Shown: piece by piece, positions 1 through 64,000 of the stretch | Position numbering within the stretch: position 1 is the stretch's first letter | Layout: the number at the start of each line of letters is the position of its first letter | From: an uncultured bacterium | Lineage (GTDB): Bacteria; Bacillota; Clostridia; Oscillospirales; Oscillospiraceae | Direction: 5' to 3' | Assembly (NCBI GenBank): GCA_947383145.1 | Contig: CANDCH010000006.1 | Coordinates: 1 to 64,000, forward strand | Length of the DNA stretch: 64,000 nucleotides | Position numbers and translations under genes: made by a program | Notes under the pieces: model-generated | Told to the model about the DNA's origin: nothing | What the model saw: only the letters and a program-made list of their open reading frames with translations | Database searches by the model: none

Positions 1-53
1 CCTGTGACCCCTTGCTTGTAAGGCAAGTGCTCTCCCAGCTGAGCTATGCTCCC
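1..53 (-). tRNA. tRNA-Val (UAC anticodon), 3' end cut by window edge
   Basis: Read on the minus strand, the acceptor arm GGGAGCA is followed by a D arm GCTC..GAGC and an anticodon stem CTTGC/GCAAG that encloses the loop CTTACAA. This puts UAC at positions 34-36, which reads valine codons. The T arm begins but the 3' end lies beyond the window start. A near-perfect promoter lies just upstream at 87-115. Confidence 0.93.
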
Positions 54-86
54 GTTGTCCAATCCGTTTGTCATACGGCGAAGATG

Positions 87-115
87 ATTATAACAAACGG
101 GCCCCATTCTGTCAA
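87..115 (-). promoter_or_regulatory. sigma-A promoter of the tRNA-Val gene
   Basis: On the minus strand there is a perfect -35 TTGACA (110-115) and a perfect -10 TATAAT (87-92) separated by 17 bases, about 30 bases before the tRNA. Full consensus fits a stable-RNA gene. Confidence 0.85.
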
Positions 116-139
116 GATCAAAATTCAAAAAAATTGGAG

Positions 140-1024
140 TTACTTGGCGATGGCCTCCTCCCGCAGGGAATTCAGCTCTTCTGCGCTGAACCGGTACACC
201 TTGTCGCAGAATTGGCAGGTCAGCTCCGCGCCGCCCTGTTCCTTGATCAGCGAGTCCAGCTCGTCCCTGCCCATGCTGATGAGGGCGCGGCTGACCCGCT
301 CCCTGGTGCAGTAGCAGCGGTATTCAATGGGGGCGGTTTCCAGCACTTCCAACTCAAACTCGCCCAGCACCTCCCGCAGCAGGCCCATGGGGTCCATCCC
401 TCCGTCCAACCGGGCGCTCACCGCACCCAGGCGGGCCACGCCCCGCTCCACGGCGGACACCACCGCCTCGTCCGCCCCGGGCAGGAGCTGGATGAGGTAG
501 CCCCCCGCCGCCTGGACCGTCTGATCCGGCGCGATGAGCACCCCCAGGGCGCAGGCGGTGGGCACCTGCTCGCTCTCCACAAAGTAGGCGGCCACATCCT
601 CGGCGATCTCGCCGCCCACCAGCCGCACCGACCCCACATAGGGCTCCTTCAGACCCAGGTCCCGGATGACGGTCAGCTCGCCTTCCGCGCCAACGGCGGC
701 CCCCACATCCAGCTTGCCCTTGGCCTTTCGGGGCACGTCTACAGCGGGGTTTTGCACATAGCCCCGGACGTTGCCGCGGCTGTCGGACACGGCGGTGAGC
801 GCGCCCAGCGGCCCGCCGCCCTTCACCCGGAGGGTGACGGCGCCGTTTTCCGCCTTCATAACGGCGCCCATCATGGACGCGGCCATAAGCAGGCGGCCCA
901 GGGCGGCGGTGGCCACCGGCCAGCAGTTGTGGATGGCGCGGGAGCGCTCCACGGTGTCCCGGGCGGAGATGGCCATGGCTTTCACGGGGGCGTCCTTGGC
1001 GATGACGCGGACAATTTGATCCAT
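140..1024 (-). CDS. hslO: Hsp33 redox-regulated holdase chaperone
   Basis: 294 residues, the usual length for Hsp33. The protein is a cytoplasmic holdase switched on by oxidation plus unfolding. The C-terminal zinc centre is visible as a CxC pair (C237, C239) and a CxxC pair (C270, C273), the four-cysteine redox switch of the family. The N-terminal substrate-binding fold carries the family-like stretch around NCWPVATAALGR. The ATG overlaps the stop codon of the upstream methyltransferase gene by one base, so the two are translationally coupled; the three-gene operon probably starts at the promoter at 2115-2143. A tRNA gene follows on the same strand with its own promoter. Confidence 0.95.
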   Translation of the reverse strand: MDQIVRVIAKDAPVKAMAISARDTVERSRAIHNCWPVATAALGRLLMAASMMGAVMKAENGAVTLRVKGGGPLGALTAVSDSRGNVRGYVQNPAVDVPRKAKGKLDVGAAVGAEGELTVIRDLGLKEPYVGSVRLVGGEIAEDVAAYFVESEQVPTACALGVLIAPDQTVQAAGGYLIQLLPGADEAVVSAVERGVARLGAVSARLDGGMDPMGLLREVLGEFELEVLETAPIEYRCYCTRERVSRALISMGRDELDSLIKEQGGAELTCQFCDKVYRFSAEELNSLREEAIAK

Positions 1025-1770
1025 TATGACAGCTCCTTTTCCGCGGCGAAAAAGACCCGGAAGGCCCCCGGCCTGGGGGCGGACATGGTTTTATCGCCAT
1101 ATTGCTTGACAGAGGGGAAGCCCGCCTCCCGGAGAAAGCCCTCCAGCTCCTCCGGGGTATAGGCGTACTCTTCATGGTATTCGCCGCTCCGGCTCCAGCG
1201 CCCGTCCTCCTCCCGGAGGAACAGGTCCAGCCCGTAGCCGCACATCCGGCGCTTGGGGTAGTAGTCCCCGCGCCAGACGCAGAACAGGTCCTCGTCCTCG
1301 TCCAGACAGGTCTGGCCGTCCGCTCCCTCCAGGGCGGCGGGGGTTTTGACGTCGAAGAGAAACAGCCCGCCGGGGACCAGGGCCCGGTGCGCCCGCTGGA
1401 AGGCCCGGCGCAGGGCGGCGGGCCTTGTGACATAGTTTACGCTGTCCAGGCAGGAGATCACCGCGTCCGCCGGGGACGGCAGGGCCAGACGTGACATGTC
1501 CTGGCAGACCAGCCGCACGTCCAGCCCCCGGCACTTCTGCTCGGCCATGGCCAGCATGTCGGGAGAAAGGTCCACGGCGGTGACGGAATATCCCCGCCGG
1601 GCCAGCAGCGCGGTAAGGCTGCCGGTGCCGCAGCCCAGCTCCGCCAGACGGCGGACGGGGCGCTTCAGCCTGCGCAGATGCCGTTCCACGTAGTCCGCCC
1701 ACTTTTCGTAGTCCACGTCGGCGGTGAGCCGGTCATAGCACCGGGCCAGCACGGTGTACGCGTCCGTCAT
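1024..1770 (-). CDS. class I SAM-dependent methyltransferase
   Basis: 248 residues. The SAM-binding motif ELGCGTGS is at about residues 44-51, followed by the acidic strand end VTAVDLSPDML and a later motif VISCLDSVNYV, typical of the small-molecule class I methyltransferases (Methyltransf_25/YqeM-like). The substrate cannot be read from sequence. The ATG overlaps the stop of the upstream TrpR-like gene by four bases (ATGA) and its own stop touches the Hsp33 start, so the three genes form one tightly packed operon. The reading frame stays open upstream to 2124, but that extension lies within the preceding gene and its promoter. Confidence 0.88.
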   Translation of the reverse strand: MTDAYTVLARCYDRLTADVDYEKWADYVERHLRRLKRPVRRLAELGCGTGSLTALLARRGYSVTAVDLSPDMLAMAEQKCRGLDVRLVCQDMSRLALPSPADAVISCLDSVNYVTRPAALRRAFQRAHRALVPGGLFLFDVKTPAALEGADGQTCLDEDEDLFCVWRGDYYPKRRMCGYGLDLFLREEDGRWSRSGEYHEEYAYTPEELEGFLREAGFPSVKQYGDKTMSAPRPGAFRVFFAAEKELS

Positions 1771-2051
1771 TTTTTCAGCCGGGGGAGAACGGTTTTGTAG
1801 CCGTCCGCGCCATATTGCAGCGCCCGGTTCACCCGGCTGATGGTGGCGCTGGACGCCCCGGTGCGCTGGAGAATGTCGTTGTAGATGAGCCCCTGGTCCA
1901 GGAGCTGGGCCACCTCGATCCGCTGAGCCATGGCCTTCAGCTCGGCCACGGTGCACAGGTCCTGGAAGAAGGCCCGGCACTCCTCCTGGTCCTTCAGCGC
2001 CAAAATGGCCTCGAAGAGCAGCTCGCTGCGCTCTGACGTCTCTTTTTGCAT
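1767..2051 (-). CDS. YerC/YecD-type TrpR-related DNA-binding protein
   Basis: 94 residues matching the YerC/YecD branch of the TrpR superfamily: a helical repressor-size protein with a helix-turn-helix in the C-terminal half (DILQRTGASSATISRVNRAL). Its regulatory target is unknown. I chose the ATG at 2051 rather than the adjacent GTG because AGGAGG (minus strand, 2059-2064) lies seven bases before the ATG. It is the first gene of an operon with a methyltransferase and Hsp33. The gene is common in Clostridia; function in this operon is inference. Confidence 0.88.
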   Translation of the reverse strand: MQKETSERSELLFEAILALKDQEECRAFFQDLCTVAELKAMAQRIEVAQLLDQGLIYNDILQRTGASSATISRVNRALQYGADGYKTVLPRLKK

Positions 2052-2114
2052 CACGGGGCCTCCTCGTCTTGATCTGCCGCTGGGGCGCGCCGCGTCTGCG
2101 CGGCGGATGGGAAC

Positions 2115-2143
2115 ATTGTACCACGCCGCTTTATGGAAGTAAA
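2115..2143 (-). promoter_or_regulatory. promoter of the yerC-methyltransferase-hslO operon
   Basis: Minus-strand -35 TTTACT (2138-2143), 17-base spacer, -10 TACAAT (2115-2120), ending about 60 bases before the first start codon. A 20-base sequence shared with the purA upstream region lies just beyond the -35 at 2153-2172. Confidence 0.75.
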
Positions 2144-2280
2144 GACAAAAACGTAAAATGCGCGAAAGGGGCGCCCCCTATGATTCGCGTGCAGGGCGCA
2201 GGCTCCACGCGCTTTTCCGGCGAGCGCTTCCGCAGGACCACGGCGCAGGGGTAAGCGCCGTACAAGCAGGCCGGGAGGCC

Positions 2281-2313
2281 CCCGCTTTTCGGTAAAATTG
2301 TTCGAAAAGCGGG
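2281..2313. other. perfect 11-bp inverted repeat in the divergent intergenic region
   Basis: Arms CCCGCTTTTCG and CGAAAAGCGGG flank an 11-base AT-rich loop, ending 15 bases before the -35 of the response-regulator promoter. It may be an operator or a hairpin. The rest of the 2055-2380 gap holds the two divergent promoters and nothing else that I can identify. Confidence 0.45.
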
Positions 2314-2328
2314 ACTCATTCACGTCTG

Positions 2329-2357
2329 TTGACACATCCTCCGTCAACTGTTACAAT
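2329..2357 (+). promoter_or_regulatory. sigma-A promoter of the LytTR response regulator
   Basis: Perfect -35 TTGACA (2329-2334), 17-base spacer and -10 TACAAT (2352-2357). Transcription should start near 2364, only a few bases before the Shine-Dalgarno AGGAGG at 2367-2372. The mRNA leader is therefore very short, which limits where translation can start. Confidence 0.85.
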
Positions 2358-2380
2358 CAGATTGACAGGAGGTGGTACAT

Positions 2381-3091
2381 ACGAGGATATCAGTGGCGAT
2401 TGTAGAAGACGACGCATTGGCGGTCCAGGCGCTGGAGTACCATCTTGCCCGGTTCTCTCAAGAAAGCGGAAATACCTTCACCACTGCCCATTTCGCAGAG
2501 GCGGCGCGCTTTCTCCAGGATTATCAGCCCCGGTATGACATCGTCTTTATGGACATCAAAATGCCGGGACTGGACGGTATGTCCGCCGCCGAGCAGCTCC
2601 GGAAGGCGGACCCGGTGACCATGCTCATCTTTGTCACCAGCATGGTGCAGTACGCCGTCCAGGGCTATGACGTGAACGCCTTCGACTTCATCGTCAAGCC
2701 GGTGAACCCCACCGCCTTTGATATGAAGCTGCGGCGGGCGGTGCGGGCCCTCAAGCTGGCGAAGGGTACCGAGCTGGTGCTGAATATCGGGGGCGTCACC
2801 CGGGTGCTCCCCTCCTCGTCCATCTATTATATCGAGGTGCTGGACCACGACCTGACCTACCACACGGAGCAGGGCGTTTTTTCCGTCCGGGGCAAGCTGT
2901 CCTCCCTGGAGCAGAAGCTCCCGGCGGCGTCCTTTTTCCGGTGCAGCGTGTCCTATCTCATCAACCTGCGGTATGTCACCCAGTTCACCGGAGAGCAGGT
3001 GTGCGTGGCCGGGGAATGGCTGCGGGTGAGCCGGTCCAAGAAGCGGGAGCTGGCCACCGCGGTGGCCGCCTACCTTGGGCAGGGGGGTTAG
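2381..3091 (+). CDS. LytTR-family response regulator (possible ACG start)
   Basis: About 236 residues. A receiver domain (phospho-acceptor Asp about residue 58 in FMDIKMPG, conserved Lys in FIVKPVNP) is followed by a LytTR DNA-binding domain over the last 100 residues. The family (AgrA/LytR-like) pairs with GHKL kinases, and such a kinase follows immediately, four bases downstream. The start is odd: AGGAGG at 2367-2372 points to codon 2381, which is ACG and would give the usual M-R-I-x-V-A-I-V-E-D-D opening. The in-frame GTG at 2372 overlaps the ribosome site, and the GTG at 2393 is about 20 bases away and would trim the first beta strand. The start is inference; the gene identity is firm. 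Confidence 0.88.
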   Translation, partial: TRISVAIVEDDALAVQALEYHLARFSQESGNTFTTAHFAEAARFLQDYQPRYDIVFMDIKMPGLDGMSAAEQLRKADPVTMLIFVTSMVQYAVQGYDVNAFDFIVKPVNPTAFDMKLRRAVRALKLAKGTELVLNIGGVTRVLPSSSIYYIEVLDHDLTYHTEQGVFSVRGKLSSLEQKLPAASFFRCSVSYLINLRYVTQFTGEQVCVAGEWLRVSRSKKRELATAVAAYLGQGG

Positions 3092-3094
3092 GCC

Positions 3095-4426
3095 GTGATC
3101 ACTGGACTGCACAGCTACAAGCTGCTGTTTATGCTCCAGCTGATCGCGGGCGAGGGGCTTTTTCTGCTGCGTCTGGGACGCAAGCGCCGCTTCTGCTTCC
3201 GGCTGGCTGTCAGTACGGCCGGACTGCTGGCAGCGGCGGCGCTGTTTCCCATCCCGTTTGAAAATGCGTGGTACGTGTCCTTCCTGTTCCTGTCGCTGTT
3301 CAGCCTGACGCTGCTGGCCCTGTGGTTTTGCTTTGACGAGCCCTTCGGCAATCTGCTCTTCTGCGCCGTGGCGGGGTATACGGTCCAGCACCTGGCCTAT
3401 CTGATCTATGCCGCGTTCGACGACGCCACCCAGTTCAGCGTCATCTTCGGAAGCTTTGTCCAGCCCTATGCCGCCGGGCCCACGTCGTTCACCGATTTTG
3501 CATGGCTCAGCGTCGTGTTCTATGTGGACGCCTATTTCATCGTCTACTTGACTGCCTTTGAGCTGTTGGACCCCAAGCTGAAAACCAATCATGACCTGCG
3601 CCTGGGGCGAAACAGTATTGTGGGACACACCGGCCTGCTCATCGTGGCGGACGTGATCTTCAACATGGTGACCAACTATTATACCACGGGCCGGGCCTCC
3701 CTGCTTCTGGAGCGGTCCTACAACATCCTGGTGTGCGTTCTCATTCTGGTGCTGCTGAACAGCCAGCTCTCCCAGCGGGAGCTGACGGACGAGCTGACCG
3801 GGGTGCGCTATGTGGTGGAGCAGGGCAAGCGGCAGTATGAGCTGGCCAAAAAGAGCGTGGATCTCATCAACATCAAGTATCACGACCTGCGCCACCAGAG
3901 CGAGCGGCTCCGCCGCCAGGGCGGCGCGGAGGAGTTGGCCGAGCTGGACCGCGTCCTGGACGAATATTCCGCCCTGGTCAAAACAGGAAACGAGGTGCTG
4001 GACGTGATCCTGACCGAAAAAACCCTGGCCTGCCGGGAGCGCAGCATCCAGCTGCTGTGTATGGCGGACGGGCGGGGGCTGGAGTTCGTCAAGCCCCACC
4101 ACCTGTACGCCCTGCTGGGCAACGCCATTGACAACGCCATGGAGGCGGTGCAGGTCCTCCCGGAGGGGGAGCGGGTCATCAGCCTTTCCCTGCGCCGGCA
4201 GGGAGAGCTGGTCCACATTCACGTGGAGAATCCCTGCGCCGGTACGTTTACCATGCGGGGCGGACTGCCTGTTACCACCAAAGGGGATGAAAACTACCAC
4301 GGTTTTGGGATGCTGAGTATGAAAACCGTGGCGGAGCAGTACGGCGGCGGTCTGTCCGTTCAGATCGAGGAGGGAATTTTTTCCTTGGATATGATGCTTT
4401 CCGCCGCGAAAAGGGAGGCGGATTGA
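3095..4426 (+). CDS. membrane sensor histidine kinase, GHKL type (AgrC-like)
   Basis: 443 residues with a GTG start. The N-terminal 230 residues form about six hydrophobic membrane segments with no large external domain, as in quorum or peptide sensors. A dimerisation helix with the phospho-acceptor His near residue 263 (YHDLRHQ) follows, then a GHKL ATPase domain with the N box NAIDNA and a G box HGFGM. It lies three bases after the LytTR regulator, so the two form one two-component system. The inducing signal is unknown; no AgrD-like peptide gene is visible nearby. The GH3 glycosidase gene follows 158 bases later on the same strand and could be a target or simply a neighbour. Confidence 0.92.
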   Translation: MITGLHSYKLLFMLQLIAGEGLFLLRLGRKRRFCFRLAVSTAGLLAAAALFPIPFENAWYVSFLFLSLFSLTLLALWFCFDEPFGNLLFCAVAGYTVQHLAYLIYAAFDDATQFSVIFGSFVQPYAAGPTSFTDFAWLSVVFYVDAYFIVYLTAFELLDPKLKTNHDLRLGRNSIVGHTGLLIVADVIFNMVTNYYTTGRASLLLERSYNILVCVLILVLLNSQLSQRELTDELTGVRYVVEQGKRQYELAKKSVDLINIKYHDLRHQSERLRRQGGAEELAELDRVLDEYSALVKTGNEVLDVILTEKTLACRERSIQLLCMADGRGLEFVKPHHLYALLGNAIDNAMEAVQVLPEGERVISLSLRRQGELVHIHVENPCAGTFTMRGGLPVTTKGDENYHGFGMLSMKTVAEQYGGGLSVQIEEGIFSLDMMLSAAKREAD

Positions 4427-4514
4427 CCAACTGCGGCGCCCAGCGCGCAAAGTACGGTAATGCTATAGACAAATTGGATTTTATTTTGTAGCATCGTGGA
4501 CAGAACAGGGCAGA

Positions 4515-4539
4515 CCGGCGGGGAGGGCCCCTCCGCCGG
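4515..4539 (+). terminator. GC-rich hairpin between the kinase and GH3 genes
   Basis: An inverted repeat CCGGCGG..CCGCCGG with a paired GGG/CCC core. No T-run follows, so termination is uncertain; it could be an attenuator or mRNA-stabilising hairpin. Confidence 0.4.
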
Positions 4540-4584
4540 CTTCCGCCCCAACTGTTCACGATTCTTTTGAGAGGAGAAAATGAG

Positions 4585-7500
4585 ATGAAAGCGAAACGTA
4601 TCCTGCGCACTGCTGTTCCCAGCGTCCTCATTGCCCTCACCCTGGTGGTCGCCATCGTGGCCAATGTGATGATCCCGCCCAACATGAACGTCATCAACGG
4701 CTATCTGGGCGACGACACCACCGTCACCGTCAAGCAGCCCAAGGGGTATAACGACTCCCTGGACCTCCAGTACAACAAGTCTGACTATACCGCCGAGGAG
4801 ATGGCGGCCGTCGAGCAGGCCCTCAACGAGGAGATCATGGGGGAGGGCGCGGTGCTGCTGAAAAACGACGGTCTGATGCCCTTCGACAAGGACACCACCT
4901 TCAGCTTCTTCAGCCGTTCCTCCACCAAGTTGATGAGCAACGGCTGGTATGACATGATGGTGTCCATGGGCTTCCCCGCTGACCCCGGCATGACCCTGCG
5001 CGTCGCTTTCCAGGACCAGGGGTTCGGCGTGAACGAGACTCTGTGGGATTTTTACGACAAAGGAAACGGCAGCGGTTACGGCCTGGGCTCCGGCTCTATT
5101 GGCTGGGGCGACGGCGAGGACTTCTCCATCAACGAGTGTCCCTTGGACGTGATGGAGAAGGAGTCCGGCCTGCTGGATAGCGCCAAGGGCACCGTCCCCG
5201 TGTTCGTCTGGGGCCGCAAGGTGGGCGAGGGCCGGGATATGCCCCGGTCCATGTACAGCCACGCCGACAACCCCACCGACCAGGCCAGAAGCTACCTGGA
5301 GCCCGACACCACCGAGCTGGAGATTCTCCAATATCTCGATGAGAACTATGACGACGTGGTGCTACTGGTGAACAGTTCCGCCGCCATGGAGCTGGGCTGG
5401 GTGGACCAGTTCCCCAGCATCAAGTCCATTCTCACCGTGTCCAGCGTGGGCAATTTCGGCCTGAACGCCGTGGCGGACATTTTCGCCGGGGACATCAACC
5501 CCTCCGGCAAGACGGTGGACACCTTCGCCTATGACGCCGCCAGCGCCCCCGCCGCCGCCAACTACGGCGACTTCCAGTATATGACCGAGGGCGGCGAGAT
5601 GACCAAATACAACTACGTGGCCTACAAAGAGGGCATCTATGTGGGCTACCGCTACTATGAGACCCGGTATGAGGACGTGGTCATGGGGACCGGCAACGCC
5701 GGGGCCTATGATTATGCCTCCACCGTGCGCTACCCCTTCGGCTACGGCCTGAGCTACACCACCTTCGACTGGTCCAATTTTAAGGCCAATTGGAGCGGGG
5801 ATACCTGCACCGTCACCGTGGACGTAAAGAACACCGGCCCTGTGGCGGGCAAGGACGTGGTGCAGGTCTACATCCAGTCCCCCTATACCGATTACGACAA
5901 GCAGAACAAGGTGGAGAAATCCGCCGTCCAGCTGGCGGGTTTCGGCAAGACGGAACTGCTCCAGCCGGGGCAGAGCGGCACCGTCACCGTCGCCTTTGAC
6001 AAGGAGCAGCTCAAGGCCTACGACTACACCCGTGCCAAGACCTTTATTCTGGACGCCGGGGACTACTACATCACCGCCGCCCACGACGCCCACGACGCGG
6101 TGAACAACGTGCTGGCCGCCAAGGGCTATACCACGGAGGACGGCATGACCGAGGACGGCGACGCCGCGTTTGCCAGCCGGTATACCGTCGGCTCCATGGA
6201 CCTGGACACCTATGCCGTCAGCGCGGCGGGCGTCCCCGTCACCAACCGTTTCGACTTCATCCACGGCGGCTATGAGTACCTCACCCGCAATGACTGGCAG
6301 GGCTCCTGGCCCTCCACTGATGGCGAGGTCAGCGGCCAGATTTCCACCTGGGGCAACGAGATCAACGGCTCCGACGGCAAGAGCTACACCTATACCAAGA
6401 CCATCAGCGCCGGGGATCTGGCCAAGCTGGACGGCTTCGACTCTCTGAATCCCGCCGACGCCTCCTCCCTCACCGCCGACCCGGTGTACGGCGCGAAGAA
6501 CGGCCTCCAGCTCATCGACCTGCGGGGGAAAGACTACGGCGATCCCCTGTGGGAGGAGCTGCTGGACCAGCTCACCCCTGAGGACTACCAGACCATCATC
6601 GCCACCTCCGGCTATGGCAACGCGGAAATCCAGAGCGTGGGCAAGCCCTTCGCTCTGGATCAGGATGCGGCTACCGGCCTGACGGGCGGCGGCACCGGCG
6701 TGAGCTACTGCGGAACCCTGGTGCTGGCCCAGACCTGGAACCAGGAGCTGGCCGCCCGCTACGGCGAAATGATCGGTAATCAGGCCAACATCGGCGGCTG
6801 TGTGGGCTGGTATGCCCCCGCCATGAACATCCACCGCCTGCCCTTCTCCGGCCGGAACAACGAGTACTACTCCGAGGACGGCTACCTGTCCGGCGCCATC
6901 GCCGCCGCCACCAGCCGGGGCGCGGCCAGCAAGGGTATGTACACCTTCGTCAAGCACTTCGCCCTCAACGACCAGGAGAACCACCGGGGCGACCGGGTGG
7001 GCAATTTCGGCGTGTGCACCTGGTCCAACGAGCAGGCCGTCCGGGAAATCTACCTGCTGCCCTTCCAGATGTGTATTGAAAACGATCCCGTTACCCTGAA
7101 CTACGTGGAGGAGGACGGAAACGGCGGTTACCGCAACGCCAGCCGGGACTTCCCCGCGGTCAACGCCATCATGACGGCCTTCAACCGCATCGGCTACACC
7201 TGGACCGGCGGCTGTTACCCGCTGATCACCGAGGTGCTGCGCGGCGAGTGGGGCTTCAACGGGTTCGCCATCACCGACAACGCCAACACCGGCTCCCCCA
7301 CCTTTATGAACGCCTATCAGATGATCGAGGCGGGAGGCGACGCGGCGCTGACCACCAGCGAGTTCGCCGTGTGGAAATTTGAAAAGGACAACGCCGCCCA
7401 CTACCTCTATGGCCGGGAGGCCATGCACCACGTGCTGTACGCCGTGGCCAACTCCAAGGTGATGTGCGGCCTGATGCCCGGCTCCACCTTCGTCACCCCC

Positions 7501-7620
7501 ATGACCCTGGCGGAGAAGCTGGTGGTAGGCATCGACATCGGCGCGGTGGTCATCATCGCGGCGCTGGGCTACTTCATCTACCGGGGCTTCCGCAAGCCCA
7601 AAAATCAGGAGGCCAAATAA
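4585..7620 (+). CDS. glycoside hydrolase family 3, permuted domain order, membrane anchored
   Basis: 1011 residues. The ATG at 4585 is preceded by AGGAG at the right distance. An N-terminal membrane segment (about residues 10-32) and a C-terminal one (about 978-1000, then a basic tail) suggest anchoring at both ends with the enzyme outside. Domain order is swapped relative to most family 3 enzymes: the (alpha/beta)6 C-domain comes first, then a fibronectin-III-like domain (about 400-500), then the (alpha/beta)8 catalytic domain. The likely nucleophile is Asp898 in FAITDNAN, with the family KHF motif upstream in VKHFALNDQENHR. Such permuted beta-glucosidases are known from Ruminococcus and Butyrivibrio. 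Substrate (beta-glucoside or xyloside) cannot be fixed from sequence. Confidence 0.9.
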   Translation: MKAKRILRTAVPSVLIALTLVVAIVANVMIPPNMNVINGYLGDDTTVTVKQPKGYNDSLDLQYNKSDYTAEEMAAVEQALNEEIMGEGAVLLKNDGLMPFDKDTTFSFFSRSSTKLMSNGWYDMMVSMGFPADPGMTLRVAFQDQGFGVNETLWDFYDKGNGSGYGLGSGSIGWGDGEDFSINECPLDVMEKESGLLDSAKGTVPVFVWGRKVGEGRDMPRSMYSHADNPTDQARSYLEPDTTELEILQYLDENYDDVVLLVNSSAAMELGWVDQFPSIKSILTVSSVGNFGLNAVADIFAGDINPSGKTVDTFAYDAASAPAAANYGDFQYMTEGGEMTKYNYVAYKEGIYVGYRYYETRYEDVVMGTGNAGAYDYASTVRYPFGYGLSYTTFDWSNFKANWSGDTCTVTVDVKNTGPVAGKDVVQVYIQSPYTDYDKQNKVEKSAVQLAGFGKTELLQPGQSGTVTVAFDKEQLKAYDYTRAKTFILDAGDYYITAAHDAHDAVNNVLAAKGYTTEDGMTEDGDAAFASRYTVGSMDLDTYAVSAAGVPVTNRFDFIHGGYEYLTRNDWQGSWPSTDGEVSGQISTWGNEINGSDGKSYTYTKTISAGDLAKLDGFDSLNPADASSLTADPVYGAKNGLQLIDLRGKDYGDPLWEELLDQLTPEDYQTIIATSGYGNAEIQSVGKPFALDQDAATGLTGGGTGVSYCGTLVLAQTWNQELAARYGEMIGNQANIGGCVGWYAPAMNIHRLPFSGRNNEYYSEDGYLSGAIAAATSRGAASKGMYTFVKHFALNDQENHRGDRVGNFGVCTWSNEQAVREIYLLPFQMCIENDPVTLNYVEEDGNGGYRNASRDFPAVNAIMTAFNRIGYTWTGGCYPLITEVLRGEWGFNGFAITDNANTGSPTFMNAYQMIEAGGDAALTTSEFAVWKFEKDNAAHYLYGREAMHHVLYAVANSKVMCGLMPGSTFVTPMTLAEKLVVGIDIGAVVIIAALGYFIYRGFRKPKNQEAK

Positions 7621-7637
7621 GAACGGCCCCAACTAAA

Positions 7638-7795
7638 GAAGCGCTGATTAAATGCGTCTGCGGCGCTTTGCGGATCTTTTTCGCCGCAGCTTCGTTGTGA
7701 TTTCTTGAAATAAACACAATTATTCCTGCGAAATCACGCCTTACTATGGCGGAAAATCTCTTGCAAACCGCTCTTGCCGATTTAATCAGTCCTTC
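7638..7795. repeat. imperfect palindromic MITE-like element
   Basis: The two halves are inverted copies: GATTAAAT near the left end pairs with ATTTAATC near the right end. The arms of about 68 bases can be aligned with conserved blocks (TTTGC, ATTTTCGCC-like, GTGATTTC, AATAA). The outer ends are GAAGnnCTGATTAAAT. CTAAA occurs just outside both ends (7633-7637 and 7797-7801), possibly a target duplication. Bases 7689-7724 recur exactly, inverted, at 34095-34130. No coding content. Confidence 0.6.
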
Positions 7796-8058
7796 CCTAA
7801 AATTGCGATCCTCTTCATTCACCTTTGCAGGGCCTCGCCGGAGATTTCGGCGGGGTCCTGCGCACATTGCGGCAATAAAGGGGTTCCGTACGGATATCCC
7901 CGCCCTCCACATGGCGGAGGGTCCCCCGGGATTTAGGGGGGGATAAATGAACAAGGCTGCAGCCCTTCACCCCCGGCTCCAGGGCCTCCACGCCCAGCCG
8001 GGCCGCGCCGGTGTAACGCCGTTTGCAGTCCGCCGCCCAAAATTTTTTTGCGAAGCGA
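7796..8058. other. non-coding stretch between the MITE-like repeat and the 8059 promoter
   Basis: No supported gene. It contains a 14-bp-class hairpin at about 7826-7863 (GCAGGGCCTCGCCG paired with CGGCGGGGTCCTGC) and a smaller CCCTCC/GGAGGG hairpin near 7901-7922. Neither is followed by a T-run. A 50-codon frame starting at 7947 runs through the 8059 promoter and is not accepted as a gene. Confidence 0.5.
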
Positions 8059-8087
8059 TTGACAAAGCGATCCAGACCGTGTATAAT
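8059..8087 (+). promoter_or_regulatory. consensus sigma-A promoter for the 8196 gene
   Basis: -35 TTGACA (8059-8064), 17-base spacer, -10 TATAAT (8082-8087): both hexamers match consensus exactly, giving an expected strong promoter with a leader of about 100 bases. Confidence 0.88.
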
Positions 8088-8195
8088 AAGTTCAAATAAA
8101 ATATGTGAGTGCGTGGGTATAGATGGCTGAGGCCATACTATGCCCTTTTCTCGTTTTCAGCGGGAGGGGGCAACTCTTGAAAGGGGGAGCCTACC

Positions 8196-8543
8196 ATGGC
8201 ATCCAATCAGAACGCGAAAGAGTATTCCATCCACGTTATCCGCGAAAACCTGCGCCAGTCCTCCCTCCGGCAGGCACAGCTCCTGTCCCGGTCCGTCGGC
8301 CGGCTGACCTCCTGCGATGTCCAGCCCTGTCTGGAGTACCGCGCCGAGATCGGCTTGGAGCACGCCGTCATCGACCGGCTGCTCTACGTCCAGGAGTGCC
8401 GGGGTGCGTTGGAGCGGTGCATCGCCACCGGGGCCGTCCGCCTCCGTTACAGGTGGCAGGACGGGCACGTGACCGACACCCGCTTCCGCAGGATGTCGCC
8501 CGGACGGATCAGGGTCAGCGGGCTGCTGGCCGAGACCGCCTGA
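8196..8543 (+). CDS. unknown small cytoplasmic protein
   Basis: 115 residues that I do not recognise. No signal peptide or membrane segment. It is rich in charged residues, with a possible helical first half and a basic strand-rich C-terminal part (RLRYRWQDGHVTDTRFRRM). Translation is supported by the purine run AAAGGGGGAG before the ATG and transcription by a perfect-consensus promoter about 110 bases upstream, so expression is likely to be high. A GC-rich hairpin follows the stop. It marks the left edge of the accessory block. Calling it a real gene rests on the promoter and ribosome site, not on homology. Confidence 0.65.
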   Translation: MASNQNAKEYSIHVIRENLRQSSLRQAQLLSRSVGRLTSCDVQPCLEYRAEIGLEHAVIDRLLYVQECRGALERCIATGAVRLRYRWQDGHVTDTRFRRMSPGRIRVSGLLAETA

Positions 8544-8550
8544 CGGGGCC

Positions 8551-8575
8551 CGGGCGGGGGTCATACCCCCGCCCG
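8551..8575 (+). terminator. hairpin after the 8196 gene
   Basis: CGGGCGGGGGT and ACCCCCGCCCG form an 11-bp stem with a three-base loop eight bases after the stop codon. No T-run follows, so it may act as a weak or Rho-assisted terminator. Confidence 0.5.
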
Positions 8576-8681
8576 CATAATGGACACATAGATATGCTGG
8601 TTTTTCATGTCCAAAACCGGGCAGGCGCGGCCCGCAATGCCTGCGCTTTGTCCCGGCGTCCACATAAAAAGGCCGCGCCCG

Positions 8682-10490
8682 TCAATAGCGGACGACCTCG
8701 GGGAGGTATACGCCGTCCAATATGTGGGAAAAGCGGGAATATCCCTTAGGATTGAACATCCTCGTGTCCTGGGGAACGCGCAGCGTCTTCAAGGACGGCT
8801 CCTTTGCCTTTGTAGAGAAATCCTTCTTCCAGGAAAACGCGAATTCGCTCATTTGCTCACAGCTTCCGGGGATGGTGACCGTGGGACCCAGGGCGGAGCA
8901 GTTTTCGAACGCTTTGTACCCGATGTATTTCACGCAGTCCAGCTCGATGTGCGTCAGGGCCTCGCAATAGGAAAACGCCTCGTCCCCGATGTGCTCCACG
9001 CCGCGCAGGCCGATATGCGCCAGGGCCTTGCAGGAGGAGAACGCCTTGTCCCCGATGTGCTCCGCGCCGTCCAGGTCAACGCGCCCCAGGGCCGTGCATA
9101 ATAAGAACGCCTCCTTCCCGACGCGCTTTACGCCGCGCAGGCCGATCTCCCGCAGGGAGGAGCAGCCGTAAAACGCGCGGTCCTCAATGTCTGTCACCGC
9201 GCCCCCCGCGAAGACGACCCGGGTCAGCTCGCCGCAGTTCGCGAACGCCTTTTCCCTGACGCGGGTGACGGTCCTGGGGACGGTGTAGGCGCCGCTCTTC
9301 CACTGGGGGCAGTAGATCAGCTCCGTCTTGTCCTTGTTGAAGATCACGCCGTCCTCCGAGGAGAACCGCTCGTTTTCGGCCGCGAAGGTGATGGTGACAT
9401 CCAGTTCGCTTTTGAACATCTCGAAGAAAAAGCCGGGGGTGTACGGCTCGATGAGCTCCTGTGTTCTGCACCTCCACGTCTGGTAGACCGCAAAGGGCTG
9501 GAGCCGGCACCGGGCGCCCAGGAAATTCACCCGCTCCAGGTTGTCGGGGAAAAAGCTGGTGTAGTACGCGCCATCCGTCTCGTACGGGGTGAGGCGCTCC
9601 AGGCTGTCGGGCAGGCTGATCTCCCGCAGCTCCTTGCAGCCCTTGAAGGCCTTGTACCCGATCTCCTCCAGGGCGGAGGGCAGCTTGACGGATTTCAGGA
9701 AAATGCAGTGGTCAAAGGCCTCCGGCCCGATCTCCGTCACCGTGTCGGGCAGGACCACGCGGAGCAGGTCCCGGTTGAACACGTATTTCACCACTTTGGC
9801 CGTGCGCGTCTCATACTCCACGCCGCCGCCGCCGTCGCTGTCTATGACGTTGGCGCTCACCGTGCGCCAGAGCTGCTCCACGGGGCTCCCGTCCTGATAC
9901 CTCTGCGTGACGGTGTGCATCGTGGCCGCGAAGGCCCCTTTGCCGATCTTTTTGACCCCGTCGGGCACCGTGTAGGTTTCCCCCGCCTTCCCGTAGGGAT
10001 ACCAGATCAGCTCCGTCTGGTCCTTGTTGAACAGCACGCCGTCCCGGGCGGAGAGGCAGGGGTGGTCCGGGTCCACCACGACCGCCCGGGGAAGCTGGGT
10101 GGACAGCCGGACCCCCATGGTCTCATCCCAGCTGGGCTCCTCGGAATCGCAGCGGACCCGATACGCCTCCGCGAAGGCCGAAAAATCCCGGTACACCACG
10201 TCGGGATACTTGGAGTCGCTCAGGTAGACGGCCTCATACAGATGGGCGCGCCGAAGCGATCCGACCAGATGGCCGGTGAAGGAGTTCCACTCCCATTCCA
10301 GATTCTTCTTTCGCTCCCGCGCGATCTCCTCGGGGGTCATGTCCTCCATCTGCTCCTCCGTCAGCTCCTCCGGCTCGTCGGGCAGGCACCTTGCCGTGAC
10401 GCGGACCGTGCTCAGGTCGTCGGAGAGCTCAAGCCCCTCTTTGGCGCACTCCGCCTTGAGCCGGACAATGGGGTCCTGTTCCTGTTTCAT
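8682..10490 (-). CDS. BspA-type leucine-rich repeat protein (LRR_5), apparently cytoplasmic
   Basis: 602 residues. Two runs of BspA/TpLRR-like repeats (LRR_5) are visible, with repeated cores such as IGYKAFKGCKELREISLP and IGDKAFSSCKALAHIGLR. Each run is preceded by a phrase of the form VLFNKDQTELIWYP / VIFNKDKTELIYCP. No signal peptide, sorting motif or membrane segment is present, unlike most surface BspA proteins, so it probably acts inside the cell or leaves by an unknown route. The first 110 residues are acidic, not LRR, and unrecognised. The ATG has AGGAGG upstream. It is divergent from the 10712 operon across a 221-base shared control region. LRR proteins usually bind protein partners; the partner here is unknown. 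Confidence 0.85.
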   Translation of the reverse strand: MKQEQDPIVRLKAECAKEGLELSDDLSTVRVTARCLPDEPEELTEEQMEDMTPEEIARERKKNLEWEWNSFTGHLVGSLRRAHLYEAVYLSDSKYPDVVYRDFSAFAEAYRVRCDSEEPSWDETMGVRLSTQLPRAVVVDPDHPCLSARDGVLFNKDQTELIWYPYGKAGETYTVPDGVKKIGKGAFAATMHTVTQRYQDGSPVEQLWRTVSANVIDSDGGGGVEYETRTAKVVKYVFNRDLLRVVLPDTVTEIGPEAFDHCIFLKSVKLPSALEEIGYKAFKGCKELREISLPDSLERLTPYETDGAYYTSFFPDNLERVNFLGARCRLQPFAVYQTWRCRTQELIEPYTPGFFFEMFKSELDVTITFAAENERFSSEDGVIFNKDKTELIYCPQWKSGAYTVPRTVTRVREKAFANCGELTRVVFAGGAVTDIEDRAFYGCSSLREIGLRGVKRVGKEAFLLCTALGRVDLDGAEHIGDKAFSSCKALAHIGLRGVEHIGDEAFSYCEALTHIELDCVKYIGYKAFENCSALGPTVTIPGSCEQMSEFAFSWKKDFSTKAKEPSLKTLRVPQDTRMFNPKGYSRFSHILDGVYLPEVVRY

Positions 10491-10538
10491 ATAATCGGCC
10501 TCCTAATTTTTCTGATTTTTCCGGCTTTGCGCTGTCTC

Positions 10539-10567
10539 ATTATACCATGTCTCAGCGCACCGCACAA
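10539..10567 (-). promoter_or_regulatory. promoter of the LRR gene, flanked by direct repeats
   Basis: Minus-strand -35 TTGTGC (10562-10567), 17-base spacer, -10 TATAAT (10539-10544). On the plus strand TGTCTCA occurs at 10533-10539 and again at 10549-10555, bracketing the -10 box, as a repressor site might. Confidence 0.65.
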
Positions 10568-10620
10568 GCACAGTATGACGACTCGGGATTTTTTTGATCG
10601 TATATTTTACAATATATTTC

Positions 10621-10649
10621 TTGACGGCTTACTAGTATCATGCTAGGAT
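10621..10649 (+). promoter_or_regulatory. promoter of the 10712-13440 gene pair
   Basis: -35 TTGACG (10621-10626), 17-base spacer, -10 TAGGAT (10644-10649), about 60 bases before the first start codon. It is divergent from the LRR promoter. Confidence 0.65.
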
Positions 10650-10711
10650 AGACGCGCGGGGGCGGCTCCGCGGACCCTATCCCCATTTTAGGAGAGGAAC
10701 GGTGCGTATTC

Positions 10712-11845
10712 ATGGAATTGTCCAAGGAAAAGCTGGATGTCCAGCAAAAAAATCTGGAGCGGCTTCAAGAGGCGGCGGACGAGCTTCTGCGCCATATGAA
10801 GGGCCACGACTACTCCTTCCAACGGGACGTCACGGACAAGAAGGGGGCGTATTCCCCGGAAAAGCTCCACGGCCTGGTGGAGGAGATGCTGTCCCTGTGG
10901 GAGGCGAAGTTGCGCGCGGAGCCCTTTGCCGCGAAGCGCCGCGTGAACGCCCATCTTCGGACGCGGCGGGAGCTGTACGGCCTGTACCTCTATCTGGTCA
11001 TGCGGTGCGGCCTGTGCCGTGGCGGGTACTACTACGCCCGGGGCGGAAGTCTAAAGGAGCGGACCGACTTCGCCTTCCTGCTGGAGCAGGCCAAGTGGTT
11101 CATCCGGGGCTGGTGTATCACGAACGGGCCGGACGGGGCCAGGCAAAACGACCTGAGATGGGGCTATGATGAACACTTCGGCTTTCACCTCTATCTTCCC
11201 ATCGAGGACTGCCGCCGGCGTCACGGCTTTACGGACCTGTACGTGGGGAACCTGGACGACGAGCTTGCCCTGACACCCCAGTGGAAGATGGCCGGGAACC
11301 GCCCGGAGCTCCTGGCGGACAAGCCGGAGGAAACGGAACAGCCGGAGGCGGCGGACGAGACGGAGAAGATGGAACAGCCGGAGGCGGCGGAGCCGCTTGA
11401 CGGCGCGGACGGGCCGGAGGAGGACGGCGCTCTGTTTGAGGACGACGGGGACTATGACTATGACCTTCTGGACGACGCCTATGACCCCCTGGATGAGCTG
11501 GATGAGGAGACCCGCGCCCTGTTCTGGGAGGGTGAGGTCGAGCGAAATGAGGAGCTGGGGAGCAGGAGCTGGGACCTGTTGCTGCTGGTTCAGAGCTTCG
11601 AGGACCTGGACGAGTACTGCGCCGCCTGCGAGCGCTTTGTGGAGCTTTTCAGGGAGGCGGGGACGGAAATCCCCCGTGACTTCTGCCGGGAGCTGGAGGA
11701 GATCGTGAACCTGTACCTGTTCCAGCGGGGGATCGCCCCCCTGGCGGACACGGACAAGGCGCTGGAGGTATACGGCGGCCTCTGCGACGGCCCCCTCCGG
11801 CAGGCGAGGCGTTACGGGAGGGGACTGCAATGGAACGGCCTGTGA
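10712..11845 (+). CDS. unknown protein with acidic low-complexity linker
   Basis: 377 residues that I do not recognise. The first 170 residues look globular, with an aromatic/basic core (RELYGLYLYLVMRCGL, RDL-type WGYDEHFGFHLYL). A strongly acidic linker rich in E, P and A (about 200-275) includes two near-copies of EQPEAADETEKMEQPEAAE-like sequence. A helical C-terminal domain follows (about 285-377). No signal peptide. The ribosome site GGAGAGG is 14 bases before the ATG, longer than usual, but no better start is in frame. It overlaps the next gene by 16 bases, so the two are coupled and probably work together. No function can be assigned. Confidence 0.72.
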   Translation: MELSKEKLDVQQKNLERLQEAADELLRHMKGHDYSFQRDVTDKKGAYSPEKLHGLVEEMLSLWEAKLRAEPFAAKRRVNAHLRTRRELYGLYLYLVMRCGLCRGGYYYARGGSLKERTDFAFLLEQAKWFIRGWCITNGPDGARQNDLRWGYDEHFGFHLYLPIEDCRRRHGFTDLYVGNLDDELALTPQWKMAGNRPELLADKPEETEQPEAADETEKMEQPEAAEPLDGADGPEEDGALFEDDGDYDYDLLDDAYDPLDELDEETRALFWEGEVERNEELGSRSWDLLLLVQSFEDLDEYCAACERFVELFREAGTEIPRDFCRELEEIVNLYLFQRGIAPLADTDKALEVYGGLCDGPLRQARRYGRGLQWNGL

Positions 11846-13440
11846 GCGCGGTCCGCGACGCGTTTTTCAGCGACCTGATCCGCGGGTATATCCTGGACGG
11901 CGAGGACTCCTTCCTGTATAGGTACTTTTGGGCGGACGGCGTCACGGGGCTGCTGGAGGAGCATTTTCCACAGCTTTACATTAAGATGAAGCGGGCCCCG
12001 CGGCGGGAGGACGGGCCCAAGGTCGGAAAGCGGCTGGCCGGGGCCATGGCGGCCAACCCGGATGGGGCCAGAGGAAAGCTGCTGAAAAGGACGCCGGGCA
12101 GGAGCCGCCGGGACTTCTGGGAGGAGCTGTGGCTGAACGACGCGGGATACCGGTCAAAGCTGATCACGGACACGGAGTATTACCTGTGGCTGGTGGACTA
12201 CCTGGCGGCTCACGATATCTATTATAAGGATACCAGCCTGTGGGACCAGCGCGACTGCCTGGATACCCTGCTGAAGCGGGGGCTGGCCTGGGAAGAGGGA
12301 GCCCTGGAACCGGGCTGGCGGGAGCGGCGGTGCGACGGTCCGGCGGGCGGTAAGCAGAAAGGGGAGCTTATCTTCTCCACGGCACAGCTGAAGCGGGATC
12401 TGGCGGAGTTGGCGAAAAGGCTGCGGAAGGAGCGCGAGGCGGGAGGGATGGAGATCGCCGGCCGGCTGCACGGCCTGACCTGCCGCGACGGGGGCAGGCC
12501 GGTGGACTACCTGCTCTGGCTGACCGGCCGGCTGGCGCGGATGGCGCTCCACATCAGGATCAAGACCTGGCTCCAGGACAGCGGATATCCCCTCATCAAG
12601 CAGGAGGACCCGGGGGAGAACTGGGAGGAAGCTGAGGAGGGGGCCAAATGGGAACCCTTTAAAAGGGGGGCCCGGAGGAAGCGGGACTTCACCATGGGGC
12701 TGTTCGAGGCATACTGCGGCAGTCCCGAGGGCTACTATTTCGACAAAAAGGACCCGGCCGGCGTGCCGCCTCCCGAGGGCTGGGGCCTGAAGGGCAACGG
12801 GTTCTGTGTGCTGGACCCGGAGCGGCTTGACGCGCTTCAAGACGCCCTGAAGCGGGGCGGGAACCCCCGCTGCTACATTCCGCTGGCGGTGGACCTGTAC
12901 AGCGGCTGCGTCTTTTTCCTGGCGGGGAAGGAGCTTTACGCGCAGGCGTACCGCCGGGAGGCGCAGAGGCTGGAGGAGGCCCGCGGCCGCGCGGAAAAGG
13001 AGCGTGACCGCGCGAAGGAGGCCCTGGAGGCGTATGAAGGCGGAGCCTGGAAGGACCCCGCCCGCGTGAAGGAGCTCAAAAAGGCCCTCGCGGCCGCGGA
13101 AAGCACCCGCAAGGCCGCGGAGGAGGCCTGCGCGCAGGCGGCGGAGGACCGGAGGGCTTACAAAGCCGCGAAAGCCCGCGTCTGCTTTGACTACCTCCGC
13201 CTGGATGGGGAGCGCAAGGAGAAGTCCTCCGGGAAGGCGTTCCAGCTGCGGCCCGTCTTTCACAAAAACGCCGGTCAGGCTTATGAGAATATCCTGTATC
13301 AGTTCAAGTGGTACTGCGTGGACGGGGACGGCAGCTTCCCCGGGGAGGGCAGTCCCCGCGAGGCGGTCCGGGCGGTCAATCAGGCCAGGCCAGACGGCCT
13401 CCCGGAGGGACTGCTCGGCTGGGCTTTCAGCGGGCCGTAG
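11830..13440 (+). CDS. unknown protein with a long coiled coil
   Basis: 536 residues that I do not recognise. The start lies inside the end of the preceding gene (16-base overlap) with a purine run AGGGGA upstream. An Arg/Lys-rich N-terminal part is followed by a globular middle. A long charged coiled coil at about residues 370-450 (EAQRLEEARGRAEKERDRAK and KELKKALAAAESTRKAAEEA) precedes a C-terminal domain ending in a Trp/Tyr-rich segment. No membrane or export signals. The coupled pair 10712/11830 sits between an LRR protein and the Sel1-ClpP-VirD4 genes. The coiled coil suggests a structural or adaptor role, which is inference. Confidence 0.72.
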   Translation: MERPVSAVRDAFFSDLIRGYILDGEDSFLYRYFWADGVTGLLEEHFPQLYIKMKRAPRREDGPKVGKRLAGAMAANPDGARGKLLKRTPGRSRRDFWEELWLNDAGYRSKLITDTEYYLWLVDYLAAHDIYYKDTSLWDQRDCLDTLLKRGLAWEEGALEPGWRERRCDGPAGGKQKGELIFSTAQLKRDLAELAKRLRKEREAGGMEIAGRLHGLTCRDGGRPVDYLLWLTGRLARMALHIRIKTWLQDSGYPLIKQEDPGENWEEAEEGAKWEPFKRGARRKRDFTMGLFEAYCGSPEGYYFDKKDPAGVPPPEGWGLKGNGFCVLDPERLDALQDALKRGGNPRCYIPLAVDLYSGCVFFLAGKELYAQAYRREAQRLEEARGRAEKERDRAKEALEAYEGGAWKDPARVKELKKALAAAESTRKAAEEACAQAAEDRRAYKAAKARVCFDYLRLDGERKEKSSGKAFQLRPVFHKNAGQAYENILYQFKWYCVDGDGSFPGEGSPREAVRAVNQARPDGLPEGLLGWAFSGP

Positions 13441-13470
13441 CGGCCGGAGCGGGAGGCGGTTGTCAATCAG

Positions 13471-13506
13471 CACGGGACGGGGCAGCCCCCGTCCCGTGTT
13501 ATTTTT
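13471..13506 (+). terminator. rho-independent terminator after the 10712-13440 pair
   Basis: Stem CACGGGACGGGG / CCCCGTCCCGTG with a short loop, followed by TTATTTTT. The remaining sequence to the next gene (13507-13754) is a GC-rich leader of about 250 bases in which I see no gene; it contains short repeats of the form AGGGGCGAnGCGnTGCC. Confidence 0.82.
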
Positions 13507-13754
13507 CGCTGGAAAACTAAATTGTAGTTTTTACGATGTATCTCCGTTTTTTCCGGCATAATGTACTCGTACCCGCGAGGCACCTTGCCAACTGAACCCC
13601 GCCCGTCCAAAGCCCGCATCCCTGGGCAAAGCACCGTCAGGGGCGAAGCGCTGCCAGAACCCCCGCAAGGGGCGAGCGTGCCGACAGGGGCGCGCGCGGC
13701 GGCAGCGGGAAACAACAGCACACACCAAATCAAATGAGAAAGGGGACTGACGTT

Positions 13755-14501
13755 ATGAACAAACTGGCGAACAGGAGCATGGAGGAGCTTTTGGCCCTGG
13801 CAGAGCACGACCCGGAGGCCCAGTTCCAGCTGGGACTGAACTACGCCAACGGCGACGGCGTCAGGCGGGATTGGGAAAAGTGCGTGGAGTGGTCCCGGAG
13901 GGCGGCGGAAAACGGCCACCCCGGCGGGCAGTTCAATCTGGGCTGCTGCTATGATCTGGGCAAGGGCGTCCCCCGGGACATGGTTCAGGCCGCGAAGTGG
14001 TACCGAAAGGCGGCGGAGCAGGGCTTTGCTTTTGCGCAGGTCAACCTGGCCCGCTGCTATGGCTTGGGCGAGGGGGTTCCCCGGGACGCGGCCCAGTCGG
14101 CGGAATGGTACCGAAAGGCGGCGGAGCAGGGCGACGCCGAATCTCAGTGTGTATTAGGCCACCGCTATTTAAAGGGCAGGGGGGTCCCGCAGGATGACAC
14201 CCAGGCGGCAGAGTGGTTCCACCGGGCGGCGGAGCAGGGCAATGCGGAATCCCAATATGTTCTGTTTATGCTCTACACCTTGGGGCGGGGGGTGCCGCGG
14301 GACACGCTGGAGGCGTCGAAATGGTGCGTGAAGGCGGCGGCCCAGGGCCATAAACCGGCGAGGGATACGATCCGTAAAGTGAATCCGGATATGCTCGCCA
14401 TGATCGACCGGGGAGAGACCGGCGTGGACGCACTGCTGAACGCGGCGGAGCAGATACAGAAAAACGGCGGTCTGGACGCCGCGTCCCATCCCCATCCCTG
14501 A
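13755..14501 (+). CDS. Sel1-repeat (TPR-like) protein
   Basis: 248 residues made mostly of five tandem 36-residue Sel1-like repeats, each with the pattern A..LG..Y..G.GVPRD...AA.WYRKAAEQG. Such solenoids bind other proteins, often in signalling, ER-associated-degradation-like or secretion pathways. No signal peptide, so probably cytoplasmic. I start it at the second in-frame ATG because AGAAAGGGG lies at the right distance; the first ATG (13734) lacks a ribosome site. Short hairpin after the stop. It lies directly upstream of the ClpP-VirD4 operon and could be its adaptor, which is inference. Confidence 0.85.
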   Translation: MNKLANRSMEELLALAEHDPEAQFQLGLNYANGDGVRRDWEKCVEWSRRAAENGHPGGQFNLGCCYDLGKGVPRDMVQAAKWYRKAAEQGFAFAQVNLARCYGLGEGVPRDAAQSAEWYRKAAEQGDAESQCVLGHRYLKGRGVPQDDTQAAEWFHRAAEQGNAESQYVLFMLYTLGRGVPRDTLEASKWCVKAAAQGHKPARDTIRKVNPDMLAMIDRGETGVDALLNAAEQIQKNGGLDAASHPHP

Positions 14502-14509
14502 GGAACGGA

Positions 14510-14538
14510 GCGCTCCCGGCCGGGATGGCCGGGAGCGC
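14510..14538 (+). terminator. 12-bp GC-rich hairpin after the Sel1 gene
   Basis: GCGCTCCCGGCC pairs perfectly with GGCCGGGAGCGC around a five-base loop. No T-run, so partial read-through into clpP is possible. Confidence 0.5.
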
Positions 14539-14579
14539 CCCTCCAGCACCAACTAACACAATATTAAGGAGGAGTCAAT

Positions 14580-15167
14580 ATGTACGTCGCAAACGAAGCC
14601 AGCATCATCAAGGAATCCACCTACGGCTACCACCTCATTCCCATCCAGGACGAGATGCTCTCCCACCGGGAGGTGGAGCTGGTGGGGGAGGTGACCCCGG
14701 ACTCGGTGAACGCCCTGGTCCGGCAGCTGCGCCACCTCCAGCGGCAGGACCCGGAGGGGGAGATCACCCTGTACATCAACAGCCCCGGCGGAAGCGTGGA
14801 CAGCGGCATGGCCCTCTACGACGTGATGCAGGCGGTGAGCTGCCCCGTTCGGACGGTGTGCGTGGGGCTGGCGGCCTCCATGGCGGCGCTGCTGTTCGTC
14901 TCGGGCGCCCGGCGGGATATGCTCCCCCACAGCCGCCTCATGATCCACGACCCGCTGATCGTCCAGACCGGCGGCAGCGCCCTGAAGCTGAAGGCGGTGA
15001 GCGACGACCTGATGGAGACCCGGCAGATCATCGCCAAGGTCATCGCGGACCACTCCGGCCAGAGCGTGGAGGAGGTGCTGGCCAAAACCGCCACCGACAG
15101 CTACTTCCGGGCGGAGGAGGCCGTGGCGTTCGGACTGGCTGACCGCGTGATCACCAGCCTGGCGTAA
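14580..15167 (+). CDS. ClpP-family serine protease, non-canonical paralogue
   Basis: 195 residues, the normal ClpP length. The catalytic triad can be placed as Ser100 (LAASMAAL), His123 (MIHDP) and Asp173 (TATDSYF), and the handle region SPGGSVDSGM is present. Departures from housekeeping ClpP are the nucleophile context ASMAA instead of ASMGA and the unusual N-terminal 25 residues. There is no neighbouring clpX or tig; instead a VirD4/TraG-type ATPase gene follows after 37 bases on the same strand. The gene is preceded by AAGGAGG. It probably forms a barrel protease whose partner is not ClpX; the partner is inference. It could also be a ClpP-like phage/IS-type protease, but no phage genes are nearby. 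Confidence 0.85.
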   Translation: MYVANEASIIKESTYGYHLIPIQDEMLSHREVELVGEVTPDSVNALVRQLRHLQRQDPEGEITLYINSPGGSVDSGMALYDVMQAVSCPVRTVCVGLAASMAALLFVSGARRDMLPHSRLMIHDPLIVQTGGSALKLKAVSDDLMETRQIIAKVIADHSGQSVEEVLAKTATDSYFRAEEAVAFGLADRVITSLA

Positions 15168-15204
15168 AAGAAGCAGAAGCCGAATAAAAAAGGAGGAACA
15201 TACT

Positions 15205-16494
15205 ATGATGAACAATGTCAAAACCAGCCGCATCCTGGGCAAGAACCTCTTTGCCAGCAACGACACCTGGGCCACCGGGATCAACAACAACGACCTGCTG
15301 GTGGGTCCCCCGGGCGCGGGCAAAACCCGGGGCTATGTGATCCCCAACCTCCTCCACGCCCAGGACAGCCTCATCATCGCCGACACCAAGGGGAACCTGC
15401 GCCGGCTGTACGGGAAGCACCTGGAGGAGCGGGGCTACACGGTGATGCACCTGGACTTCACCGACACGGCCCGCACCCCCTGGGGCTACAACCCCCTGTC
15501 CTACGTCCGGCCCTGCCGGGACAAGAGGGCCAACCGGGAGGGGGACTATTACGACGAGCAGGACGTGAAAAAGGTGGCACAGGCCATCTGCCCCTGTCAG
15601 GATTTCAGTCAGCCCTTCTGGGACCTGGCCGCCCAGATGTACCTGGAGGCCATCCTCCTCTTTATCCTCAACCAGCTTCCCGAGGAACAGCACAACCTGT
15701 ATGAGGCGTACACCTTCCTGTCCAAGCTGGGTACCCACGAGCTGAACGACGTCGTGGAGGAGGAGCGCGTCACCCACCCCAACAGCGCCTTTGCCCGGAA
15801 GATGGGCATGATCCGGCAGAATAAGGAAGCGGAGAAGATGGACGCCAGCATCAAGGGAATCCTGGCCCGGCACCTGGACGGGGTGGGCAGCTCCAGCGCG
15901 CGGCGGATGTTCCGCATGAAGCCCCAGGTGGACCTGAGCTCCTTCCTCAAGAAAAAGACGGCCCTGTTTCTGTCGGTCAGCGACTCCGACCGCAGCCAGG
16001 ACGCCCTGGTCAACCTGTTCTACACCCAAGCGCTGCAGTATCTCATGGCCGCCGCGGACAAGCGGCCGGACAGCCGCCTGCCCATCCCGGTGCGCTTCAT
16101 CCTGGACGACTTCAGCACCAACACCGTCATCCCGGATTTCGACAACATTATCTCTGTGATCCGCTCCCGGGAGATCTATGTCAGCCTGGTCGTCCAGAGC
16201 CTGTCCCAGCTGGAGGGCCTCTACGGCCACGCCAAGGCCCAGACCATCATCAACGGCTGCGACCACTGTCTGTACCTGGGCGGGACGGACAGCCAGACCG
16301 CCCGGTACTTCGCGGAGAAGTTCAACTGCCAGATGTCCACGGTGCTCAACCTCCCGCTGGACGCCATGTTCCTCTTCACCCGGGGCAGCGCGCCCCAGCG
16401 GGCCCAGAAGTACGAGCTGGACCAGGACAGCGCCTATCTCGCCCTGACGCGGCCGCGGAAGGGCGACAAAGCCGGAAAGGAGGCCGGGATATGA
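15205..16494 (+). CDS. VirD4/TraG-type coupling ATPase lacking a membrane domain
   Basis: 429 residues. Walker A GPPGAGKT (34-41) and Walker B FILDDF (Asp301/302) are intact, and the family sequence after Walker B is recognisable (IPDFDNIISVIRSREIY, LVVQSLSQLEGLYG, INGCDHCLYLGG). Classical type IV coupling proteins have two N-terminal membrane helices and exceed 550 residues; this one starts 30 residues before Walker A and has none, so it should be soluble. No relaxase, VirB4 or other transfer gene is in the window. A strong AAGGAGG precedes the ATG. It overlaps the next gene by four bases and follows a ClpP-like gene, suggesting a hexameric motor working with these partners rather than DNA transfer. 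Confidence 0.88.
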   Translation: MMNNVKTSRILGKNLFASNDTWATGINNNDLLVGPPGAGKTRGYVIPNLLHAQDSLIIADTKGNLRRLYGKHLEERGYTVMHLDFTDTARTPWGYNPLSYVRPCRDKRANREGDYYDEQDVKKVAQAICPCQDFSQPFWDLAAQMYLEAILLFILNQLPEEQHNLYEAYTFLSKLGTHELNDVVEEERVTHPNSAFARKMGMIRQNKEAEKMDASIKGILARHLDGVGSSSARRMFRMKPQVDLSSFLKKKTALFLSVSDSDRSQDALVNLFYTQALQYLMAAADKRPDSRLPIPVRFILDDFSTNTVIPDFDNIISVIRSREIYVSLVVQSLSQLEGLYGHAKAQTIINGCDHCLYLGGTDSQTARYFAEKFNCQMSTVLNLPLDAMFLFTRGSAPQRAQKYELDQDSAYLALTRPRKGDKAGKEAGI

Positions 16495-17561
16495 AAAAGG
16501 AAGGCAGACCGCGGCTGACGCTGGAGGAGCGGCTGAAGCGGGCGGCGCGGTCTCAGGCATCATCGCCTGAGGCCGCCGCCAAGCTGGTGGAGCGGCTTTC
16601 CCAGACTCATATTGCATATGTCTTTCACGAAAGCGCCGATTTTAATCTCATGTACGAGCTGATGGGACAGTTCATGAACGCGCTGGACGATGACGTGCTG
16701 CATTACGGCGGCTTCTGCCGGAGCTTTGAGCTGGCCGTCGCCACATATGGGCCCGGTTCCACCGACCCCTCCAGGCGCCTTCCCTCCCCGGCATTTCCCG
16801 CCCCGGTCTGGGGCGTGGAGGTGAACAACGCCGTGGTCCTGCTGGGGCTGATGCTGCTGGACCACGCCAAGGGCAGGCGGCGGGACAGGGACGTGTACCA
16901 CTGCACCCGGATGACCCTGGGGCAGTACCTGGACGCCCTGCCGGAGCCGGAGGCCCCCTGGAAGCGGTGGAGCGTTGAGAAATGGCGGGACGGGCTTCTG
17001 ACGCGGCACGACCCCTCCCAGCCCCTGGCGGAGGCGCTGGCGGACATCCTCCGGAGCTATATCGACGGGTGGCAGGAGTTCGACCATGTGGACTACGTCC
17101 TGCGCTGCATGGGGGGGCTGGCCTGCTATCTGGAGCAGGAGGGGCCGGAGAAGGCCCAGGTGGACCCGGCGCAGGTCCGGCAGTTCCGGGAGGCCCTGTG
17201 CCAGTATAGCTCCGAGCTGGAGGGCTGGAAGCTGGTGGAGGTGGACAAGCGGTATCCGGACCCCTGCGGGTATTACTTCACCCTGGCCAATGAGTACCCC
17301 GGCAGCGCCCCCGACCCCGGCGGCGGCGGGGTCCCCGCCGGGGCCGTCCGCCTCCAGATTTTCCTCCACCAGTGGGACTACAACCCCCGGACCCTGCGGG
17401 CGCTGGCCGAACAGTCGCCCTCCCCGGACCTGGGGGCGCTCTTGGAGAAGAGCGTCAGCGAGGAGCGGCTGTCCGCCGCCATGGGCAAGATCAACACGGC
17501 GGTGACGGATCTGTACAGCCTGTGGGTGGAGCCCTATCTGCGGATGGAGTATTCCCGCTAG
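16491..17561 (+). CDS. unknown protein coupled to the VirD4-like ATPase
   Basis: 356 residues that I do not recognise. The start overlaps the stop of the ATPase gene (ATGA). The N-terminus is basic (KKEGRPRLTLEERLKRAAR), followed by a mainly helical body with no membrane segment or signal peptide. The C-terminal third is likely helical. It has been kept in strict linkage with the ATPase by overlap, so a physical or functional partnership is likely. Homology in loci that also hold ClpP and VirD4-like genes would test this. No nuclease, protease or nucleotide-binding motif was seen. Confidence 0.75.
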   Translation: MKKEGRPRLTLEERLKRAARSQASSPEAAAKLVERLSQTHIAYVFHESADFNLMYELMGQFMNALDDDVLHYGGFCRSFELAVATYGPGSTDPSRRLPSPAFPAPVWGVEVNNAVVLLGLMLLDHAKGRRRDRDVYHCTRMTLGQYLDALPEPEAPWKRWSVEKWRDGLLTRHDPSQPLAEALADILRSYIDGWQEFDHVDYVLRCMGGLACYLEQEGPEKAQVDPAQVRQFREALCQYSSELEGWKLVEVDKRYPDPCGYYFTLANEYPGSAPDPGGGGVPAGAVRLQIFLHQWDYNPRTLRALAEQSPSPDLGALLEKSVSEERLSAAMGKINTAVTDLYSLWVEPYLRMEYSR

Positions 17562-17725
17562 CGCACAGCGATATTTCTCGCGCCGGGGGCGGTCCCTCCG
17601 GGGCCCGCCCCGGTTATAGAGCCTCATTTTTTGAACAGAATTATTAATGGTATGTACAATCAAGCCACTTAAATATAATCTATATTTCCCAATTGCCCTA
17701 TACAGAAGAGTTACGATGACAAAGA

Positions 17726-17763
17726 GGGAAGGACTGCCCGCCGCGCGGCGGGCAGTCCTTCCC
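17726..17763. terminator. perfect 38-base palindrome, probable terminator
   Basis: A 19-bp perfect inverted repeat (GGGAAGGACTGCCCGCCGC and its complement) lies between the accessory operon and purA. A short T-rich stretch follows on the plus strand (CTTTTGG). The remaining gap 17562-17912 holds the purA promoter and no gene. Confidence 0.7.
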
Positions 17764-17792
17764 TAACTTTTGGTAAAATGCGCGAAAGGGGC

Positions 17793-17821
17793 TTGTAAAC
17801 CGGCGGCGGCTTCTATATAAT
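17793..17821 (+). promoter_or_regulatory. promoter of purA
   Basis: -35 TTGTAA (17793-17798), 17-base spacer, -10 TATAAT (17816-17821). A 20-base motif that is also found at 2153-2172 ends directly before the -35 box (17773-17792). Confidence 0.72.
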
Positions 17822-17912
17822 GAGGTGCGTTGGGCCGCGCGGGCGGCCCGTGCGCGCCGAAAAAGGCAGACCGGCTCCGCTGGCTGCGAATCCCGGGCGC
17901 AGAGGTATGAAT

Positions 17913-19208
17913 ATGGTAAAAGCAATCGTAGGGGCCAACTGGGGCGACGAGGGCAAGGGCAAGATCACCGACCTGCTGGCGGAGACGTCCGACGTGGTGG
18001 TGCGCTTTCAGGGCGGGGCCAACGCGGGCCACACCATCATCAACGATTACGGGCGCTTTGCGCTCCACATCCTGCCGTCGGGTATCTTTTACCCCCACAT
18101 CACCAATGTCATCGGCAACGGGGTGGCGCTGGACGCGGCCAAGCTGGCGGCGGAGCTGAAGAGCGTCATGGACCAGGGGGTGCCCGCCCCCAGCCTCATC
18201 GTGTCCGAGCGGGCCCAGCTGCTCATGCCCTATCACGTCCTCCAGGACGGGTATGAGGAGGAGCGGCTGGGGGGGAGGGCCTTCGGCTCCACCAAAAGCG
18301 GCATTGCCCCCTTCTATTCGGACAAGTACGCCAAGACGGGCATCCAGGTGTGCGATCTTTTCGACGGGGAGCGGCTGTGGGACCGGCTGAGCCGGGCGGT
18401 GGAGCTGAAAAACATCCTGTTTGAGCACCTGTACCACAAGCCGGCCCTGGACGTGAAGGCGCTGTACGACCAGCTGTTGGAGTACCGGGAGCTGATCCGG
18501 CCCTATGTGGGCGACGCGGTGGGCTTCCTCCACCGGGCGGTGAAGGAGGGCAAGACCATTCTGCTGGAGGGCCAGCTGGGCTCCATGAAGGACCCGGACC
18601 TGGGTATTTTTCCCATGACCACCTCCTCCCATACCCTGGCGGGTTACGGCTGCGTGGGCGCGCCCGTGCCTCCCACCGCCATTCGGGACGTGATCTGCGT
18701 CACCAAGGCGTATTCGTCCAGCGTGGGCTCCAGCACCGAGCCCTTTGTCAGTGAATTGGCGGGTCCCGAGGGGGACGAGCTGCGCCGCCGGGGAGGCGAC
18801 AGGGGCGAGTTTGGGGCCACCACGGGCCGGCCCCGCCGGGTGGGCTGGTTCGACGCCGTGGCAACCAAATACGGCTGCATGGTCCAGGGAGCCACCCAGG
18901 CGGCGCTGACCTGCCTGGATGTGCTGGGCTATTTGGACGAGATCAAGGTGTGCGTGGGCTATGAAATTGACGGGGAAGTGACGGATATGTTCCCCACCAC
19001 CCCGGGACTGATGCGGGCCCGGCCGGTGTATGAGACTCTGCCCGGCTGGAAGCGCGACGTGCGGGGCGTCACCGACTATGACGCCCTGCCCGCCGAGGCC
19101 AGGGGCTACGTGGAGTTTTTGGAGCAGCGCATCGGCGTGCCCATCACCATCGTGTCCACCGGGCCCAAGCGCCACGAGATTGCCCTGCGCCCCGCTTTTT
19201 CTTTGTAA
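17913..19208 (+). CDS. purA: adenylosuccinate synthetase
   Basis: 431 residues. The enzyme joins IMP and aspartate with GTP to make adenylosuccinate in AMP synthesis. The P-loop-like motif NWGDEGKGK is at residues 9-17, NAGHTI carries the catalytic His, and the family motifs GQLGSMKDPDLGIFP-type, TTGRPRRVGWFD and the C-terminal STGPKR for guanine binding are all present. I chose the second ATG (17913) because AGAGG at 17901-17905 is seven bases away; the ATG at 17907 is too close. The frame is open further upstream but without a ribosome site. The gene appears to be single-cistron, with its own promoter and a terminator near 19303. Confidence 0.96.
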   Translation: MVKAIVGANWGDEGKGKITDLLAETSDVVVRFQGGANAGHTIINDYGRFALHILPSGIFYPHITNVIGNGVALDAAKLAAELKSVMDQGVPAPSLIVSERAQLLMPYHVLQDGYEEERLGGRAFGSTKSGIAPFYSDKYAKTGIQVCDLFDGERLWDRLSRAVELKNILFEHLYHKPALDVKALYDQLLEYRELIRPYVGDAVGFLHRAVKEGKTILLEGQLGSMKDPDLGIFPMTTSSHTLAGYGCVGAPVPPTAIRDVICVTKAYSSSVGSSTEPFVSELAGPEGDELRRRGGDRGEFGATTGRPRRVGWFDAVATKYGCMVQGATQAALTCLDVLGYLDEIKVCVGYEIDGEVTDMFPTTPGLMRARPVYETLPGWKRDVRGVTDYDALPAEARGYVEFLEQRIGVPITIVSTGPKRHEIALRPAFSL

Positions 19209-19302
19209 GGAAAAAGCGGGCGAAAAGAAGCTTGGTACGCTGACGGCGCCCCGAGGCCGAGGCGCGACGTTCCCCGGTCTCGGAGGCCGCCGCGCGTCTG
19301 AG

Positions 19303-19345
19303 TAAAACATGTCCGCTCCAAAAGGGCGGACATGTTTATTTTGTT
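19303..19345 (+). terminator. rho-independent terminator after purA
   Basis: AAACATGTCCGC pairs with GCGGACATGTTT around an eight-base loop, followed by ATTTTGTTT. Confidence 0.82.
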
Positions 19346-19414
19346 TCACAAGAAATGAGTATTGATTTTTATAAAATTGATGATATACTTAATTTTATGA
19401 AAGGGGGCGCTTGA

Positions 19415-19705
19415 ATGGACACATTGCCCAGCTGGATGGCCGGCCTGGAGGCCGAGGACTCGGAATTCATCAGGAAGTTTGTGCTGGCCTCGGGGTCGCT
19501 GAAGGAGATGGCGGGGCTGTATGGGGTGAGCTACCCTACGGTGCGGCTGCGGCTGGACCGGCTGATCCAGAAAATCAAGCTCAGCGAGACGGCGGAGGCG
19601 GACCCCTATGTGGCGCTGGTGAAGCGGCTGGCGGTGGACGACCGGCTGGACTTTGACACCGCCAAGCTGTTGCTCAGCGAATACCGAAAGACAAAGGAGG
19701 CATGA
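19415..19705 (+). CDS. DUF2089-family regulator-like protein
   Basis: 96 residues resembling the DUF2089 family, small proteins with a helix-turn-helix-like segment (LKEMAGLYGVSYPTVRLRLDRLI) that often precede small membrane-protein genes in Firmicutes. It probably acts as a DNA-binding regulator of itself and its neighbour. GAAAGGGGG precedes the ATG. A -10 TATACT (19384-19389) with a weak -35 TTGATT lies upstream. The next gene begins three bases after the stop, an operon arrangement seen for DUF2089/membrane-protein pairs elsewhere. Confidence 0.83.
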   Translation: MDTLPSWMAGLEAEDSEFIRKFVLASGSLKEMAGLYGVSYPTVRLRLDRLIQKIKLSETAEADPYVALVKRLAVDDRLDFDTAKLLLSEYRKTKEA

Positions 19706-19708
19706 GAA

Positions 19709-20098
19709 ATGGGCACGGGATTCCACTTTGAGGAGGGCATGGAGCTGTTTACGGTGAATGGGCGGGACATTCCGATCATTCTGGGGCTGATGGCCGCCGC
19801 CGTTGCGCTGGAGATTTTTCTGGCGCTGAAGGAGGACGGGCGGCTGGGGCTGATCCTGCCGGGGCTGCGGCTGCTGTGGACGGCGGCGCGTTTGGCGGCG
19901 CGCGTCGTTCAGGTGGCCCAGACCACCCAGCGCCTGGGCTCCTCCTGGCTGTCCAATCCCGGTCAGGCGCTGGCGGCGGCCTTCGCGGTGGAGAACATTC
20001 CAACCCTGCTGCTGCTGGCCGTCTACGGCCTATGCCGGGGATGCAGGCGGCGGAGAACCCGGCGGCAGCTGGACAGGACCCGGATTGGCGACCTCTGA
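19709..20098 (+). CDS. small membrane protein linked to DUF2089 regulator
   Basis: 129 residues. Two or three hydrophobic segments (about 20-42, 45-66 and 88-105) end in an Arg-rich tail (RGCRRRRTRRQLDRTR), predicting a cytoplasmic C-terminus. AAAGGAGG lies nine bases before the ATG, inside the end of the DUF2089 gene. I do not recognise a defined family. Linkage to a DUF2089 gene suggests an envelope-related role under its control. A strong terminator follows immediately. Confidence 0.72.
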   Translation: MGTGFHFEEGMELFTVNGRDIPIILGLMAAAVALEIFLALKEDGRLGLILPGLRLLWTAARLAARVVQVAQTTQRLGSSWLSNPGQALAAAFAVENIPTLLLLAVYGLCRGCRRRRTRRQLDRTRIGDL

Positions 20099-20100
20099 TC

Positions 20101-20136
20101 GGGCGGCGGCAGGCTTCCCCCGCCGCCGCCTTTTTT
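20101..20136 (+). terminator. rho-independent terminator of the DUF2089 operon
   Basis: GGCGGCGG pairs with CCGCCGCC over a short loop, followed by TTTTTT. It begins three bases after the stop codon. Confidence 0.88.
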
Positions 20137-20227
20137 CACCCGATTTGTCCCCCCGCATACAATGGGAGTGGAAGGGGAACGGCCTGACGGCCTCCCTTTC
20201 GATCAACCACAATCGGGAGGTACGAAA

Positions 20228-21061
20228 ATGGCTGAATTTATCGAGCCGGGCCCGATCTGCGATACCGCCGGTATTCGCGAGGCCGTGTGCATCCACACCC
20301 GAAAAATCTTTGACAGCTGCCGCGATAAGGACTGCGTGGAGGACCTGCGGCTCTATCCCACCGTCAGCTCTCAGGCCGTCATCGACCGGGCCATCAGTTT
20401 GAAGGCCGGGCAGGCCGAGCTGCTGTACGCTTACATCGACGTGGAGCCCGTGGGCTTCAACCGGGGCTACTTCACCGTGGACGTGCGCTATTTCTACCGG
20501 GTGACCGCCGACGCTTTTGTGGGCGCGGCTCGGCCGGTGTCCATCTGCGGGCTGGCGGTGTTCGACAAGCGGGCCATTCTGTTCGGCAGCGAGGGCAGCG
20601 CCAAGGTGTTCTCCTCCAACAGCCGGGTGGACGACCTGGACGAGCAGAACCTGATGAGCACCAATCTGCCCATCGCGGTGGTCAACTCCGTGGACCCCAT
20701 CATCCTGAGCATGCGCCTGTCCGACCCCTGCGATCCCCCCGCCTGCGCCTGTGGCGACGGGGCGGAGGTGCCCGCGGGCATTGCTGGGTGCTTCCCCGGG
20801 GAGCTGAACATGGGCGGCGAGGGCCGCCGGGTGTACGTCACCCTGGGCCAGTTCTCCATCATCCGCCTGGAGCGGGACAGCCAGCTGCTGATTCCCGCCT
20901 ACGACTACTGTATGCCCAGCAAGGAGTGCACCGCCGGCGGCGGCGAGGAAGACCCCTGCGCCGTTTTCCGTCAGGTGCAGTTCCCCATGGAGGAGTTCTT
21001 CCCGCCCAACACCATCGCCCCGCCGGAGGGGTATCAGGACACCAAGAACTGCTGCATGTGA
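20228..21061 (+). CDS. cysteine-rich conserved protein of unknown function
   Basis: 277 residues, no signal peptide or membrane segment. About 14 cysteines are spread through the chain: an early pair (VCIHTRK, SCRDKDC), a CxC centre (PACACGDG), CTAGGGEEDPC, and a CC near the C-terminus. The layout suggests metal binding or disulfide cross-linking, as in spore coat or exosporium proteins. GGGAGGT precedes the ATG. It stands alone between two terminators. I recall proteins of this look in many Clostridia, but I cannot name a characterised member; a structural spore role is a guess. Confidence 0.75.
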   Translation: MAEFIEPGPICDTAGIREAVCIHTRKIFDSCRDKDCVEDLRLYPTVSSQAVIDRAISLKAGQAELLYAYIDVEPVGFNRGYFTVDVRYFYRVTADAFVGAARPVSICGLAVFDKRAILFGSEGSAKVFSSNSRVDDLDEQNLMSTNLPIAVVNSVDPIILSMRLSDPCDPPACACGDGAEVPAGIAGCFPGELNMGGEGRRVYVTLGQFSIIRLERDSQLLIPAYDYCMPSKECTAGGGEEDPCAVFRQVQFPMEEFFPPNTIAPPEGYQDTKNCCM

Positions 21062-21069
21062 ACAGCGGG

Positions 21070-21098
21070 GCGGCGCGGCGTCAGCCGCGCCGCTTCTT
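21070..21098 (+). terminator. terminator after the cysteine-rich gene
   Basis: A ten-base perfect stem GCGGCGCGGC / GCCGCGCCGC with loop GTCA, followed by TTCTT. A -10-like TAAAAT for murB lies at 21139-21144. Confidence 0.78.
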
Positions 21099-21178
21099 AA
21101 ATTTCCGTGAACATATTTTCTTTCCGGGAAAAACGTGGTAAAATAACAGAACATGAAAAACTGTGGGAGGTCCCCGCC

Positions 21179-22123
21179 ATGAACTGGAACGCCCTGTACC
21201 ACCGCCTGCGCGAGCAAGCGCCTACCCTGGAGCTGCGCCGGGACGAGCCCATGGCCCGCCACACCACCTTCCGGGTGGGCGGGCCCGCGGCGCTGATGGC
21301 CCTGCCCAGGGGAGAAGAGGTCAAAGCAGTCATAGAGACCGCCTTTCACTGGAATATAATCCCCCTTTTTTTGGGAAACGGTTCCAATCTGCTGGTGTCC
21401 GACAGTGGCTATGACGGTTTTGTGGTAAAACTGGGGGAACCATACAGCGGGGGGGAAGTCTACGCCAACGAGCTGATGGCGGGGGGGGCCATGCCCCTCT
21501 CCCGGGTGGCAAACCTTGCGCTGGAGCACGGCCTTACCGGGCTGGAATGGGCGGCGGGGATTCCCGGAACGGTGGGGGGCGCCGTTGCCATGAATGCCGG
21601 GGCTTACGGCGGGGAGATGTCCCAGGTCCTTTGTCAGACGCACGCCTTGGGCTATGATGGCCGTTTTGAGGTGTTTCGGAATGAGGAATGTGGTTTTTCC
21701 TATCGCCACAGCGTCTTTTTGGAGGAACAGCACCTCATTTTGGAGGCGGTATTCATTCTGAACAAGGGCGACCCGGCGGAGATCCGCGCGAAAATGGACG
21801 ACTTGGCCCAGCGCCGCCGGGAGAAGCAGCCCCTGGAATATCCCAGCGCCGGGTCCACCTTCAAGCGGCCCGCCCCGGTGGACGGAAAGCCCGTCTATGC
21901 CGCCGCACTCATCGACCAGTGCGGGCTCAAGGGGCTGGCCGTGGGCGGGGCCCAGGTGTCGGAGAAGCACGCGGGTTTCATCGTCAACCGGGGCGGGGCG
22001 TCCTGCGCCGATATTATGGAATTGATGGCCCAGGTGCGGGAGCGGGTGTTCCAAGAGACGGGCGTGGCCCTGGAGCCCGAGGTGCGTTTTCTGGGCAGGG
22101 AGGGAGAAGCATGGAATTTCTGA
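21179..22123 (+). CDS. murB: UDP-N-acetylenolpyruvoylglucosamine reductase
   Basis: 314 residues. It reduces the enolpyruvyl group to lactyl using NADPH and FAD, giving UDP-N-acetylmuramic acid for peptidoglycan. FAD-binding motifs are visible (TTFRVGGPA, LGNGSNLLVSD, AAGIPGTVGGAVAMNAGAYG), and the Ser-containing active-site stretch YPSAGSTFKRP marks a type II (Gram-positive) MurB without the extra YLM loop. GGGAGG precedes the ATG. The stop lies inside the start of rapZ, opening the murB-rapZ-yvcK-whiA cluster typical of Clostridia and Bacilli. Confidence 0.96.
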   Translation: MNWNALYHRLREQAPTLELRRDEPMARHTTFRVGGPAALMALPRGEEVKAVIETAFHWNIIPLFLGNGSNLLVSDSGYDGFVVKLGEPYSGGEVYANELMAGGAMPLSRVANLALEHGLTGLEWAAGIPGTVGGAVAMNAGAYGGEMSQVLCQTHALGYDGRFEVFRNEECGFSYRHSVFLEEQHLILEAVFILNKGDPAEIRAKMDDLAQRRREKQPLEYPSAGSTFKRPAPVDGKPVYAAALIDQCGLKGLAVGGAQVSEKHAGFIVNRGGASCADIMELMAQVRERVFQETGVALEPEVRFLGREGEAWNF

Positions 22124-22974
22124 TTGTGTCCGGGCTGTCCGGGGCGGGCAAGTCCACCGTCATGTCCATTCTGGAGGACAGCGGCTATTTCTGCGTGGAC
22201 AATCTGCCCCCGGTGCTCATCCCCAAATTCGCCGAGGTGTGCATGGCGGGGGCCGGGTCCTACGAGCGGGTGGCCATGGTGTGCGACATCCGGGGCGGGG
22301 AGAACTTTGACGGCCTGTTCGATGCTATGGACGCCCTGAAGGACATGAAGTTCCAATATAAGGTGGTGTTTGTGGAGGCGGAGGACGCCGCCATCATCAA
22401 ACGCTACAAGGAGACCCGCCGCAGCCACCCCCTCATGGGGGAGGCGGACAGCCTGACCCAGGCGGTGGAGCGGGAGCGGGTGGTGATGGAGCCGGTGCGC
22501 CGCCGGTCCGACTGCGTCATCAACACCACTGCGCTGCCGGTGCAGAAGCTCCGGGGGCAGGTGCTGGACCTGTTCGCCCCCTATCGGAAGAGCGTCAATG
22601 AGATGAGCGTGACGGTGACCTCCTTCGGCTTCAAGTACGGCCTGCCCCTGGAGGCTGACCTGGTGTTCGACGTGCGCTTTCTGCCCAATCCCTTCTACGT
22701 GGAGGCGCTCCGGCCTCAGACCGGCCTGGACCGGGGGGTGGCGGATTACGTGTTCAAAAGCCCCGCCGCCCAGGAGCTGATGGAGCGCCTGCGGGGGCTG
22801 ATGGACTTCCTGCTCCCCCACTTCGTGGAGGAGGGCAAGAGCGCCCTGGTGGTGGCCGTGGGCTGCACCGGCGGGCGGCACCGCTCGGTGGCGGTGACCC
22901 ACGCGCTGACGGAATATATCCAGTCCCTGGGCTACGCCGCCGGCGAGACCCACCGGGACATGACGAGGGCATGA
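22111..22974 (+). CDS. rapZ: RapZ/YvcJ nucleotide-binding regulator
   Basis: 287 residues. Walker A GLSGAGKST is at residues 8-16, followed by the P-loop ATPase fold and the C-terminal domain with the conserved GCTGGRHRSV motif. In Enterobacteria RapZ controls glmS through small RNAs; in Firmicutes the homologue YvcJ hydrolyses nucleotides and its role is less clear. The start lies 13 bases before the murB stop with AGGGAGGGA upstream, and the stop overlaps yvcK by four bases, so the cluster is co-translated. Confidence 0.94.
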   Translation: MEFLIVSGLSGAGKSTVMSILEDSGYFCVDNLPPVLIPKFAEVCMAGAGSYERVAMVCDIRGGENFDGLFDAMDALKDMKFQYKVVFVEAEDAAIIKRYKETRRSHPLMGEADSLTQAVERERVVMEPVRRRSDCVINTTALPVQKLRGQVLDLFAPYRKSVNEMSVTVTSFGFKYGLPLEADLVFDVRFLPNPFYVEALRPQTGLDRGVADYVFKSPAAQELMERLRGLMDFLLPHFVEEGKSALVVAVGCTGGRHRSVAVTHALTEYIQSLGYAAGETHRDMTRA

Positions 22975-23975
22975 CTATGACGGCAAGCAAACTGCGCAAG
23001 GGCCCCGCCATCGCGGCCCTGGGGGGCGGGCACGGCCTGTCCGCCATTCTGCGGGGGCTGAAATTATACACCGACGACCTCACCGCCATCGTCACCGTGG
23101 CGGACGACGGCGGCGGCTCCGGGGTGCTCCGGGAGGACCTGGGTATGCCGCCCCCCGGCGACATCCGCAGCTGCATGGAGGCGCTGGCGGACACCGAATC
23201 CCTGATGCAGCGGCTGCTGGCCTACCGCTTCCCCGACGGACGGCTGGCGGGGCAGGCCTTCGGCAACCTGCTGCTGGCGGCGCTGGACGGCATCTCCGAC
23301 TCCTTCGACCAGGCGGTGGCCCGGATGAGCGAGGTTCTTGCGATCACGGGGCGGATTCTGCCCGTGACAAACGCCAACGTGCAGCTGGAGGCCATCTTTG
23401 ACAACGGCTCCAGCGTGCGGGGGGAGTCCAAAATCTTTGCCGCCAAAAAGGAGCAGAACTGCCGCATCCACCACGTGCGCCTCCTGCCGGAGCACGCCCC
23501 GGCCCTCCCCGCCGCCCTGGAGGCCATCCGCCGGGCGGACGTGATCCTGCTGGGGCCGGGGAGCCTGTATACCAGCGTCATCCCCAATCTGCTGGTGGAC
23601 GGCGTGGCGGAGGCCATCGCGGACAGCGCCGCGCTGAAAATCTACATCTGCAATATCATGACCCAGGACGGCGAGACCGAGGGCATGACCGCCCAGGACC
23701 ATGTGGCGGCGCTGCTGGAGCACGGCGGGCCGGGGCTGGTGAAGGTGTGCCTGTGCAATTCCGACCCCATCGGGCCGGAGCTGCTGGCGCGGTATTCGGC
23801 GGAGGACGCGGAGCCCATGCGGGTGGACCGCCGGGAGATGGAGCTGCTGGGGGCCGAGGTGGTGTGCCGCCCCCTGCTGGATATGGACTGCGGCTACGCC
23901 CGCCATTCCGGGGTGAAGGCGGCCCGGGCGGTGCTGGAGCTGTACGAGCAGCGGGCGGACACCAGGATTTTCTGA
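22971..23975 (+). CDS. yvcK: YvcK/GlmR-type gluconeogenesis factor
   Basis: 334 residues of the CofD/YvcK family: ALGGGHGLSAILRGLK at the N-terminus, VADDGGGSGVLR and later LGPGSLYTSVIPNLLV form the UDP-sugar-binding site. In Bacillus the protein (GlmR) binds UDP-GlcNAc, stimulates GlmS and localises in a helix-like pattern to support wall synthesis on gluconeogenic carbon. ATGA overlap with rapZ; whiA follows after 32 bases with its own ribosome site. Length and motifs agree with the family. Confidence 0.94.
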   Translation: MTMTASKLRKGPAIAALGGGHGLSAILRGLKLYTDDLTAIVTVADDGGGSGVLREDLGMPPPGDIRSCMEALADTESLMQRLLAYRFPDGRLAGQAFGNLLLAALDGISDSFDQAVARMSEVLAITGRILPVTNANVQLEAIFDNGSSVRGESKIFAAKKEQNCRIHHVRLLPEHAPALPAALEAIRRADVILLGPGSLYTSVIPNLLVDGVAEAIADSAALKIYICNIMTQDGETEGMTAQDHVAALLEHGGPGLVKVCLCNSDPIGPELLARYSAEDAEPMRVDRREMELLGAEVVCRPLLDMDCGYARHSGVKAARAVLELYEQRADTRIF

Positions 23976-24007
23976 CCGCCCGCCATATTGCGCAAGGAGG
24001 GAGCGCC

Positions 24008-24910
24008 ATGGCCTTTTCCGCCGGCGTCAAAAGAGAGCTGTGCCGCCCCGCCGTCGGCCGGAAATGCTGCGCCCAGGCGGAGGCCTACGGCATCCTGCTG
24101 TTCTGCGGGGCGTTCCACCCCCGTCAGGCCAGGATCGTCACCGAGTGCGGAGCGCTGAAGGAGCGGCTGCCCCCGCTGTTCCGCAGGGCGTTTAAGGTGT
24201 CCTTCGACCAGCTTCCCCAGCCGGGGGAGGGCAAGGGGGCCTTCCTCCTGGAGGACCCGGACAAGCTCAAGGCCGTGTTCCAGGCCTTTGACCTGGAGTG
24301 GGACGGGGCGGTGTCCCTCCACATCAATTTGGCCTTGCTGGAGGAGGAGCACTGCCGGACGGCCTTCCTCCGGGGGGCGTTTCTGGCGGGGGGGTCGGTG
24401 ACCGACCCCATGAAGGGCTATCATCTGGAGCTGTCCACCTCCCATTACCATGTGGGACGGGAGCTGCCCGCCCTGCTGCGGGAGGCGGGCTTTGAGCCCA
24501 AGGAGGCGGAGCGGAAGGGGAACCGGGTGGTGTACTTCAAGCACTCCGACCACATCGAGGACTTTTTGACCTATCTGGGGGCGCCGGTGTCCGCCATGGC
24601 GGTGATGAACGCCAAGCTGGAGCGGGACCTCCAGGGCCGGGTGAACCGCCAGGTGAACTGCGACAGCGCCAACCTGGACAAAACGGTGGCGGCGGCGCGG
24701 GAGCAGCTGGCCGCGATCCAGCGGCTGCGGGCGGCGGGGAGGCTGGACGCCCTGCCGGACAAGCTCCGGGAGGCGGCGCGGCTGCGGCTGGAGAACCCGG
24801 AGCTGAATCTGGCCCAGCTGGGGGCGCTGTGCGGCCCGCCGGTGGGCAAGGCGGCCCTTCATCACCGAATGAGGAAATTGTTGGAGCTGGCGGAAGGGCT
24901 TGTGCCATGA
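24008..24910 (+). CDS. whiA: WhiA sporulation/division regulator
   Basis: 300 residues. An N-terminal degenerate LAGLIDADG homing-endonuclease-like domain (FLRGAFLAGGSVTDP, YHLELSTSHY) is followed by a C-terminal helix-turn-helix (LAQLGALCGPPVGKAALHHRMRKL). WhiA is needed for sporulation septation in Streptomyces and links division and chromosome organisation in Bacillus. AAGGAGGGAG precedes the ATG. In many Clostridia an HPr gene follows; here a 151-residue membrane protein overlaps by four bases instead. Confidence 0.95.
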   Translation: MAFSAGVKRELCRPAVGRKCCAQAEAYGILLFCGAFHPRQARIVTECGALKERLPPLFRRAFKVSFDQLPQPGEGKGAFLLEDPDKLKAVFQAFDLEWDGAVSLHINLALLEEEHCRTAFLRGAFLAGGSVTDPMKGYHLELSTSHYHVGRELPALLREAGFEPKEAERKGNRVVYFKHSDHIEDFLTYLGAPVSAMAVMNAKLERDLQGRVNRQVNCDSANLDKTVAAAREQLAAIQRLRAAGRLDALPDKLREAARLRLENPELNLAQLGALCGPPVGKAALHHRMRKLLELAEGLVP

Positions 24911-25362
24911 GGCGCTATGAGTTTTACAGCGCCCTGCCGCCGGAGGAGGTGTTCGCCCGTCTGGAGGCCAGGACGAAACGCGGCAGAAACTACAGCGTTT
25001 TTCATGAGTCAGAGGAGTTTTTTTATCACAGAAGGGGAGAGCGGTTCCGCCTGGGGTATTCGGGGGTGGTCCCCGCCCGGGGGTTTGTGCCGTTTTACGG
25101 CACGGTCCGCGCCCGTGGGGCGGGGTGTGTCATCACCGGCGGCTTCTCCCTGCTGCGGGAGGTTTGGCTCCCCTTTGGCATCGCGGTCGGCTCGTTTTGG
25201 ATCGTGGGGCTGTGCTGGGGCCAGCCGCCGCTGCTGTTCACGGCGATCGACGCGGCGTGGCTGCTGATCCTGCTGGGATTTTCCTCCGCCGTTCAGATCA
25301 TATTTTTCCGGAACCGCCGCAAAATCATCCTGGAGTTCATCCAGGATAACCTGCTCAAGTAA
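24907..25362 (+). CDS. small two-helix membrane protein of unknown function
   Basis: 151 residues. The N-terminal 75 residues are soluble and basic, then two hydrophobic segments (about 84-106 and 109-128) and a basic tail ending in an amphipathic helix (RKIILEFIQDNLLK). The start overlaps the whiA stop as ATGA. The layout resembles small YcxB-like proteins, a soluble part plus two helices, but I cannot confirm the family. It occupies the place where ptsH often sits in this cluster. Function unknown. Confidence 0.72.
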   Translation: MRRYEFYSALPPEEVFARLEARTKRGRNYSVFHESEEFFYHRRGERFRLGYSGVVPARGFVPFYGTVRARGAGCVITGGFSLLREVWLPFGIAVGSFWIVGLCWGQPPLLFTAIDAAWLLILLGFSSAVQIIFFRNRRKIILEFIQDNLLK

Positions 25363-25383
25363 AAAGACAAGGAGGCACCCACC

Positions 25384-28300
25384 ATGGCCTTTACCCATTT
25401 ACATCTCCACACGGAATACTCCCTCCTGGACGGCGCCTGCCGCATTGAGCAGCTGGCGGAGCGGGTGAAGGAGCTGGGCCAGACCGCCGTGGCCATCACC
25501 GACCACGGGGTGATGTACGGCGCCGTGGACTTCTACCGGGCCTGCAAGGCGGCGGGGGTGAAGCCCATCATCGGGTGCGAGGTCTACGTGGCCCCCCGCA
25601 CCCGGTTCGACCGGGTCCACGAGCTGGACGGCTCCGCCCGGCACCTGGTGCTGCTGTGCCGGAACGAGGAGGGCTACCGCAACCTGAGCTATATGGTGTC
25701 CATGGCCTTCACCGAGGGCTTCTACATCAAGCCCCGGATCGACATGGACCTGCTGCGCGCCCACAGCGGGGGGCTCATCGCCCTGTCGGCCTGCCTGGGC
25801 GGGGAGATCCCAAGCAGGCTGAGAAACGGCGACTATGAGGGGGCCCGCGCCCACGCCCTGGAGATGCGGGCGCTGTTTGGGGAGGACGGCTACTACCTGG
25901 AGCTCCAGGACCACAAAATCCCGGAGCAGCAGGTGGTCAACGCGGGCATCCTCCGCCTGAGCCGGGAGACCGGCATACCCCTGGCGGCCACCAACGACTG
26001 CCACTACCTCGCCCGGGAGGACGCCGCCATGCAGGATGTGCTCATGTGCATCCAGACGGGCAAGCTGGTGGAGGACCAGGACCGTATGCGCTTCGAGACC
26101 CAGGAGTTCTACGTCAAGAGCGAGGAGGAGATGCGCGCCCTCTTCCCCAACTGCCCCGAGGCTGTGGACAACACCCAGAAAATCGCGGACTTGTGCAATG
26201 TGGACTTTCAGTTCGGCACCTACCACCTGCCCGAGTTCAAGCTCCCCAAGGGGGAGTCCAGCGGGGACGCCTACTTTGAAAAGCTGTGCCGGCGGGGCTT
26301 CGCCCAGCGCTATCCCCAGGGCGGGGCGGAGCTGGAGGACCGCCTGCGCATGGAGATGGGGGTCATCCGGCAGATGGGGTTTGTGGACTACTTCCTCATC
26401 GTGTCCGACTTCATCGGCTACGCCAGGAAGCACGGCATCCCGGTGGGCCCGGGGCGGGGGTCCGGGGCGGGGTCCATGGTGGCCTACTGCATGTATATCA
26501 CCAATGTGGACCCCATCCGCTACGGCCTCATTTTTGAGCGCTTCCTCAACCCCGCCCGGGTGACCATGCCCGATCTGGACATCGACTTCTGCATCCGGCG
26601 GCGGCAGGACGTCATCGACTATGTGGCCCGGAAGTACGGGGAGGACCACGTGGTGCAGATCGTCACCTTCGGCACCATGAAGGCCAAGGCCGCCATCCGG
26701 GACGTGGCCCGGGTGCTCAACTTCCCCTACGCCGAGGCGGACAACATCGCCAAGCAGGTGCCCTTTGACCTGAAAATGACGCTGGACAAGGCTCTGGTGC
26801 TGTCCAAGGGGCTGAGCGACCTGTACGGCGGGGACGACCGGGTGCGCCGGCTGGTGGACATGGCCCGGAAGATCGAGGGGATGCCCCGCAACGCCTCCAC
26901 CCACGCGTCTGGGGTGGTGATCACCAAGCGGCCGGTGTACGAATATGTCCCCCTGTCCGCCAAGGACGGCCAGCCCGTCACCCAGTATACCATGACCACC
27001 ATTGAGCAGCTGGGCCTGCTGAAAATGGACTTTCTGGGCCTGCGCAACCTGACGGTGCTGGACGACGCGGCCAAAATGGTGCGGCAGAAGGAGCCGGGTT
27101 TCCGGCTGGAGGACATTCCGGAGGACGATGCGGAGGTATATAAAATGCTGTCCGAGGGCAGGACCACCGGCGTGTTCCAGATGGAGTCGGCGGGGATGAC
27201 CGGCCTGTGCCTGGGGCTCAAGCCCAAGAGCATTGAGGATATCTGCGCCATCATCGCCCTGTACCGTCCCGGCCCCATGGAGCAGATTCCCAAGTTCCTG
27301 GAGTACAAAAATCACCCGGAAAAGGTGGAGTACCTCCACCCCATGCTGGAGCCCATCCTGTCGGTGACCTACGGCGTGGCGGTGTACCAGGAGCAGGTCA
27401 TCGAGATTTTTCGCAAGCTGGCCGGCTACTCCCTGGGGCAGGCGGACAACGTCCGCCGGGCCATGAGCAAAAAGAAGGAGAAGGACATCCGGCGGGAGCG
27501 CCAGTCCTTCATCCACGGCGACCCCGCACGGGACATCAAGGGGTGCGTGGCCAACGGCATTTCGGAGGCGGTGGCAAACCAGCTCTACGACCAGATCACC
27601 TATTTCGCCAACTACGCCTTCAATAAGTCCCATACCGTGGCCTATGCCATCGTGGCCTATCAGACCGCCTGGTTCAAGTGCCGCCATCCCCGGGAGTACA
27701 TGGCCGCCCTGCTCACCTCGGTGCTGGACTCCCAGGACAAGGTGGCGGAGTATATCGCCGAGTGCCGGGACAGCGGCATCGCCCTGCTGCCCCCGGACAT
27801 CAACGAGTCGGGCGCGGCCTTCACGGTGTCCGGCCCCAACATCCGCTTCGGCCTTGCGGCGCTGAAGGGGGTGGGAGTGGGCTTCACCAACGCCGTGCTG
27901 GCCGAGCGGGAAAAGGGCGGGCCCTTTGACTCCTTCGCCGGGTTCTGCGCCCGGATGTACGACGCTGATTTGAACAAGCGGGTGCTGGACAGCCTGATCC
28001 GCTCCGGCTGCTTTGACCGGATGGGGGCCCGCCGCTCCCAGCTGCTGAAGGTGTACGAGCAGGTGGTGGATTCCATCACCCGGGACCGCAAAAAAAACCT
28101 GGAGGGCCAGTTCGACCTGTTCGGCGGCGGGGGGGAGGGGGCCGGCGTGCCCGCCGTGGTCCTGCCCGACATCCCCGAGTTCTCCCCGGTGGAGCTGATG
28201 GCCATGGAGAAGGAGACCACCGGGTTGTACCTGTCCGGCCACCCCATGGACGAGTACCGGCGGCAGGCGCAGAAATACGGCGCGGTCCCCATTGCCGCGG

Positions 28301-28857
28301 TGACGGCGGGGGTGAGCGGAGAGGAGGAACGGGAGTCCTCCTTCGGGGACGGGCAGCGGGTGACCCTGGCGGGGGTGGTGGCCTCGGTGCGCACCAAGAC
28401 CACCAAGAACAACTCCCTCATGGCCTATGTGGTGCTGGAGGACGCCTCCGGCGCCATTGAGCTGCTGTGCTTTTCCCGCACGCTGACGGAGAGCGGGCCC
28501 TATCTGAAGGCCAACCTCCCCATTGTGGTGGCGGGCAGGGTATCCATCCGGGACGAGAAGGCCCCCCAGATCATGGTGGACCGGGTGGTTCCCCTGGCGG
28601 GGGAGCGGCCGCCCTCCCCGGGGGCCGGAGAGGAGCAGGTGCTGTGGATCAAGCTGCCCGACGGGGGAGCGCCCTTCACCTGGCTGAAAAAGCTGATGAA
28701 TATGTTTCCCGGGGAGTCCTCCGCCGTGGTCTACCTGGAGGACAGCAAAAGAAGGCTCCAGACCCGGTGCGTGATCCATGAGGCCCTGCTGGCCGAGCTG
28801 CGGGAGACGCTGGGGGAGAAAAACGTGGTGCTCAAGGCGGGGGCGCCGAAACGCTGA
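25384..28857 (+). CDS. dnaE: DNA polymerase III subunit alpha
   Basis: 1157 residues. The N-terminal PHP domain (HLHTEYSLLDGACR, TDHGVMYG) is followed by the polymerase core with the catalytic aspartates in PDLDIDF (about D397, D399, D401) and the nucleotide-binding GPGRGSGAGSMV. A helix-hairpin-helix region, a C-terminal OB fold (VTLAGVVASVRTKTTKNNSLM) and a short tail complete it. This is the DnaE1/DnaE-type replicase without an internal exonuclease; Clostridia usually carry PolC as well, which is not in this window. AAGGAGG lies ten bases before the ATG. cls follows 25 bases later and is probably co-transcribed. Confidence 0.96.
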   Translation: MAFTHLHLHTEYSLLDGACRIEQLAERVKELGQTAVAITDHGVMYGAVDFYRACKAAGVKPIIGCEVYVAPRTRFDRVHELDGSARHLVLLCRNEEGYRNLSYMVSMAFTEGFYIKPRIDMDLLRAHSGGLIALSACLGGEIPSRLRNGDYEGARAHALEMRALFGEDGYYLELQDHKIPEQQVVNAGILRLSRETGIPLAATNDCHYLAREDAAMQDVLMCIQTGKLVEDQDRMRFETQEFYVKSEEEMRALFPNCPEAVDNTQKIADLCNVDFQFGTYHLPEFKLPKGESSGDAYFEKLCRRGFAQRYPQGGAELEDRLRMEMGVIRQMGFVDYFLIVSDFIGYARKHGIPVGPGRGSGAGSMVAYCMYITNVDPIRYGLIFERFLNPARVTMPDLDIDFCIRRRQDVIDYVARKYGEDHVVQIVTFGTMKAKAAIRDVARVLNFPYAEADNIAKQVPFDLKMTLDKALVLSKGLSDLYGGDDRVRRLVDMARKIEGMPRNASTHASGVVITKRPVYEYVPLSAKDGQPVTQYTMTTIEQLGLLKMDFLGLRNLTVLDDAAKMVRQKEPGFRLEDIPEDDAEVYKMLSEGRTTGVFQMESAGMTGLCLGLKPKSIEDICAIIALYRPGPMEQIPKFLEYKNHPEKVEYLHPMLEPILSVTYGVAVYQEQVIEIFRKLAGYSLGQADNVRRAMSKKKEKDIRRERQSFIHGDPARDIKGCVANGISEAVANQLYDQITYFANYAFNKSHTVAYAIVAYQTAWFKCRHPREYMAALLTSVLDSQDKVAEYIAECRDSGIALLPPDINESGAAFTVSGPNIRFGLAALKGVGVGFTNAVLAEREKGGPFDSFAGFCARMYDADLNKRVLDSLIRSGCFDRMGARRSQLLKVYEQVVDSITRDRKKNLEGQFDLFGGGGEGAGVPAVVLPDIPEFSPVELMAMEKETTGLYLSGHPMDEYRRQAQKYGAVPIAAVTAGVSGEEERESSFGDGQRVTLAGVVASVRTKTTKNNSLMAYVVLEDASGAIELLCFSRTLTESGPYLKANLPIVVAGRVSIRDEKAPQIMVDRVVPLAGERPPSPGAGEEQVLWIKLPDGGAPFTWLKKLMNMFPGESSAVVYLEDSKRRLQTRCVIHEALLAELRETLGEKNVVLKAGAPKR

Positions 28858-28882
28858 CCGGCCGGCGGCTGGGGAGGTACGC

Positions 28883-30436
28883 ATGAAAAAGCGAAGGGTT
28901 CAAAGCAAAATCGGCAAGCTGCTGTTCCACCGCATGGGCATCGTGGGGGTGCTCATCATCGCCCAGATCGTTTTGTACGTCATGGGTCTGGTGGTGCTCC
29001 GGGACAGCGTGTATTTCGACCGGGTGGAGTGGCTGTTTCTGGCCCTGTCCATTCTGTCCGCCCTGTGGATCGTGGGCAGCCGGAGCAATCCGGGCTACAA
29101 GATCGGCTGGCTCATCATTGTGCTGGGGCTGATGCCCTTTGGGTCGGTGGCCTATCTGCTGTTGGGCGGCAACCACCTGTCCGCCTTCAACCAGCGCCGC
29201 CTGCGGACCATGGAGCGGAAGATCCGCAAGAACCTGGGGGTGGAGTGCGGCCGGTCCGCCGCTCTGGGGGGACTGCTGGGGGAGGACGCGGGCTGCATGG
29301 CCCGCTATCTGGAGCGGACCACCCACTGTCCCGTGTACGGCAACACCCGCACCAGATACTACCCCCTGGGGGACGACTGCTATGACGACATTCTGGAGGC
29401 CCTGCGGGGGGCCCGGCGGTATATCTTCATCGAATATTTCATCATCGAGGAGGGCAAGCTGTGGAACTCGGTGCTGGACATTTTGAAGGAGAAGGTCCGG
29501 CAGGGGCTGGAGGTCCGGGTGATCTATGACGACATCGGCTCCATCTCCACCCTGCCGGGGGACTACCCCGCCACCCTGGAGAAGCTGGGGGTGCACTGCC
29601 GGGTGTTCAACCGGTTTGTGCCGGTGGTATCCCTGCGGCAGAACAACCGGGACCACCGCAAGTATATGATTGTGGACGGCCGGGTGGCCTTTACCGGGGG
29701 GATCAACATGGCGGACGAGTACATCAACGTCAAGCCCCGTTTTGGCCACTGGAAGGATTCCGCCATCCGGCTGGAGGGGGATGCGGTGTGGTCCATGACG
29801 GTGTCCTTCCTGGCGATGTGGGACTTTACCCACAGCGAGGAGGAGCACTTTACCCCCTTCCGCCCGGCCCCCGCCCAGGGGGGCGCGGAGGGCTATGTCC
29901 AGCCCTACCACGACTGTCCCTGGGACAACGAGGCGGTGGGGCAGACGGTGTACCTCAACCTGATCTACCGGGCCAAGCGGTATGTGTATATCACCACGCC
30001 CTATCTGGTCATCGACTACTCGCTGACCATGGCCCTCACCACCGCGGCCAAGTCGGGGGTGGATGTGCGCATCATCACCCCCCACATCCCGGACAAGAAG
30101 ACGGTGTTTGAGATGACCCGCTCCCACTATGAGGAGCTGCTGGAGGCGGGGGTGCAGGTCTTTGAGTACGAGCCTGGGTTCATTCACTCCAAGAATTTCG
30201 TGGTGGACGACCGGTTCGCCACCGTGGGCACGGTGAACCTGGACTACCGAAGCATGTTCCTCCATTTTGAGAACGGCGTGCTGCTGTACGAGACGCCGTC
30301 GGTGCGGGCCATTCGGGAGGATTTTCTGGACACCCAGACCAAGAGCCTGATGGTGACCCTGGAGGACTGCCGCTCCATCTCCATGCCCCACCGGACCCTC
30401 CGGGACCTGCTTCGGCTGTTCGCGCCGCTGCTCTAA
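28883..30436 (+). CDS. cls: cardiolipin synthase
   Basis: 517 residues. Two N-terminal membrane helices (about 18-38 and 48-68, with a further hydrophobic stretch to 95) and two phospholipase D HKD motifs: His258 in RDHRKYMIVDG and His435 in FIHSKNFVVDD. The enzyme condenses phosphatidylglycerol molecules into cardiolipin at the membrane. GGGGAGG precedes the ATG. The stop codon TAA lies inside an 8-base sequence that is duplicated at 34180-34187. The inserted segment between the two copies has separated cls from what looks like its own terminator at 34194-34224. Confidence 0.95.
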   Translation: MKKRRVQSKIGKLLFHRMGIVGVLIIAQIVLYVMGLVVLRDSVYFDRVEWLFLALSILSALWIVGSRSNPGYKIGWLIIVLGLMPFGSVAYLLLGGNHLSAFNQRRLRTMERKIRKNLGVECGRSAALGGLLGEDAGCMARYLERTTHCPVYGNTRTRYYPLGDDCYDDILEALRGARRYIFIEYFIIEEGKLWNSVLDILKEKVRQGLEVRVIYDDIGSISTLPGDYPATLEKLGVHCRVFNRFVPVVSLRQNNRDHRKYMIVDGRVAFTGGINMADEYINVKPRFGHWKDSAIRLEGDAVWSMTVSFLAMWDFTHSEEEHFTPFRPAPAQGGAEGYVQPYHDCPWDNEAVGQTVYLNLIYRAKRYVYITTPYLVIDYSLTMALTTAAKSGVDVRIITPHIPDKKTVFEMTRSHYEELLEAGVQVFEYEPGFIHSKNFVVDDRFATVGTVNLDYRSMFLHFENGVLLYETPSVRAIREDFLDTQTKSLMVTLEDCRSISMPHRTLRDLLRLFAPLL

Positions 30437-30460
30437 GGGCCTGTTTCATAGGTTAATTTT

Positions 30461-31420
30461 TTGCCAGATGAAGTAACAACTCTTGCATTTGAGCAATTGG
30501 GCTTTTTTGAGGTGGTTGATATCAAAAACATTCACAAAATCATATTTCAAGCTGGGAGCAAGGAGGAACTGCTTCCCGGCTTTGCTCCCGATTTCCCTTA
30601 TATCGCCTCTCGGGTGGAAATGGACGATTACCCGGACCGCTCCGCTCCCTGGCACTGGCACGGCGCGGTGGAACTGTCCTACACGCAAAAAGGCTGTATG
30701 CACTACCACACCCCCGGCGGAATGGCCCATTTGCCCGAAGGCTCCGCGGTGCTGGTAAACGCCAATGTCCTCCACATGACCACAGCGGAACCGGGCGCCG
30801 TTCAGTTGCTGCATATTTTTGAGCCGTCCCTGCTGGGCAGGCCGGAAAGCCGCATTGGGGAGCGGTATCTCACCCCTCTATCATCGGCAGGCCAAGTGGA
30901 GATGCTTGCCCTTTGCCCCGCGGACCCGGCCCAGGCGGCGGTTTTGGAGCAGATCAAGGAGGCTTTTCGCCTCTCCCCTGATGAATTTGGTTACGAGGTG
31001 AGGCTCCGAAACACCCTGGCGGAAATTTGGCTGGCCCTTTTTGAGCAGGCCCGCCCGCTCTTGAGCGCCCCCGCCCGCAGGGGGAAAAGCAGCGAAAAAA
31101 TCAAGGAAATGATGATCTATATCCATGAGCGCTATTCGGAAAAAATCACCATATCTGATTTGGCCGGAGCCGCGTTTTTGAGTGAGCGGGAATGCTTCCG
31201 GGCCTTTCGGGAGTGCCTCCACACTACCCCGGTGGAGTATATGAAAAGCTACCGGCTCCAGCAGGCGTGCCGCCTTCTTTTGGAAACCAAAGCGCCGGTC
31301 ACCGAAGTGGGCCAGCTCAGCGGCCTGGGCAGCAGCAGTTATTTTGGCAAAACCTTTCGAGACGCTATGGGATGTACGCCGTCGGAGTATCGCAGGAAAT
31401 GGCAGGATATTGATAATTAA
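30461..31420 (+). CDS. AraC-family transcriptional regulator (start uncertain)
   Basis: Up to 319 residues. The N-terminal cupin-like effector domain (PWHWHGAVELSYTQKG, LPEGSAVLVNANVLHM) is followed by an AraC HTH domain over the last 100 residues (ITISDLAGAAFLSERECFRAFREC and the final TPSEYRRKW). The cupin suggests binding of a sugar or similar small molecule. No good start is visible: the first TTG (30461) has no ribosome site and lies inside the left end of the candidate mobile element; the GTG at 30512 is possible but weak. The gene may have been trimmed or placed under a foreign start by the insertion. It probably regulates the small genes that follow. Confidence 0.85.
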   Translation: MPDEVTTLAFEQLGFFEVVDIKNIHKIIFQAGSKEELLPGFAPDFPYIASRVEMDDYPDRSAPWHWHGAVELSYTQKGCMHYHTPGGMAHLPEGSAVLVNANVLHMTTAEPGAVQLLHIFEPSLLGRPESRIGERYLTPLSSAGQVEMLALCPADPAQAAVLEQIKEAFRLSPDEFGYEVRLRNTLAEIWLALFEQARPLLSAPARRGKSSEKIKEMMIYIHERYSEKITISDLAGAAFLSERECFRAFRECLHTTPVEYMKSYRLQQACRLLLETKAPVTEVGQLSGLGSSSYFGKTFRDAMGCTPSEYRRKWQDIDN

Positions 31421-31512
31421 GGGCGGGAACAGGATATTCCTTTCATTGGCCTCGCGCTAAAATGACACTTGAGGGGCAACCCATCAACATCATTTTTGCG
31501 GAGGTGTGTGGT

Positions 31513-31743
31513 ATGAACGTTAAAATTACGGACATGAAGGAATTTCTCCAGGCGGTGGACGGCTGCACGGGGGATGTGTACCTGGTGTATCCCCGCGGCG
31601 GGACGGAAAACATCCGCCTGAACCCCATGCGTCAGGCGGAGCTGGTGGACGAGTGGCGGGCGAAGGGCGAGTGCCTCACGCTCACGCTGGACCTGGAGGA
31701 GCGCTGGGATCACCGGAAGCTGAAGCGCTTTGCGGTCAAATGA
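31513..31743 (+). CDS. small unknown protein of the cargo operon
   Basis: 76 residues starting at an ATG preceded by GGAGGTG at 31499-31505. It opens MNVKITDMKEFLQAVDGC and contains a predicted strand-helix-strand pattern. I do not recognise a named domain. It is followed 14 bases later by an HD-domain gene, and the four genes from here to 33580 are on one strand with gaps of no more than 14 bases, so they form one operon. Function unknown. Confidence 0.72.
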   Translation: MNVKITDMKEFLQAVDGCTGDVYLVYPRGGTENIRLNPMRQAELVDEWRAKGECLTLTLDLEERWDHRKLKRFAVK

Positions 31744-31757
31744 TAAGGGGGAATACC

Positions 31758-32357
31758 ATGACGCCGGATCGGAAAACAGCGGAGGCCGCCTTGGCTTGGG
31801 CCGAGGAACAAAATCCCGGCCCATGGTCTGCCCACTCCCGCTATGTGGCGGAAGCCTGTCAAAACATTGCGTCCTACTGTCCCGGCCTGTCCGCCGAGCG
31901 GGCCTATGTCCTGGGGCTGCTGCACGATATTGGGCGCTACGCGGGGGTGACCTCGGAGCGGCACCTGCTGGACGGCTACCGCTACTGCATGGAGCGGGGA
32001 TGGGGAAAGGCCGCTCAGGTCTGTATTTCCCACGCCTTTATGATTCAGGATGTCGGCACGTCCATTGGAATGTTCGATATGAGCCGGGAGGACTATCAGT
32101 TCATGGAGAAATTTGTGGCGGGCGCGGTCTATGACGACTATGACCGGCTGGTTCAGCTCTGCGACGCGCTGGCCCTGCCCTCCGGCTTCTGCCTGCTGGA
32201 AAAGCGGTTCGTGGATGTGACCATCCGATACGGGGTACATCCCGCCACCGTGGACCGCTGGAAAAAGATTTTGGAGCTCAAATCATATTTTGAGGGCCGG
32301 ATCGGCGGCTCCATCTATGCCCTGCTCCCGGGAGCTGTGGAAAACAGCTTCGGTTAG
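31758..32357 (+). CDS. HD-domain phosphohydrolase
   Basis: 199 residues. The metal-binding HD pattern is seen as His in SAHSRYVAEAC, the His-Asp pair in GLLHDIGRYAG, and downstream conserved His/Asp residues (ISHAFMI, LVQLCDALALP). The family hydrolyses phosphate esters of nucleotides or small metabolites; the substrate is unknown. AAGGGGGAA precedes the ATG. Its position beside a HAD phosphatase and a sugar-type acetyltransferase hints at small-molecule salvage or modification. Confidence 0.85.
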   Translation: MTPDRKTAEAALAWAEEQNPGPWSAHSRYVAEACQNIASYCPGLSAERAYVLGLLHDIGRYAGVTSERHLLDGYRYCMERGWGKAAQVCISHAFMIQDVGTSIGMFDMSREDYQFMEKFVAGAVYDDYDRLVQLCDALALPSGFCLLEKRFVDVTIRYGVHPATVDRWKKILELKSYFEGRIGGSIYALLPGAVENSFG

Positions 32358-32366
32358 GAGGGTCCT

Positions 32367-32957
32367 ATGTACTACGAAGCAACGGATTTTTTAGAGACCG
32401 CAGGCGATGAAACTCTGCGCCTCATTGCCCGGGCGCGGGAACTGGCCCGAGAATACTCCTCCACGGATTACGGCGACCACGAAAAGCGGGAGAGCATCCT
32501 CCGGGAACTCTTGGGGGCCATCGGGGAAAACGTGTCCATTGACACCCCTTTTCACTGTAATCACGGGAAAAACATCTTTTTGGGCAGTGACGTGGTCATT
32601 GGCATGAACTGCACCTTTGTGGACGACAGGCCCATTCGTGTGGGGAACAAGGTGCTCATCGCGTCCGACGTACAGATATGCACCGCTTCCCACCCGGTTT
32701 CTCCTGCGGAGCGGCTGCCGGATGACTGGCAGAGAAAAAGCGCCACTTTTTTCCGCACCTGGGCCAAGCCCGTGGTCATACACGACGGGGTATGGATCGG
32801 CGCAAAGGCTGTGATCCTACCCAGTGTGACCATTGGGGAAAATGCCGTCATTGGAGCGGGCAGCGTTGTCAACCGGGATATCCCGGCAAGCTGCGTGGCC
32901 GTGGGCAATCCCTGCCGGGTCATTCGGCGGCTGGAAGGAGAGGGAAGCATAGGATGA
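32367..32957 (+). CDS. LacA/Maa-type hexapeptide-repeat O-acetyltransferase
   Basis: 196 residues with a left-handed beta helix built of hexapeptide repeats (IFLGSDVVIGMNCTFVDD, IGAKAVILPSVTIGENAVIG). The catalytic His is likely in CTASHPVSPAERL, and the C-terminal AVGNPCRVIRRL is the usual ending of maltose/galactoside acetyltransferases. The enzyme transfers acetyl from acetyl-CoA to a sugar hydroxyl; the acceptor is not certain. It overlaps the next gene by four bases (ATGA). Confidence 0.9.
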   Translation: MYYEATDFLETAGDETLRLIARARELAREYSSTDYGDHEKRESILRELLGAIGENVSIDTPFHCNHGKNIFLGSDVVIGMNCTFVDDRPIRVGNKVLIASDVQICTASHPVSPAERLPDDWQRKSATFFRTWAKPVVIHDGVWIGAKAVILPSVTIGENAVIGAGSVVNRDIPASCVAVGNPCRVIRRLEGEGSIG

Positions 32958-33580
32958 AGTACTCTCACATCGTTTTTGATCTGGACGGAACCTTGATCGA
33001 CACTGAACGGGCCATTCTGCCCTCTCTGCGCGACACCCTGGAGGAGCTGACGGGCAGGCATTATGAGGAACAGGAGCTCACCTTTGCGCTGGGCATCACC
33101 GGGGCGGACGCGCTGGAACGGCTTGGTGTTGCTGATGTTCTCGCCGCCCTGACCTTGTGGAACGAGAAAATGCGCGGGTATGAAGATGCCGTCTCCCTGT
33201 TCGGCGGGGTGGCGGAGGTACTGGAGAAACTGCGGGAGCGGGGGCTGGCGCTGGGCATTGTCACCTCTAAAACCAGGGAGGAATTTGCCCATGATTTTAA
33301 CCGATTTGGCATTGGCGGTTACTTTCAAACCGTAGTGTGCGCCGAAGATACCCCAGAGCATAAACCAAACCCGGCCCCGCTCTTGAAGTACATGGAGCTG
33401 TCTGGCGTACCTCGGGAAAGGGTGCTCTATGTGGGCGACAGTATATATGACAGTCAGTGTGCCCACGCCGCCGGTGTGGATTTCGCCCTGGCCTTGTGGG
33501 GAACGCATGACCCTGCCATTCCGGCGGAGCATTGGATTCAAATGCTGGGGTATTTATTTGATTTGTTGGAGAGCCGGTGA
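32954..33580 (+). CDS. HAD-superfamily hydrolase, phosphoglycolate-phosphatase-like
   Basis: 208 residues. Motif I FDLDGTLIDTE, motif II IVTSKT, the Lys of motif III in EHKPNP and motif IV VGDSIYDSQCA are all intact, with the helical cap between motif I and II (subclass IA, Gph/PpaX-like). It dephosphorylates small phosphorylated substrates; which one cannot be said. Last gene of the cargo operon; the degenerate transposase region begins just after on the other strand. Confidence 0.9.
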   Translation: MKYSHIVFDLDGTLIDTERAILPSLRDTLEELTGRHYEEQELTFALGITGADALERLGVADVLAALTLWNEKMRGYEDAVSLFGGVAEVLEKLRERGLALGIVTSKTREEFAHDFNRFGIGGYFQTVVCAEDTPEHKPNPAPLLKYMELSGVPRERVLYVGDSIYDSQCAHAAGVDFALALWGTHDPAIPAEHWIQMLGYLFDLLESR

Positions 33581-33607
33581 TGAGAAACCTTTTGTCAAGG
33601 GGCGGCG

Positions 33608-33981
33608 TTAGGCAAGGCGGAAATTTTTGTAACGCCAAGCCATCAGGCTTTCAAGGCCGCTGCACTTCGATAATATGAAACACCTTAGCGCAACGGCGGA
33701 AATGCCCCGTTTGTCTTGACGGGCAAAATAGAATGCCAGAAACCACTGCGTCAGCGGCATATGGGTCCTGTGAAGCGCCGTCCCCGCTGTCACCGAGGTC
33801 TGGTGGCGGCACTCGGCGCATTGATACCGGCCGTTGGACAGCAGGCACGCATGACGGAAGCAGCATTTGGGCAGTCAAACCCCTCCAGCCACCGCAGATT
33901 CGACAGATATTCCCGGCGTTTCCCTTCGCTTGAGAACTCCTTCATAAACTTTCCCAGGGGATACCGCTTTTTCTTCGCCAT
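33608..33981 (-). pseudogene. truncated, frameshifted IS1595-type transposase
   Basis: On the minus strand, the first part (LGKFMKEFSSEGKRREYL, LRWLEGFDCP) is the N-terminus typical of IS1595 transposases with a zinc ribbon. Near 33886 the frame must slip by one base: the second frame then continues with the expected CxxC-type and following residues (CLLSNGRYQCAECRHQTSV, TAGTALHRTHMPLTQWF, QDKRGISAVAL). After GISAVAL the similarity stops and the catalytic domain is missing. So there is one single-base deletion plus loss of about two thirds of the gene. It cannot be active. Confidence 0.85.
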
Positions 33982-34094
33982 GACCCGTTCCCTCTCTTTT
34001 CCGTTTCATGGCCTCATTTTATCACCACATCTGTCCCATAATCAGCCCTTTCCTCTGGCTGATTAAAAGGAATAACCACATATTCACATATTAA

Positions 34095-34130
34095 AATAAT
34101 TGTGTTTATTTCAAGAAATCACAACGAAGC
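34095..34130 (-). repeat. 36-base sequence shared, inverted, with 7689-7724
   Basis: The 36 bases are identical to the core of the MITE-like repeat near 7.7 kb but on the opposite strand. It lies 50 bases inside the right end of the candidate mobile element. The surrounding 34000-34180 is AT-richer than the neighbourhood and has no gene. Confidence 0.85.
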
Positions 34131-34193
34131 ATGGCGGGAAAGGCTCCGGCAAATAGCGTTTTGAGAGATGCTAAACAGGCTCTAAGGAAAAAG

Positions 34194-34224
34194 CGGGCCC
34201 CTCCCGGCGGGGAGAGGCCCGTTT
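34194..34224. terminator. bidirectional terminator, probably the original cls terminator
   Basis: CGGGCCcCTCCC pairs with GGGAGaGGCCCG; GTTTCGCG follows on the plus strand and an AAAAAG run precedes it, giving CTTTTT on the minus strand. It serves the 34229 gene and, before the insertion, would have ended cls. Confidence 0.75.
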
Positions 34225-34228
34225 CGCG

Positions 34229-34399
34229 TTATCCCATTTTTTGGTGCAGCCGGTACAGCTTTTTCAGCTGCCGCTCGGTGTAATCGGTGCCGTAGTACAT
34301 ATTGATCAGGCGCATGGCCATATTCCAGCTCCAGTGGTAGCGGTCCCGGTAGCGGAGCAGGGCGGGGAGGATGTACTCGTCCAAAATGGTGGCGGTCAC
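34229..34399 (-). CDS. 56-residue protein of unknown function
   Basis: A GTG start at 34399 is preceded by AAGGAGG at nine bases. The frame is open upstream to 34489, but a strong promoter (34430-34458) lies inside that extension, so the short form is right. The protein is basic and aromatic: it has YRDRYHWSWNMAMRLINM in the middle and ends YTERQLKKLYRLHQKMG, consistent with one or two helices and no signal peptide. I do not recognise it. The dedicated promoter, ribosome site and terminator support a real small gene. Confidence 0.72.
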   Translation of the reverse strand: MTATILDEYILPALLRYRDRYHWSWNMAMRLINMYYGTDYTERQLKKLYRLHQKMG

Positions 34400-34429
34400 C
34401 GGCCGGTCCCTCCTTCGGATTTTTTGTCT

Positions 34430-34458
34430 ATTATAACCCATAAGGGACGGCCTGTAAA
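34430..34458 (-). promoter_or_regulatory. promoter of the 56-residue protein gene
   Basis: Minus-strand -35 TTTACA (34453-34458), 17-base spacer, -10 TATAAT (34430-34435). Transcription would start near 34423, giving a leader of about 25 bases that holds the AAGGAGG. Confidence 0.85.
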
Positions 34459-34508
34459 GCCATAAATCGACGGTCCCCGGGCGCTCCACCGCCCGGGGAC
34501 CCCGCTTG

Positions 34509-35030
34509 TTAAATGGTGGGGGCCGGACGCAAAGAGGGCTTCAGCACGCCGATCTTGGGGAGCAGCTTGAGCAGCGGCGTGCCCAGCACATAGCAGACCA
34601 GCGCCTCAGTGGGGATGAACTTGACCGCGTTTATGCCGCAGGCCGCCCAAAAGGCGGCGTTCACCTCCCCCACCTCCGTCCATGCCCACATGGGGGACAG
34701 GATGAGGGCGTTGACGGCGACAGGGGGCAGAGCCGCCAGATACCATTTCGGCATTTTCATGGTGAGCCAGGCGGCGGTGGCGGTGGCCAGGGTGCCGAAC
34801 AGCCAGTCCAGCGGGCCGTAGGGGGAGAGCAGATTGGTGAGGAAGCACCCCACAGCCAGCCCCGGCGCGGCGGCGGGGAACAGGAAGGGCAGCACCGTGA
34901 GGGCCTCGGCAAAGCGGAATTGAACCACGCCGAAATCCAGGCCGAAAATATTGGCGAAATAGCCCATCACGGCGTACAGCGCCGCCACCATGGCGGCAAG
35001 GGTCAGGTCGCGGACAGAGAATCTGCGCAT
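34509..35030 (-). CDS. queT: QueT-family queuosine precursor transporter
   Basis: 173 residues with about five membrane segments: the S component of an ECF importer for queuosine precursors (preQ0/preQ1 or queuine). Family signs are the opening RDLTLAAMVAALYAVMGYF, the FRFAEALTVLPF stretch and NLLSPYGPLDWLFGT. The ATG at 35030 has AAAGGAGG upstream. The ECF energising module would be shared and is encoded elsewhere. A GC-rich leader of about 130 bases precedes it, which may hold a preQ1-sensing riboswitch. Confidence 0.9.
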   Translation of the reverse strand: MRRFSVRDLTLAAMVAALYAVMGYFANIFGLDFGVVQFRFAEALTVLPFLFPAAAPGLAVGCFLTNLLSPYGPLDWLFGTLATATAAWLTMKMPKWYLAALPPVAVNALILSPMWAWTEVGEVNAAFWAACGINAVKFIPTEALVCYVLGTPLLKLLPKIGVLKPSLRPAPTI

Positions 35031-35160
35031 CAAAAAAACCTCCTTTATGTTTAGAGCGCCATCGCGTTGGCGCAGCGGCGGGCGTTCCTTCCGGGCGGAA
35101 ACGCGCTTTCCGCCCGCGGCTGTCTGCCCGCCGGTTGGACCGAGGTGGAGGCCGGTCACC
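35031..35160 (-). promoter_or_regulatory. structured 5' leader of queT, possible preQ1 riboswitch
   Basis: On the minus strand the leader contains a GGCGGAAA..TTTCCGCC hairpin, a segment GTCCAACCGG and a purine-rich end that runs into the AAAGGAGG ribosome site. queT leaders in this family of bacteria often carry preQ1 riboswitches, including class III. I cannot fold it to a specific class by eye. Confidence 0.4.
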
Positions 35161-35163
35161 GAC

Positions 35164-35192
35164 ATTTTACCACAGCCTTTGGCGGATGTACA
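35164..35192 (-). promoter_or_regulatory. promoter of queT
   Basis: Minus-strand -35 TGTACA (35187-35192), 17-base spacer, -10 TAAAAT (35164-35169). Confidence 0.6.
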
Positions 35193-35252
35193 GGCTGGAA
35201 TCCCGCTGTTTTCCGCCCTGAAAAAAGATTCGTCATTTTCCTCAAATAACCG

Positions 35253-35281
35253 TTGCCAAACGGCGGGAATTATTGTATAAT
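35253..35281 (+). promoter_or_regulatory. promoter of the EF-G paralogue
   Basis: -35 TTGCCA (35253-35258), 17-base spacer, -10 TATAAT (35276-35281), about 60 bases before the start codon. Together with the queT leader this fills the 35031-35346 gap. Confidence 0.78.
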
Positions 35282-35346
35282 TACCTTTAGTGACGCTTTG
35301 GCCGAGCCTTGGCCCGAGCACTAATCGTTAAGGAGTGGAACAAACT

Positions 35347-37416
35347 ATGAGCTATTCTCCCCATAATATCCGCAATATCTGCCTGCTGGGCCATGGCGGC
35401 AACGGCAAGACCACCCTGGTGGAAAGCTTCCTGCGCATGACCGGTGTGATCGACCGTCTGGGCAAAACCACCGACGGCAACACCGTTTGTGATTACGACC
35501 CCGAGGAGATCAAGCGCCAGATCTCCATCTCCGCCGCCGTGGCTCCCGTGGAGTACAACGGCTGCAAGATCAACGTGCTGGACGCCCCCGGCAACTTCGA
35601 CTTTGCCGGCGAGGTGGCCGAGTGCCTGTCCGTGGCCGACGCGGGGGTGCTGGTGTGCGCCGCCAAGGGCGGGCTGTCCGTGGGCACCGAGCGGGCCTGG
35701 CGGCTGCTGGACGAGCGCAGGCTGCCCCGCATCGTCTACATCTCCAAAATGGACGAGGATAACATCGACTTCAACTCCGCCTTCGAGACCCTGCGGGAGT
35801 GCTTCGGCAAGAGCGTGGCCCCGGTGGTGGTGCCCATCTGGGACGAGAACAAGAAGGTCACCGGCGTGGTGGACGTGATTCACAAACGCGCCTTTGAGCC
35901 CGCCGGCAACAAGCGCAAGGAGGTCCCCATCCCCGAGGACAAGGTGAGCGTGGTGGATGAGCTGTACGACCAGCTCATGGAGTCCGTGGCCGAGACCAGC
36001 GAGGAGTTCATGGACAAGTTCTTCTCCGGCGAGTCCTTCACCTACGCCGAGATCATGCAGGGCCTGCGCACCGGCGTGCGGGACTGCTCCCTGGTGCCTG
36101 TGGTGTGCGGTTCCTCCGTCACCGGCCTGGGCACCCTGATGCTGCTGGACTTCATCGTGGACCTGCTGCCCAACCCCTTGGAGGGCGTCCCCGCCTCCGC
36201 CGCCAACAAGGACGGCGAGCACGAGGAATTCATCGTGTCCCAGGGCGCGGTGCCCGCCGCCTTCGTGTTCAAGACCGTGGCCGACCAGTACGGCAAATTC
36301 TCCTTTGTCAAGGTCATCTCGGGCAGTCTCACCTCCGACATGACCTTGGTGAACGCCGCCTCCGGCCAGAATGAGAAGCTGGGCCGCCTCTACGTCATGC
36401 GTGGCAAGAAGAGCGAGGAGGTCAAGGAGCTGGGCTGCGGCGACATCGGCGCCATCGGCAAGATGGACCGCATCAAGACCGGCGACACCCTGTGCGACGC
36501 CCGGAAGTTCGTCAAGCTGGACCCCATTCCCTTTGCCGAGCCCAACTTCTCCAAGGCCATCGCCCCCAAGACCCGGGGCCAGGAGGACAAAATCGCCGCC
36601 GGCCTGGGCCGCCTCAACGAGGAGGACCCCACCTTCACCGTGGTGAACAACGCCGAAACCCACCAGATGGTGGTCACCGCCGCCGGCGACATTCAGATGG
36701 ACGTGCTGGTGAACAAGCTGAAGAGCCGCTTCAATGTGGACGTGGAGCTGTCCGAGCCCCGGGTGGCCTACCGGGAGAAGATCCGCAAGCCGGTGTCCAA
36801 GCAGGGCCGCCACAAGAAGCAGACCGGCGGCTCCGGCCAGTTCGGCGACGTGTGGATTCGCTTTGAGCCCTGCGAGAGCGAGTCTCTGGAGTTCTGCGAG
36901 GAGGTTGTGGGCGGCGCGGTGCCCAAGAACTTCTTCCCCGCCGTTGAGAAGGGCCTGCGGGAGGCCTGCGTCCACGGCGTGCTGGCGGGCTATCCCATGG
37001 TCAACCTGAAGGCCACCCTGTACGACGGGTCCTACCACCCGGTGGACTCCTCCGAAATCGCCTTCAAGACCGCCGCCCAGCTGGCCTACAAGGCCGCTCT
37101 GCCCGAGGCCTCCCCAGTGCTTCTGGAGCCGGTGGTGGAGCTGAAGGTGACGGTGCCCGACAGCTATATGGGCGACGTGCTGGGCGATCTGAACAAGCGC
37201 CGGGGCCGCGTCATGGATATGCAGCCCGTCGGCGGCGGCCAGCAGACCATCACCGCGGAGGCCCCCATGGCCGAGATGATGACCTATGCCATCGACCTGC
37301 GGGCCATGACCCAGTCCAGGGGCTCCTACGTGCAGCACTTTGTGCGGTATGAGGAGTGCCCCGGCCCCGCCCAGGAGAAGGCCATCGCCGCGGCCAAGGC
37401 CATGGCGGAGGAATAA
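35347..37416 (+). CDS. elongation factor G-family GTPase (paralogue)
   Basis: 689 residues with the EF-G domain order: GTPase with P-loop GHGGNGKTT (residues 15-23), DAPGNFDF as the DxxG switch and SKMD in place of NKxD, then domains II-V including VAYREKIRKPVSKQGRHKKQTGGSGQFG-type domain IV entry (quoted here only as a location near residue 475). The switch I and P-loop sequences (GHGGNGKT rather than GHIDHGKT-like AHIDAGKTT) mark it as the divergent EF-G2-like group rather than the rps-operon fusA. It may act in translocation or ribosome recycling under particular conditions. AAGGAG precedes the ATG; own promoter and terminator. Confidence 0.9.
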   Translation: MSYSPHNIRNICLLGHGGNGKTTLVESFLRMTGVIDRLGKTTDGNTVCDYDPEEIKRQISISAAVAPVEYNGCKINVLDAPGNFDFAGEVAECLSVADAGVLVCAAKGGLSVGTERAWRLLDERRLPRIVYISKMDEDNIDFNSAFETLRECFGKSVAPVVVPIWDENKKVTGVVDVIHKRAFEPAGNKRKEVPIPEDKVSVVDELYDQLMESVAETSEEFMDKFFSGESFTYAEIMQGLRTGVRDCSLVPVVCGSSVTGLGTLMLLDFIVDLLPNPLEGVPASAANKDGEHEEFIVSQGAVPAAFVFKTVADQYGKFSFVKVISGSLTSDMTLVNAASGQNEKLGRLYVMRGKKSEEVKELGCGDIGAIGKMDRIKTGDTLCDARKFVKLDPIPFAEPNFSKAIAPKTRGQEDKIAAGLGRLNEEDPTFTVVNNAETHQMVVTAAGDIQMDVLVNKLKSRFNVDVELSEPRVAYREKIRKPVSKQGRHKKQTGGSGQFGDVWIRFEPCESESLEFCEEVVGGAVPKNFFPAVEKGLREACVHGVLAGYPMVNLKATLYDGSYHPVDSSEIAFKTAAQLAYKAALPEASPVLLEPVVELKVTVPDSYMGDVLGDLNKRRGRVMDMQPVGGGQQTITAEAPMAEMMTYAIDLRAMTQSRGSYVQHFVRYEECPGPAQEKAIAAAKAMAEE

Positions 37417-37433
37417 GCCGGACCGTGAGATGA

Positions 37434-37470
37434 AACGGAGGGCGCTCCCGTTGGAGCGCCCTCCGTTCTT
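37434..37470 (+). terminator. rho-independent terminator after the EF-G paralogue
   Basis: A 15-base perfect stem AACGGAGGGCGCTCC / GGAGCGCCCTCCGTT with loop CGTT, followed by CTT. Confidence 0.82.
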
Positions 37471-37515
37471 GAAGGAGCGGGGCCAATTGCACAGCTTGGA
37501 AGGAGGCGGCGGAGC

Positions 37516-38865
37516 ATGGAGCGGGATTTGACCAGGGGGCCGGTGATGGGCTCCATGCTGCGCTTTGCCGTCCCCATGATTCTGGGCGACCTGCTCCAGC
37601 AGTGCTACAATGTGGCGGACACCCTGATCGTGGGCCGGTACCTGGGCAAACACGCCCTGGCCGCCGTGGGGTCGTCCTTTACGCTGATGACCTTTCTCAC
37701 GTCTATCCTTCTGGGGCTTTGCATGGGCAGCGGGGCGGTGTTTTCCATCCGCTTCGGCCAGCGTGACCAGGAGGGCTTGCGGGAGGGAGCGCTGGCCTCC
37801 TTTGTCCTCATCGCGGCCCTCACGGCGGCGCTGAACGGTCTGGCGTTCGCCTGCCTGGACTGGGTCCGGCTGCTTCTCCGGGTGCCGGAGGAGGTCTGGC
37901 CCATGATGCGCGAGTACCTGGACGTCATCTTCTGCGGCATTGCCGCCACGTTTTTCTACAACTTTTTTGCCTCGTTCCTCCGGGCGGTGGGCAATTCCCT
38001 GGCACCGCTGGTCTTTCTGGCGGCGTCCGCCGGATTGAACATCGCCCTGGACCTGTGGTTTGTGCTGGGGCTGGAGCGGGGCGTGTCCGGCGCGGCGGAG
38101 GCCACCGTGATTGCCCAGTACCTCTCCGGCCTGGGCATCGCGGCCTACGCCCTGACCCGGTGCCCCCAGCTGCGTCCGTCCGGGGGGCTGCGCCTGCGCT
38201 GGAGGCGGGTGGGGGAGATCGCCGGGTCGTCCATCCTCACCTGCGTCCAGCAGTCGGTGATGAACCTGGGCATCCTCATGGTGCAGGGGCTGGTGAATAG
38301 CTTCGGGCCAACGGTGATGGCGGCGTTTGCCGCGGCGGTGAAGATCGACGCCTTCGCCTATATGCCCGTCCAGGACTTTGGAAACGCCTTTTCCACCTTC
38401 ATCGCCCAGAACTACGGCGCGCGCCGGGAGGACCGCATCCGGGCCGGGCTGAAGGGGGCGGTGCTGGCGGCGCTGGTGTTCTGTCTGGCGGTGTCGGCGC
38501 TGGTGTGGGTCTTTGCCGCGCCCCTCATGGGGCTGTTTGTGGAGGCCGGGGAGGCGGAGACCATCCGGGAAGGCGTCCGCTACCTGCGCGTTGAGGGGGC
38601 GTTCTACTGCGGCATCGGCTGCCTCTTTTTGCTGTACGGCCTGTACCGGGCCCTGGGCAGGCCGGGGATGTCGGTGGCGCTCACGGTGGTGTCCCTGGGC
38701 GCCCGGGTGGCGCTGGCCCACATTCTGTCCGCCATCCCCGCCGTGGGCGTGGCGGGCATCTGGTGGTCGGTGCCCATCGGCTGGGCGCTGGCGGACGCCG
38801 TGGGGCTGGGCTGGTACGCGCTGCGGAGGGGACGGCTGCTCTCCTGGGACGGGGACGGCCCATGA
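37516..38865 (+). CDS. MATE-family multidrug/cation exporter
   Basis: 449 residues with about twelve membrane segments in two homologous halves, a typical MATE (DinF/NorM superfamily) transporter that exports organic cations using a sodium or proton gradient. The N-terminus (MLRFAVPMILGDLLQQCYNVADTLIVGRYLG) identifies the family within its first 45 residues. GGAAGGAGG lies before the ATG. The stop codon is only four bases from the stop of the convergent azlD gene, so no room is left for a separate terminator. Substrate unknown. Confidence 0.92.
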   Translation: MERDLTRGPVMGSMLRFAVPMILGDLLQQCYNVADTLIVGRYLGKHALAAVGSSFTLMTFLTSILLGLCMGSGAVFSIRFGQRDQEGLREGALASFVLIAALTAALNGLAFACLDWVRLLLRVPEEVWPMMREYLDVIFCGIAATFFYNFFASFLRAVGNSLAPLVFLAASAGLNIALDLWFVLGLERGVSGAAEATVIAQYLSGLGIAAYALTRCPQLRPSGGLRLRWRRVGEIAGSSILTCVQQSVMNLGILMVQGLVNSFGPTVMAAFAAAVKIDAFAYMPVQDFGNAFSTFIAQNYGARREDRIRAGLKGAVLAALVFCLAVSALVWVFAAPLMGLFVEAGEAETIREGVRYLRVEGAFYCGIGCLFLLYGLYRALGRPGMSVALTVVSLGARVALAHILSAIPAVGVAGIWWSVPIGWALADAVGLGWYALRRGRLLSWDGDGP

Positions 38866-38869
38866 GGGG

Positions 38870-39196
38870 TCAGAACACCAGCTGCACCAGCGCCATATAG
38901 AGGATGGTCCCCCCCACGATGGACAGCATATTGTTCTTTTTCCACAGGTGGAGGCCCACCACCGCCAGTCCGGCGATGAGGCCGGGGGCCCAGCCGCCGG
39001 GGGCGGCGAAGCTGGTATTGCGGTAGCAGTACACAATGAGCATGGCGATGACAGCCGGGGGCAGGAACCGGCCCAGATAAAGCACCACGCGGGGGGGCTG
39101 TCCGCCCCGCCCGAAGAGCAGGAAGGGCAGGGCCCGGGTGAGGAAGGTCACCGCGGCCATCACGGCCACCAGGGCCGCGATTTGGAGGGTGGTCAT
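38870..39196 (-). CDS. azlD: AzlD-family small subunit of branched-chain amino acid exporter
   Basis: 108 residues with three to four membrane segments (ALVAVMAAVTFLTRALPFLLF, RFLPPAVIAMLIVYCY, GLIAGLAVVGLHLW, LSIVGGTILYMALVQLVF). AzlD works with AzlC as a two-part exporter of branched-chain amino acids and analogues such as azaleucine. The start overlaps the azlC stop by four bases, as usual for the pair. Confidence 0.9.
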   Translation of the reverse strand: MTTLQIAALVAVMAAVTFLTRALPFLLFGRGGQPPRVVLYLGRFLPPAVIAMLIVYCYRNTSFAAPGGWAPGLIAGLAVVGLHLWKKNNMLSIVGGTILYMALVQLVF

Positions 39197-39891
39197 TGCT
39201 CACCGCCTCCCTCCAGCCGGGGGCGCATCAGCAGCAGCCCCGCCACCAGAATTGCCAGGGCGGGGATGAGGAACCGCCCGTTGTCCGGCCCGAAGACCAG
39301 CAGACAGGCCAGCGTGCCCGCCGCCCCCAGAAACACCGGGGCGTGGCGGGCATTGGACTGCCACTGCTCCACGGCGATGACCAGAAACAGCGCCGTCATG
39401 GCGAAGTCGATGCCCTCGGTGTTGATGGTGATGAGGGCCCCCGCCGCCGCGCCCAGAATGGACCCGGCGATCCAGTACAGATGGTCTAGCAGGGCGATGG
39501 CGAAGTAAAAATCCTTCTCGTTGACCCCCTCCGGGGCGCTGACCCCGGCCAGCAGGGCGTAGGTCTCGTCGGTGAGGGAGAAAACCATGTACAGCTTCCG
39601 CCATCCCATGCCCTGGAACTTCTCCAGCATGGACAGGCCGTATACCAGGTGGCGGAAATTGATCATCAGGGTGAGGAAGGCGGCGTCCCCCAGCGGGGAG
39701 GCGCTTTTGAGCAGGTCCACCCCCAGGTACTGGCCGCTGCCGGCGTAGATGAACGCCGACATGAGGGCGGCCCAGGTGGGGGCGAAGCCCGCCGCGGACA
39801 GCATCCAGCCGAACACCACGCCGATGGACAGATAGCCCATGAGCACCGGCACGGTGTGGGGGAAGGCGGCGGCCAGGGTTTTTCGATTCAT
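39193..39891 (-). CDS. azlC: AzlC-family large subunit of branched-chain amino acid exporter
   Basis: 232 residues, about seven membrane segments. The N-terminal family motif FPHTVPVLMGYLSIGVVFGWML and the central LTDETYALLAG are typical of AzlC/LIV-E exporters. I chose the ATG at 39891 because GGAAG (39900-39904, minus strand) is eight bases upstream; the GTG at 39900 lies in that ribosome site. Operon of two genes under the promoter at 39934-39963. Confidence 0.92.
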   Translation of the reverse strand: MNRKTLAAAFPHTVPVLMGYLSIGVVFGWMLSAAGFAPTWAALMSAFIYAGSGQYLGVDLLKSASPLGDAAFLTLMINFRHLVYGLSMLEKFQGMGWRKLYMVFSLTDETYALLAGVSAPEGVNEKDFYFAIALLDHLYWIAGSILGAAAGALITINTEGIDFAMTALFLVIAVEQWQSNARHAPVFLGAAGTLACLLVFGPDNGRFLIPALAILVAGLLLMRPRLEGGGEQ

Positions 39892-39933
39892 TTGCGTCAC
39901 TTCCTTGGGAAAAACATGAATATTGACAGATTA

Positions 39934-39963
39934 ATTATACCGTCAATTCCGCGCCCCTGGCAA
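39934..39963 (-). promoter_or_regulatory. promoter of azlCD, overlapped by an inverted repeat
   Basis: Minus-strand -35 TTGCCA (39958-39963), 18-base spacer, -10 TATAAT (39934-39939). TTGAC (39923-39927) and GTCAA (39942-39946) form an inverted repeat around the -10, a possible operator. Confidence 0.65.
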
Positions 39964-39987
39964 GGGCAGGGTTTTACAGATTGTTCA

Positions 39988-40016
39988 TTGTATTCCGGGG
40001 CGGATTTGGCTATAAT
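39988..40016 (+). promoter_or_regulatory. promoter of the lipid kinase gene
   Basis: -35 TTGTAT (39988-39993), 17-base spacer, -10 TATAAT (40011-40016). Confidence 0.72.
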
Positions 40017-40084
40017 ATGGGGGAATGATCCGGCAAATATGCCCAGGCTCTGGGCCCGGGCCCTTGATTGGAGCGTGATCTTCC

Positions 40085-41002
40085 GTGAAAAAGCTGCTGT
40101 ACATCTACAATCCCGCCGCCGGCCGTAAGACCGCGAAGATCAACCTGTCCGACGTGCTGGAGGTGTTTGCCCGCCAGGGCTATGAGATCACGGTGCACCC
40201 CACCCAGGCCCGGGGGGATGCCGCCGGGACCGCCCGGGAGCAGGGGCCCAATTTTGACCGGGTGGTGTGCTGCGGCGGGGACGGGACGCTGAACGAGACC
40301 GTGCGGGGGCTGCTGGAGCTGCCCCGGGAGCGGCGGCCCGCGCTGGGCTATATTCCGGCGGGCACCACCAACGACTTTTCCCGTACGCTGGAGCTGCCCA
40401 AAACCGTGCCGGAGCTGGCGGAGACCGCGGGGGCGGGGACGCTTCGCGCCATTGATGTGGGTCAGGCGGAGGGGAATCCCTTCACCTATGTGGCCGCCTT
40501 CGGCCTGTTTACCGACGTGTCCTACTCCACCCCCCAGGCCAGCAAGAACCTGCTGGGCCATTTTGCCTATGTGCTGGAGGGGATGGGCAAGCTGTCCAGC
40601 ATCCCCAGCTACCATATGAAGGTGTCCGCCGGGGACGGCCGGGAGGCGGAGGGAGATTATATTTACGGCATGGTGGGCAACACGGTGTCGGTGGGGGGGC
40701 TGGTGAACCTGCCCCGGGATAAAGTGCTGCTGGACGACGGGCGGTTTGAGGTGATTTTGATCCGCCGTCCGGAGAGCGGCAAGGACTGGCAGTCCATCCT
40801 CACCGCCCTGACCACCCTGGAGCTGACGGAGGATGGGGTGGTGACCGGGTTCTCCGCCGGTGAGGTCACGTTTACCTGCGATCAGCCGGTGGCGTGGACG
40901 GTGGACGGGGAATTTGGCGGGGAGCAGGCGGTGACTCATGTGGAGAACCTGCCCCGGGCGCTGACCATCGCGTGCGGAGGCGGAAGCGCGGAGCCGTTAT
41001 GA
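40085..41002 (+). CDS. diacylglycerol/lipid kinase (DagK/YegS type)
   Basis: 305 residues starting at GTG with GGAG upstream. The nucleotide-binding motif CCGGDGTLNE and the family stretch YIPAGTTNDFSRTL place it with DgkB/YegS lipid kinases, which phosphorylate diacylglycerol released during lipoteichoic acid synthesis or related lipids. This fits the LtaS-like sulfatase gene that converges on it 270 bases later. The last four codons already belong to the dispersed repeat that starts at its stop codon, so the C-terminus may have been altered by repeat insertion. Confidence 0.9.
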   Translation: MKKLLYIYNPAAGRKTAKINLSDVLEVFARQGYEITVHPTQARGDAAGTAREQGPNFDRVVCCGGDGTLNETVRGLLELPRERRPALGYIPAGTTNDFSRTLELPKTVPELAETAGAGTLRAIDVGQAEGNPFTYVAAFGLFTDVSYSTPQASKNLLGHFAYVLEGMGKLSSIPSYHMKVSAGDGREAEGDYIYGMVGNTVSVGGLVNLPRDKVLLDDGRFEVILIRRPESGKDWQSILTALTTLELTEDGVVTGFSAGEVTFTCDQPVAWTVDGEFGGEQAVTHVENLPRALTIACGGGSAEPL

Positions 41003-41062
41003 GAAGCGCGGAGAAGCGGGCGGCGAGGGCCGCTTGGAGCGGAGCGAGGTCAAAAGCCCAGG
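41001..41062 (+). repeat. dispersed intergenic repeat, copy 1 (first 62 bases)
   Basis: Starts in the lipid kinase stop codon. This 62-base block recurs exactly at 41143-41204. A wider unit of about 135 bases continues to CTTCGCAGCGTGAC at about 41138 and matches the unit at 60591-60722. Confidence 0.88.
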
Positions 41063-41142
41063 GCCCACAGCGTGGGGCCGGGTTTTGACCGAGACGAAGG
41101 GAAAGGGGCCGAGCGTCCCGGCCGCTTCGCAGCGTGACAGCG

Positions 41143-41204
41143 GAGAAGCGCGGAGAAGCGGGCGGCGAGGGCCGCTTGGAGCGGAGCGAGGTCAAAAGCC
41201 CAGG
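41143..41204 (+). repeat. dispersed intergenic repeat, copy 2 (62 bases, truncated unit)
   Basis: Exact copy of 41001-41062, offset by 142 bases, followed by a shortened tail (CTTCGCAAGGAGAAC). Internal duplication of GAGAAGCGCG/GAGAAGCGGG. Confidence 0.88.
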
Positions 41205-41229
41205 CGGCGGCTTCGCAAGGAGAACGTAA

Positions 41230-41265
41230 AAGCGCGGCCCGGCGGGAAACCGCCGGGCCGCGCTT
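41230..41265. terminator. bidirectional terminator between lipid kinase and LtaS-like genes
   Basis: A 16-base perfect stem (AAGCGCGGCCCGGCGG and its complement) with loop GAAA; CTGCTT follows on the plus strand and TTACGTTCTCC-like sequence on the minus strand. Confidence 0.82.
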
Positions 41266-41269
41266 CTGC

Positions 41270-43411
41270 TTATTCCGGGAGCGGCACGTGGGCGTAATAG
41301 TCCTCCTGGATGATGAGCTTGGAATAGGTCACCTTGGCGGCCACCAGACGGTGGACCCGCTTCACATAGTCCTCCTGATCCTCCAGCTGGACGCCCTCGC
41401 TGGGGGTAAAGGTCTTGGTGTTGGCCTCGTAGGTGCCCGCGGCGGTGATCCAGCTGTTGCCCCGGCTCATGTTGTTGGCGAACACCACCAGGGGCATACA
41501 GTTGGAGTACTGGTCCGGCTGGTAGTTTGTGGCGAAAATATCCCGCCCGGAGTAGAGCCGGGAGTCGTACTCCAGGCCGAACAGGTTGCACAGGGTGGGC
41601 ACGATGTCGATGGAGGAGCAGGGGGTGTCCACCACGATGGGCTCCTTGATGGCCCCGGACCACATCAGCAGGGTGCTCTTGTAGCGGGAGGTGTCCCCCT
41701 CCTGGTCCTCAAAGCCCCGCAGCTCATTGTAGTAATCGGCGCCGGTCTTCTCGTCCACCAGGAGGTAGGGGTAGTGGTCGCCCGCCATGACGATGAGGGT
41801 ATCGTCCGCGATACCCGCCGCCTCCAGCTTGTCCACCAGGTACTCCAGCGCCAGGTCCAGCTCCATATTGCAGGCGATATAGGCCTGGGCCTCCTCCGAC
41901 AGGTCCGGGTATTTGGCCTCCACCTCCGTCCGGTGTTTGGCCGACATGTCGTTGCCGCCCCAGGTGTACAGGCCGTGGCCGCTCACCGTCATATAGTAGG
42001 CGTGGAAGGGGGCGCCGTCTTTTACATAAGCATCAATATAGCCGTCCGCGGTCTCCTCCATCATCTCCAGGTCGGATTCGGGCCACCAGTGGTTGGCCAC
42101 GCTCTGGGCCATCTCCAGGCCGCTGCCGATGCCCTTGTAATCATAGCCGAAGTTGGGGAGGTATTTGTCCCGGGGGTAGTAGTCAAAGGTGTGGTCGTGC
42201 CAGGCGGGGAAGCTGTAGCTGTCCGGGAACAGGTGGGGCAGAGTGATGGGCATGGCGCGCTTGGCGCTCACCGTGGGGGCGGAGCCGCCGGTCATCCAGT
42301 TGGGGATGACGCCGGTGGTGACGGAGAACTCTCCGCCGATGGTGGACAGGGTCCAGTCTGGCTGATAGAAGTTGTTGAACACGAAGCCCTCGTGGGTGAG
42401 CTTGTACAAGGTGGGGGTGAGCTCCTCGTCGATGGCGCAGGTGGAGAACGCCTCGCCGGTGAGGAGGATCAGGTTTTTGCCCTCAAACATCCCGGTGTAC
42501 TCGTTTTTCTCGGAAGGGACGACGCCGGCCATATATTGGTGGATGTTTCGGATGGTTTCATCCGTTTCCGCCTCCGCCAGGGCCGCGAAGTCGATGTCCA
42601 GGGCGTTGGGCCCGGAGGGGACGGGCTGCTTGGAGGCGCTGGGACCCGGACTGTCGGAGGGAGCGGCGGAGGGCCCGGCGCTCTCGCCGGGGACGGCGGA
42701 GGGGGTGTTCACTGGGTCGTCGATGAAGTCGTCCAGCGGGGGAGTGGGGACGCCCGTGACCGCGTACTTCAGCTCCAGCCGGGCGGTGGTGAGCAGGCCG
42801 AAGTGAGGCACGGCGGTGTTGGCGGTGAACTCATAGGTGTAGTAGCTCTTTGCCGGGCCCAGGGTGCACACCAGACAGGCGGTGAGCTGGCAGGCGGCCA
42901 GCGCCGCCAGCAGGATGACGCGCACGGGCAGTTCGCTCCCCTCGTCCGGCACCACCCGGCGGCGCAGGGGGATGAACGCGGCCAGGGGCACAAGGGACAG
43001 CAGGATAAAGGGGATCATGCCCAGCACCACCTGGACCACGGTGGAGCCAAAGTCCCCTGCCACGTTTCCTGCCATCTCGCCCATGAAGCCGAGGCCGTAG
43101 TAGAGGTTGAAGGTGGCCCGGCACCCCCGCTCCACGCAGAACAGCACCGTGCCCAGCCCCAGCAGCACGCCGCCGGCGGCGCGTCCGGCGGGCTTCCAGG
43201 GCAGCAGGTCCAGGAGAAGGGCGGCGGCCAGCCCCGCCGCGATGGAGAACAGGGCGGTGGGCAGCAGAGCCAGGTCAAAGAAGGGGGTGCTCCGGTCAAA
43301 GGCCCGGAGCAGCAGCTCGTGATAGAGGAGGGCGGCGGGGAAGAACAGGGCGGGCAGCGCCGGCACGCCCGCGTTCCGCCGCCCGGTGTAGCCGGTGTAG
43401 GGACGGTTCAT
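41270..43411 (-). CDS. LtaS-family sulfatase-fold phosphoglycerol transferase
   Basis: 713 residues. About five N-terminal membrane helices (to residue 190), an extracellular Pro/Ser-rich linker (about 225-265, repeats of GPSAAPSDSPGPSA type), then an alkaline-phosphatase/sulfatase domain. Metal site signs are LTGEAFSTCAID, the Thr of LSTIGGEF in the place of the LtaS nucleophile, and VMAGDHYPYLL. LtaS enzymes polymerise glycerol phosphate outside the membrane, releasing diacylglycerol that a DagK-type kinase recycles; such a kinase is encoded next door. Substrate could also be another wall polymer. Confidence 0.9.
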   Translation of the reverse strand: MNRPYTGYTGRRNAGVPALPALFFPAALLYHELLLRAFDRSTPFFDLALLPTALFSIAAGLAAALLLDLLPWKPAGRAAGGVLLGLGTVLFCVERGCRATFNLYYGLGFMGEMAGNVAGDFGSTVVQVVLGMIPFILLSLVPLAAFIPLRRRVVPDEGSELPVRVILLAALAACQLTACLVCTLGPAKSYYTYEFTANTAVPHFGLLTTARLELKYAVTGVPTPPLDDFIDDPVNTPSAVPGESAGPSAAPSDSPGPSASKQPVPSGPNALDIDFAALAEAETDETIRNIHQYMAGVVPSEKNEYTGMFEGKNLILLTGEAFSTCAIDEELTPTLYKLTHEGFVFNNFYQPDWTLSTIGGEFSVTTGVIPNWMTGGSAPTVSAKRAMPITLPHLFPDSYSFPAWHDHTFDYYPRDKYLPNFGYDYKGIGSGLEMAQSVANHWWPESDLEMMEETADGYIDAYVKDGAPFHAYYMTVSGHGLYTWGGNDMSAKHRTEVEAKYPDLSEEAQAYIACNMELDLALEYLVDKLEAAGIADDTLIVMAGDHYPYLLVDEKTGADYYNELRGFEDQEGDTSRYKSTLLMWSGAIKEPIVVDTPCSSIDIVPTLCNLFGLEYDSRLYSGRDIFATNYQPDQYSNCMPLVVFANNMSRGNSWITAAGTYEANTKTFTPSEGVQLEDQEDYVKRVHRLVAAKVTYSKLIIQEDYYAHVPLPE

Positions 43412-43437
43412 CGACGGTCACTTCCTATGGTGAATGG

Positions 43438-43471
43438 GGCGCAAAAGGGCGGGGTTCCACCCTTTTGCGCC
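43438..43471 (-). promoter_or_regulatory. perfect 12-bp hairpin in the LtaS-like gene leader
   Basis: GGCGCAAAAGGG and CCCTTTTGCGCC enclose a 10-base loop, starting about ten bases after the predicted transcription start and ending about 26 bases before the ATG. It may stabilise the mRNA or hold a regulatory switch. Confidence 0.55.
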
Positions 43472-43487
43472 GGTTCAAGATGGGTCA

Positions 43488-43516
43488 ATCATACCATAGG
43501 AGTGAGAAAAATGCAA
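43488..43516 (-). promoter_or_regulatory. promoter of the LtaS-like gene
   Basis: Minus-strand -35 TTGCAT (43511-43516), 17-base spacer, -10 TATGAT (43488-43493). Confidence 0.68.
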
Positions 43517-43559
43517 TGTCTGCGTCAAAATTTAAGGAATCCTTCAAAGGGCCGCGGGG

Positions 43560-44621
43560 CTATGCCCCCATCTGAATTTCCGCCCCGGTGTAGTAGTGGG
43601 TGAGGATATCCCGCCAGCCCGCGCCCTCCTGCGCCATGGCGTTGGCCCCGTACTGGCTCATGCCCACCCCGTGGCCATAGCCGGTGACGGAGAAGGTGAA
43701 CGCCCCGTCCTGCTCGGACACGTCGAAGCAGGCGGACCGCAGGGCGAACAGCGACCGGCACGCGCCGCCGGACAGGGATATCCCGCCCAGCTCCACGGAC
43801 GCCACCCGGCCGGAGGCGGTGCGGGTGAGATTTTGGAACCAGGCGGAGGGCTCCCCGGACAGGTCCGCCCCCAAGCCTGCCTCGGACACGGTTTTTTTCA
43901 CCTGGTCCGCCGTCAGAGTGACGGTGGAGCGGTAGTTTGGCACCTCCTCCCCCTCTGGGCTTTCCACGGAGACCAGATAGGGAAGCGCTTTGCCCCACAC
44001 TGCCGCCGCGTCCTCGGTGGCCCCGGCGGCGGAGGAGAAGAACACCGCCTGGATGGGCGCGCCCTCATAGGTGAGCACCTGGCCGTCGGTGTCCGCCACG
44101 GCGGCGGCGATTTTGGCGGTATGGGCCTCCGCCGTCCCCGCTCCCCAGCGCTGGGCCGCGTCCTCGGGGGAGATGTACGCCTGACAGCAGGAGGAGTCGG
44201 CGCAGATGTCCGCGCCGCCGTCCTTGTGGCTCTGGGAGCCCAGCTTCCACAGGCTGTAGGTCCGGGCGCACACCGCCTGGGCGCGGAGGGCCTCCGGCTC
44301 AAAGGAGGCGGGCATCTCCGCCGCCACCACCCCCCAGAGATAGTCCGCCATGGTCAGCTCGGACACCTGTCCGTCCCGCCCCAGCAGGCGCAGGGACCGC
44401 CCGCCGTCCCACTGGCCGGGGGAGGGGGCGGGCTCCGCCGCCGGGGTGGGGACGGCGGGCAGGGTGAGCAGGTCCGGACTGGGCCGGGCGGCCGCGCCGG
44501 GGGACTCCCCCAGAGCGGTCAGGGGCAGGAGCAGCAGGGCCGCGCCCAGGGCCAGCCCCGTCAGAAGGGGGGCGCGCAGCGCCCGCCATGCGTCCGTGTT
44601 TCGCAAGTCAAACACCACCAT
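43560..44621 (-). CDS. spoIID: SpoIID/LytB-domain protein
   Basis: 353 residues with an N-terminal membrane segment (ALRAPLLTGLALGAALLLL) and a SpoIID domain: LTMADYLWGVVAAEMPASFEPEALRAQAVCARTY-type core near residues 88-122 (with the catalytic-type Glu) and the C-terminal GYGHGVGMSQYGA. SpoIID is a lytic transglycosylase that removes denuded glycan during engulfment, working with SpoIIP; it supports a spore-forming host. No clear ribosome site precedes the ATG and I could not read a sigma-E promoter. It could be a LytB-like paralogue rather than the sporulation gene itself. Confidence 0.87.
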   Translation of the reverse strand: MVVFDLRNTDAWRALRAPLLTGLALGAALLLLPLTALGESPGAAARPSPDLLTLPAVPTPAAEPAPSPGQWDGGRSLRLLGRDGQVSELTMADYLWGVVAAEMPASFEPEALRAQAVCARTYSLWKLGSQSHKDGGADICADSSCCQAYISPEDAAQRWGAGTAEAHTAKIAAAVADTDGQVLTYEGAPIQAVFFSSAAGATEDAAAVWGKALPYLVSVESPEGEEVPNYRSTVTLTADQVKKTVSEAGLGADLSGEPSAWFQNLTRTASGRVASVELGGISLSGGACRSLFALRSACFDVSEQDGAFTFSVTGYGHGVGMSQYGANAMAQEGAGWRDILTHYYTGAEIQMGA

Positions 44622-44690
44622 TATTCAAAACTTTAGGAAAATAAACGGGAAAATCCGGGAAAATCAAGGACAGCTCATCATAAATTTGCA

Positions 44691-44719
44691 TTGACGGGAG
44701 CTTGAAATTGCGTTATAAT
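44691..44719 (+). promoter_or_regulatory. promoter of the citrate synthase gene
   Basis: -35 TTGACG (44691-44696), 17-base spacer, -10 TATAAT (44714-44719). Confidence 0.82.
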
Positions 44720-44775
44720 CAATTTTATACATCAATTGGAAGCTGAGACGGACACCCAGAAGGAGGCGGGTCATC

Positions 44776-46188
44776 ATGAATTTGAACATCATCGACAACC
44801 TGATTGAGGCGCGGAAAAAAGCTGTGGAGCAGTACAACACCTCGGTGGACTTCATCCAAGGGATATGCGGGGAGTTTGAGAGATATACCCAGATCTCTCC
44901 CCGGTATTATGAGAAGTACGACGTGAAGCGGGGCCTGCGCAATCAGGACGGAACCGGCGTCATGGCCGGAGTCACCCTCATCGGCAACGTGAAGGGCTAC
45001 ATCATCGAGGACGGCGAGAAGGTGCCCGCCCCCGGACGCCTGCTCTACCGGGGCATCAACGTGGAGGAGCTCATCGACGGCTTCACCAGCGCGGGCCGGT
45101 TCGGCTTTGAGGAGACGGCGTACTTATTGATGTTCGGCGGCCTGCCCACATCGGAGGAGCTGGAGCAGTTTCGGAATATCCTGGCCTTCTTCCGGGAGCT
45201 GCCCCCCAACTTCACCGAGGACATGATCCTCACCGCCCCCAGCCACGACGTGATGAACAAGCTGGCCCGGTCGGTGCTGGCGCTGTACTCCTATGACCCG
45301 GACCCGGACAACAACACCCTGCCCATCGAGATGCTCCAGGCCATCCGGCTCATCGCCCGGTTCCCGGTGATTGTGGCCCACGCCTTCGCGGCGAAGAAGC
45401 ACTATTTCGACCGAGATTCCCTGTACCTGCACCGGCCTCAGCCGGAGCTGTCGGTGGCGGAAAACTTCCTGTATTCCGTCCGCCACGACAACCGATTCAC
45501 CCCGGAGGAGGCCCATCTGCTGGACCTGTGCCTGGTGCTCCACATGGAGCACGGCGGCGGCAACAACTCCGCCTTCGCCTGCCGGGTGCTGTCCTCCTCC
45601 GGCACGGACATCTACTCGGCCATCGCGGCGGCGGTGGGCTCCCTGAAGGGGCCCAAGCACGGCGGCGCCAATATGCGGGTGATGGCCATGTTCAACGATA
45701 TCGAGGCCAACGTGAAGGACTGGAAGGACGAGGGGGAGGTGTCCGCCTATCTGACCAAGATTCTGAACAAGGAGGCGGGGGACGGCTCCGGGCTGATTTA
45801 CGGCATGGGCCACGCCATCTACACCCTGTCCGACCCCCGGGCCATCATTTTGAAGAAGTTTGCCCGGAAGATGGCGGCGGACAAGGGAATGCTGGACGAG
45901 TTCGAGCTGTTTGAGACGGTGGAGCGGCTGACCCCCGACCTGTTTCACACCGTCACCGGCCAGGACAAGGCCATGTGCGCCAATGTGGATATGTACTCCG
46001 GCCTGGTGTACAAGATGATGGACATCCCGCCGGAGCTGTACACCCCGCTGTTCGCCATCGCCCGCATTGTGGGCTGGTGCGCCCACCGGGTGGAGGAGGT
46101 CTACAACCCCTACGGCCGCATCATCCGCCCGGCCTACAAGGCGGTGGCCCCCAAGCGGTCCTTCGTGCCCCTGGAGGAGCGGGGATAA
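44776..46188 (+). CDS. gltA: citrate synthase
   Basis: 470 residues. Condenses acetyl-CoA and oxaloacetate to citrate. Active-site landmarks: HMEHGGGNNSAF, GPKHGGANMRVM and the later CANVDMYSG with the Arg/Asp region. The N-terminal extension of about 50 residues and the R-rich LYRGINVEEL are typical of the longer citrate synthases in Clostridia. AGGAGG lies 10 bases before the ATG. Single-gene unit, bounded by a promoter and a strong terminator that also covers the end of cysS. In this kind of anaerobe it usually feeds glutamate synthesis. Confidence 0.95.
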   Translation: MNLNIIDNLIEARKKAVEQYNTSVDFIQGICGEFERYTQISPRYYEKYDVKRGLRNQDGTGVMAGVTLIGNVKGYIIEDGEKVPAPGRLLYRGINVEELIDGFTSAGRFGFEETAYLLMFGGLPTSEELEQFRNILAFFRELPPNFTEDMILTAPSHDVMNKLARSVLALYSYDPDPDNNTLPIEMLQAIRLIARFPVIVAHAFAAKKHYFDRDSLYLHRPQPELSVAENFLYSVRHDNRFTPEEAHLLDLCLVLHMEHGGGNNSAFACRVLSSSGTDIYSAIAAAVGSLKGPKHGGANMRVMAMFNDIEANVKDWKDEGEVSAYLTKILNKEAGDGSGLIYGMGHAIYTLSDPRAIILKKFARKMAADKGMLDEFELFETVERLTPDLFHTVTGQDKAMCANVDMYSGLVYKMMDIPPELYTPLFAIARIVGWCAHRVEEVYNPYGRIIRPAYKAVAPKRSFVPLEERG

Positions 46189-46194
46189 AAATGA

Positions 46195-46231
46195 AAAGCT
46201 CCCGGCGCGGCCGCGCCGGGAGCTTCTTTTT
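46195..46231. terminator. bidirectional terminator shared by gltA and cysS
   Basis: AAGCTCCCGGCGCGG pairs with CCGCGCCGGGAGCTT and is followed by CTTTTT on the plus strand; AAAA before it gives a T-run for the convergent cysS. Confidence 0.88.
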
Positions 46232-47678
46232 ATAGCCGTTTCCAAACCGCCCCGCCGGGCACGTCGGTGATTTCGATTCCCCGGGCCTTCAGCTCGTCCC
46301 GGATGCGGTCGGCCTCGGCGAAGTTCTTCGCCTTCTTGGCCTCCGCCCTTTGCAGCACCAGGGCGTCGATGGCCGGGTCGCCCTCCCCCTGAACGGTGAA
46401 GCCGTCCGCGCCGGCCGTTCTGGCCTGAGCGGCTTCCTTTTCCCGCAGGGCCGCCGCCTTTTCCAGCAGGGACAGGGACAGCACCCGGTCGAAATCCGCC
46501 AGCACCGCCCGCTTGGTCACGTCGTTCACCGGGGCCTTGAGCACGTCGTACAGGCAGGTGATCCCCATGGAGGTGTTCAAATCATTGCCCACCTGGGCGA
46601 GGAACTTCTCCTTCATCTGGGCGGCGGCTTCCTCGTCCACCCCGCCGTCCGTCCCGGTGAGGGCGGCGATCCGCTTGATCAGCTTGTGATAGGCCCCCGC
46701 CGCGTTGTCCAGGTTCTCCCAGGAGAACACCAGCCCCTTGCGGTAGTGGCTCTGTAAGCAGAAGAAGCGGTAGGCCAGGGGGTCGTACCCCTTCTCCTCC
46801 AGCAGGGACACCGTGAGGAACTCCCCCTTGGACTTGGACATCTTGCCGGAATTGGTGTTCAGGTGGTGGACGTGGAACCACTGGGCGCACCAGGGGTGGC
46901 CCAGATAGGCCTCCGACTGGGCGATCTCGTTGGTGTGGTGGGGGAAGGCGTTGTCCACCCCGCCGCAGTGGAGGTCCAGATACTCCCCGTTGTATTTCAT
47001 GGAGATGCAGGAGCACTCGATGTGCCAGCCGGGGTAGCCCACCCCCCAGGGGGAGTCCCATTTCAGGGCCTGGTCCTCGAACTTGCACTTGGTGAACCAG
47101 AGGACAAAGTCGTTCTTGTTCCGCTTGTTGGCGTCCTCCTCCACGCCCTCCCGGACGCCCACCGCCAGGTCCTCCTCGTCGTGGTCGTTGAACACGTAGT
47201 AGCGGTCCAGTCTGGAGGTGTCGAAATACACGTTTCCCCCCGCCGCGTAGGCGTACCCTTTCTCAATCAGGCCGGACACCACTTTGATGAACTCGTCGAT
47301 GAGCCCGGTGGCGGGCTGGACCACGTCGGGGGTCTTGATGTTCAGCTTGGCGCAGTCGTCGAAAAAGGCGCCGGTGTAGAACCGGGCGATGTCCATGACG
47401 GACTTGTTTTCCCGGCGGGCGCCCTTGAGCATCTTGTCCTCGCCGGTGTCCGCGTCGGAGGCCAGATGGCCCACGTCGGTGATGTTCATCACCCGGTTCA
47501 CGTCGTAGCCCTCATAGCGCAGGAACTTTTCCAGCGCGTCCTCCATGATGTAGGAGCGCAGGTTGCCGATGTGGGCGAAGTGGTACACGGTGGGGCCGCA
47601 GGTGTACATCTCCACCCGGCCGGGGGTGTGGGTTTTGAACTCCTCTTTTTTGTGGGTGGCGGAATTGTAGAGATACAT
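46230..47678 (-). CDS. cysS: cysteinyl-tRNA synthetase
   Basis: 482 residues, class I. Zinc-binding Cys27 in YTCGPTVYHFAHIGN, the HIGH motif as HIGN (36-39), a second zinc region around GWHIECSCISMKY, and KMSKSKGEF near residue 267. Charges tRNA-Cys. The gene follows cysE with a 16-base gap and shares its T-box-controlled transcript, linking cysteine supply and use. Confidence 0.96.
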   Translation of the reverse strand: MYLYNSATHKKEEFKTHTPGRVEMYTCGPTVYHFAHIGNLRSYIMEDALEKFLRYEGYDVNRVMNITDVGHLASDADTGEDKMLKGARRENKSVMDIARFYTGAFFDDCAKLNIKTPDVVQPATGLIDEFIKVVSGLIEKGYAYAAGGNVYFDTSRLDRYYVFNDHDEEDLAVGVREGVEEDANKRNKNDFVLWFTKCKFEDQALKWDSPWGVGYPGWHIECSCISMKYNGEYLDLHCGGVDNAFPHHTNEIAQSEAYLGHPWCAQWFHVHHLNTNSGKMSKSKGEFLTVSLLEEKGYDPLAYRFFCLQSHYRKGLVFSWENLDNAAGAYHKLIKRIAALTGTDGGVDEEAAAQMKEKFLAQVGNDLNTSMGITCLYDVLKAPVNDVTKRAVLADFDRVLSLSLLEKAAALREKEAAQARTAGADGFTVQGEGDPAIDALVLQRAEAKKAKNFAEADRIRDELKARGIEITDVPGGAVWKRL

Positions 47679-47694
47679 GGCGTTATCCTCCGTT

Positions 47695-48372
47695 TCAGGT
47701 GTGATCTTCTTGGGCGCAGGCGTCCCGCCGCCCCTCGGCGTGACACTGGTCCAGCAGCTTTTCCAGCGTTTCCACCCGGCCGGACAGGGCGGCCAGCCGC
47801 TCCAGCGTGGGGCTCTTCACGCTGGTCTGGTCCACCTCGTCGGCGTAGCGGGCGGGCTGGCCCGCGATGCGCACAATCTGGGCGGGGATGCCCACTGCGG
47901 TGGCGTCGGGGGGTACCTCGCTGAGCACCACCGCGTTGGCGGCGATGCGGGAATTGTCCCCCACCTTGAAGGGCCCCAGCACCTTGGCCCCGGTGGAGAT
48001 GAGCACGTTATTGCCGATGGTGGGGTGGCGCTTGCCCTGGTCCTTGCCGGTGCCCCCCAAGGTGACGCCGTGGTAAATGAGGCAGTCGTCCCCCACCTCG
48101 GCGGTCTCGCCGATGACGATACCCATGCCGTGGTCGATGACCAGCCTGCGGCCGATTTTCGCGCCGGGGTGGATTTCAATGCCCGTCCAGAACCGGCTCC
48201 ACTGGGACACAAACCGGGCCAGAAACTTCAGCCTGTGACAGTACAAAAAGTGAGCCAGCCGGTGGTAAAGGGTGGCGTGCACGCCGGGGTACAGCAGGAA
48301 AATCTCCAGCCTGCTTCGCGCCGCCGGGTCCCGGGCCTGATAGGCCCGCAGGGTCTCGCCCAATCGGGTCAT
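47695..48372 (-). CDS. cysE: serine O-acetyltransferase
   Basis: 225 residues. Makes O-acetylserine from serine and acetyl-CoA, the first committed step to cysteine. The hexapeptide-repeat beta helix carries the family motifs IDHGMGIVIGETAEVGDD, IYHGVTLGGTGK and KRHPTIGNNVLI with the catalytic His/Asp pair. It is the short Gram-positive form with a variable C-terminal tail of about 50 residues that may contact cysteine synthase or sense cysteine. AAGGAGG precedes the ATG. First gene of the T-box operon. Confidence 0.94.
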   Translation of the reverse strand: MTRLGETLRAYQARDPAARSRLEIFLLYPGVHATLYHRLAHFLYCHRLKFLARFVSQWSRFWTGIEIHPGAKIGRRLVIDHGMGIVIGETAEVGDDCLIYHGVTLGGTGKDQGKRHPTIGNNVLISTGAKVLGPFKVGDNSRIAANAVVLSEVPPDATAVGIPAQIVRIAGQPARYADEVDQTSVKSPTLERLAALSGRVETLEKLLDQCHAEGRRDACAQEDHT

Positions 48373-48394
48373 AGAAAAATGCCTCCTTGTCCAT

Positions 48395-48430
48395 AAAAAC
48401 AAAAACCCCCCATGCCAGATGGCATGAGAG
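48395..48430 (-). terminator. regulated terminator of the T-box leader
   Basis: CTCATGCCA pairs with TGGCATGgG on the minus strand, followed by TTTTTGTTTTT, just upstream of the cysE ribosome site. It competes with the T-box antiterminator. Confidence 0.88.
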
Positions 48431-48634
48431 GCGGCAGTGCCGCGGTTCCACTCTCGTTTTTCGCTCAATGGCCGTGACGTGGCCGGACGGAGGGCGCCCA
48501 AGTCCCCCTCGCTCCCGCTCGCATTTCGTCCGAAGCTCCCCCGAGGGCGGCTTTCAGCCGGGGCCGCCCCTCTCTGCCGGTTTTCCCTCCGACTACTTCC
48601 CGCGTTCATCGCGATATCTGATTTTCATACTGTT
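48395..48634 (-). promoter_or_regulatory. cysteine-specific T-box leader of cysE-cysS
   Basis: On the minus strand: an AAGTAG motif at the Stem I base, CAGAGAG and the following CTGAAAG of the distal loop, a TGC (cysteine) triplet at 48521-48523 in the specifier position, the T-box core AGTGGAACCGCGG (about 48441-48454), and a terminator stem with TTTTTGTTTTT. Uncharged tRNA-Cys would stabilise the antiterminator and turn on both genes. Confidence 0.93.
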
Positions 48635-48639
48635 CCAGT

Positions 48640-48668
48640 ATACTATCACAGCGCCGGGATGGTGTCAA
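48640..48668 (-). promoter_or_regulatory. promoter of the cysE-cysS operon
   Basis: Minus-strand -35 TTGACA (48663-48668), 17-base spacer, -10 TAGTAT (48640-48645); a TATACT three bases further is an alternative -10 with a longer spacer. Confidence 0.65.
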
Positions 48669-48818
48669 GGGCGGCGGGGCATTTTGCGGGAAAACCGGGC
48701 GGGCGGCGGAAGAAAATGGTTTTCGCGATTGGCACTGGAATTTTTCCCCGGAGTGTGCTAATATGATAAGACTTGAGACCGCCGCTCTTCCGGGGCGGCT
48801 TTGAATGAGGTGATTGCG

Positions 48819-49670
48819 TTGAAATTCTGGATGGCCGCCGTTTTGGGCGCGGTTCAGGGGGTGGCGGAGTTCCTGCCCATCTCCAGCTCCGGGCACCTGT
48901 CCCTGCTGCAATACTTTTTTGGCATGGAGGAGCCTGACGCCCTGTATAACATCCTGCTCCATTTCGCCACGCTTCTGGCGGTGTGCGTGGTCTACCGGCG
49001 GGATATTGCCGGTATGATCGTGGAGTTTTTCCGGCTGCTGGCCGCCCTGTTCTCAGGGGAAGGGCGGCGGGAGCGGGGCAACCCCCCGGAGGCCCGCCGG
49101 ATGATCCTTCTCCTGATTCTGGGCACCCTGCCCCTGTTTTTGGTGCTGCCCATTGAGGGCCTGGTGGAGGATCTGGGGTCCAGCCCGGTGTTCGTGGCCC
49201 TGATGCTGCTGGTCACGGGGTGCGTCCTGTTTCTGTCCGACCGGTACGGCGGCGGGCGCAAGGACGGCCGCACCGCCACCGTAAAGGACGTGCTGCTGGT
49301 GGGGCTGGCCCAGGGCATGGCCACCATCCCCGGCCTGTCCCGGTCGGGTACGACCATCTCCGCTGGGATGGCCCTGGGGTTTGACCGGGGCTTCGCCGTG
49401 CGCTTCTCCTTCCTTCTGTCCCTGCCCGCCGTGCTGGGGGCCACCCTGCTGAAGGTGGTCAAGGTGGCGCAGGCGGGGGCCCTCGACACGGAGCGGCTGC
49501 CCATGTACCTGGCGGGCATGGCCATCGCCGGGGTGGTGGGCTATTTCTCCATCTCCCTGGTGAAGCTGCTGGCGGACAAGGGAAAGTTCGGCAGCTTCGC
49601 CTACTATTGCTGGATCGTGGGGGCGGCCGCCCTGGCCGGCAGCTTCCTCTACACCCCCGCCGGGGCGTGA
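48819..49670 (+). CDS. uppP: undecaprenyl-diphosphatase
   Basis: 283 residues, eight predicted membrane helices. The two family motifs are present: EFLPISSSGHL at the N-terminus and GLSRSGTTIS in the middle, with the catalytic Glu/Ser/Arg. Recycles undecaprenyl pyrophosphate to the phosphate carrier for wall synthesis; also confers bacitracin tolerance. I start it at TTG 48819 because GAGGTG is six bases upstream and the product then begins MKFWMAAVLGAVQG like other members. The TTG at 48801 has no ribosome site. Confidence 0.95.
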   Translation: MKFWMAAVLGAVQGVAEFLPISSSGHLSLLQYFFGMEEPDALYNILLHFATLLAVCVVYRRDIAGMIVEFFRLLAALFSGEGRRERGNPPEARRMILLLILGTLPLFLVLPIEGLVEDLGSSPVFVALMLLVTGCVLFLSDRYGGGRKDGRTATVKDVLLVGLAQGMATIPGLSRSGTTISAGMALGFDRGFAVRFSFLLSLPAVLGATLLKVVKVAQAGALDTERLPMYLAGMAIAGVVGYFSISLVKLLADKGKFGSFAYYCWIVGAAALAGSFLYTPAGA

Positions 49671-49708
49671 TTTGATTACTACTATATAGATACGGGAGGA
49701 ACTCCTGC

Positions 49709-52477
49709 ATGGCTTCCACACAAAAGAGAACTGCATCGCCGACCGGCGGCGGAAAAGGCCGCTCCGGCCCGTCCAAAACCGGCGGAAAGCGGGCCCCGGC
49801 CCAGACCAGGGCCCGGTCCTCCTCCGGGTCCGGGAGCCGCGCCCGGAAGTCCGCGCCCCGGCACAAGCCCTTCCGCCGGGAGCTGGGCGGCGCGCTGTGC
49901 CTGCTGCTTGCCCTGTTCGGGTCCATCGGCTACTTCAAGACGGAGGAGGGGGCGTTCATCGCCCTGTTCTGCGACCTGCTGAAGGGGCTGTTCGGCTACG
50001 GCTTCTACCTGGCCCCGCCCATGCTGCTGGGGGCGGCGGCCATCCTGCTGCTCCACCGGGGCCGCCCCGTCCGCCTGCGGACGGCGGGGGCGCTGTCCCT
50101 GCCGGTGCTGGCGGGGGCGCTGTTCCACCTGTTCTTGTGCCGGACGGAGTACGAGTGGGGCTGGGACCTCTTCGGCCGCCTGTGGGCGGACGGCCGGGCG
50201 GTGGACTGCGGCGGCGCGGTGAGCGGCCTTGTCGCAATGGCCCTCCGCTTCGCCTTTACCGCGGTGGGGGCCATTGCGGTGCTGCTGGTGCTCACGGCGG
50301 CGGCGGCGCTGTGCGCCCTGCGGCTCACCCCGGCGGATATCCTGGACTACCTCCGGGAGCGCCGGGAGAGCCGGACGGAGTACGACCCGGAGGACTATCC
50401 CCAGCCCGAGCCTCGCCGGCGGAGGGAGCCGGAGACCCCGCCCTCCCGGCGGAAAAACGCCGCCATCGACATCCCGGTGGACGACGGCCCCCTGCTGTCC
50501 AAAAAGCCCACCACCCCGGTGTCCACTGTGCGGAAGAAGTCCTTCTTCGACAAGGTGGCGGGGGTGGCGCCCCCCGGCGGGGGGAACGGCGTTCCCGTCA
50601 TGGAGGAGGAGCCCCCGGAGTACGAGAACGTGACCGAGCTGCGCCCCATGAAGGAGCCCCCGCGGGCCCCCAAGCCGGGCCCCGCGGCCCCGCCTCCCCC
50701 GGCGGCGGACGAGCTGCCGCCCCCCGCTCCCACCCCCCTCCGGGACGATGGGACCCGTCCCCAGCTCCGGGAGGAGCCCCCCGCCCTCCGGCAGGACCCG
50801 GTGCCTCCCCCGGTGGTCCGGGAGCCCGCCCCCGTCAAGCGGTCCAAGGAGGAGGAGCGGGCCCAGGTCCAGGAGGAGATGGCCCGGGAGATCGAGGCGG
50901 GCATGGAGCTGGACGGCCCCGCCTACCGCTATCCCCCGGTGTCCCTGCTCAACGAGGGCGGGGGCGGAAACGCCGCCGCTGCGGAGGGAGAGCTCCACGC
51001 CAACCAGCGGCGCCTCCAGGACGCCCTCCAGTCCTTCGGGGTGAGCGCCCGGATCTCCACCGTTATCCGGGGGCCCGCCGTCACCCGGTACGAGCTGGAG
51101 CTGGACCAGGGGGTGAAGCTGAACAAGATCACCAATCTGTCCGGCGACATCGCCCTGGCCCTGGGGGCGTCCGCCGTCCGGGTGGCCCCCATCCCAGACA
51201 AAATCTCCACCGTGGGCATCGAGGTGCCCAACCGGCAGGTGAGCCCGGTGTGCATCCGGGACGTGATCGGCTCCAGGCAGTTCACCGACAGCCCCTCCAA
51301 GGTGTCCTTCGCCGTGGGCAAGGACATCAGCGGCAGCCCCATCGTGGGCAATATCGCGCGCCTGCCCCATATGCTCATCGCGGGCACCACCGGGTCGGGC
51401 AAGTCGGTGTGTACCAATTCCCTCATCGTCTCTCTGCTGTACAAGGCCACCCCGGAGGAGGTCCGTCTCATCATGGTGGACCCCAAAATGGTGGAACTCA
51501 GCGTGTATAACGGCATCCCCCACCTGCTCATCCCGGTGGTCACCGACCCGAAAAAGGCGGCGGGGGCCCTGCAATGGGCGGTGAGCGAGATGATGAAGCG
51601 GTATCAGAAATTTTCCGAGGTGGGGGCAAAGGACCTGGCCTCCTACAACAACCACGCCCGCCGGGACGGCCTGGACCCCATGCCTCAGATCGTGGTGGTC
51701 ATCGACGAGCTGGCCGACCTGATGCTGGTGGCCGCCAAGGAGGTGGAGGAGTCCATCTGCCGGGTGGCCCAGATGGGCCGCGCCTCCGGAATGCACCTGG
51801 TCATCGCCACCCAGAGCCCCCGGGCCGACGTCATCACCGGCCTGATGAAGGCAAATATCCCCAGCCGCATCGCCTTTGCGGTGGCCTCCAGCCTGGAGTC
51901 CCGCATCATCCTGGACACCGTGGGCGCGGAAAAGCTGGTGGGCAAGGGCGACATGCTGTACGCTCCCCTGGGGCAGGACAAGCTCCGGGTCCAGGGCTGC
52001 TTCATCACCGAGGAAGAGGTGGCCAACGTGGTGGACTTCATCAAGGAGGGGGCCTCCGCCCAGTACGACGAGCAGGTGATGCACGAGATCGAGAAGAACG
52101 CCGAGGACAAAGAGAAGGCCGCCAAGGGGGTGGGCGGGTCCGACCCCGCCGCCGGGGGAGGAGACGACTACGACGAGCTGCTCCCCGCCGCCATCGACGT
52201 GGTGCTGGAGGTGGGGCAGGCGTCGGTGTCCATGCTCCAGCGGCGGCTGAAGCTGGGCTACGGCCGGGCCGCCCGGCTGGTGGACCAGATGGAGGAGAAG
52301 GGCGTGGTGGGCCCCTTCGAGGGCTCCAAGCCCCGGCAGCTGCTCATCACCAAGGAGCAGTGGGCGGAGATGCAGTACAGGCGGGACATGGTTCCCGCTG
52401 CGCCGGATGAGCCGCCCCTTGAGGGGGACGGCGCGCCCCGGGACCAGGCTGCGCCGCCCCCTGCTGGGGACGAGTGA
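49709..52477 (+). CDS. ftsK: FtsK/SpoIIIE-family DNA translocase
   Basis: 922 residues. N-terminal membrane anchor (about four helices, residues 50-205), a Pro/Arg-rich linker (about 215-400), then the RecA-like motor with Walker A AGTTGSGKS (about 559) and Walker B VVVIDELADLM, and a C-terminal gamma winged helix (VSMLQRRLKLGYGRAARLVDQME) that reads KOPS/SRS-like sites. Pumps chromosomes through the division or sporulation septum. GGGAGGA precedes the ATG. It could be the SpoIIIE or the vegetative FtsK copy; sequence alone does not decide. Confidence 0.95.
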   Translation: MASTQKRTASPTGGGKGRSGPSKTGGKRAPAQTRARSSSGSGSRARKSAPRHKPFRRELGGALCLLLALFGSIGYFKTEEGAFIALFCDLLKGLFGYGFYLAPPMLLGAAAILLLHRGRPVRLRTAGALSLPVLAGALFHLFLCRTEYEWGWDLFGRLWADGRAVDCGGAVSGLVAMALRFAFTAVGAIAVLLVLTAAAALCALRLTPADILDYLRERRESRTEYDPEDYPQPEPRRRREPETPPSRRKNAAIDIPVDDGPLLSKKPTTPVSTVRKKSFFDKVAGVAPPGGGNGVPVMEEEPPEYENVTELRPMKEPPRAPKPGPAAPPPPAADELPPPAPTPLRDDGTRPQLREEPPALRQDPVPPPVVREPAPVKRSKEEERAQVQEEMAREIEAGMELDGPAYRYPPVSLLNEGGGGNAAAAEGELHANQRRLQDALQSFGVSARISTVIRGPAVTRYELELDQGVKLNKITNLSGDIALALGASAVRVAPIPDKISTVGIEVPNRQVSPVCIRDVIGSRQFTDSPSKVSFAVGKDISGSPIVGNIARLPHMLIAGTTGSGKSVCTNSLIVSLLYKATPEEVRLIMVDPKMVELSVYNGIPHLLIPVVTDPKKAAGALQWAVSEMMKRYQKFSEVGAKDLASYNNHARRDGLDPMPQIVVVIDELADLMLVAAKEVEESICRVAQMGRASGMHLVIATQSPRADVITGLMKANIPSRIAFAVASSLESRIILDTVGAEKLVGKGDMLYAPLGQDKLRVQGCFITEEEVANVVDFIKEGASAQYDEQVMHEIEKNAEDKEKAAKGVGGSDPAAGGGDDYDELLPAAIDVVLEVGQASVSMLQRRLKLGYGRAARLVDQMEEKGVVGPFEGSKPRQLLITKEQWAEMQYRRDMVPAAPDEPPLEGDGAPRDQAAPPPAGDE

Positions 52478-52515
52478 CCGCCGCACGGTTTATCGGAATT
52501 CGACATACTTTGGAG

Positions 52516-52544
52516 TAGACGCGGAGGACGAGGCGTGGTATAAT
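52516..52544 (+). promoter_or_regulatory. promoter of the hemerythrin-response regulator gene
   Basis: -35 TAGACG (52516-52521, weak), 17-base spacer, -10 TATAAT (52539-52544). Confidence 0.6.
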
Positions 52545-52603
52545 ATGCCCGAAAAACTGCGGGCGGAAAACGCCCGTTTTACCACGTTGAAGGAGGGATT
52601 TGC

Positions 52604-53962
52604 GTGAACAAGGAATTGGTCTGGCAGGAGAACTTCAGCATTGGAGTCGAGTCCATCGACAAGGAGCATCAGCGCCTGTTCCAGATCATCAGCAAGCTGT
52701 TCCGTTTCCGGGAGGAGGAAAAGGACAGCCAATGGCTGTGCCAGGAGGGCATCAAGTATTTCAAGGGCCATGTGATGAAGCATTTCGCGGATGAGGAGGA
52801 GTACATGGCCTCCATCGGCTACGAGGGGCTGGAGCGGCACCGGAAAATTCACAGGGGCTTTCGGGAGAATACCCTTCCGGCCCTGGAGGAGGAGCTGGAG
52901 CGGACCCAGTACGCCCCGGACGCGGTGGACCACTTTCTGGGGGTGTGCGCCGGGTGGCTGATCGGCCACACCCTGACGGAGGATCAGGCCATCACCGGCG
53001 GGCGGGATAGCCAGTGGGAGAGCCTGCTGCCCAGCGAGGAGCAGGAGGCCATGGAGCGGGTGATCGTACACCTGGTGTTCGACATGTTCCGCCTGGAGTC
53101 CCAGCTCATCAGCGACGCCTACGCCGGGGAGAAGTTCGGCACCGGCGTATACTGCCGCATGGTCTACGGCGGGGAGGGAGACGAGCGGCAGGAAATTCTG
53201 ATGGTGTTTGAGGAAAAGCTGCTGGTGGACACGGTGGGCAGGATCATGGGCCTCCAGTCCAACAAGCTGGACACCATGCTGATGAACGCCGCCCGGTACA
53301 CCGCCCGCCAGTTCGTGGGCCGGGTGATGGAGCACTTCCCGGCGTCCAGCGGCTATGAGCTGAAGGAGGAAAACCTGCTGTCCTACGAGCAGTTCCGAAA
53401 GGTGTTTGAGCGGCAGAAGCCCCAGGTAAGCCTGTTGTTCAACACCGGCGGCTCGGGTTATTTTTCCTATTGCGTCATCGCGCCCCACCTGCTGGAAAAG
53501 GGGGTGGGCACCCCCCTGGTGGAGGATAACGCCCTGGCGGAGGTGGAGCGGTATCTGACCAGGCGGGAGGCGGAGGCAGAGGCGGACGGCAGAAAGAAAA
53601 TCCTGGTGGTGGACGACTCCGCCACCATCCGGCAGGCGATGAAGAACCTGCTGTCGGAGGAGTACGAGGTGACCTTGGCGGAGTCCGGGGTGGCCGCTAT
53701 CCGAACCATCGCGCTGAACCGGCCGGACCTGGTGCTGCTGGACTACGAGATGCCGGTGTGCGACGGGAAGATGACCCTGGAGATGCTCCGCTCGGAGGAG
53801 TATTTTTCCAGCATCCCGGTGATCTTTCTCACCGGGCGGAGCGACCCGGACGTGGTGCGCAAGCTGCTGTCCCTGAAGCCCGCGGGTTATCTGCTGAAAT
53901 ACCTGAAGCCGGCGGAGATCAAGAAGAAGATCGACGGCTTTTTTGAGAAGCGCAAGGGCTGA
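52604..53962 (+). CDS. hemerythrin - CheX-like - receiver domain fusion
   Basis: 452 residues, GTG start after GAAGGAGGGA. Residues 1-135 form a bacteriohemerythrin with the full di-iron ligand spacing: His22, His62, Glu66, His81, His85, His124, Asp129. Residues about 145-325 resemble a CheC/CheX-type phosphatase domain (LDTMLMNAARYTARQFVGRV) but this is tentative. Residues 328-450 are a receiver domain with phospho-acceptor Asp380 (LLDYEMPVCDG), conserved Thr (FLTGRSDP) and Lys in LKYLKPAE. Likely senses oxygen or NO and feeds a phosphorelay. No kinase or chemotaxis gene is adjacent. Confidence 0.88.
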   Translation: MNKELVWQENFSIGVESIDKEHQRLFQIISKLFRFREEEKDSQWLCQEGIKYFKGHVMKHFADEEEYMASIGYEGLERHRKIHRGFRENTLPALEEELERTQYAPDAVDHFLGVCAGWLIGHTLTEDQAITGGRDSQWESLLPSEEQEAMERVIVHLVFDMFRLESQLISDAYAGEKFGTGVYCRMVYGGEGDERQEILMVFEEKLLVDTVGRIMGLQSNKLDTMLMNAARYTARQFVGRVMEHFPASSGYELKEENLLSYEQFRKVFERQKPQVSLLFNTGGSGYFSYCVIAPHLLEKGVGTPLVEDNALAEVERYLTRREAEAEADGRKKILVVDDSATIRQAMKNLLSEEYEVTLAESGVAAIRTIALNRPDLVLLDYEMPVCDGKMTLEMLRSEEYFSSIPVIFLTGRSDPDVVRKLLSLKPAGYLLKYLKPAEIKKKIDGFFEKRKG

Positions 53963-54027
53963 GCGCCCGGACGGCGCAGGCGGGGCACGCCTGCGCCGCC
54001 CGGCGTCCGCGCCGGAGAAAACAGCCT

Positions 54028-54057
54028 GCCCGCACCCCTTGACGGTGCGGGCATTTT
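54028..54057 (+). terminator. terminator whose loop holds the next promoter's -35 box
   Basis: GCCCGCACC pairs with GGTGCGGGC around CCTTGAC, followed by ATTTTT. A weaker GCGCAGGCG/CGCCTGCGC hairpin lies just before it. Confidence 0.82.
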
Positions 54058-54068
54058 TGCGGTATACT
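54039..54068 (+). promoter_or_regulatory. promoter of the topoisomerase operon
   Basis: -35 TTGACG (54039-54044), 18-base spacer, -10 TATACT (54063-54068). The -35 lies in the loop and right arm of the preceding terminator. Confidence 0.72.
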
Positions 54069-54183
54069 ATAAAAACGAGCGGTAAAGGCGCGGGTTTATC
54101 CCCAGTTCCGGCGGTTTTCGACGGAAAGGGTCAAAAAGCGGCAGGCTCCGGCGCCCTATGAATGAAGATAACGAGGTGCAGCT

Positions 54184-56172
54184 ATGGCAAGGTCTACCCC
54201 AAAACAGCAGTACGGCAACGATTCTATCTCCGCCCTGAAGGGGGCGGACCGGGTGCGCAAGCGCCCCGGCGTCATCTTTGGCTCCGACGGGCTGGAGGGG
54301 TGCGAGCACGCCGTGTTTGAAATTCTGTCCAACGCCATCGACGAGGCCCGGGAGGGCCACGGCAGCCTCATCACCGTCACCCGGTACGAGGACAAGTCCA
54401 TCGAGGTGGAGGACTTCGGCCGGGGCTGCCCGGTGGACTGGAACGAGGCGGAGGGCCGCTGGAACTGGGAGCTGGTGTTCTGCGAGCTGTATGCCGGCGG
54501 CAAGTACAAGGACGGAGACGGGGACAACTACGAGTACTCCCTGGGCCTGAACGGCCTGGGCTCCTGCGCCACCCAGTACGCCAGCGCGTATTTTGACGCG
54601 GAGATTCACCGGGACGGCTTCCGCTACACCCTCCATTTTGAGAAGGGCGAGATCGTGGGGGAGATGAAAAAGGAGCCCGCCGACCGGAAAAAGACCGGCT
54701 CCCGGTTCCGCTGGAAGCCGGACCTGGACGTGTTCACCGACATCGACATTCCCGCGGACTACTACGCCGACGTGATGAAGCGGCAGGCGGTGGTCAACGC
54801 CGGGGTGACCTTCCGCTTCCGCAATCAGGTGAACGGGAAATTCGAGACCACCGATTTCCGCTACGACAACGGCCTGATGGATTACGTGGCCGAGCTGGCG
54901 GGGGAGGACCCCCTCACCGCGCCGGTGTTCTGGCAGGCGGAGCGCCGTGGCCGGGACCGGGCGGACAAGGGCGAGTACAAGGTGAAGCTGTCGGTGGCCT
55001 TCTGCTTCTCCAACCGGGTGCAGACGGTGGAGCACTACCACAACTCCTCCTGGCTGGAGCACGGAGGCTCCCCGGAGAAGGCCATGCGGCTGGCCTTTGT
55101 GTCCGCCGTGGACGGCTGGCTCAAGCAGAACGGAAAATACCAGAAGAGCGAGGCCAAGGTGACCTGGGCGGATATCCAGGACTGCCTGGTGCTGGTGAGC
55201 AGCAACTTCTCCACCCAGACCAGCTACGAGAACCAGACGAAGAAATCCATCACCAACCGTTTTGTCCAGGAGGCCATGACGGAGTTCCTCCGCGCCCAGC
55301 TGGAGGTGTACTTCATCGAGACCCCCCTGGACGCGGAGAAAATCGCCGGACAGGTGCTGGTGAACAAGCGCTCCCGGGAGACGGCGGAAAAGACCCGGCT
55401 GGGCATCAAGAAAAAGCTGTCCGGGTCGGTGGACATCTCCAACCGGGTGCAGAAGTTTGTGGACTGCCGCACCAAGGACGTCTCCCGCCGGGAGCTGTAT
55501 ATCGTGGAGGGCGACTCCGCCATGGGGGCGGTGAAGCTGAGCCGGGACGCGGAGTTCCAGGGCATCATGCCGGTGCGGGGAAAGATTCTTAACTGCCTCA
55601 AGGCGGACTACGCCCGCATCTTCAAGAGCGAGATCATCACCGACCTGCTCAAGGTGATGGGCTGCGGGGTGGAGGTGAAGGACAAGCACGTGAAGGACCT
55701 GAACGCCTTCGACCTGGACAGCCTGCGCTGGAGCAAGATCGTCATCTGCACCGACGGCGACGAGGACGGCTTCCAGATCCGCACCCTCATCCTGGCCATG
55801 CTCTACCGCCTCACCCCCACCCTGATTGAGAAGGGGTACGTCTACATCGCCGAGTCCCCCCTGTACGAGATCACCTGCAAGGAAAAGACCTGGTTCGCCT
55901 ACTCTGACAAGGAACGCAACGAGATCGCCGCCTCCCTGGAGGGGAAGAAGTTCGACGTGCAGCGCTCCAAGGGCCTGGGCGAGAACGAGCCGGACATGAT
56001 GTGGCTGACCACCATGAGCCCGGACACCCGGCGGCTCATCAAGGTGATGCCGGAGGACGTGGAGCGCACCGCCCAGGTGTTTGAGATGTTCCTGGGCAAC
56101 GACCTTCAGGGCCGGAAGGACCACATTGCCGACAGCGGGTACAAGTATCTGGAGCTGGCGGATATTTCATAA
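54184..56172 (+). CDS. type II topoisomerase ATPase subunit, ParE/GyrB-like
   Basis: 662 residues. GHKL ATPase with Asn/Glu motif AVFEILSNAIDEA, G-loop GLNGLGSC, transducer domain, then a TOPRIM domain: catalytic Glu442 in EGDSAMG and TDGDEDG (residues 523-529) in place of the usual DxDxDG. The sequence is divergent from housekeeping gyrase, and the partner ParC/GyrA-like subunit is encoded 1.2 kb downstream. It most likely forms topoisomerase IV, or a second gyrase-like enzyme, used in chromosome decatenation. A promoter and a purine-rich AACGAGG site precede it. Confidence 0.93.
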   Translation: MARSTPKQQYGNDSISALKGADRVRKRPGVIFGSDGLEGCEHAVFEILSNAIDEAREGHGSLITVTRYEDKSIEVEDFGRGCPVDWNEAEGRWNWELVFCELYAGGKYKDGDGDNYEYSLGLNGLGSCATQYASAYFDAEIHRDGFRYTLHFEKGEIVGEMKKEPADRKKTGSRFRWKPDLDVFTDIDIPADYYADVMKRQAVVNAGVTFRFRNQVNGKFETTDFRYDNGLMDYVAELAGEDPLTAPVFWQAERRGRDRADKGEYKVKLSVAFCFSNRVQTVEHYHNSSWLEHGGSPEKAMRLAFVSAVDGWLKQNGKYQKSEAKVTWADIQDCLVLVSSNFSTQTSYENQTKKSITNRFVQEAMTEFLRAQLEVYFIETPLDAEKIAGQVLVNKRSRETAEKTRLGIKKKLSGSVDISNRVQKFVDCRTKDVSRRELYIVEGDSAMGAVKLSRDAEFQGIMPVRGKILNCLKADYARIFKSEIITDLLKVMGCGVEVKDKHVKDLNAFDLDSLRWSKIVICTDGDEDGFQIRTLILAMLYRLTPTLIEKGYVYIAESPLYEITCKEKTWFAYSDKERNEIAASLEGKKFDVQRSKGLGENEPDMMWLTTMSPDTRRLIKVMPEDVERTAQVFEMFLGNDLQGRKDHIADSGYKYLELADIS

Positions 56173-56192
56173 AAATTAAGGAGGAACCCATC

Positions 56193-57377
56193 ATGAAAAA
56201 AGCGCTGGCGTTCTTTTTGGCCGTGGTTATGGCCGCGTCCCTGGCGCTCCCCGCGTCCGCGGCCTCTGCCCGGGTGACCCTGCGCCTGGACGGGTACACC
56301 CTCATTCTGCCCAGCGATTCCCAGCCGGAGATCAAGGACGGGCGCACCATGGTGCCAATCCGCGCGGTGTCGGAGGCTTTAGGCGCCGACGTGGGCTGGG
56401 ACGCCGCCGCCCGGCAGGTGACTTTGGCCCGGGCGGGGGTCACCATCGTGATGACGGTGGGCAGCGAAACCGCCTACGTGAACGGCGAGGCCGTGGAGAT
56501 GGACGTGGCCCCCTACATCAAGGACGGCCGCACCCTGATCCCCGCCCGGTATGTGGTGGAATTCTTCGGCCAGAAGGTGGATTGGGACGGTGAGACCTAC
56601 ACGGTGAGCATTACCGAGGACAAATCCGTGGTGGGGGAAAGCAATCTGGAGCGGTGGGCCATCCCCATGGGGGCCATACAGCTGGGGCTGAACGAGAGCT
56701 CCCACCGCTGGTTCGCCTATAAACGGGGATTCACTGTTTCCGCGTACAAACCAAACGGTGGGACCGGCGGCGGGGAGGTTCTCCCCTCTGTCCGCTGCCG
56801 GGCCATGCTCAGCGACAGCTGGGGGATCGACAGCCGGGAGGATTTGATTGTCACCGTCTGCTCCATGACCTATCACGGGCACAACGACAGCTTTTTTGAG
56901 GCGGTGGAGGTAGGCAATTCCCTCACCCAGGCCGAATATAACGAGATCATCAGCAGGGGTGGGGTGGACGCCTATATGTTCCCCTACACCAAGCAGCTCA
57001 GCGAAAAGTGGGGTGATCGGGGCATCCTGTGCTGGGACCTGTTCCGGATGTCCTCCCTGCTCCAGTTCGGCTATACCGCCGGCTATGTGACCTACGCCGA
57101 GGCCCTGGCCCTGCTGGAACCCGCCGCCACCCTCCTGTGCGAGAACTTCTCCTCCTGGGAGGAGGCATATGAGAACTACCTGGAGGGCTACAACTGGTGG
57201 ACCCGCAACGATGTTTTGGACAAGGATATCTGGAGCATCAACCGGGGGAACTCCTACAAGTCCATCGTTGCAGACAAAAATTACAACACCCTGGACGACA
57301 CTCTGTTCCAGACCGGCGTGATCCCCGTCCCCGGCGTCACCGCCGAGCAGCTCCTCCAGAGCGTTTTGGAGGACTGA
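56193..57377 (+). CDS. secreted stalk-domain protein with DUF1266-like C-terminus
   Basis: 394 residues. A signal peptide (about 1-25, ALAFFLAVVMAASLALPASAAS) is followed by two copper-amine-oxidase N-terminal-like stalk domains (IKDGRTMVPIRAVSEALGADVGW and IKDGRTLIPARYVVEFFGQ). The C-terminal part (about 275-370) has the DUF1266 pattern CWDLFRMSSLLQFGY, GYVTYAEALALLEPA and SSWEEAYENYLEGYNWW. AAGGAGG precedes the ATG. It sits between the two topoisomerase subunit genes on the same strand with 20- and 30-base gaps, although it is an exported protein. Function unknown. Confidence 0.85.
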   Translation: MKKALAFFLAVVMAASLALPASAASARVTLRLDGYTLILPSDSQPEIKDGRTMVPIRAVSEALGADVGWDAAARQVTLARAGVTIVMTVGSETAYVNGEAVEMDVAPYIKDGRTLIPARYVVEFFGQKVDWDGETYTVSITEDKSVVGESNLERWAIPMGAIQLGLNESSHRWFAYKRGFTVSAYKPNGGTGGGEVLPSVRCRAMLSDSWGIDSREDLIVTVCSMTYHGHNDSFFEAVEVGNSLTQAEYNEIISRGGVDAYMFPYTKQLSEKWGDRGILCWDLFRMSSLLQFGYTAGYVTYAEALALLEPAATLLCENFSSWEEAYENYLEGYNWWTRNDVLDKDIWSINRGNSYKSIVADKNYNTLDDTLFQTGVIPVPGVTAEQLLQSVLED

Positions 57378-57407
57378 GGCGCAAACTTGAGATAAGGACT
57401 GATCCCA

Positions 57408-59672
57408 TTGGCTAAGAAGAAAACCCCGGAGCAGAGCGGCCCCAAAAAGGTGAACAACCCCAACGTCATGGGCCTGCGGGCCCAGGTGCTGGAGCAGCCC
57501 ATCACCGAGACGCTGGAGCTCAACTATATGCCCTACGCCATGTCGGTGATCGTCTCCCGGGCCATCCCGGAGATCGACGGCTTCAAGCCCTCCCACCGAA
57601 AGCTGCTGTACACCATGTACGACATGGGCCTGCTCACCAAGCCCCGCACCAAGTCCGCCAACGTGGTAGGGGCCACCATGAAGCTCAACCCCCACGGCGA
57701 CGCCGCCATTTACGACACCATGGTGCGCCTCTCCCGGGGCTACGGCGCCCTGCTCCATCCCCTGGTGGACTCCAAGGGCAACTTTGGCAAGGTGTACTCC
57801 CGGGACATGGCCTGGGCCGCCTCCCGGTATACCGAGGTGCGCCTGGACCCCATCTGCCAGGAGCTGTTCCGGGACATCGACCAGGACGCGGTGGATTTTG
57901 TCCCAAACTACGATGGCAAGCTCATGGAGCCCACCCTTCTGCCCACCACCTTCCCCAACGTGCTGGTGAGCGCCAACCAGGGCATCGCCGTGGGCATGGC
58001 GTCCAACCTGTGCGGGTTCAATCTGGGGGAGGTGTGCGACGCCGCCATCGCCTGCCTGCGGGACCCCAACGTGGACCTGCTGGGCATTTTGAAGGCCCCG
58101 GACTTCTCCACCGGCGGGCAGCTGTTGTACGACGGGGCGGCGCTGGCGGAGATCTACCGTACCGGCCGGGGGTCGGTCCGCCTGCGGGCCAAGTGGCGCT
58201 ACAGCAAGGCGGACAACGTGATCGAGGTGTATGAGATCCCCTATTCCACCACTGTGGAGGCCATTCTGGACAAGGTGGCCGAGCTGGTGAAGGCTGGCAG
58301 GGTCCGGGAGATCGCCGACATGCGGGACGAGACCGACCTCAACGGCCTGAAGCTGGCCATGGACCTGAAGCGGGGGACCGACCCGGACAAGCTGATGGCC
58401 CGGCTGTTCCAGCTCACCCCCCTCCAGGACACCTTCTCCTGCAACTTCAACATCCTCATCGCCGGGATGCCCCGGGTGATGGGGGTGGGAGAGATTCTGG
58501 AGGAGTGGATCGCGTGGCGGATGGACGGGGTCCGGCGGCGGACCTACCACGTGTGCAAAAAGAAGGAGGAGAAGCTCCACCTCCTCAAGGGCCTCAAGCG
58601 CATCCTGCTGGACATCGACAAGGCCATCCGCATCATCCGGGAGACGGAGGAGGAGGCCGAGGTGGTGCCCAACCTCATCATCGGCTTCGGCATCGACCAG
58701 GTCCAGGCGGAGTACGTGGCCGACATCCGGCTTCGCAACATCAACAAGGAGTACATCCTCAAGCGGACGGAGGAGACCGCCGCCCTGGAGGAGGAGATCG
58801 CCGACCTGCGGGACATCGTCGGCTCCCCGGAGCGCATCAAGAAAATCATCGCCGAAGAGCTGAAGAACGTCAAAAAGAAGTACGACATCCCCCGGCGCAC
58901 CGAAATTGTCTACGAGTACCGGCAGGAGCTGGAGGAGAAGGGGGCCGGGTTGGAGGAGGTCCCCTCCTATCCGGTGAATGTATTCATCTCCAGAGAGGGA
59001 TACTTTAAGAAGATCACCCCCCAGTCCCTGCGCATGAGCGGGGAGCAGAAGTACAAGGAGGGGGACGGGCCGTTCCTCCAGTGGGAGGGGGCCAACGGGG
59101 ACGAGCTTCTGGTGTTCACCGACCGCCAGCAGTGCTATAAGACCCGCTTGAGCGACTTTGACGACAGCAAGGCCAGCCTGTTGGGGGACTACCTGCCCAC
59201 CAAGCTGGGCATGGACCCGGAGGAGCGGTTTGTGTGGGCCTGCGCGCCGGGGGATTACTCCGCCCACGTGCTGTTTTTCTTCGGCAGCGGCAAGGCCGCC
59301 CGGGTGGAGCTGTCCGCCTACCAGACCCAGACCCGGCGGCGGAAGCTCACCGGGGCCTACTGCGACAAATTCCCGCTGGTGTCCGCCTGCCTGCTCACGG
59401 AGGATCAGGAGATGGCGGTGGGGGCCAGCGACGGACGGTGCGTGGTGTTCCACACCGCGTCGCTGACCCCCAAGACCACCCGGACCACCCAGGGGGTGGG
59501 GGTGATGGCGGTGAAGGCGAAGCACCGGGTGGAGTGGGCCCGTCCGCTGTCCGCCACCCATATCGTGAACGCCGCCCGGTACCGGGCCCGGTCCCTGCCC
59601 GCCGCCGGGGCCCTCCTGAAGGAGGAGGACCGGGGGGAGGAGCAGCTGATGATAGGCGCTGAGCCGTCGTAA
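57408..59672 (+). CDS. type II topoisomerase DNA-cleaving subunit, ParC/GyrA-like
   Basis: 754 residues, TTG start with AAGGA upstream. Catalytic Tyr141 in AASRYTEVRL, the DNA-gate sequence YAMSVIVSRAIPEIDGFKPSHRK, and a coiled-coil region (EEEIADLRDIVGSPERIKKI). A C-terminal domain of about 200 residues carries beta-propeller-like strands, shorter than in GyrA, more like ParC. Works with the 54184 subunit to pass DNA duplexes. The unusual separation of the two subunit genes by a secreted protein gene is noted in the findings. Confidence 0.93.
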   Translation: MAKKKTPEQSGPKKVNNPNVMGLRAQVLEQPITETLELNYMPYAMSVIVSRAIPEIDGFKPSHRKLLYTMYDMGLLTKPRTKSANVVGATMKLNPHGDAAIYDTMVRLSRGYGALLHPLVDSKGNFGKVYSRDMAWAASRYTEVRLDPICQELFRDIDQDAVDFVPNYDGKLMEPTLLPTTFPNVLVSANQGIAVGMASNLCGFNLGEVCDAAIACLRDPNVDLLGILKAPDFSTGGQLLYDGAALAEIYRTGRGSVRLRAKWRYSKADNVIEVYEIPYSTTVEAILDKVAELVKAGRVREIADMRDETDLNGLKLAMDLKRGTDPDKLMARLFQLTPLQDTFSCNFNILIAGMPRVMGVGEILEEWIAWRMDGVRRRTYHVCKKKEEKLHLLKGLKRILLDIDKAIRIIRETEEEAEVVPNLIIGFGIDQVQAEYVADIRLRNINKEYILKRTEETAALEEEIADLRDIVGSPERIKKIIAEELKNVKKKYDIPRRTEIVYEYRQELEEKGAGLEEVPSYPVNVFISREGYFKKITPQSLRMSGEQKYKEGDGPFLQWEGANGDELLVFTDRQQCYKTRLSDFDDSKASLLGDYLPTKLGMDPEERFVWACAPGDYSAHVLFFFGSGKAARVELSAYQTQTRRRKLTGAYCDKFPLVSACLLTEDQEMAVGASDGRCVVFHTASLTPKTTRTTQGVGVMAVKAKHRVEWARPLSATHIVNAARYRARSLPAAGALLKEEDRGEEQLMIGAEPS

Positions 59673-59722
59673 GCGGGCGAAGCGGGATCACATGAACCTC
59701 AATGGAAGGGAGGCCGCCCGCC

Positions 59723-60589
59723 GTGGCACGCCTGAAAAAGACCCTGGTTCCTCTTTTTGTCATCACCGCGGCCTCCGCGCTGTACGCCTTGGGCTTTGTG
59801 TGGTGCTACGCCCCCAACGGCATCGCCTTCGGCGGCGTCACCGGCGTGGGCCAGCTCATCAACTACCTGATCCCCGCGCTCCCCGTGGGCGCCACCGTCA
59901 TTGTGCTGAACATCCCGCTGTTCGCGCTGGGCTGGAAGCTCATCGGCGGGCGGCTGCTGGTGTCGTCGCTGTACGCCATGTTCGTCTCGTCGGCGTTTAT
60001 CGACATACTCACCCCGCTGCGGGTGTGGGAGCCCATGGACCCCCTGCTGGCCTGTATTTTCGGCGGGGTGCTGATGGGGCTGTCCCTGGGGCTGGTGTTC
60101 CAACAGGGGGCCACCACCGGCGGCACCGACCTGCTTGCCCGGCTGCTGAAGCTGAAGCTGGCCTGGCTGCCCATGGGCAAGCTGCTGATGGGCATCGACC
60201 TGGCGGTGATTCTGGCGGTGGCCCTCACGTTCCGCACGCTGTACGCGGCGCTGTACGGCCTGGTGGCGCTGTATATCTCCACCATTGTCATGGACGGGGT
60301 GCTTTACGGCATGGACACCGCCAAGGTGGCCTATATCATCAGCGACCGCAACAAAGAGATATCCGATGTGCTGGTGAAGGACCTGGACCGGGGGGTGACC
60401 ATCCTCCACGGCCAGGGGGCGTATACCGGCGCGGAAAAGGATGTGCTGATGTGCGCCTTCAAGCAGCGGGAGATCGCCGCCATCAAGGAGGCGGTGAAGG
60501 GCATCGACCCGGCGGCCTTCGTCATTGTGTGCGACGCCCACGAGGTGCTGGGCGAGGGCTTCCGGGACTATAAGAAGGACGATCTATAA
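59723..60589 (+). CDS. YitT-family membrane protein (DUF161/DUF2179)
   Basis: 288 residues: five or six membrane helices (to about residue 195) and a C-terminal soluble DUF2179 domain (VLVKDLDRGVTILHGQGAYTG, REIAAIKEAVKGIDPAAFV). The GTG at 59723 is chosen because AAGGGAGG at 59706-59713 is nine bases upstream; the ATG at 59702 lies before that site. Members are widespread in Firmicutes and often duplicated; the transported substrate is not established. The dispersed repeat begins one base after its stop. Confidence 0.9.
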   Translation: MARLKKTLVPLFVITAASALYALGFVWCYAPNGIAFGGVTGVGQLINYLIPALPVGATVIVLNIPLFALGWKLIGGRLLVSSLYAMFVSSAFIDILTPLRVWEPMDPLLACIFGGVLMGLSLGLVFQQGATTGGTDLLARLLKLKLAWLPMGKLLMGIDLAVILAVALTFRTLYAALYGLVALYISTIVMDGVLYGMDTAKVAYIISDRNKEISDVLVKDLDRGVTILHGQGAYTGAEKDVLMCAFKQREIAAIKEAVKGIDPAAFVIVCDAHEVLGEGFRDYKKDDL

Positions 60590-60590
60590 A

Positions 60591-60722
60591 GAAGCGCGGA
60601 GAAGCGGTCAGCGAAGGAGCTTGGACCGGAGCGGGGCCGAGCGGAGGACGGCGCAGCCGTTTGCAGACCAGGCCGAGTCGAAGGAAAAGCGGCTGAGAGC
60701 CCTGACCGATTCGCAGCGTGAC
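60591..60722 (+). repeat. dispersed intergenic repeat, copy 3
   Basis: Begins one base after the YitT stop with GAAGCGCGGAGAAGCGG and ends with TTCGCAGCGTGAC, the same start and end blocks as the copy at 41001-41139. Middle blocks GGCCGAGTCGAAGG and GACCGATTCGCAGCG have counterparts there. The downstream gene's ribosome site (AAGGAGGAGG) follows at once. Confidence 0.75.
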
Positions 60723-60737
60723 AAGGAGGAGGTGCAT

Positions 60738-61928
60738 ATGGTGAAAAAACGTGTCTTATCTTTGCTCCTGTGCGCCGCGCTGCTGCCCCTCTCCGGCTGC
60801 GCCGCCATGCTGGAGCGGGGCAGGGAGACCAGCACCACCCATGTGGACTATGCCGTGACCGAGGACGAGTCCATTCTCCGGGCGGAGACCTATCAGGGAC
60901 TGGTCAACGCCATGCTCTACTTCGTCAGCGGCCATCGGACCGGGGGGACCATCCGGCTGTACAACTACACCGGGGATGTGGAGGCCGATCTGGCCAACGC
61001 CCGGGATGAGGTGATGTATGACGACCCGCTGGGCGCCTACTCGGTCCGCGCCCTGACCTATGACGCCACCCGCATCCTCACCTATTATGAGGTGGAGCTT
61101 CGGATTGCCTACGCCCGCAGCGCTCAGGAGGTGGACGCCCTTCGGGAGGTAACCGGCCTGGCCGGGGTGCGGCAGGAGCTGAAGCGCCTGGTGGCGGGGC
61201 AGGAGGCGTCCGCCACCTTTTTGGCCTCCTACTTTTCCGGGGACAGGGAGCTGCTGGAGCAGCTTCTGCTTCTGGCCTGCTACAGCGCGCCGGAGCTGTC
61301 CTGGCACCACGATGTGAGCAGCCGGGAGATTGTCCTCTACCCGGAGACGGGCACCCGCCGGGTGATCGAGGCCCGGCTGACCTGGAGCCGGGGCGCGGCG
61401 GAGGTGGCGGCGGAGGAGCGGGAGTACGCCCAACAGCTGGAGACCGCCGCCGCCGCCCTGCTGGAGGCCAATCCCCCGGCGGGGGAGAGCTATACCGTGG
61501 AGGAACTGGCGGACATTGTCCGCGCCGCCGCCGGCGGAGCGGACAGCGCGGGCACGCCGCTGGCGCTGTACGCCTTGACCGGGGAGCCCGCCTCCGATTT
61601 CGGCCTGCTCATGGCCATGGAGTACCTGTGCCAGCAATGTGGAATTGAGGTGGAGCCGGTGAACGGCGGGCAGGGCCTGTGGCTCATCGTGGCCGCCCGG
61701 CCGGGCTACCGCCATCTGCTTCCCCAGGAGCTGCGCCCCATAGAAGGGGAGGAGGACCAGGAGGAGCCGCCCCCGCCGCTGAAGCTGTATACCGATCAGG
61801 AGCTGAGGGCGCAGGGGTACGAGTGGCCCGCCTCCCTGCACCCCGCCTGTGAGGACTATGACGCGTCGAAAGCCGTTTCTCCGCTGTTTGACTCCGGCGC
61901 GGACCCGGAGGAGGCCGCATTCTGGTGA
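60738..61928 (+). CDS. lipoprotein of unknown function
   Basis: 396 residues. The lipobox LSGC is at residues 18-21 after a hydrophobic signal (VLSLLLCAALLP), so it should be lipid-anchored outside the membrane. The rest is soluble with long helices (about 200-270, rich in E and A), followed by a Pro/Glu-rich segment (EGEEDQEEPPPPL) and a short tail. AAGGAGGAGG precedes the ATG. I do not recognise a family. The upstream leader is the dispersed repeat, so transcription may continue from yitT. Confidence 0.82.
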   Translation: MVKKRVLSLLLCAALLPLSGCAAMLERGRETSTTHVDYAVTEDESILRAETYQGLVNAMLYFVSGHRTGGTIRLYNYTGDVEADLANARDEVMYDDPLGAYSVRALTYDATRILTYYEVELRIAYARSAQEVDALREVTGLAGVRQELKRLVAGQEASATFLASYFSGDRELLEQLLLLACYSAPELSWHHDVSSREIVLYPETGTRRVIEARLTWSRGAAEVAAEEREYAQQLETAAAALLEANPPAGESYTVEELADIVRAAAGGADSAGTPLALYALTGEPASDFGLLMAMEYLCQQCGIEVEPVNGGQGLWLIVAARPGYRHLLPQELRPIEGEEDQEEPPPPLKLYTDQELRAQGYEWPASLHPACEDYDASKAVSPLFDSGADPEEAAFW

Positions 61929-61937
61929 AAACAGCAG

Positions 61938-61966
61938 TTGCTTTTCTGTTGGAAAACGGATATAAT
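61938..61966 (+). promoter_or_regulatory. promoter of glnS
   Basis: -35 TTGCTT (61938-61943), 17-base spacer, -10 TATAAT (61961-61966), starting ten bases after the lipoprotein stop. Confidence 0.75.
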
Positions 61967-62021
61967 GATTGGGCTTTGGAGCTTCCAGGGCCCAACCTTA
62001 TTTTACCGAGGAGTGACAGAC

Positions 62022-63710
62022 ATGGCAGAAGAACTGAACGTATCCATGAGCCAGAACTTTATCCACGATTTTATCGACGAGGACATCGCTCAGGGCGGGC
62101 AGTACCAGGGCATGACTGTCCACACCCGTTTTCCCCCCGAGCCCAACGGCTACCTCCATATCGGCCACTGCAAGGCGCTGACCATCGACTTCGGCACCGC
62201 CGAGAAGTACGGCGGCATCTGCAACCTGCGCATGGACGACACCAACCCCGCCAAGGAGGACGTGGAATATGTGGAGGCCATTCAGGAGGACATCCACTGG
62301 CTGGGCTTCGACTGGGCGGACCGGTTCTACTATGCCTCCGACTACTTTCCCCAGATGTATGAGTACGCCGTGGAACTCATCAAGAAGGGGCTGGCCTACG
62401 TGTGCGAGCTCACCCCGGAGGAGTTCAAGGAGCACCGCGGGACCATCGGCGTGCCCGCCTCGTCGCCCTGCCGGGACCGGCCCATTGAGGAATCCCTGGA
62501 CCTGTTCGCGCGGATGAAGAACGGCGAGTTTCCCAATGGAAAGTACACCCTGCGGGCCAAAATCGACCTGGCCAGCGGCAACTTCAACATGCGGGACCCG
62601 GTGATCTACCGCATCAACCACGCCCATCACCACCGCCAGGGAGACAAGTGGTGCATCTATCCCATGTACGACTTTGCCCATCCCATTGAGGACGCCTTGG
62701 AGGGCATCACCCACTCCCTGTGCTCCCTGGAGTTTGAGAACCACCGGCCCCTGTACGACTGGGTGGCCAACAACGTGTCCATTCCCCACCACAAGCCCCG
62801 CCAGATTGAGTTTGCCCGGCTGGGCATCGACCACACTGTGATGTCCAAGCGCAAGCTGCGCCAGCTGGTGGAGGAGGGCCGGGTGTCCGGCTGGGACGAC
62901 CCCCGTATGCCCACCCTGTGCGGCCTGCGGCGGCGGGGCTACACCCCCAAAGCCATCCGCAATTTCTGCGACCGGGTGGGGGTGACCAAGTCGGCCAACA
63001 CCATTGAGTACGCCTTTTTGGAGTACTGCCTCCGGGAGGACCTGAACGAGACCGCCCGGCGGGTCATGGCGGTGCTGCGGCCTGTCAAGCTGGTGATTAC
63101 CAACTACCCGGCGGGGCAGAGCGAGACCTTTGAGGTGGAAAACAACCCCCTGCGCCCCGAGGAGGGCGCCCACACCGTCACCTTCTCCCGGGAGCTGTGG
63201 ATCGAGGGGCCGGACTTTCTCCCAGAGCCCATCCCCAAGTACAAGCGCCTCTATCCCAACGGCCCGGAGTGCCGCCTGAAGGGGGCCTATCTCATCAAGT
63301 GCGTGGGCTATGAGACCGACGGCCAGGGCAATATCACCGAGATCGCCGCCGAGTACGACCCGGACAGCCGGGGGGGCAACCCCGCCGACGGGCGGAAGGT
63401 GAAGGGGGCCACCATTCACTGGGTGGACGCCGCCACCGCCGTGGACGCGGAGGTGCGGCTGTACGACAACCTGTTCTCCGATCCGGACCCAGACGGGGCG
63501 GGCAAGGACTTTTTGGAGTGCCTGAACCCCGATTCCCTGGAGGTGCTGACGGGCTGCAAGGTGGAGGCGGGACTGGCGGACGCCCAGCCCTCCGACCGCT
63601 TCCAGTTCCTGCGCCAGGGCTACTTCTGCGCCGACAGCAGGGACTCCAAGCCCGGCCGCCTGGTATTCAACCGTTCGGTGAGCCTGAAGGACAGCTTCAA
63701 GCCGCAGTAA
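62022..63710 (+). CDS. glnS: glutaminyl-tRNA synthetase
   Basis: 562 residues, class I. HIGH motif at 46-49 in [11 protein letters not shown], Rossmann fold motifs, and VMSKRKL in the KMSKS position. The C-terminal anticodon-binding beta barrels are complete ([37 protein letters not shown]). GlnRS, not GluRS: length, and the typical [18 protein letters not shown]-like region is present in the form [16 protein letters not shown]. It charges tRNA-Gln directly, while many Firmicutes use GatCAB instead; gut Clostridia often have both. GAGGAG precedes the ATG. Confidence 0.95.
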
Positions 63711-63824
63711 GGGCGGCGGGCCGCGAAAAAATCCGTCATCGTTGCACCGCTTTGTGCATATACTGGTTTGTATGGGCCGAATCTTTGGAAATGGCCGTCA
63801 GATCAGAAAAAGGAGCGGTGACGC

Positions 63825-63929
63825 ATGACAGACAGACGGAAGCTTGCGCGGCAGGCCGGACCTGAGCCGCAGGACGTGGACGACCTGATTTTTTTTGGGC
63901 AGACCGGACCCCAGGTCAGCCAGCGTTAG
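63825..63929 (+). CDS. 34-residue peptide gene
   Basis: An ATG nine bases after AGGAG (63811-63815) opens a 34-codon frame ending in TAG. The peptide starts MTDRRKLARQAGPEPQ and has a hydrophobic LIFFG in its second half. A strong terminator begins three bases after the stop, which argues that this frame is expressed. No promoter could be identified between glnS and it, so it may be the end of the glnS transcript. Function unknown. Confidence 0.6.
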   Translation: MTDRRKLARQAGPEPQDVDDLIFFGQTGPQVSQR

Positions 63930-63931
63930 AG

Positions 63932-63970
63932 CGCCGCGGCCCCCGCAATGGCGGGGCCGCGGCGGTTTTT
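63932..63970 (+). terminator. rho-independent terminator after the 34-residue gene
   Basis: CCGCGGCCCC pairs with GGGGCCGCGG over a short loop and is followed by CGGTTTTT. Confidence 0.88.
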
Positions 63971-64000
63971 CGCGGATGGGCCTTTACAAGCGGCCCAGAT

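Follow-up and report, generated by a model that had tools for sequence, protein, structure and literature searches.

In the 64,000-nt stretch of DNA analysed here (the window, to whose positions all coordinates refer) and at related loci, the genes for a ClpP-family serine protease and for an ATPase resembling the type IV coupling proteins make up a conserved module of two, which is both co-encoded and co-inherited. Together, the ClpP and its coupling-protein motor look like an undescribed protein-destroying machine that recurs in many related bacteria, and we consider it fairly probable that they constitute a dedicated ATP-dependent protease, wherein a motor captured from conjugation, and not ClpX or ClpA, drives a ClpP-type chamber. 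To our knowledge, all the known ClpP motors are AAA+ unfoldases. No description of the ClpP-ATPase pair was found in the open-access literature searched, and within that scope the initial annotation, which knew of no described system with this gene set, still holds.

The features of the locus are collected in Table 1. The three open reading frames on which the initial annotation was centred, encoding the ClpP, the ATPase and a 356-residue protein (P356), proved to be real and intact and all lie on the forward strand, with a short gap of 37 nt between ClpP and the ATPase and a 4-nt overlap between the ATPase and P356, and GGAGG-like sites occur 5′ of all three starts. The Ser-His-Asp triad that had been read in ClpP is intact, and the Walker motifs noted in the ATPase are present, the Walker B being D301-D302 and not D-E. 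Likewise, the ATPase, which matches the Pfam families PF02534, PF12696 and PF10412, lacks any strongly hydrophobic segment, in agreement with the annotated absence of membrane helices, its highest 19-residue mean hydropathy being 1.40 versus 2.06-2.74 in seven conventional relatives. The lack of membrane helices was rejected as a novelty by itself, coupling proteins without that domain being already known according to the available portion of PMC7434980. A Pfam search of the P356 sequence returned zero family matches. The set is larger than the three genes originally delimited, since P377 and P536 also belong to it, and these two are perhaps carried on a transcript apart from Sel1-ClpP-ATPase-P356, because a terminator-like hairpin lies at the boundary; the hairpin scan found 8 sites versus 6.4 expected, and thus provides weak evidence.

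Table 1. Features of the ClpP-ATPase locus and its island in window coordinates
Feature	Position	Strand	Remark
Left 20-bp direct repeat of the 15.6-kb island	2153..2172	.	
P377, apparent recurrent partner	10712..11845	+	held-out profile match 9.2e-6
P536, apparent recurrent partner	11830..13440	+	part homologous to L036:11677-12747, 3.1e-4, ~90 residues
Terminator-like hairpin	13469..13500	+	boundary of P536 and Sel1-ClpP-ATPase-P356
Sel1-repeat protein, 255 aa	13734..14501	+	optional neighbour
ClpP-family serine protease, accessory type, 195 aa	14580..15167	+	Pfam CLP_protease 2.7e-50
ClpP Ser100	14877-14879	+	catalytic triad
ClpP His123	14946-14948	+	catalytic triad
ClpP Asp173	15096-15098	+	catalytic triad
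Type IV coupling protein-like ATPase, 429 aa, without membrane domain	15205..16494	+	Pfam T4SS-DNA_transf 3.5e-37
ATPase Walker A, GPPGAGKT	15304-15327	+	residues 34-41
ATPase Walker B, DDF (ILDDF)	from 16105	+	D301-D302
P356, 356 aa	16491..17561	+	probably a diverged member of module A; adaptor role proposed
Module-A part of P356	16518-16655	+	
Terminator-like hairpin, 18 pairs	17725..17764	+	3′ of P356
Right 20-bp direct repeat of the island	17773..17792	.	

Altogether 33 loci were mapped, consisting of the window, 27 located via the ATPase and five (L051-L055) located via ClpP in same-genus genomes, the latter by this origin providing no evidence that the ATPase predicts ClpP. ClpP lies directly upstream of the ATPase on the same strand, at a gap of -35 to 72 nt, in 30 of the 33; the exceptions are L117 (gap 270 nt), L035 (ClpP downstream with two genes between) and L040 (cut at a contig end). 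The distances of ClpP and of the ATPase correlate with r 0.84 over 26 loci and 0.69 over the 13 near loci (0 of 2000 permutations in each case). Apart from ClpP and the ATPase, plain BLAST clustering placed zero families in more than five of the 33 loci, and a close ClpP occurs sporadically, in 5 of 42 genus genomes.

The ATPases of the pair are distinguished by both motif and architecture. The Walker B reads DDF in all 34 ClpP-linked rows, which represent 33 distinct copies (one copy, L044 = L053, is entered twice, and some others are near-identical), whereas among the 66 unlinked rows 63 read DEF, IDEA/IDEC occur in L031 and L034, and the single DDF row, L010, is a cut contig that is the same as L040. 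ClpP is absent within ~1.5 kb of the unlinked relatives, most of those loci covering only ~1.5 kb per side. When 20 further short-frame matches were fetched, two read DDF and both have ClpP, namely the newly found L204, from another class of the phylum, and L222, which is the same place as the already known L086 and a near copy of L112; the other 18 (DEF in 12, no readable motif in six) have no ClpP within the DNA examined. Relatives in the genome samples are mainly of two kinds, high-scoring frames of ~400-450 aa and conventional, lower-scoring frames of ~600 aa, and the membrane region is missing in the linked copies, since a median of 42 residues precedes their Walker A lysine versus 149 in the unlinked ones. 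The ClpP-linked short copies form one clade (SH-aLRT 99; 32 short and 23 long rows) in a tree made by a quick method and containing several long branches, and the L004 copy has an in-frame gap after Walker A. Having Asp in place of Glu in Walker B may slow the hydrolysis of ATP.

Modelled with AlphaFold2 at a mean pLDDT of 89.9, the window ATPase is predicted to have the nucleotide-binding domain plus all-alpha domain fold, and the model matches Cag-beta (9e-17) and TrwB-deltaN70 (first 70 residues removed; 1e-13), followed by VirB4 and, more weakly, HerA-DUF4297. As modelled, it is in effect the natural counterpart of the soluble TrwB construct. It passes the cut-off of NCBIfam conju_CD1115 (257.7 versus 250 bits), and the naming of the NCBI model, 'VirD4-like conjugal transfer protein, CD1115 family', may be the reason that the pair has gone unremarked. 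A by-eye search of the ATPase for a ClpP-docking loop identified none.

For the protease, 27 family ClpP rows were compared with 25 same-genus ClpPs, mostly housekeeping, at docking-face positions whose numbering we take to follow E. coli ClpP. The catalytic Ser and His are invariant in the 27, and the third residue is Asp in 23 (the window included), Asn in three and Glu in one. Both R22 and D26 are present in 25/25 housekeeping-type rows versus 3/27 and 2/27 in the family (6/27 at position 26 with Glu counted), an aromatic residue at position 82 in 23/25 versus 0/27, and Ile, Leu or Met at position 112 in 24/25 versus 0/27. Position 112 is Tyr or Phe in eight of the family ClpPs, the reference chain having Phe, and 21 of them have one of these two residues at position 62; position 60 is uninformative (Gln in 23/25 housekeeping-type rows). 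Because positions 62 and 112 are partly kept, the docking face is not wholly lost, and the aligned residues indicate that the family ClpP face near the ClpX docking site is changed in part, not erased. Motor IGF loops dock in hydrophobic sites on that ClpP face, as stated in excerpts of PMC9035409.

We propose that the ATPase hexamer would dock its former membrane face onto ClpP, that the ATPase all-alpha domain or the module A and B proteins described below would select substrates, and that these would be pulled in by the ATPase and cut inside ClpP. According to an extract of PMC7434980, coupling proteins have their nucleotide-binding domain close to the membrane, with the all-alpha domain turned towards the cytoplasm, and because the nucleotide-binding domain is the membrane-near one, we infer that ClpP could stand in place of the membrane channel. 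Of the protease-motor system independent of ClpX and ClpA that the initial annotation had put forward, the conserved ClpP-ATPase pairing is borne out, while the physical driving of ClpP by the ATPase is a step that we infer; on balance, we lean towards a direct coupling of motor and protease. The contact between a seven-fold ClpP and a six-fold motor would need to be flexible, which counts against the machine. Also counted against it were the Walker B substitution, the absence of a nameable ClpP-docking loop in the ATPase, the thin coverage of P356, P377 and P536 across the family, the partly kept docking face and the replacement of the triad Asp in 4 of the 27 ClpPs. If true, the membrane channel of a conjugation pump would be exchangeable for a protease barrel, which would be pertinent to the open question of protein unfolding and passage through coupling proteins, and the locus would offer a protein-destroying system that is compact, amenable to testing and equipped with adaptors of its own.

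The system resembles ClpXP, ClpAP and ClpCP in its ClpP chamber with Ser-His-Asp and in the co-encoding of a hexameric-type ATPase and adaptor-like proteins. However, its motor is of the coupling-protein type with a TrwB-like fold, not AAA+ with an IGF-type loop, and its ClpP docking face is partly changed, with positions 22, 26 and 82 mostly lost; ATP-driven degradation by a stacked complex, a feature of the ClpXP type, would be expected here under the proposed reading. With the type IV coupling proteins (TrwB, Cag-beta, the CD1115 family and the TMD-less TraJ of pIP501) the ATPase shares the nucleotide-binding and all-alpha fold, but it differs from them in having no membrane region (usual, not universal, in coupling proteins), in reading DDF instead of DEF, in the absence of relaxase and VirB4 nearby and in having a ClpP partner. 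The coupling-protein Walker B is given as hhhhDE in the accessible part of PMC7434980. The system fails the defining features of both parents, the ClpXP type and the coupling proteins: a motor other than AAA+ sets it apart from the former, and the missing DE motif, membrane part and transfer genes set its ATPase apart from the latter.

As for the purpose, the genomic context points to defence against, or control of, mobile DNA as the likeliest one, and a defence role as such we would put at slightly under an even chance. More tentatively still, the system could represent a new class of energy-dependent protease, in which a ClpP barrel and a domesticated conjugation pump are put to immune use, the rapidly evolving A and B adaptors recognizing invading proteins or protein-DNA complexes that are then shredded. 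Like HerA-DUF4297 and similar defence systems, to which the fold match is weak, a pump ATPase is co-encoded with an effector enzyme; unlike them, the effector is a ClpP protease, extra A/B, P377 and P536 proteins are present, and a PADLOC match is absent. PADLOC-DB 2.0 gave no strong match for the six window proteins (best mad8, 6e-6, for the ATPase) and no matching system, and its DpdF members at L117:959-2812 (strong) and L105:7538-9592 (weak) were read as general helicases and not counted. IetAS-type defence combines an ATPase with a protease, as the present system does, though from different protease and ATPase families; an IetA-like AAA gene lies near L002, and IetA- and subtilase-like genes occur near L002 and L039.

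Defence could also be achieved without threading, if a DNA-bound ATPase motor detected foreign DNA and ClpP acted as a separate effector, switched on via P356, P377 or P536. Such a sensor-effector arrangement agrees with the DNA pumps being the nearest ATPase folds and the HerA-DUF4297 defence complexes matching more weakly, with the SF1 helicases in three clusters (L036, L053 and L106), and with the sporadic distribution and, in the window, the location on an island. However, direct coupling accounts at least equally well for the strict pairing and for the altered docking face, and the closed ClpP barrel normally requires an axial motor, so that we regard this arrangement as unlikely, albeit the strongest of the alternatives to the motor-driven protease.

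The window set was found on a sporadic accessory island of 15.6 kb flanked by a perfect 20-bp repeat. In seven of the eight same-genus relatives fetched, the positions to ~2170 and from ~17775 adjoin and the 15.6 kb between are absent, and the best repeat match at these seven empty sites (13-15 of 20) lies at the junction, 14 of 20 also arising by chance elsewhere in L166. No recombinase gene was seen when the ORFs of the island were inspected by eye, with searches covering part of them. Integrase matches numbered two among 102 outer proteins (100 of 133 listed plus two L112 genes), and thus there is no steady link to integrating elements. Since L105, L111 and L112, from other families and orders, sit inside the near clade among same-family rows, their placement suggests that the pair has been transferred between lineages.

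Against this background the ATPase might be an ordinary coupling protein that serves mobilisable DNA without its own membrane part, acting in trans with relaxases elsewhere, ClpP being a companion of unknown use. Besides the conju_CD1115 match, this is consistent with the five relaxases and one VirB4 on other contigs of the source genome, where the ATPase is the only PF10412 match and the only match to P0002; with the existence of coupling proteins lacking the membrane domain, as mentioned in the section available of PMC7434980; and with the DUF3991, DnaB-like or SSB-like genes (SSB by eye) at some loci. The absence of relaxase and type IV genes claimed in the initial annotation is correct for the neighbourhood, but not genome-wide. 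Nor do the ATPase homologues always lie inside conjugative elements, as it had considered they might: in 614 kb around the 33 loci, at ~10 kb per side, neither PF03432-like relaxases, the relaxase type sought, nor the one VirB4 type sought were found, with a relaxase model whose leave-one-out matches reach 1e-55 or better. Moreover, the unlinked relatives are without ClpP within ~1.5 kb, DDF replaces DEF, and plasmid matches are at most 33.3% identical among the best 8 of 2,390 records, all 2,390 being below 60%. Because the VirB4 of the source genome lies at a contig edge, the assembly may lack the coupling protein that belongs to it. We therefore consider the coupling-protein reading improbable, and plain cargo of conjugative elements was considered and rejected.

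That ClpP is an extra isoform, which joins the housekeeping Clp machinery in mixed assemblies or works for it while the ATPase has an unrelated job, appears very improbable. Its canonical fold, Ser and His and the partly kept positions 62 and 112 would suit such an isoform; but the source genome has a second, housekeeping ClpP adjoining a ClpX with an IGF loop, R22, D26 and the aromatic residue 82 are mostly lost, and neither the adjacency in 30 of 33 loci nor the mirrored ClpP-ATPase distances are in keeping with unrelated jobs. The idea of a head-maturation protease of phage type working with a packaging motor was rejected as barely credible. In its favour is a match to a prohead ClpP model, albeit below the cut-off (98.1 versus 120); against it, a pattern search of viral contigs gave no confirmed relative, the phage records are at most 34.2% identical among the best 8 of 41, no capsid family is among the 25 top families tallied per scan for the 147 near neighbours (of 157 listed proteins, a list outside which L003, L052, L107 and L120 lie) and the 102 outer neighbours, and neither capsid genes nor viral relatives are among the matches listed.

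The motor-driven protease proposed here would be assisted by partner proteins. The genes abutting ClpP upstream have common motifs, [SP]LxxRL near the start and LLxEP[FY] near the end, which sit in two modules, A and B, that are fused or encoded as separate genes; these proteins are small and evolve rapidly. The genes were called with a home-made caller that overlooked small ones (module A of L055 and module B of L105), and these were recovered in six frames. Models of seven A and eight B segments, run on 511 called genes, gave as the only held-out module A matches L105 (9.8e-12), L054 (0.0018) and the window P356 (0.0025), and as the only held-out module B match L038 (0.0014), all of them beside a pair. 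After iteration, all the matches with E <0.5 in 192 loci translated in six frames (8,284 ORFs) adjoin pairs, and P356 reached 1.8e-10 among the called genes, being by then part of the model. A module A model free of P356 matched 4 of 200 family genomes (G013, G014, G087 and G089), each a pair carrier, and had zero matches in the source genome (P356 included), in the carriers G056 and G167 and in 193 non-carriers; it thereby recovered four of the seven carriers known in that sample. Module A is present in 13 of 16 near-clade loci and went undetected in the loci outside those 13.

P356 is probably a diverged member of the A family, found so far only beside the ClpP-ATPase pair; this membership is likely but not certain, because the match to module A covers only 46 residues. 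The structure model of P356 consists entirely of helices and is weak, at a mean pLDDT of 65. Of the three genes said to be kept together, ClpP and the ATPase are, being adjacent in 30 of 33 loci, and P356 as such is not: a plain search matched it in 0 of 199 other family genomes, for which reason the three genes as a strict unit were rejected. The adaptor role suggested for the 356-residue protein accordingly fares in two ways, P356 itself not being conserved and its apparent membership in a pair-only family fitting an adaptor.

Judging from profile matches, some members of the family have P377 and P536 as recurrent partners: of the 33 loci, 7 carry P377-type and 6 carry P536-type genes, and these loci fall on either side of the deepest split within the 20-member clade to which the window belongs. 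The P377 model was built from L036:10678-11673, L106:11594-12580 and the C-terminal portion of the L053 ATPase; beyond these rows it matched only L113 (2e-19) and the window P377, L002 and L003 (6e-6 to 3e-5), and among 197 order genomes it matched only the source genome, the other known carriers being probably outside that sample. The P536-type model from L036 and L106 matches L113:7165-8298 (2e-8) and misses P536 itself, so that the link of P536 to L113 runs via L036. In L053, the P377 homologue is fused to the C-terminus of the ATPase. Among the other neighbours, Sel1 proteins also lie upstream of ClpP in L051 and L052, and a MazF-like toxin is encoded near L037.

The ClpP-like protease gene and the type IV coupling protein-like ATPase gene (the pair) of the window lie on a 15.6-kb island, which is bounded at both ends by perfect 20-bp direct repeats and is missing upstream of purA from seven of the eight relatives fetched, the locus L166 of genome G208 being the only one without an empty site beside purA. 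No integrase was seen among the island ORFs on inspection by eye. Two further cargo proteins, one histidine-kinase-like and one large and glycoside-hydrolase-like, were named by eye at 2372-7620.

Features of the island in the window
Feature	Position	Remark
Insertion, 15.6 kb	2153-17792	site upstream of purA
LytTR response regulator	within 2372-7620	on the 15.6-kb island
LRR and Sel1 repeat proteins	8682-10490 and 13734-14501	

Repeat proteins of these two kinds neighbour several copies of the pair: of the 147 neighbouring proteins scanned, 5 match Sel1 and 2 match LRR_5. Such repeat proteins are possibly substrates or recognition parts.

Elsewhere in the source genome, five relaxases and one VirB4, the latter at a contig edge, are encoded away from the window on contigs C3, C4, C7, C12, C43 and C11.

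Downstream of the pair, the locus L051 carries two full-length paralogues of the 356-residue protein and a third, partial match (11331-13720 and 16169-16729), and in L037 a PemK/MazF-like toxin gene (7536-8105) overlaps the ClpP start by 20 nt. A different recurrent partner, the BLAST-clustered family F6 (about 500-600 residues; HTH match scoring below the cut-off), lies upstream of ClpP in L107, L109, L110, L119 and L121, which belong to a remote branch.
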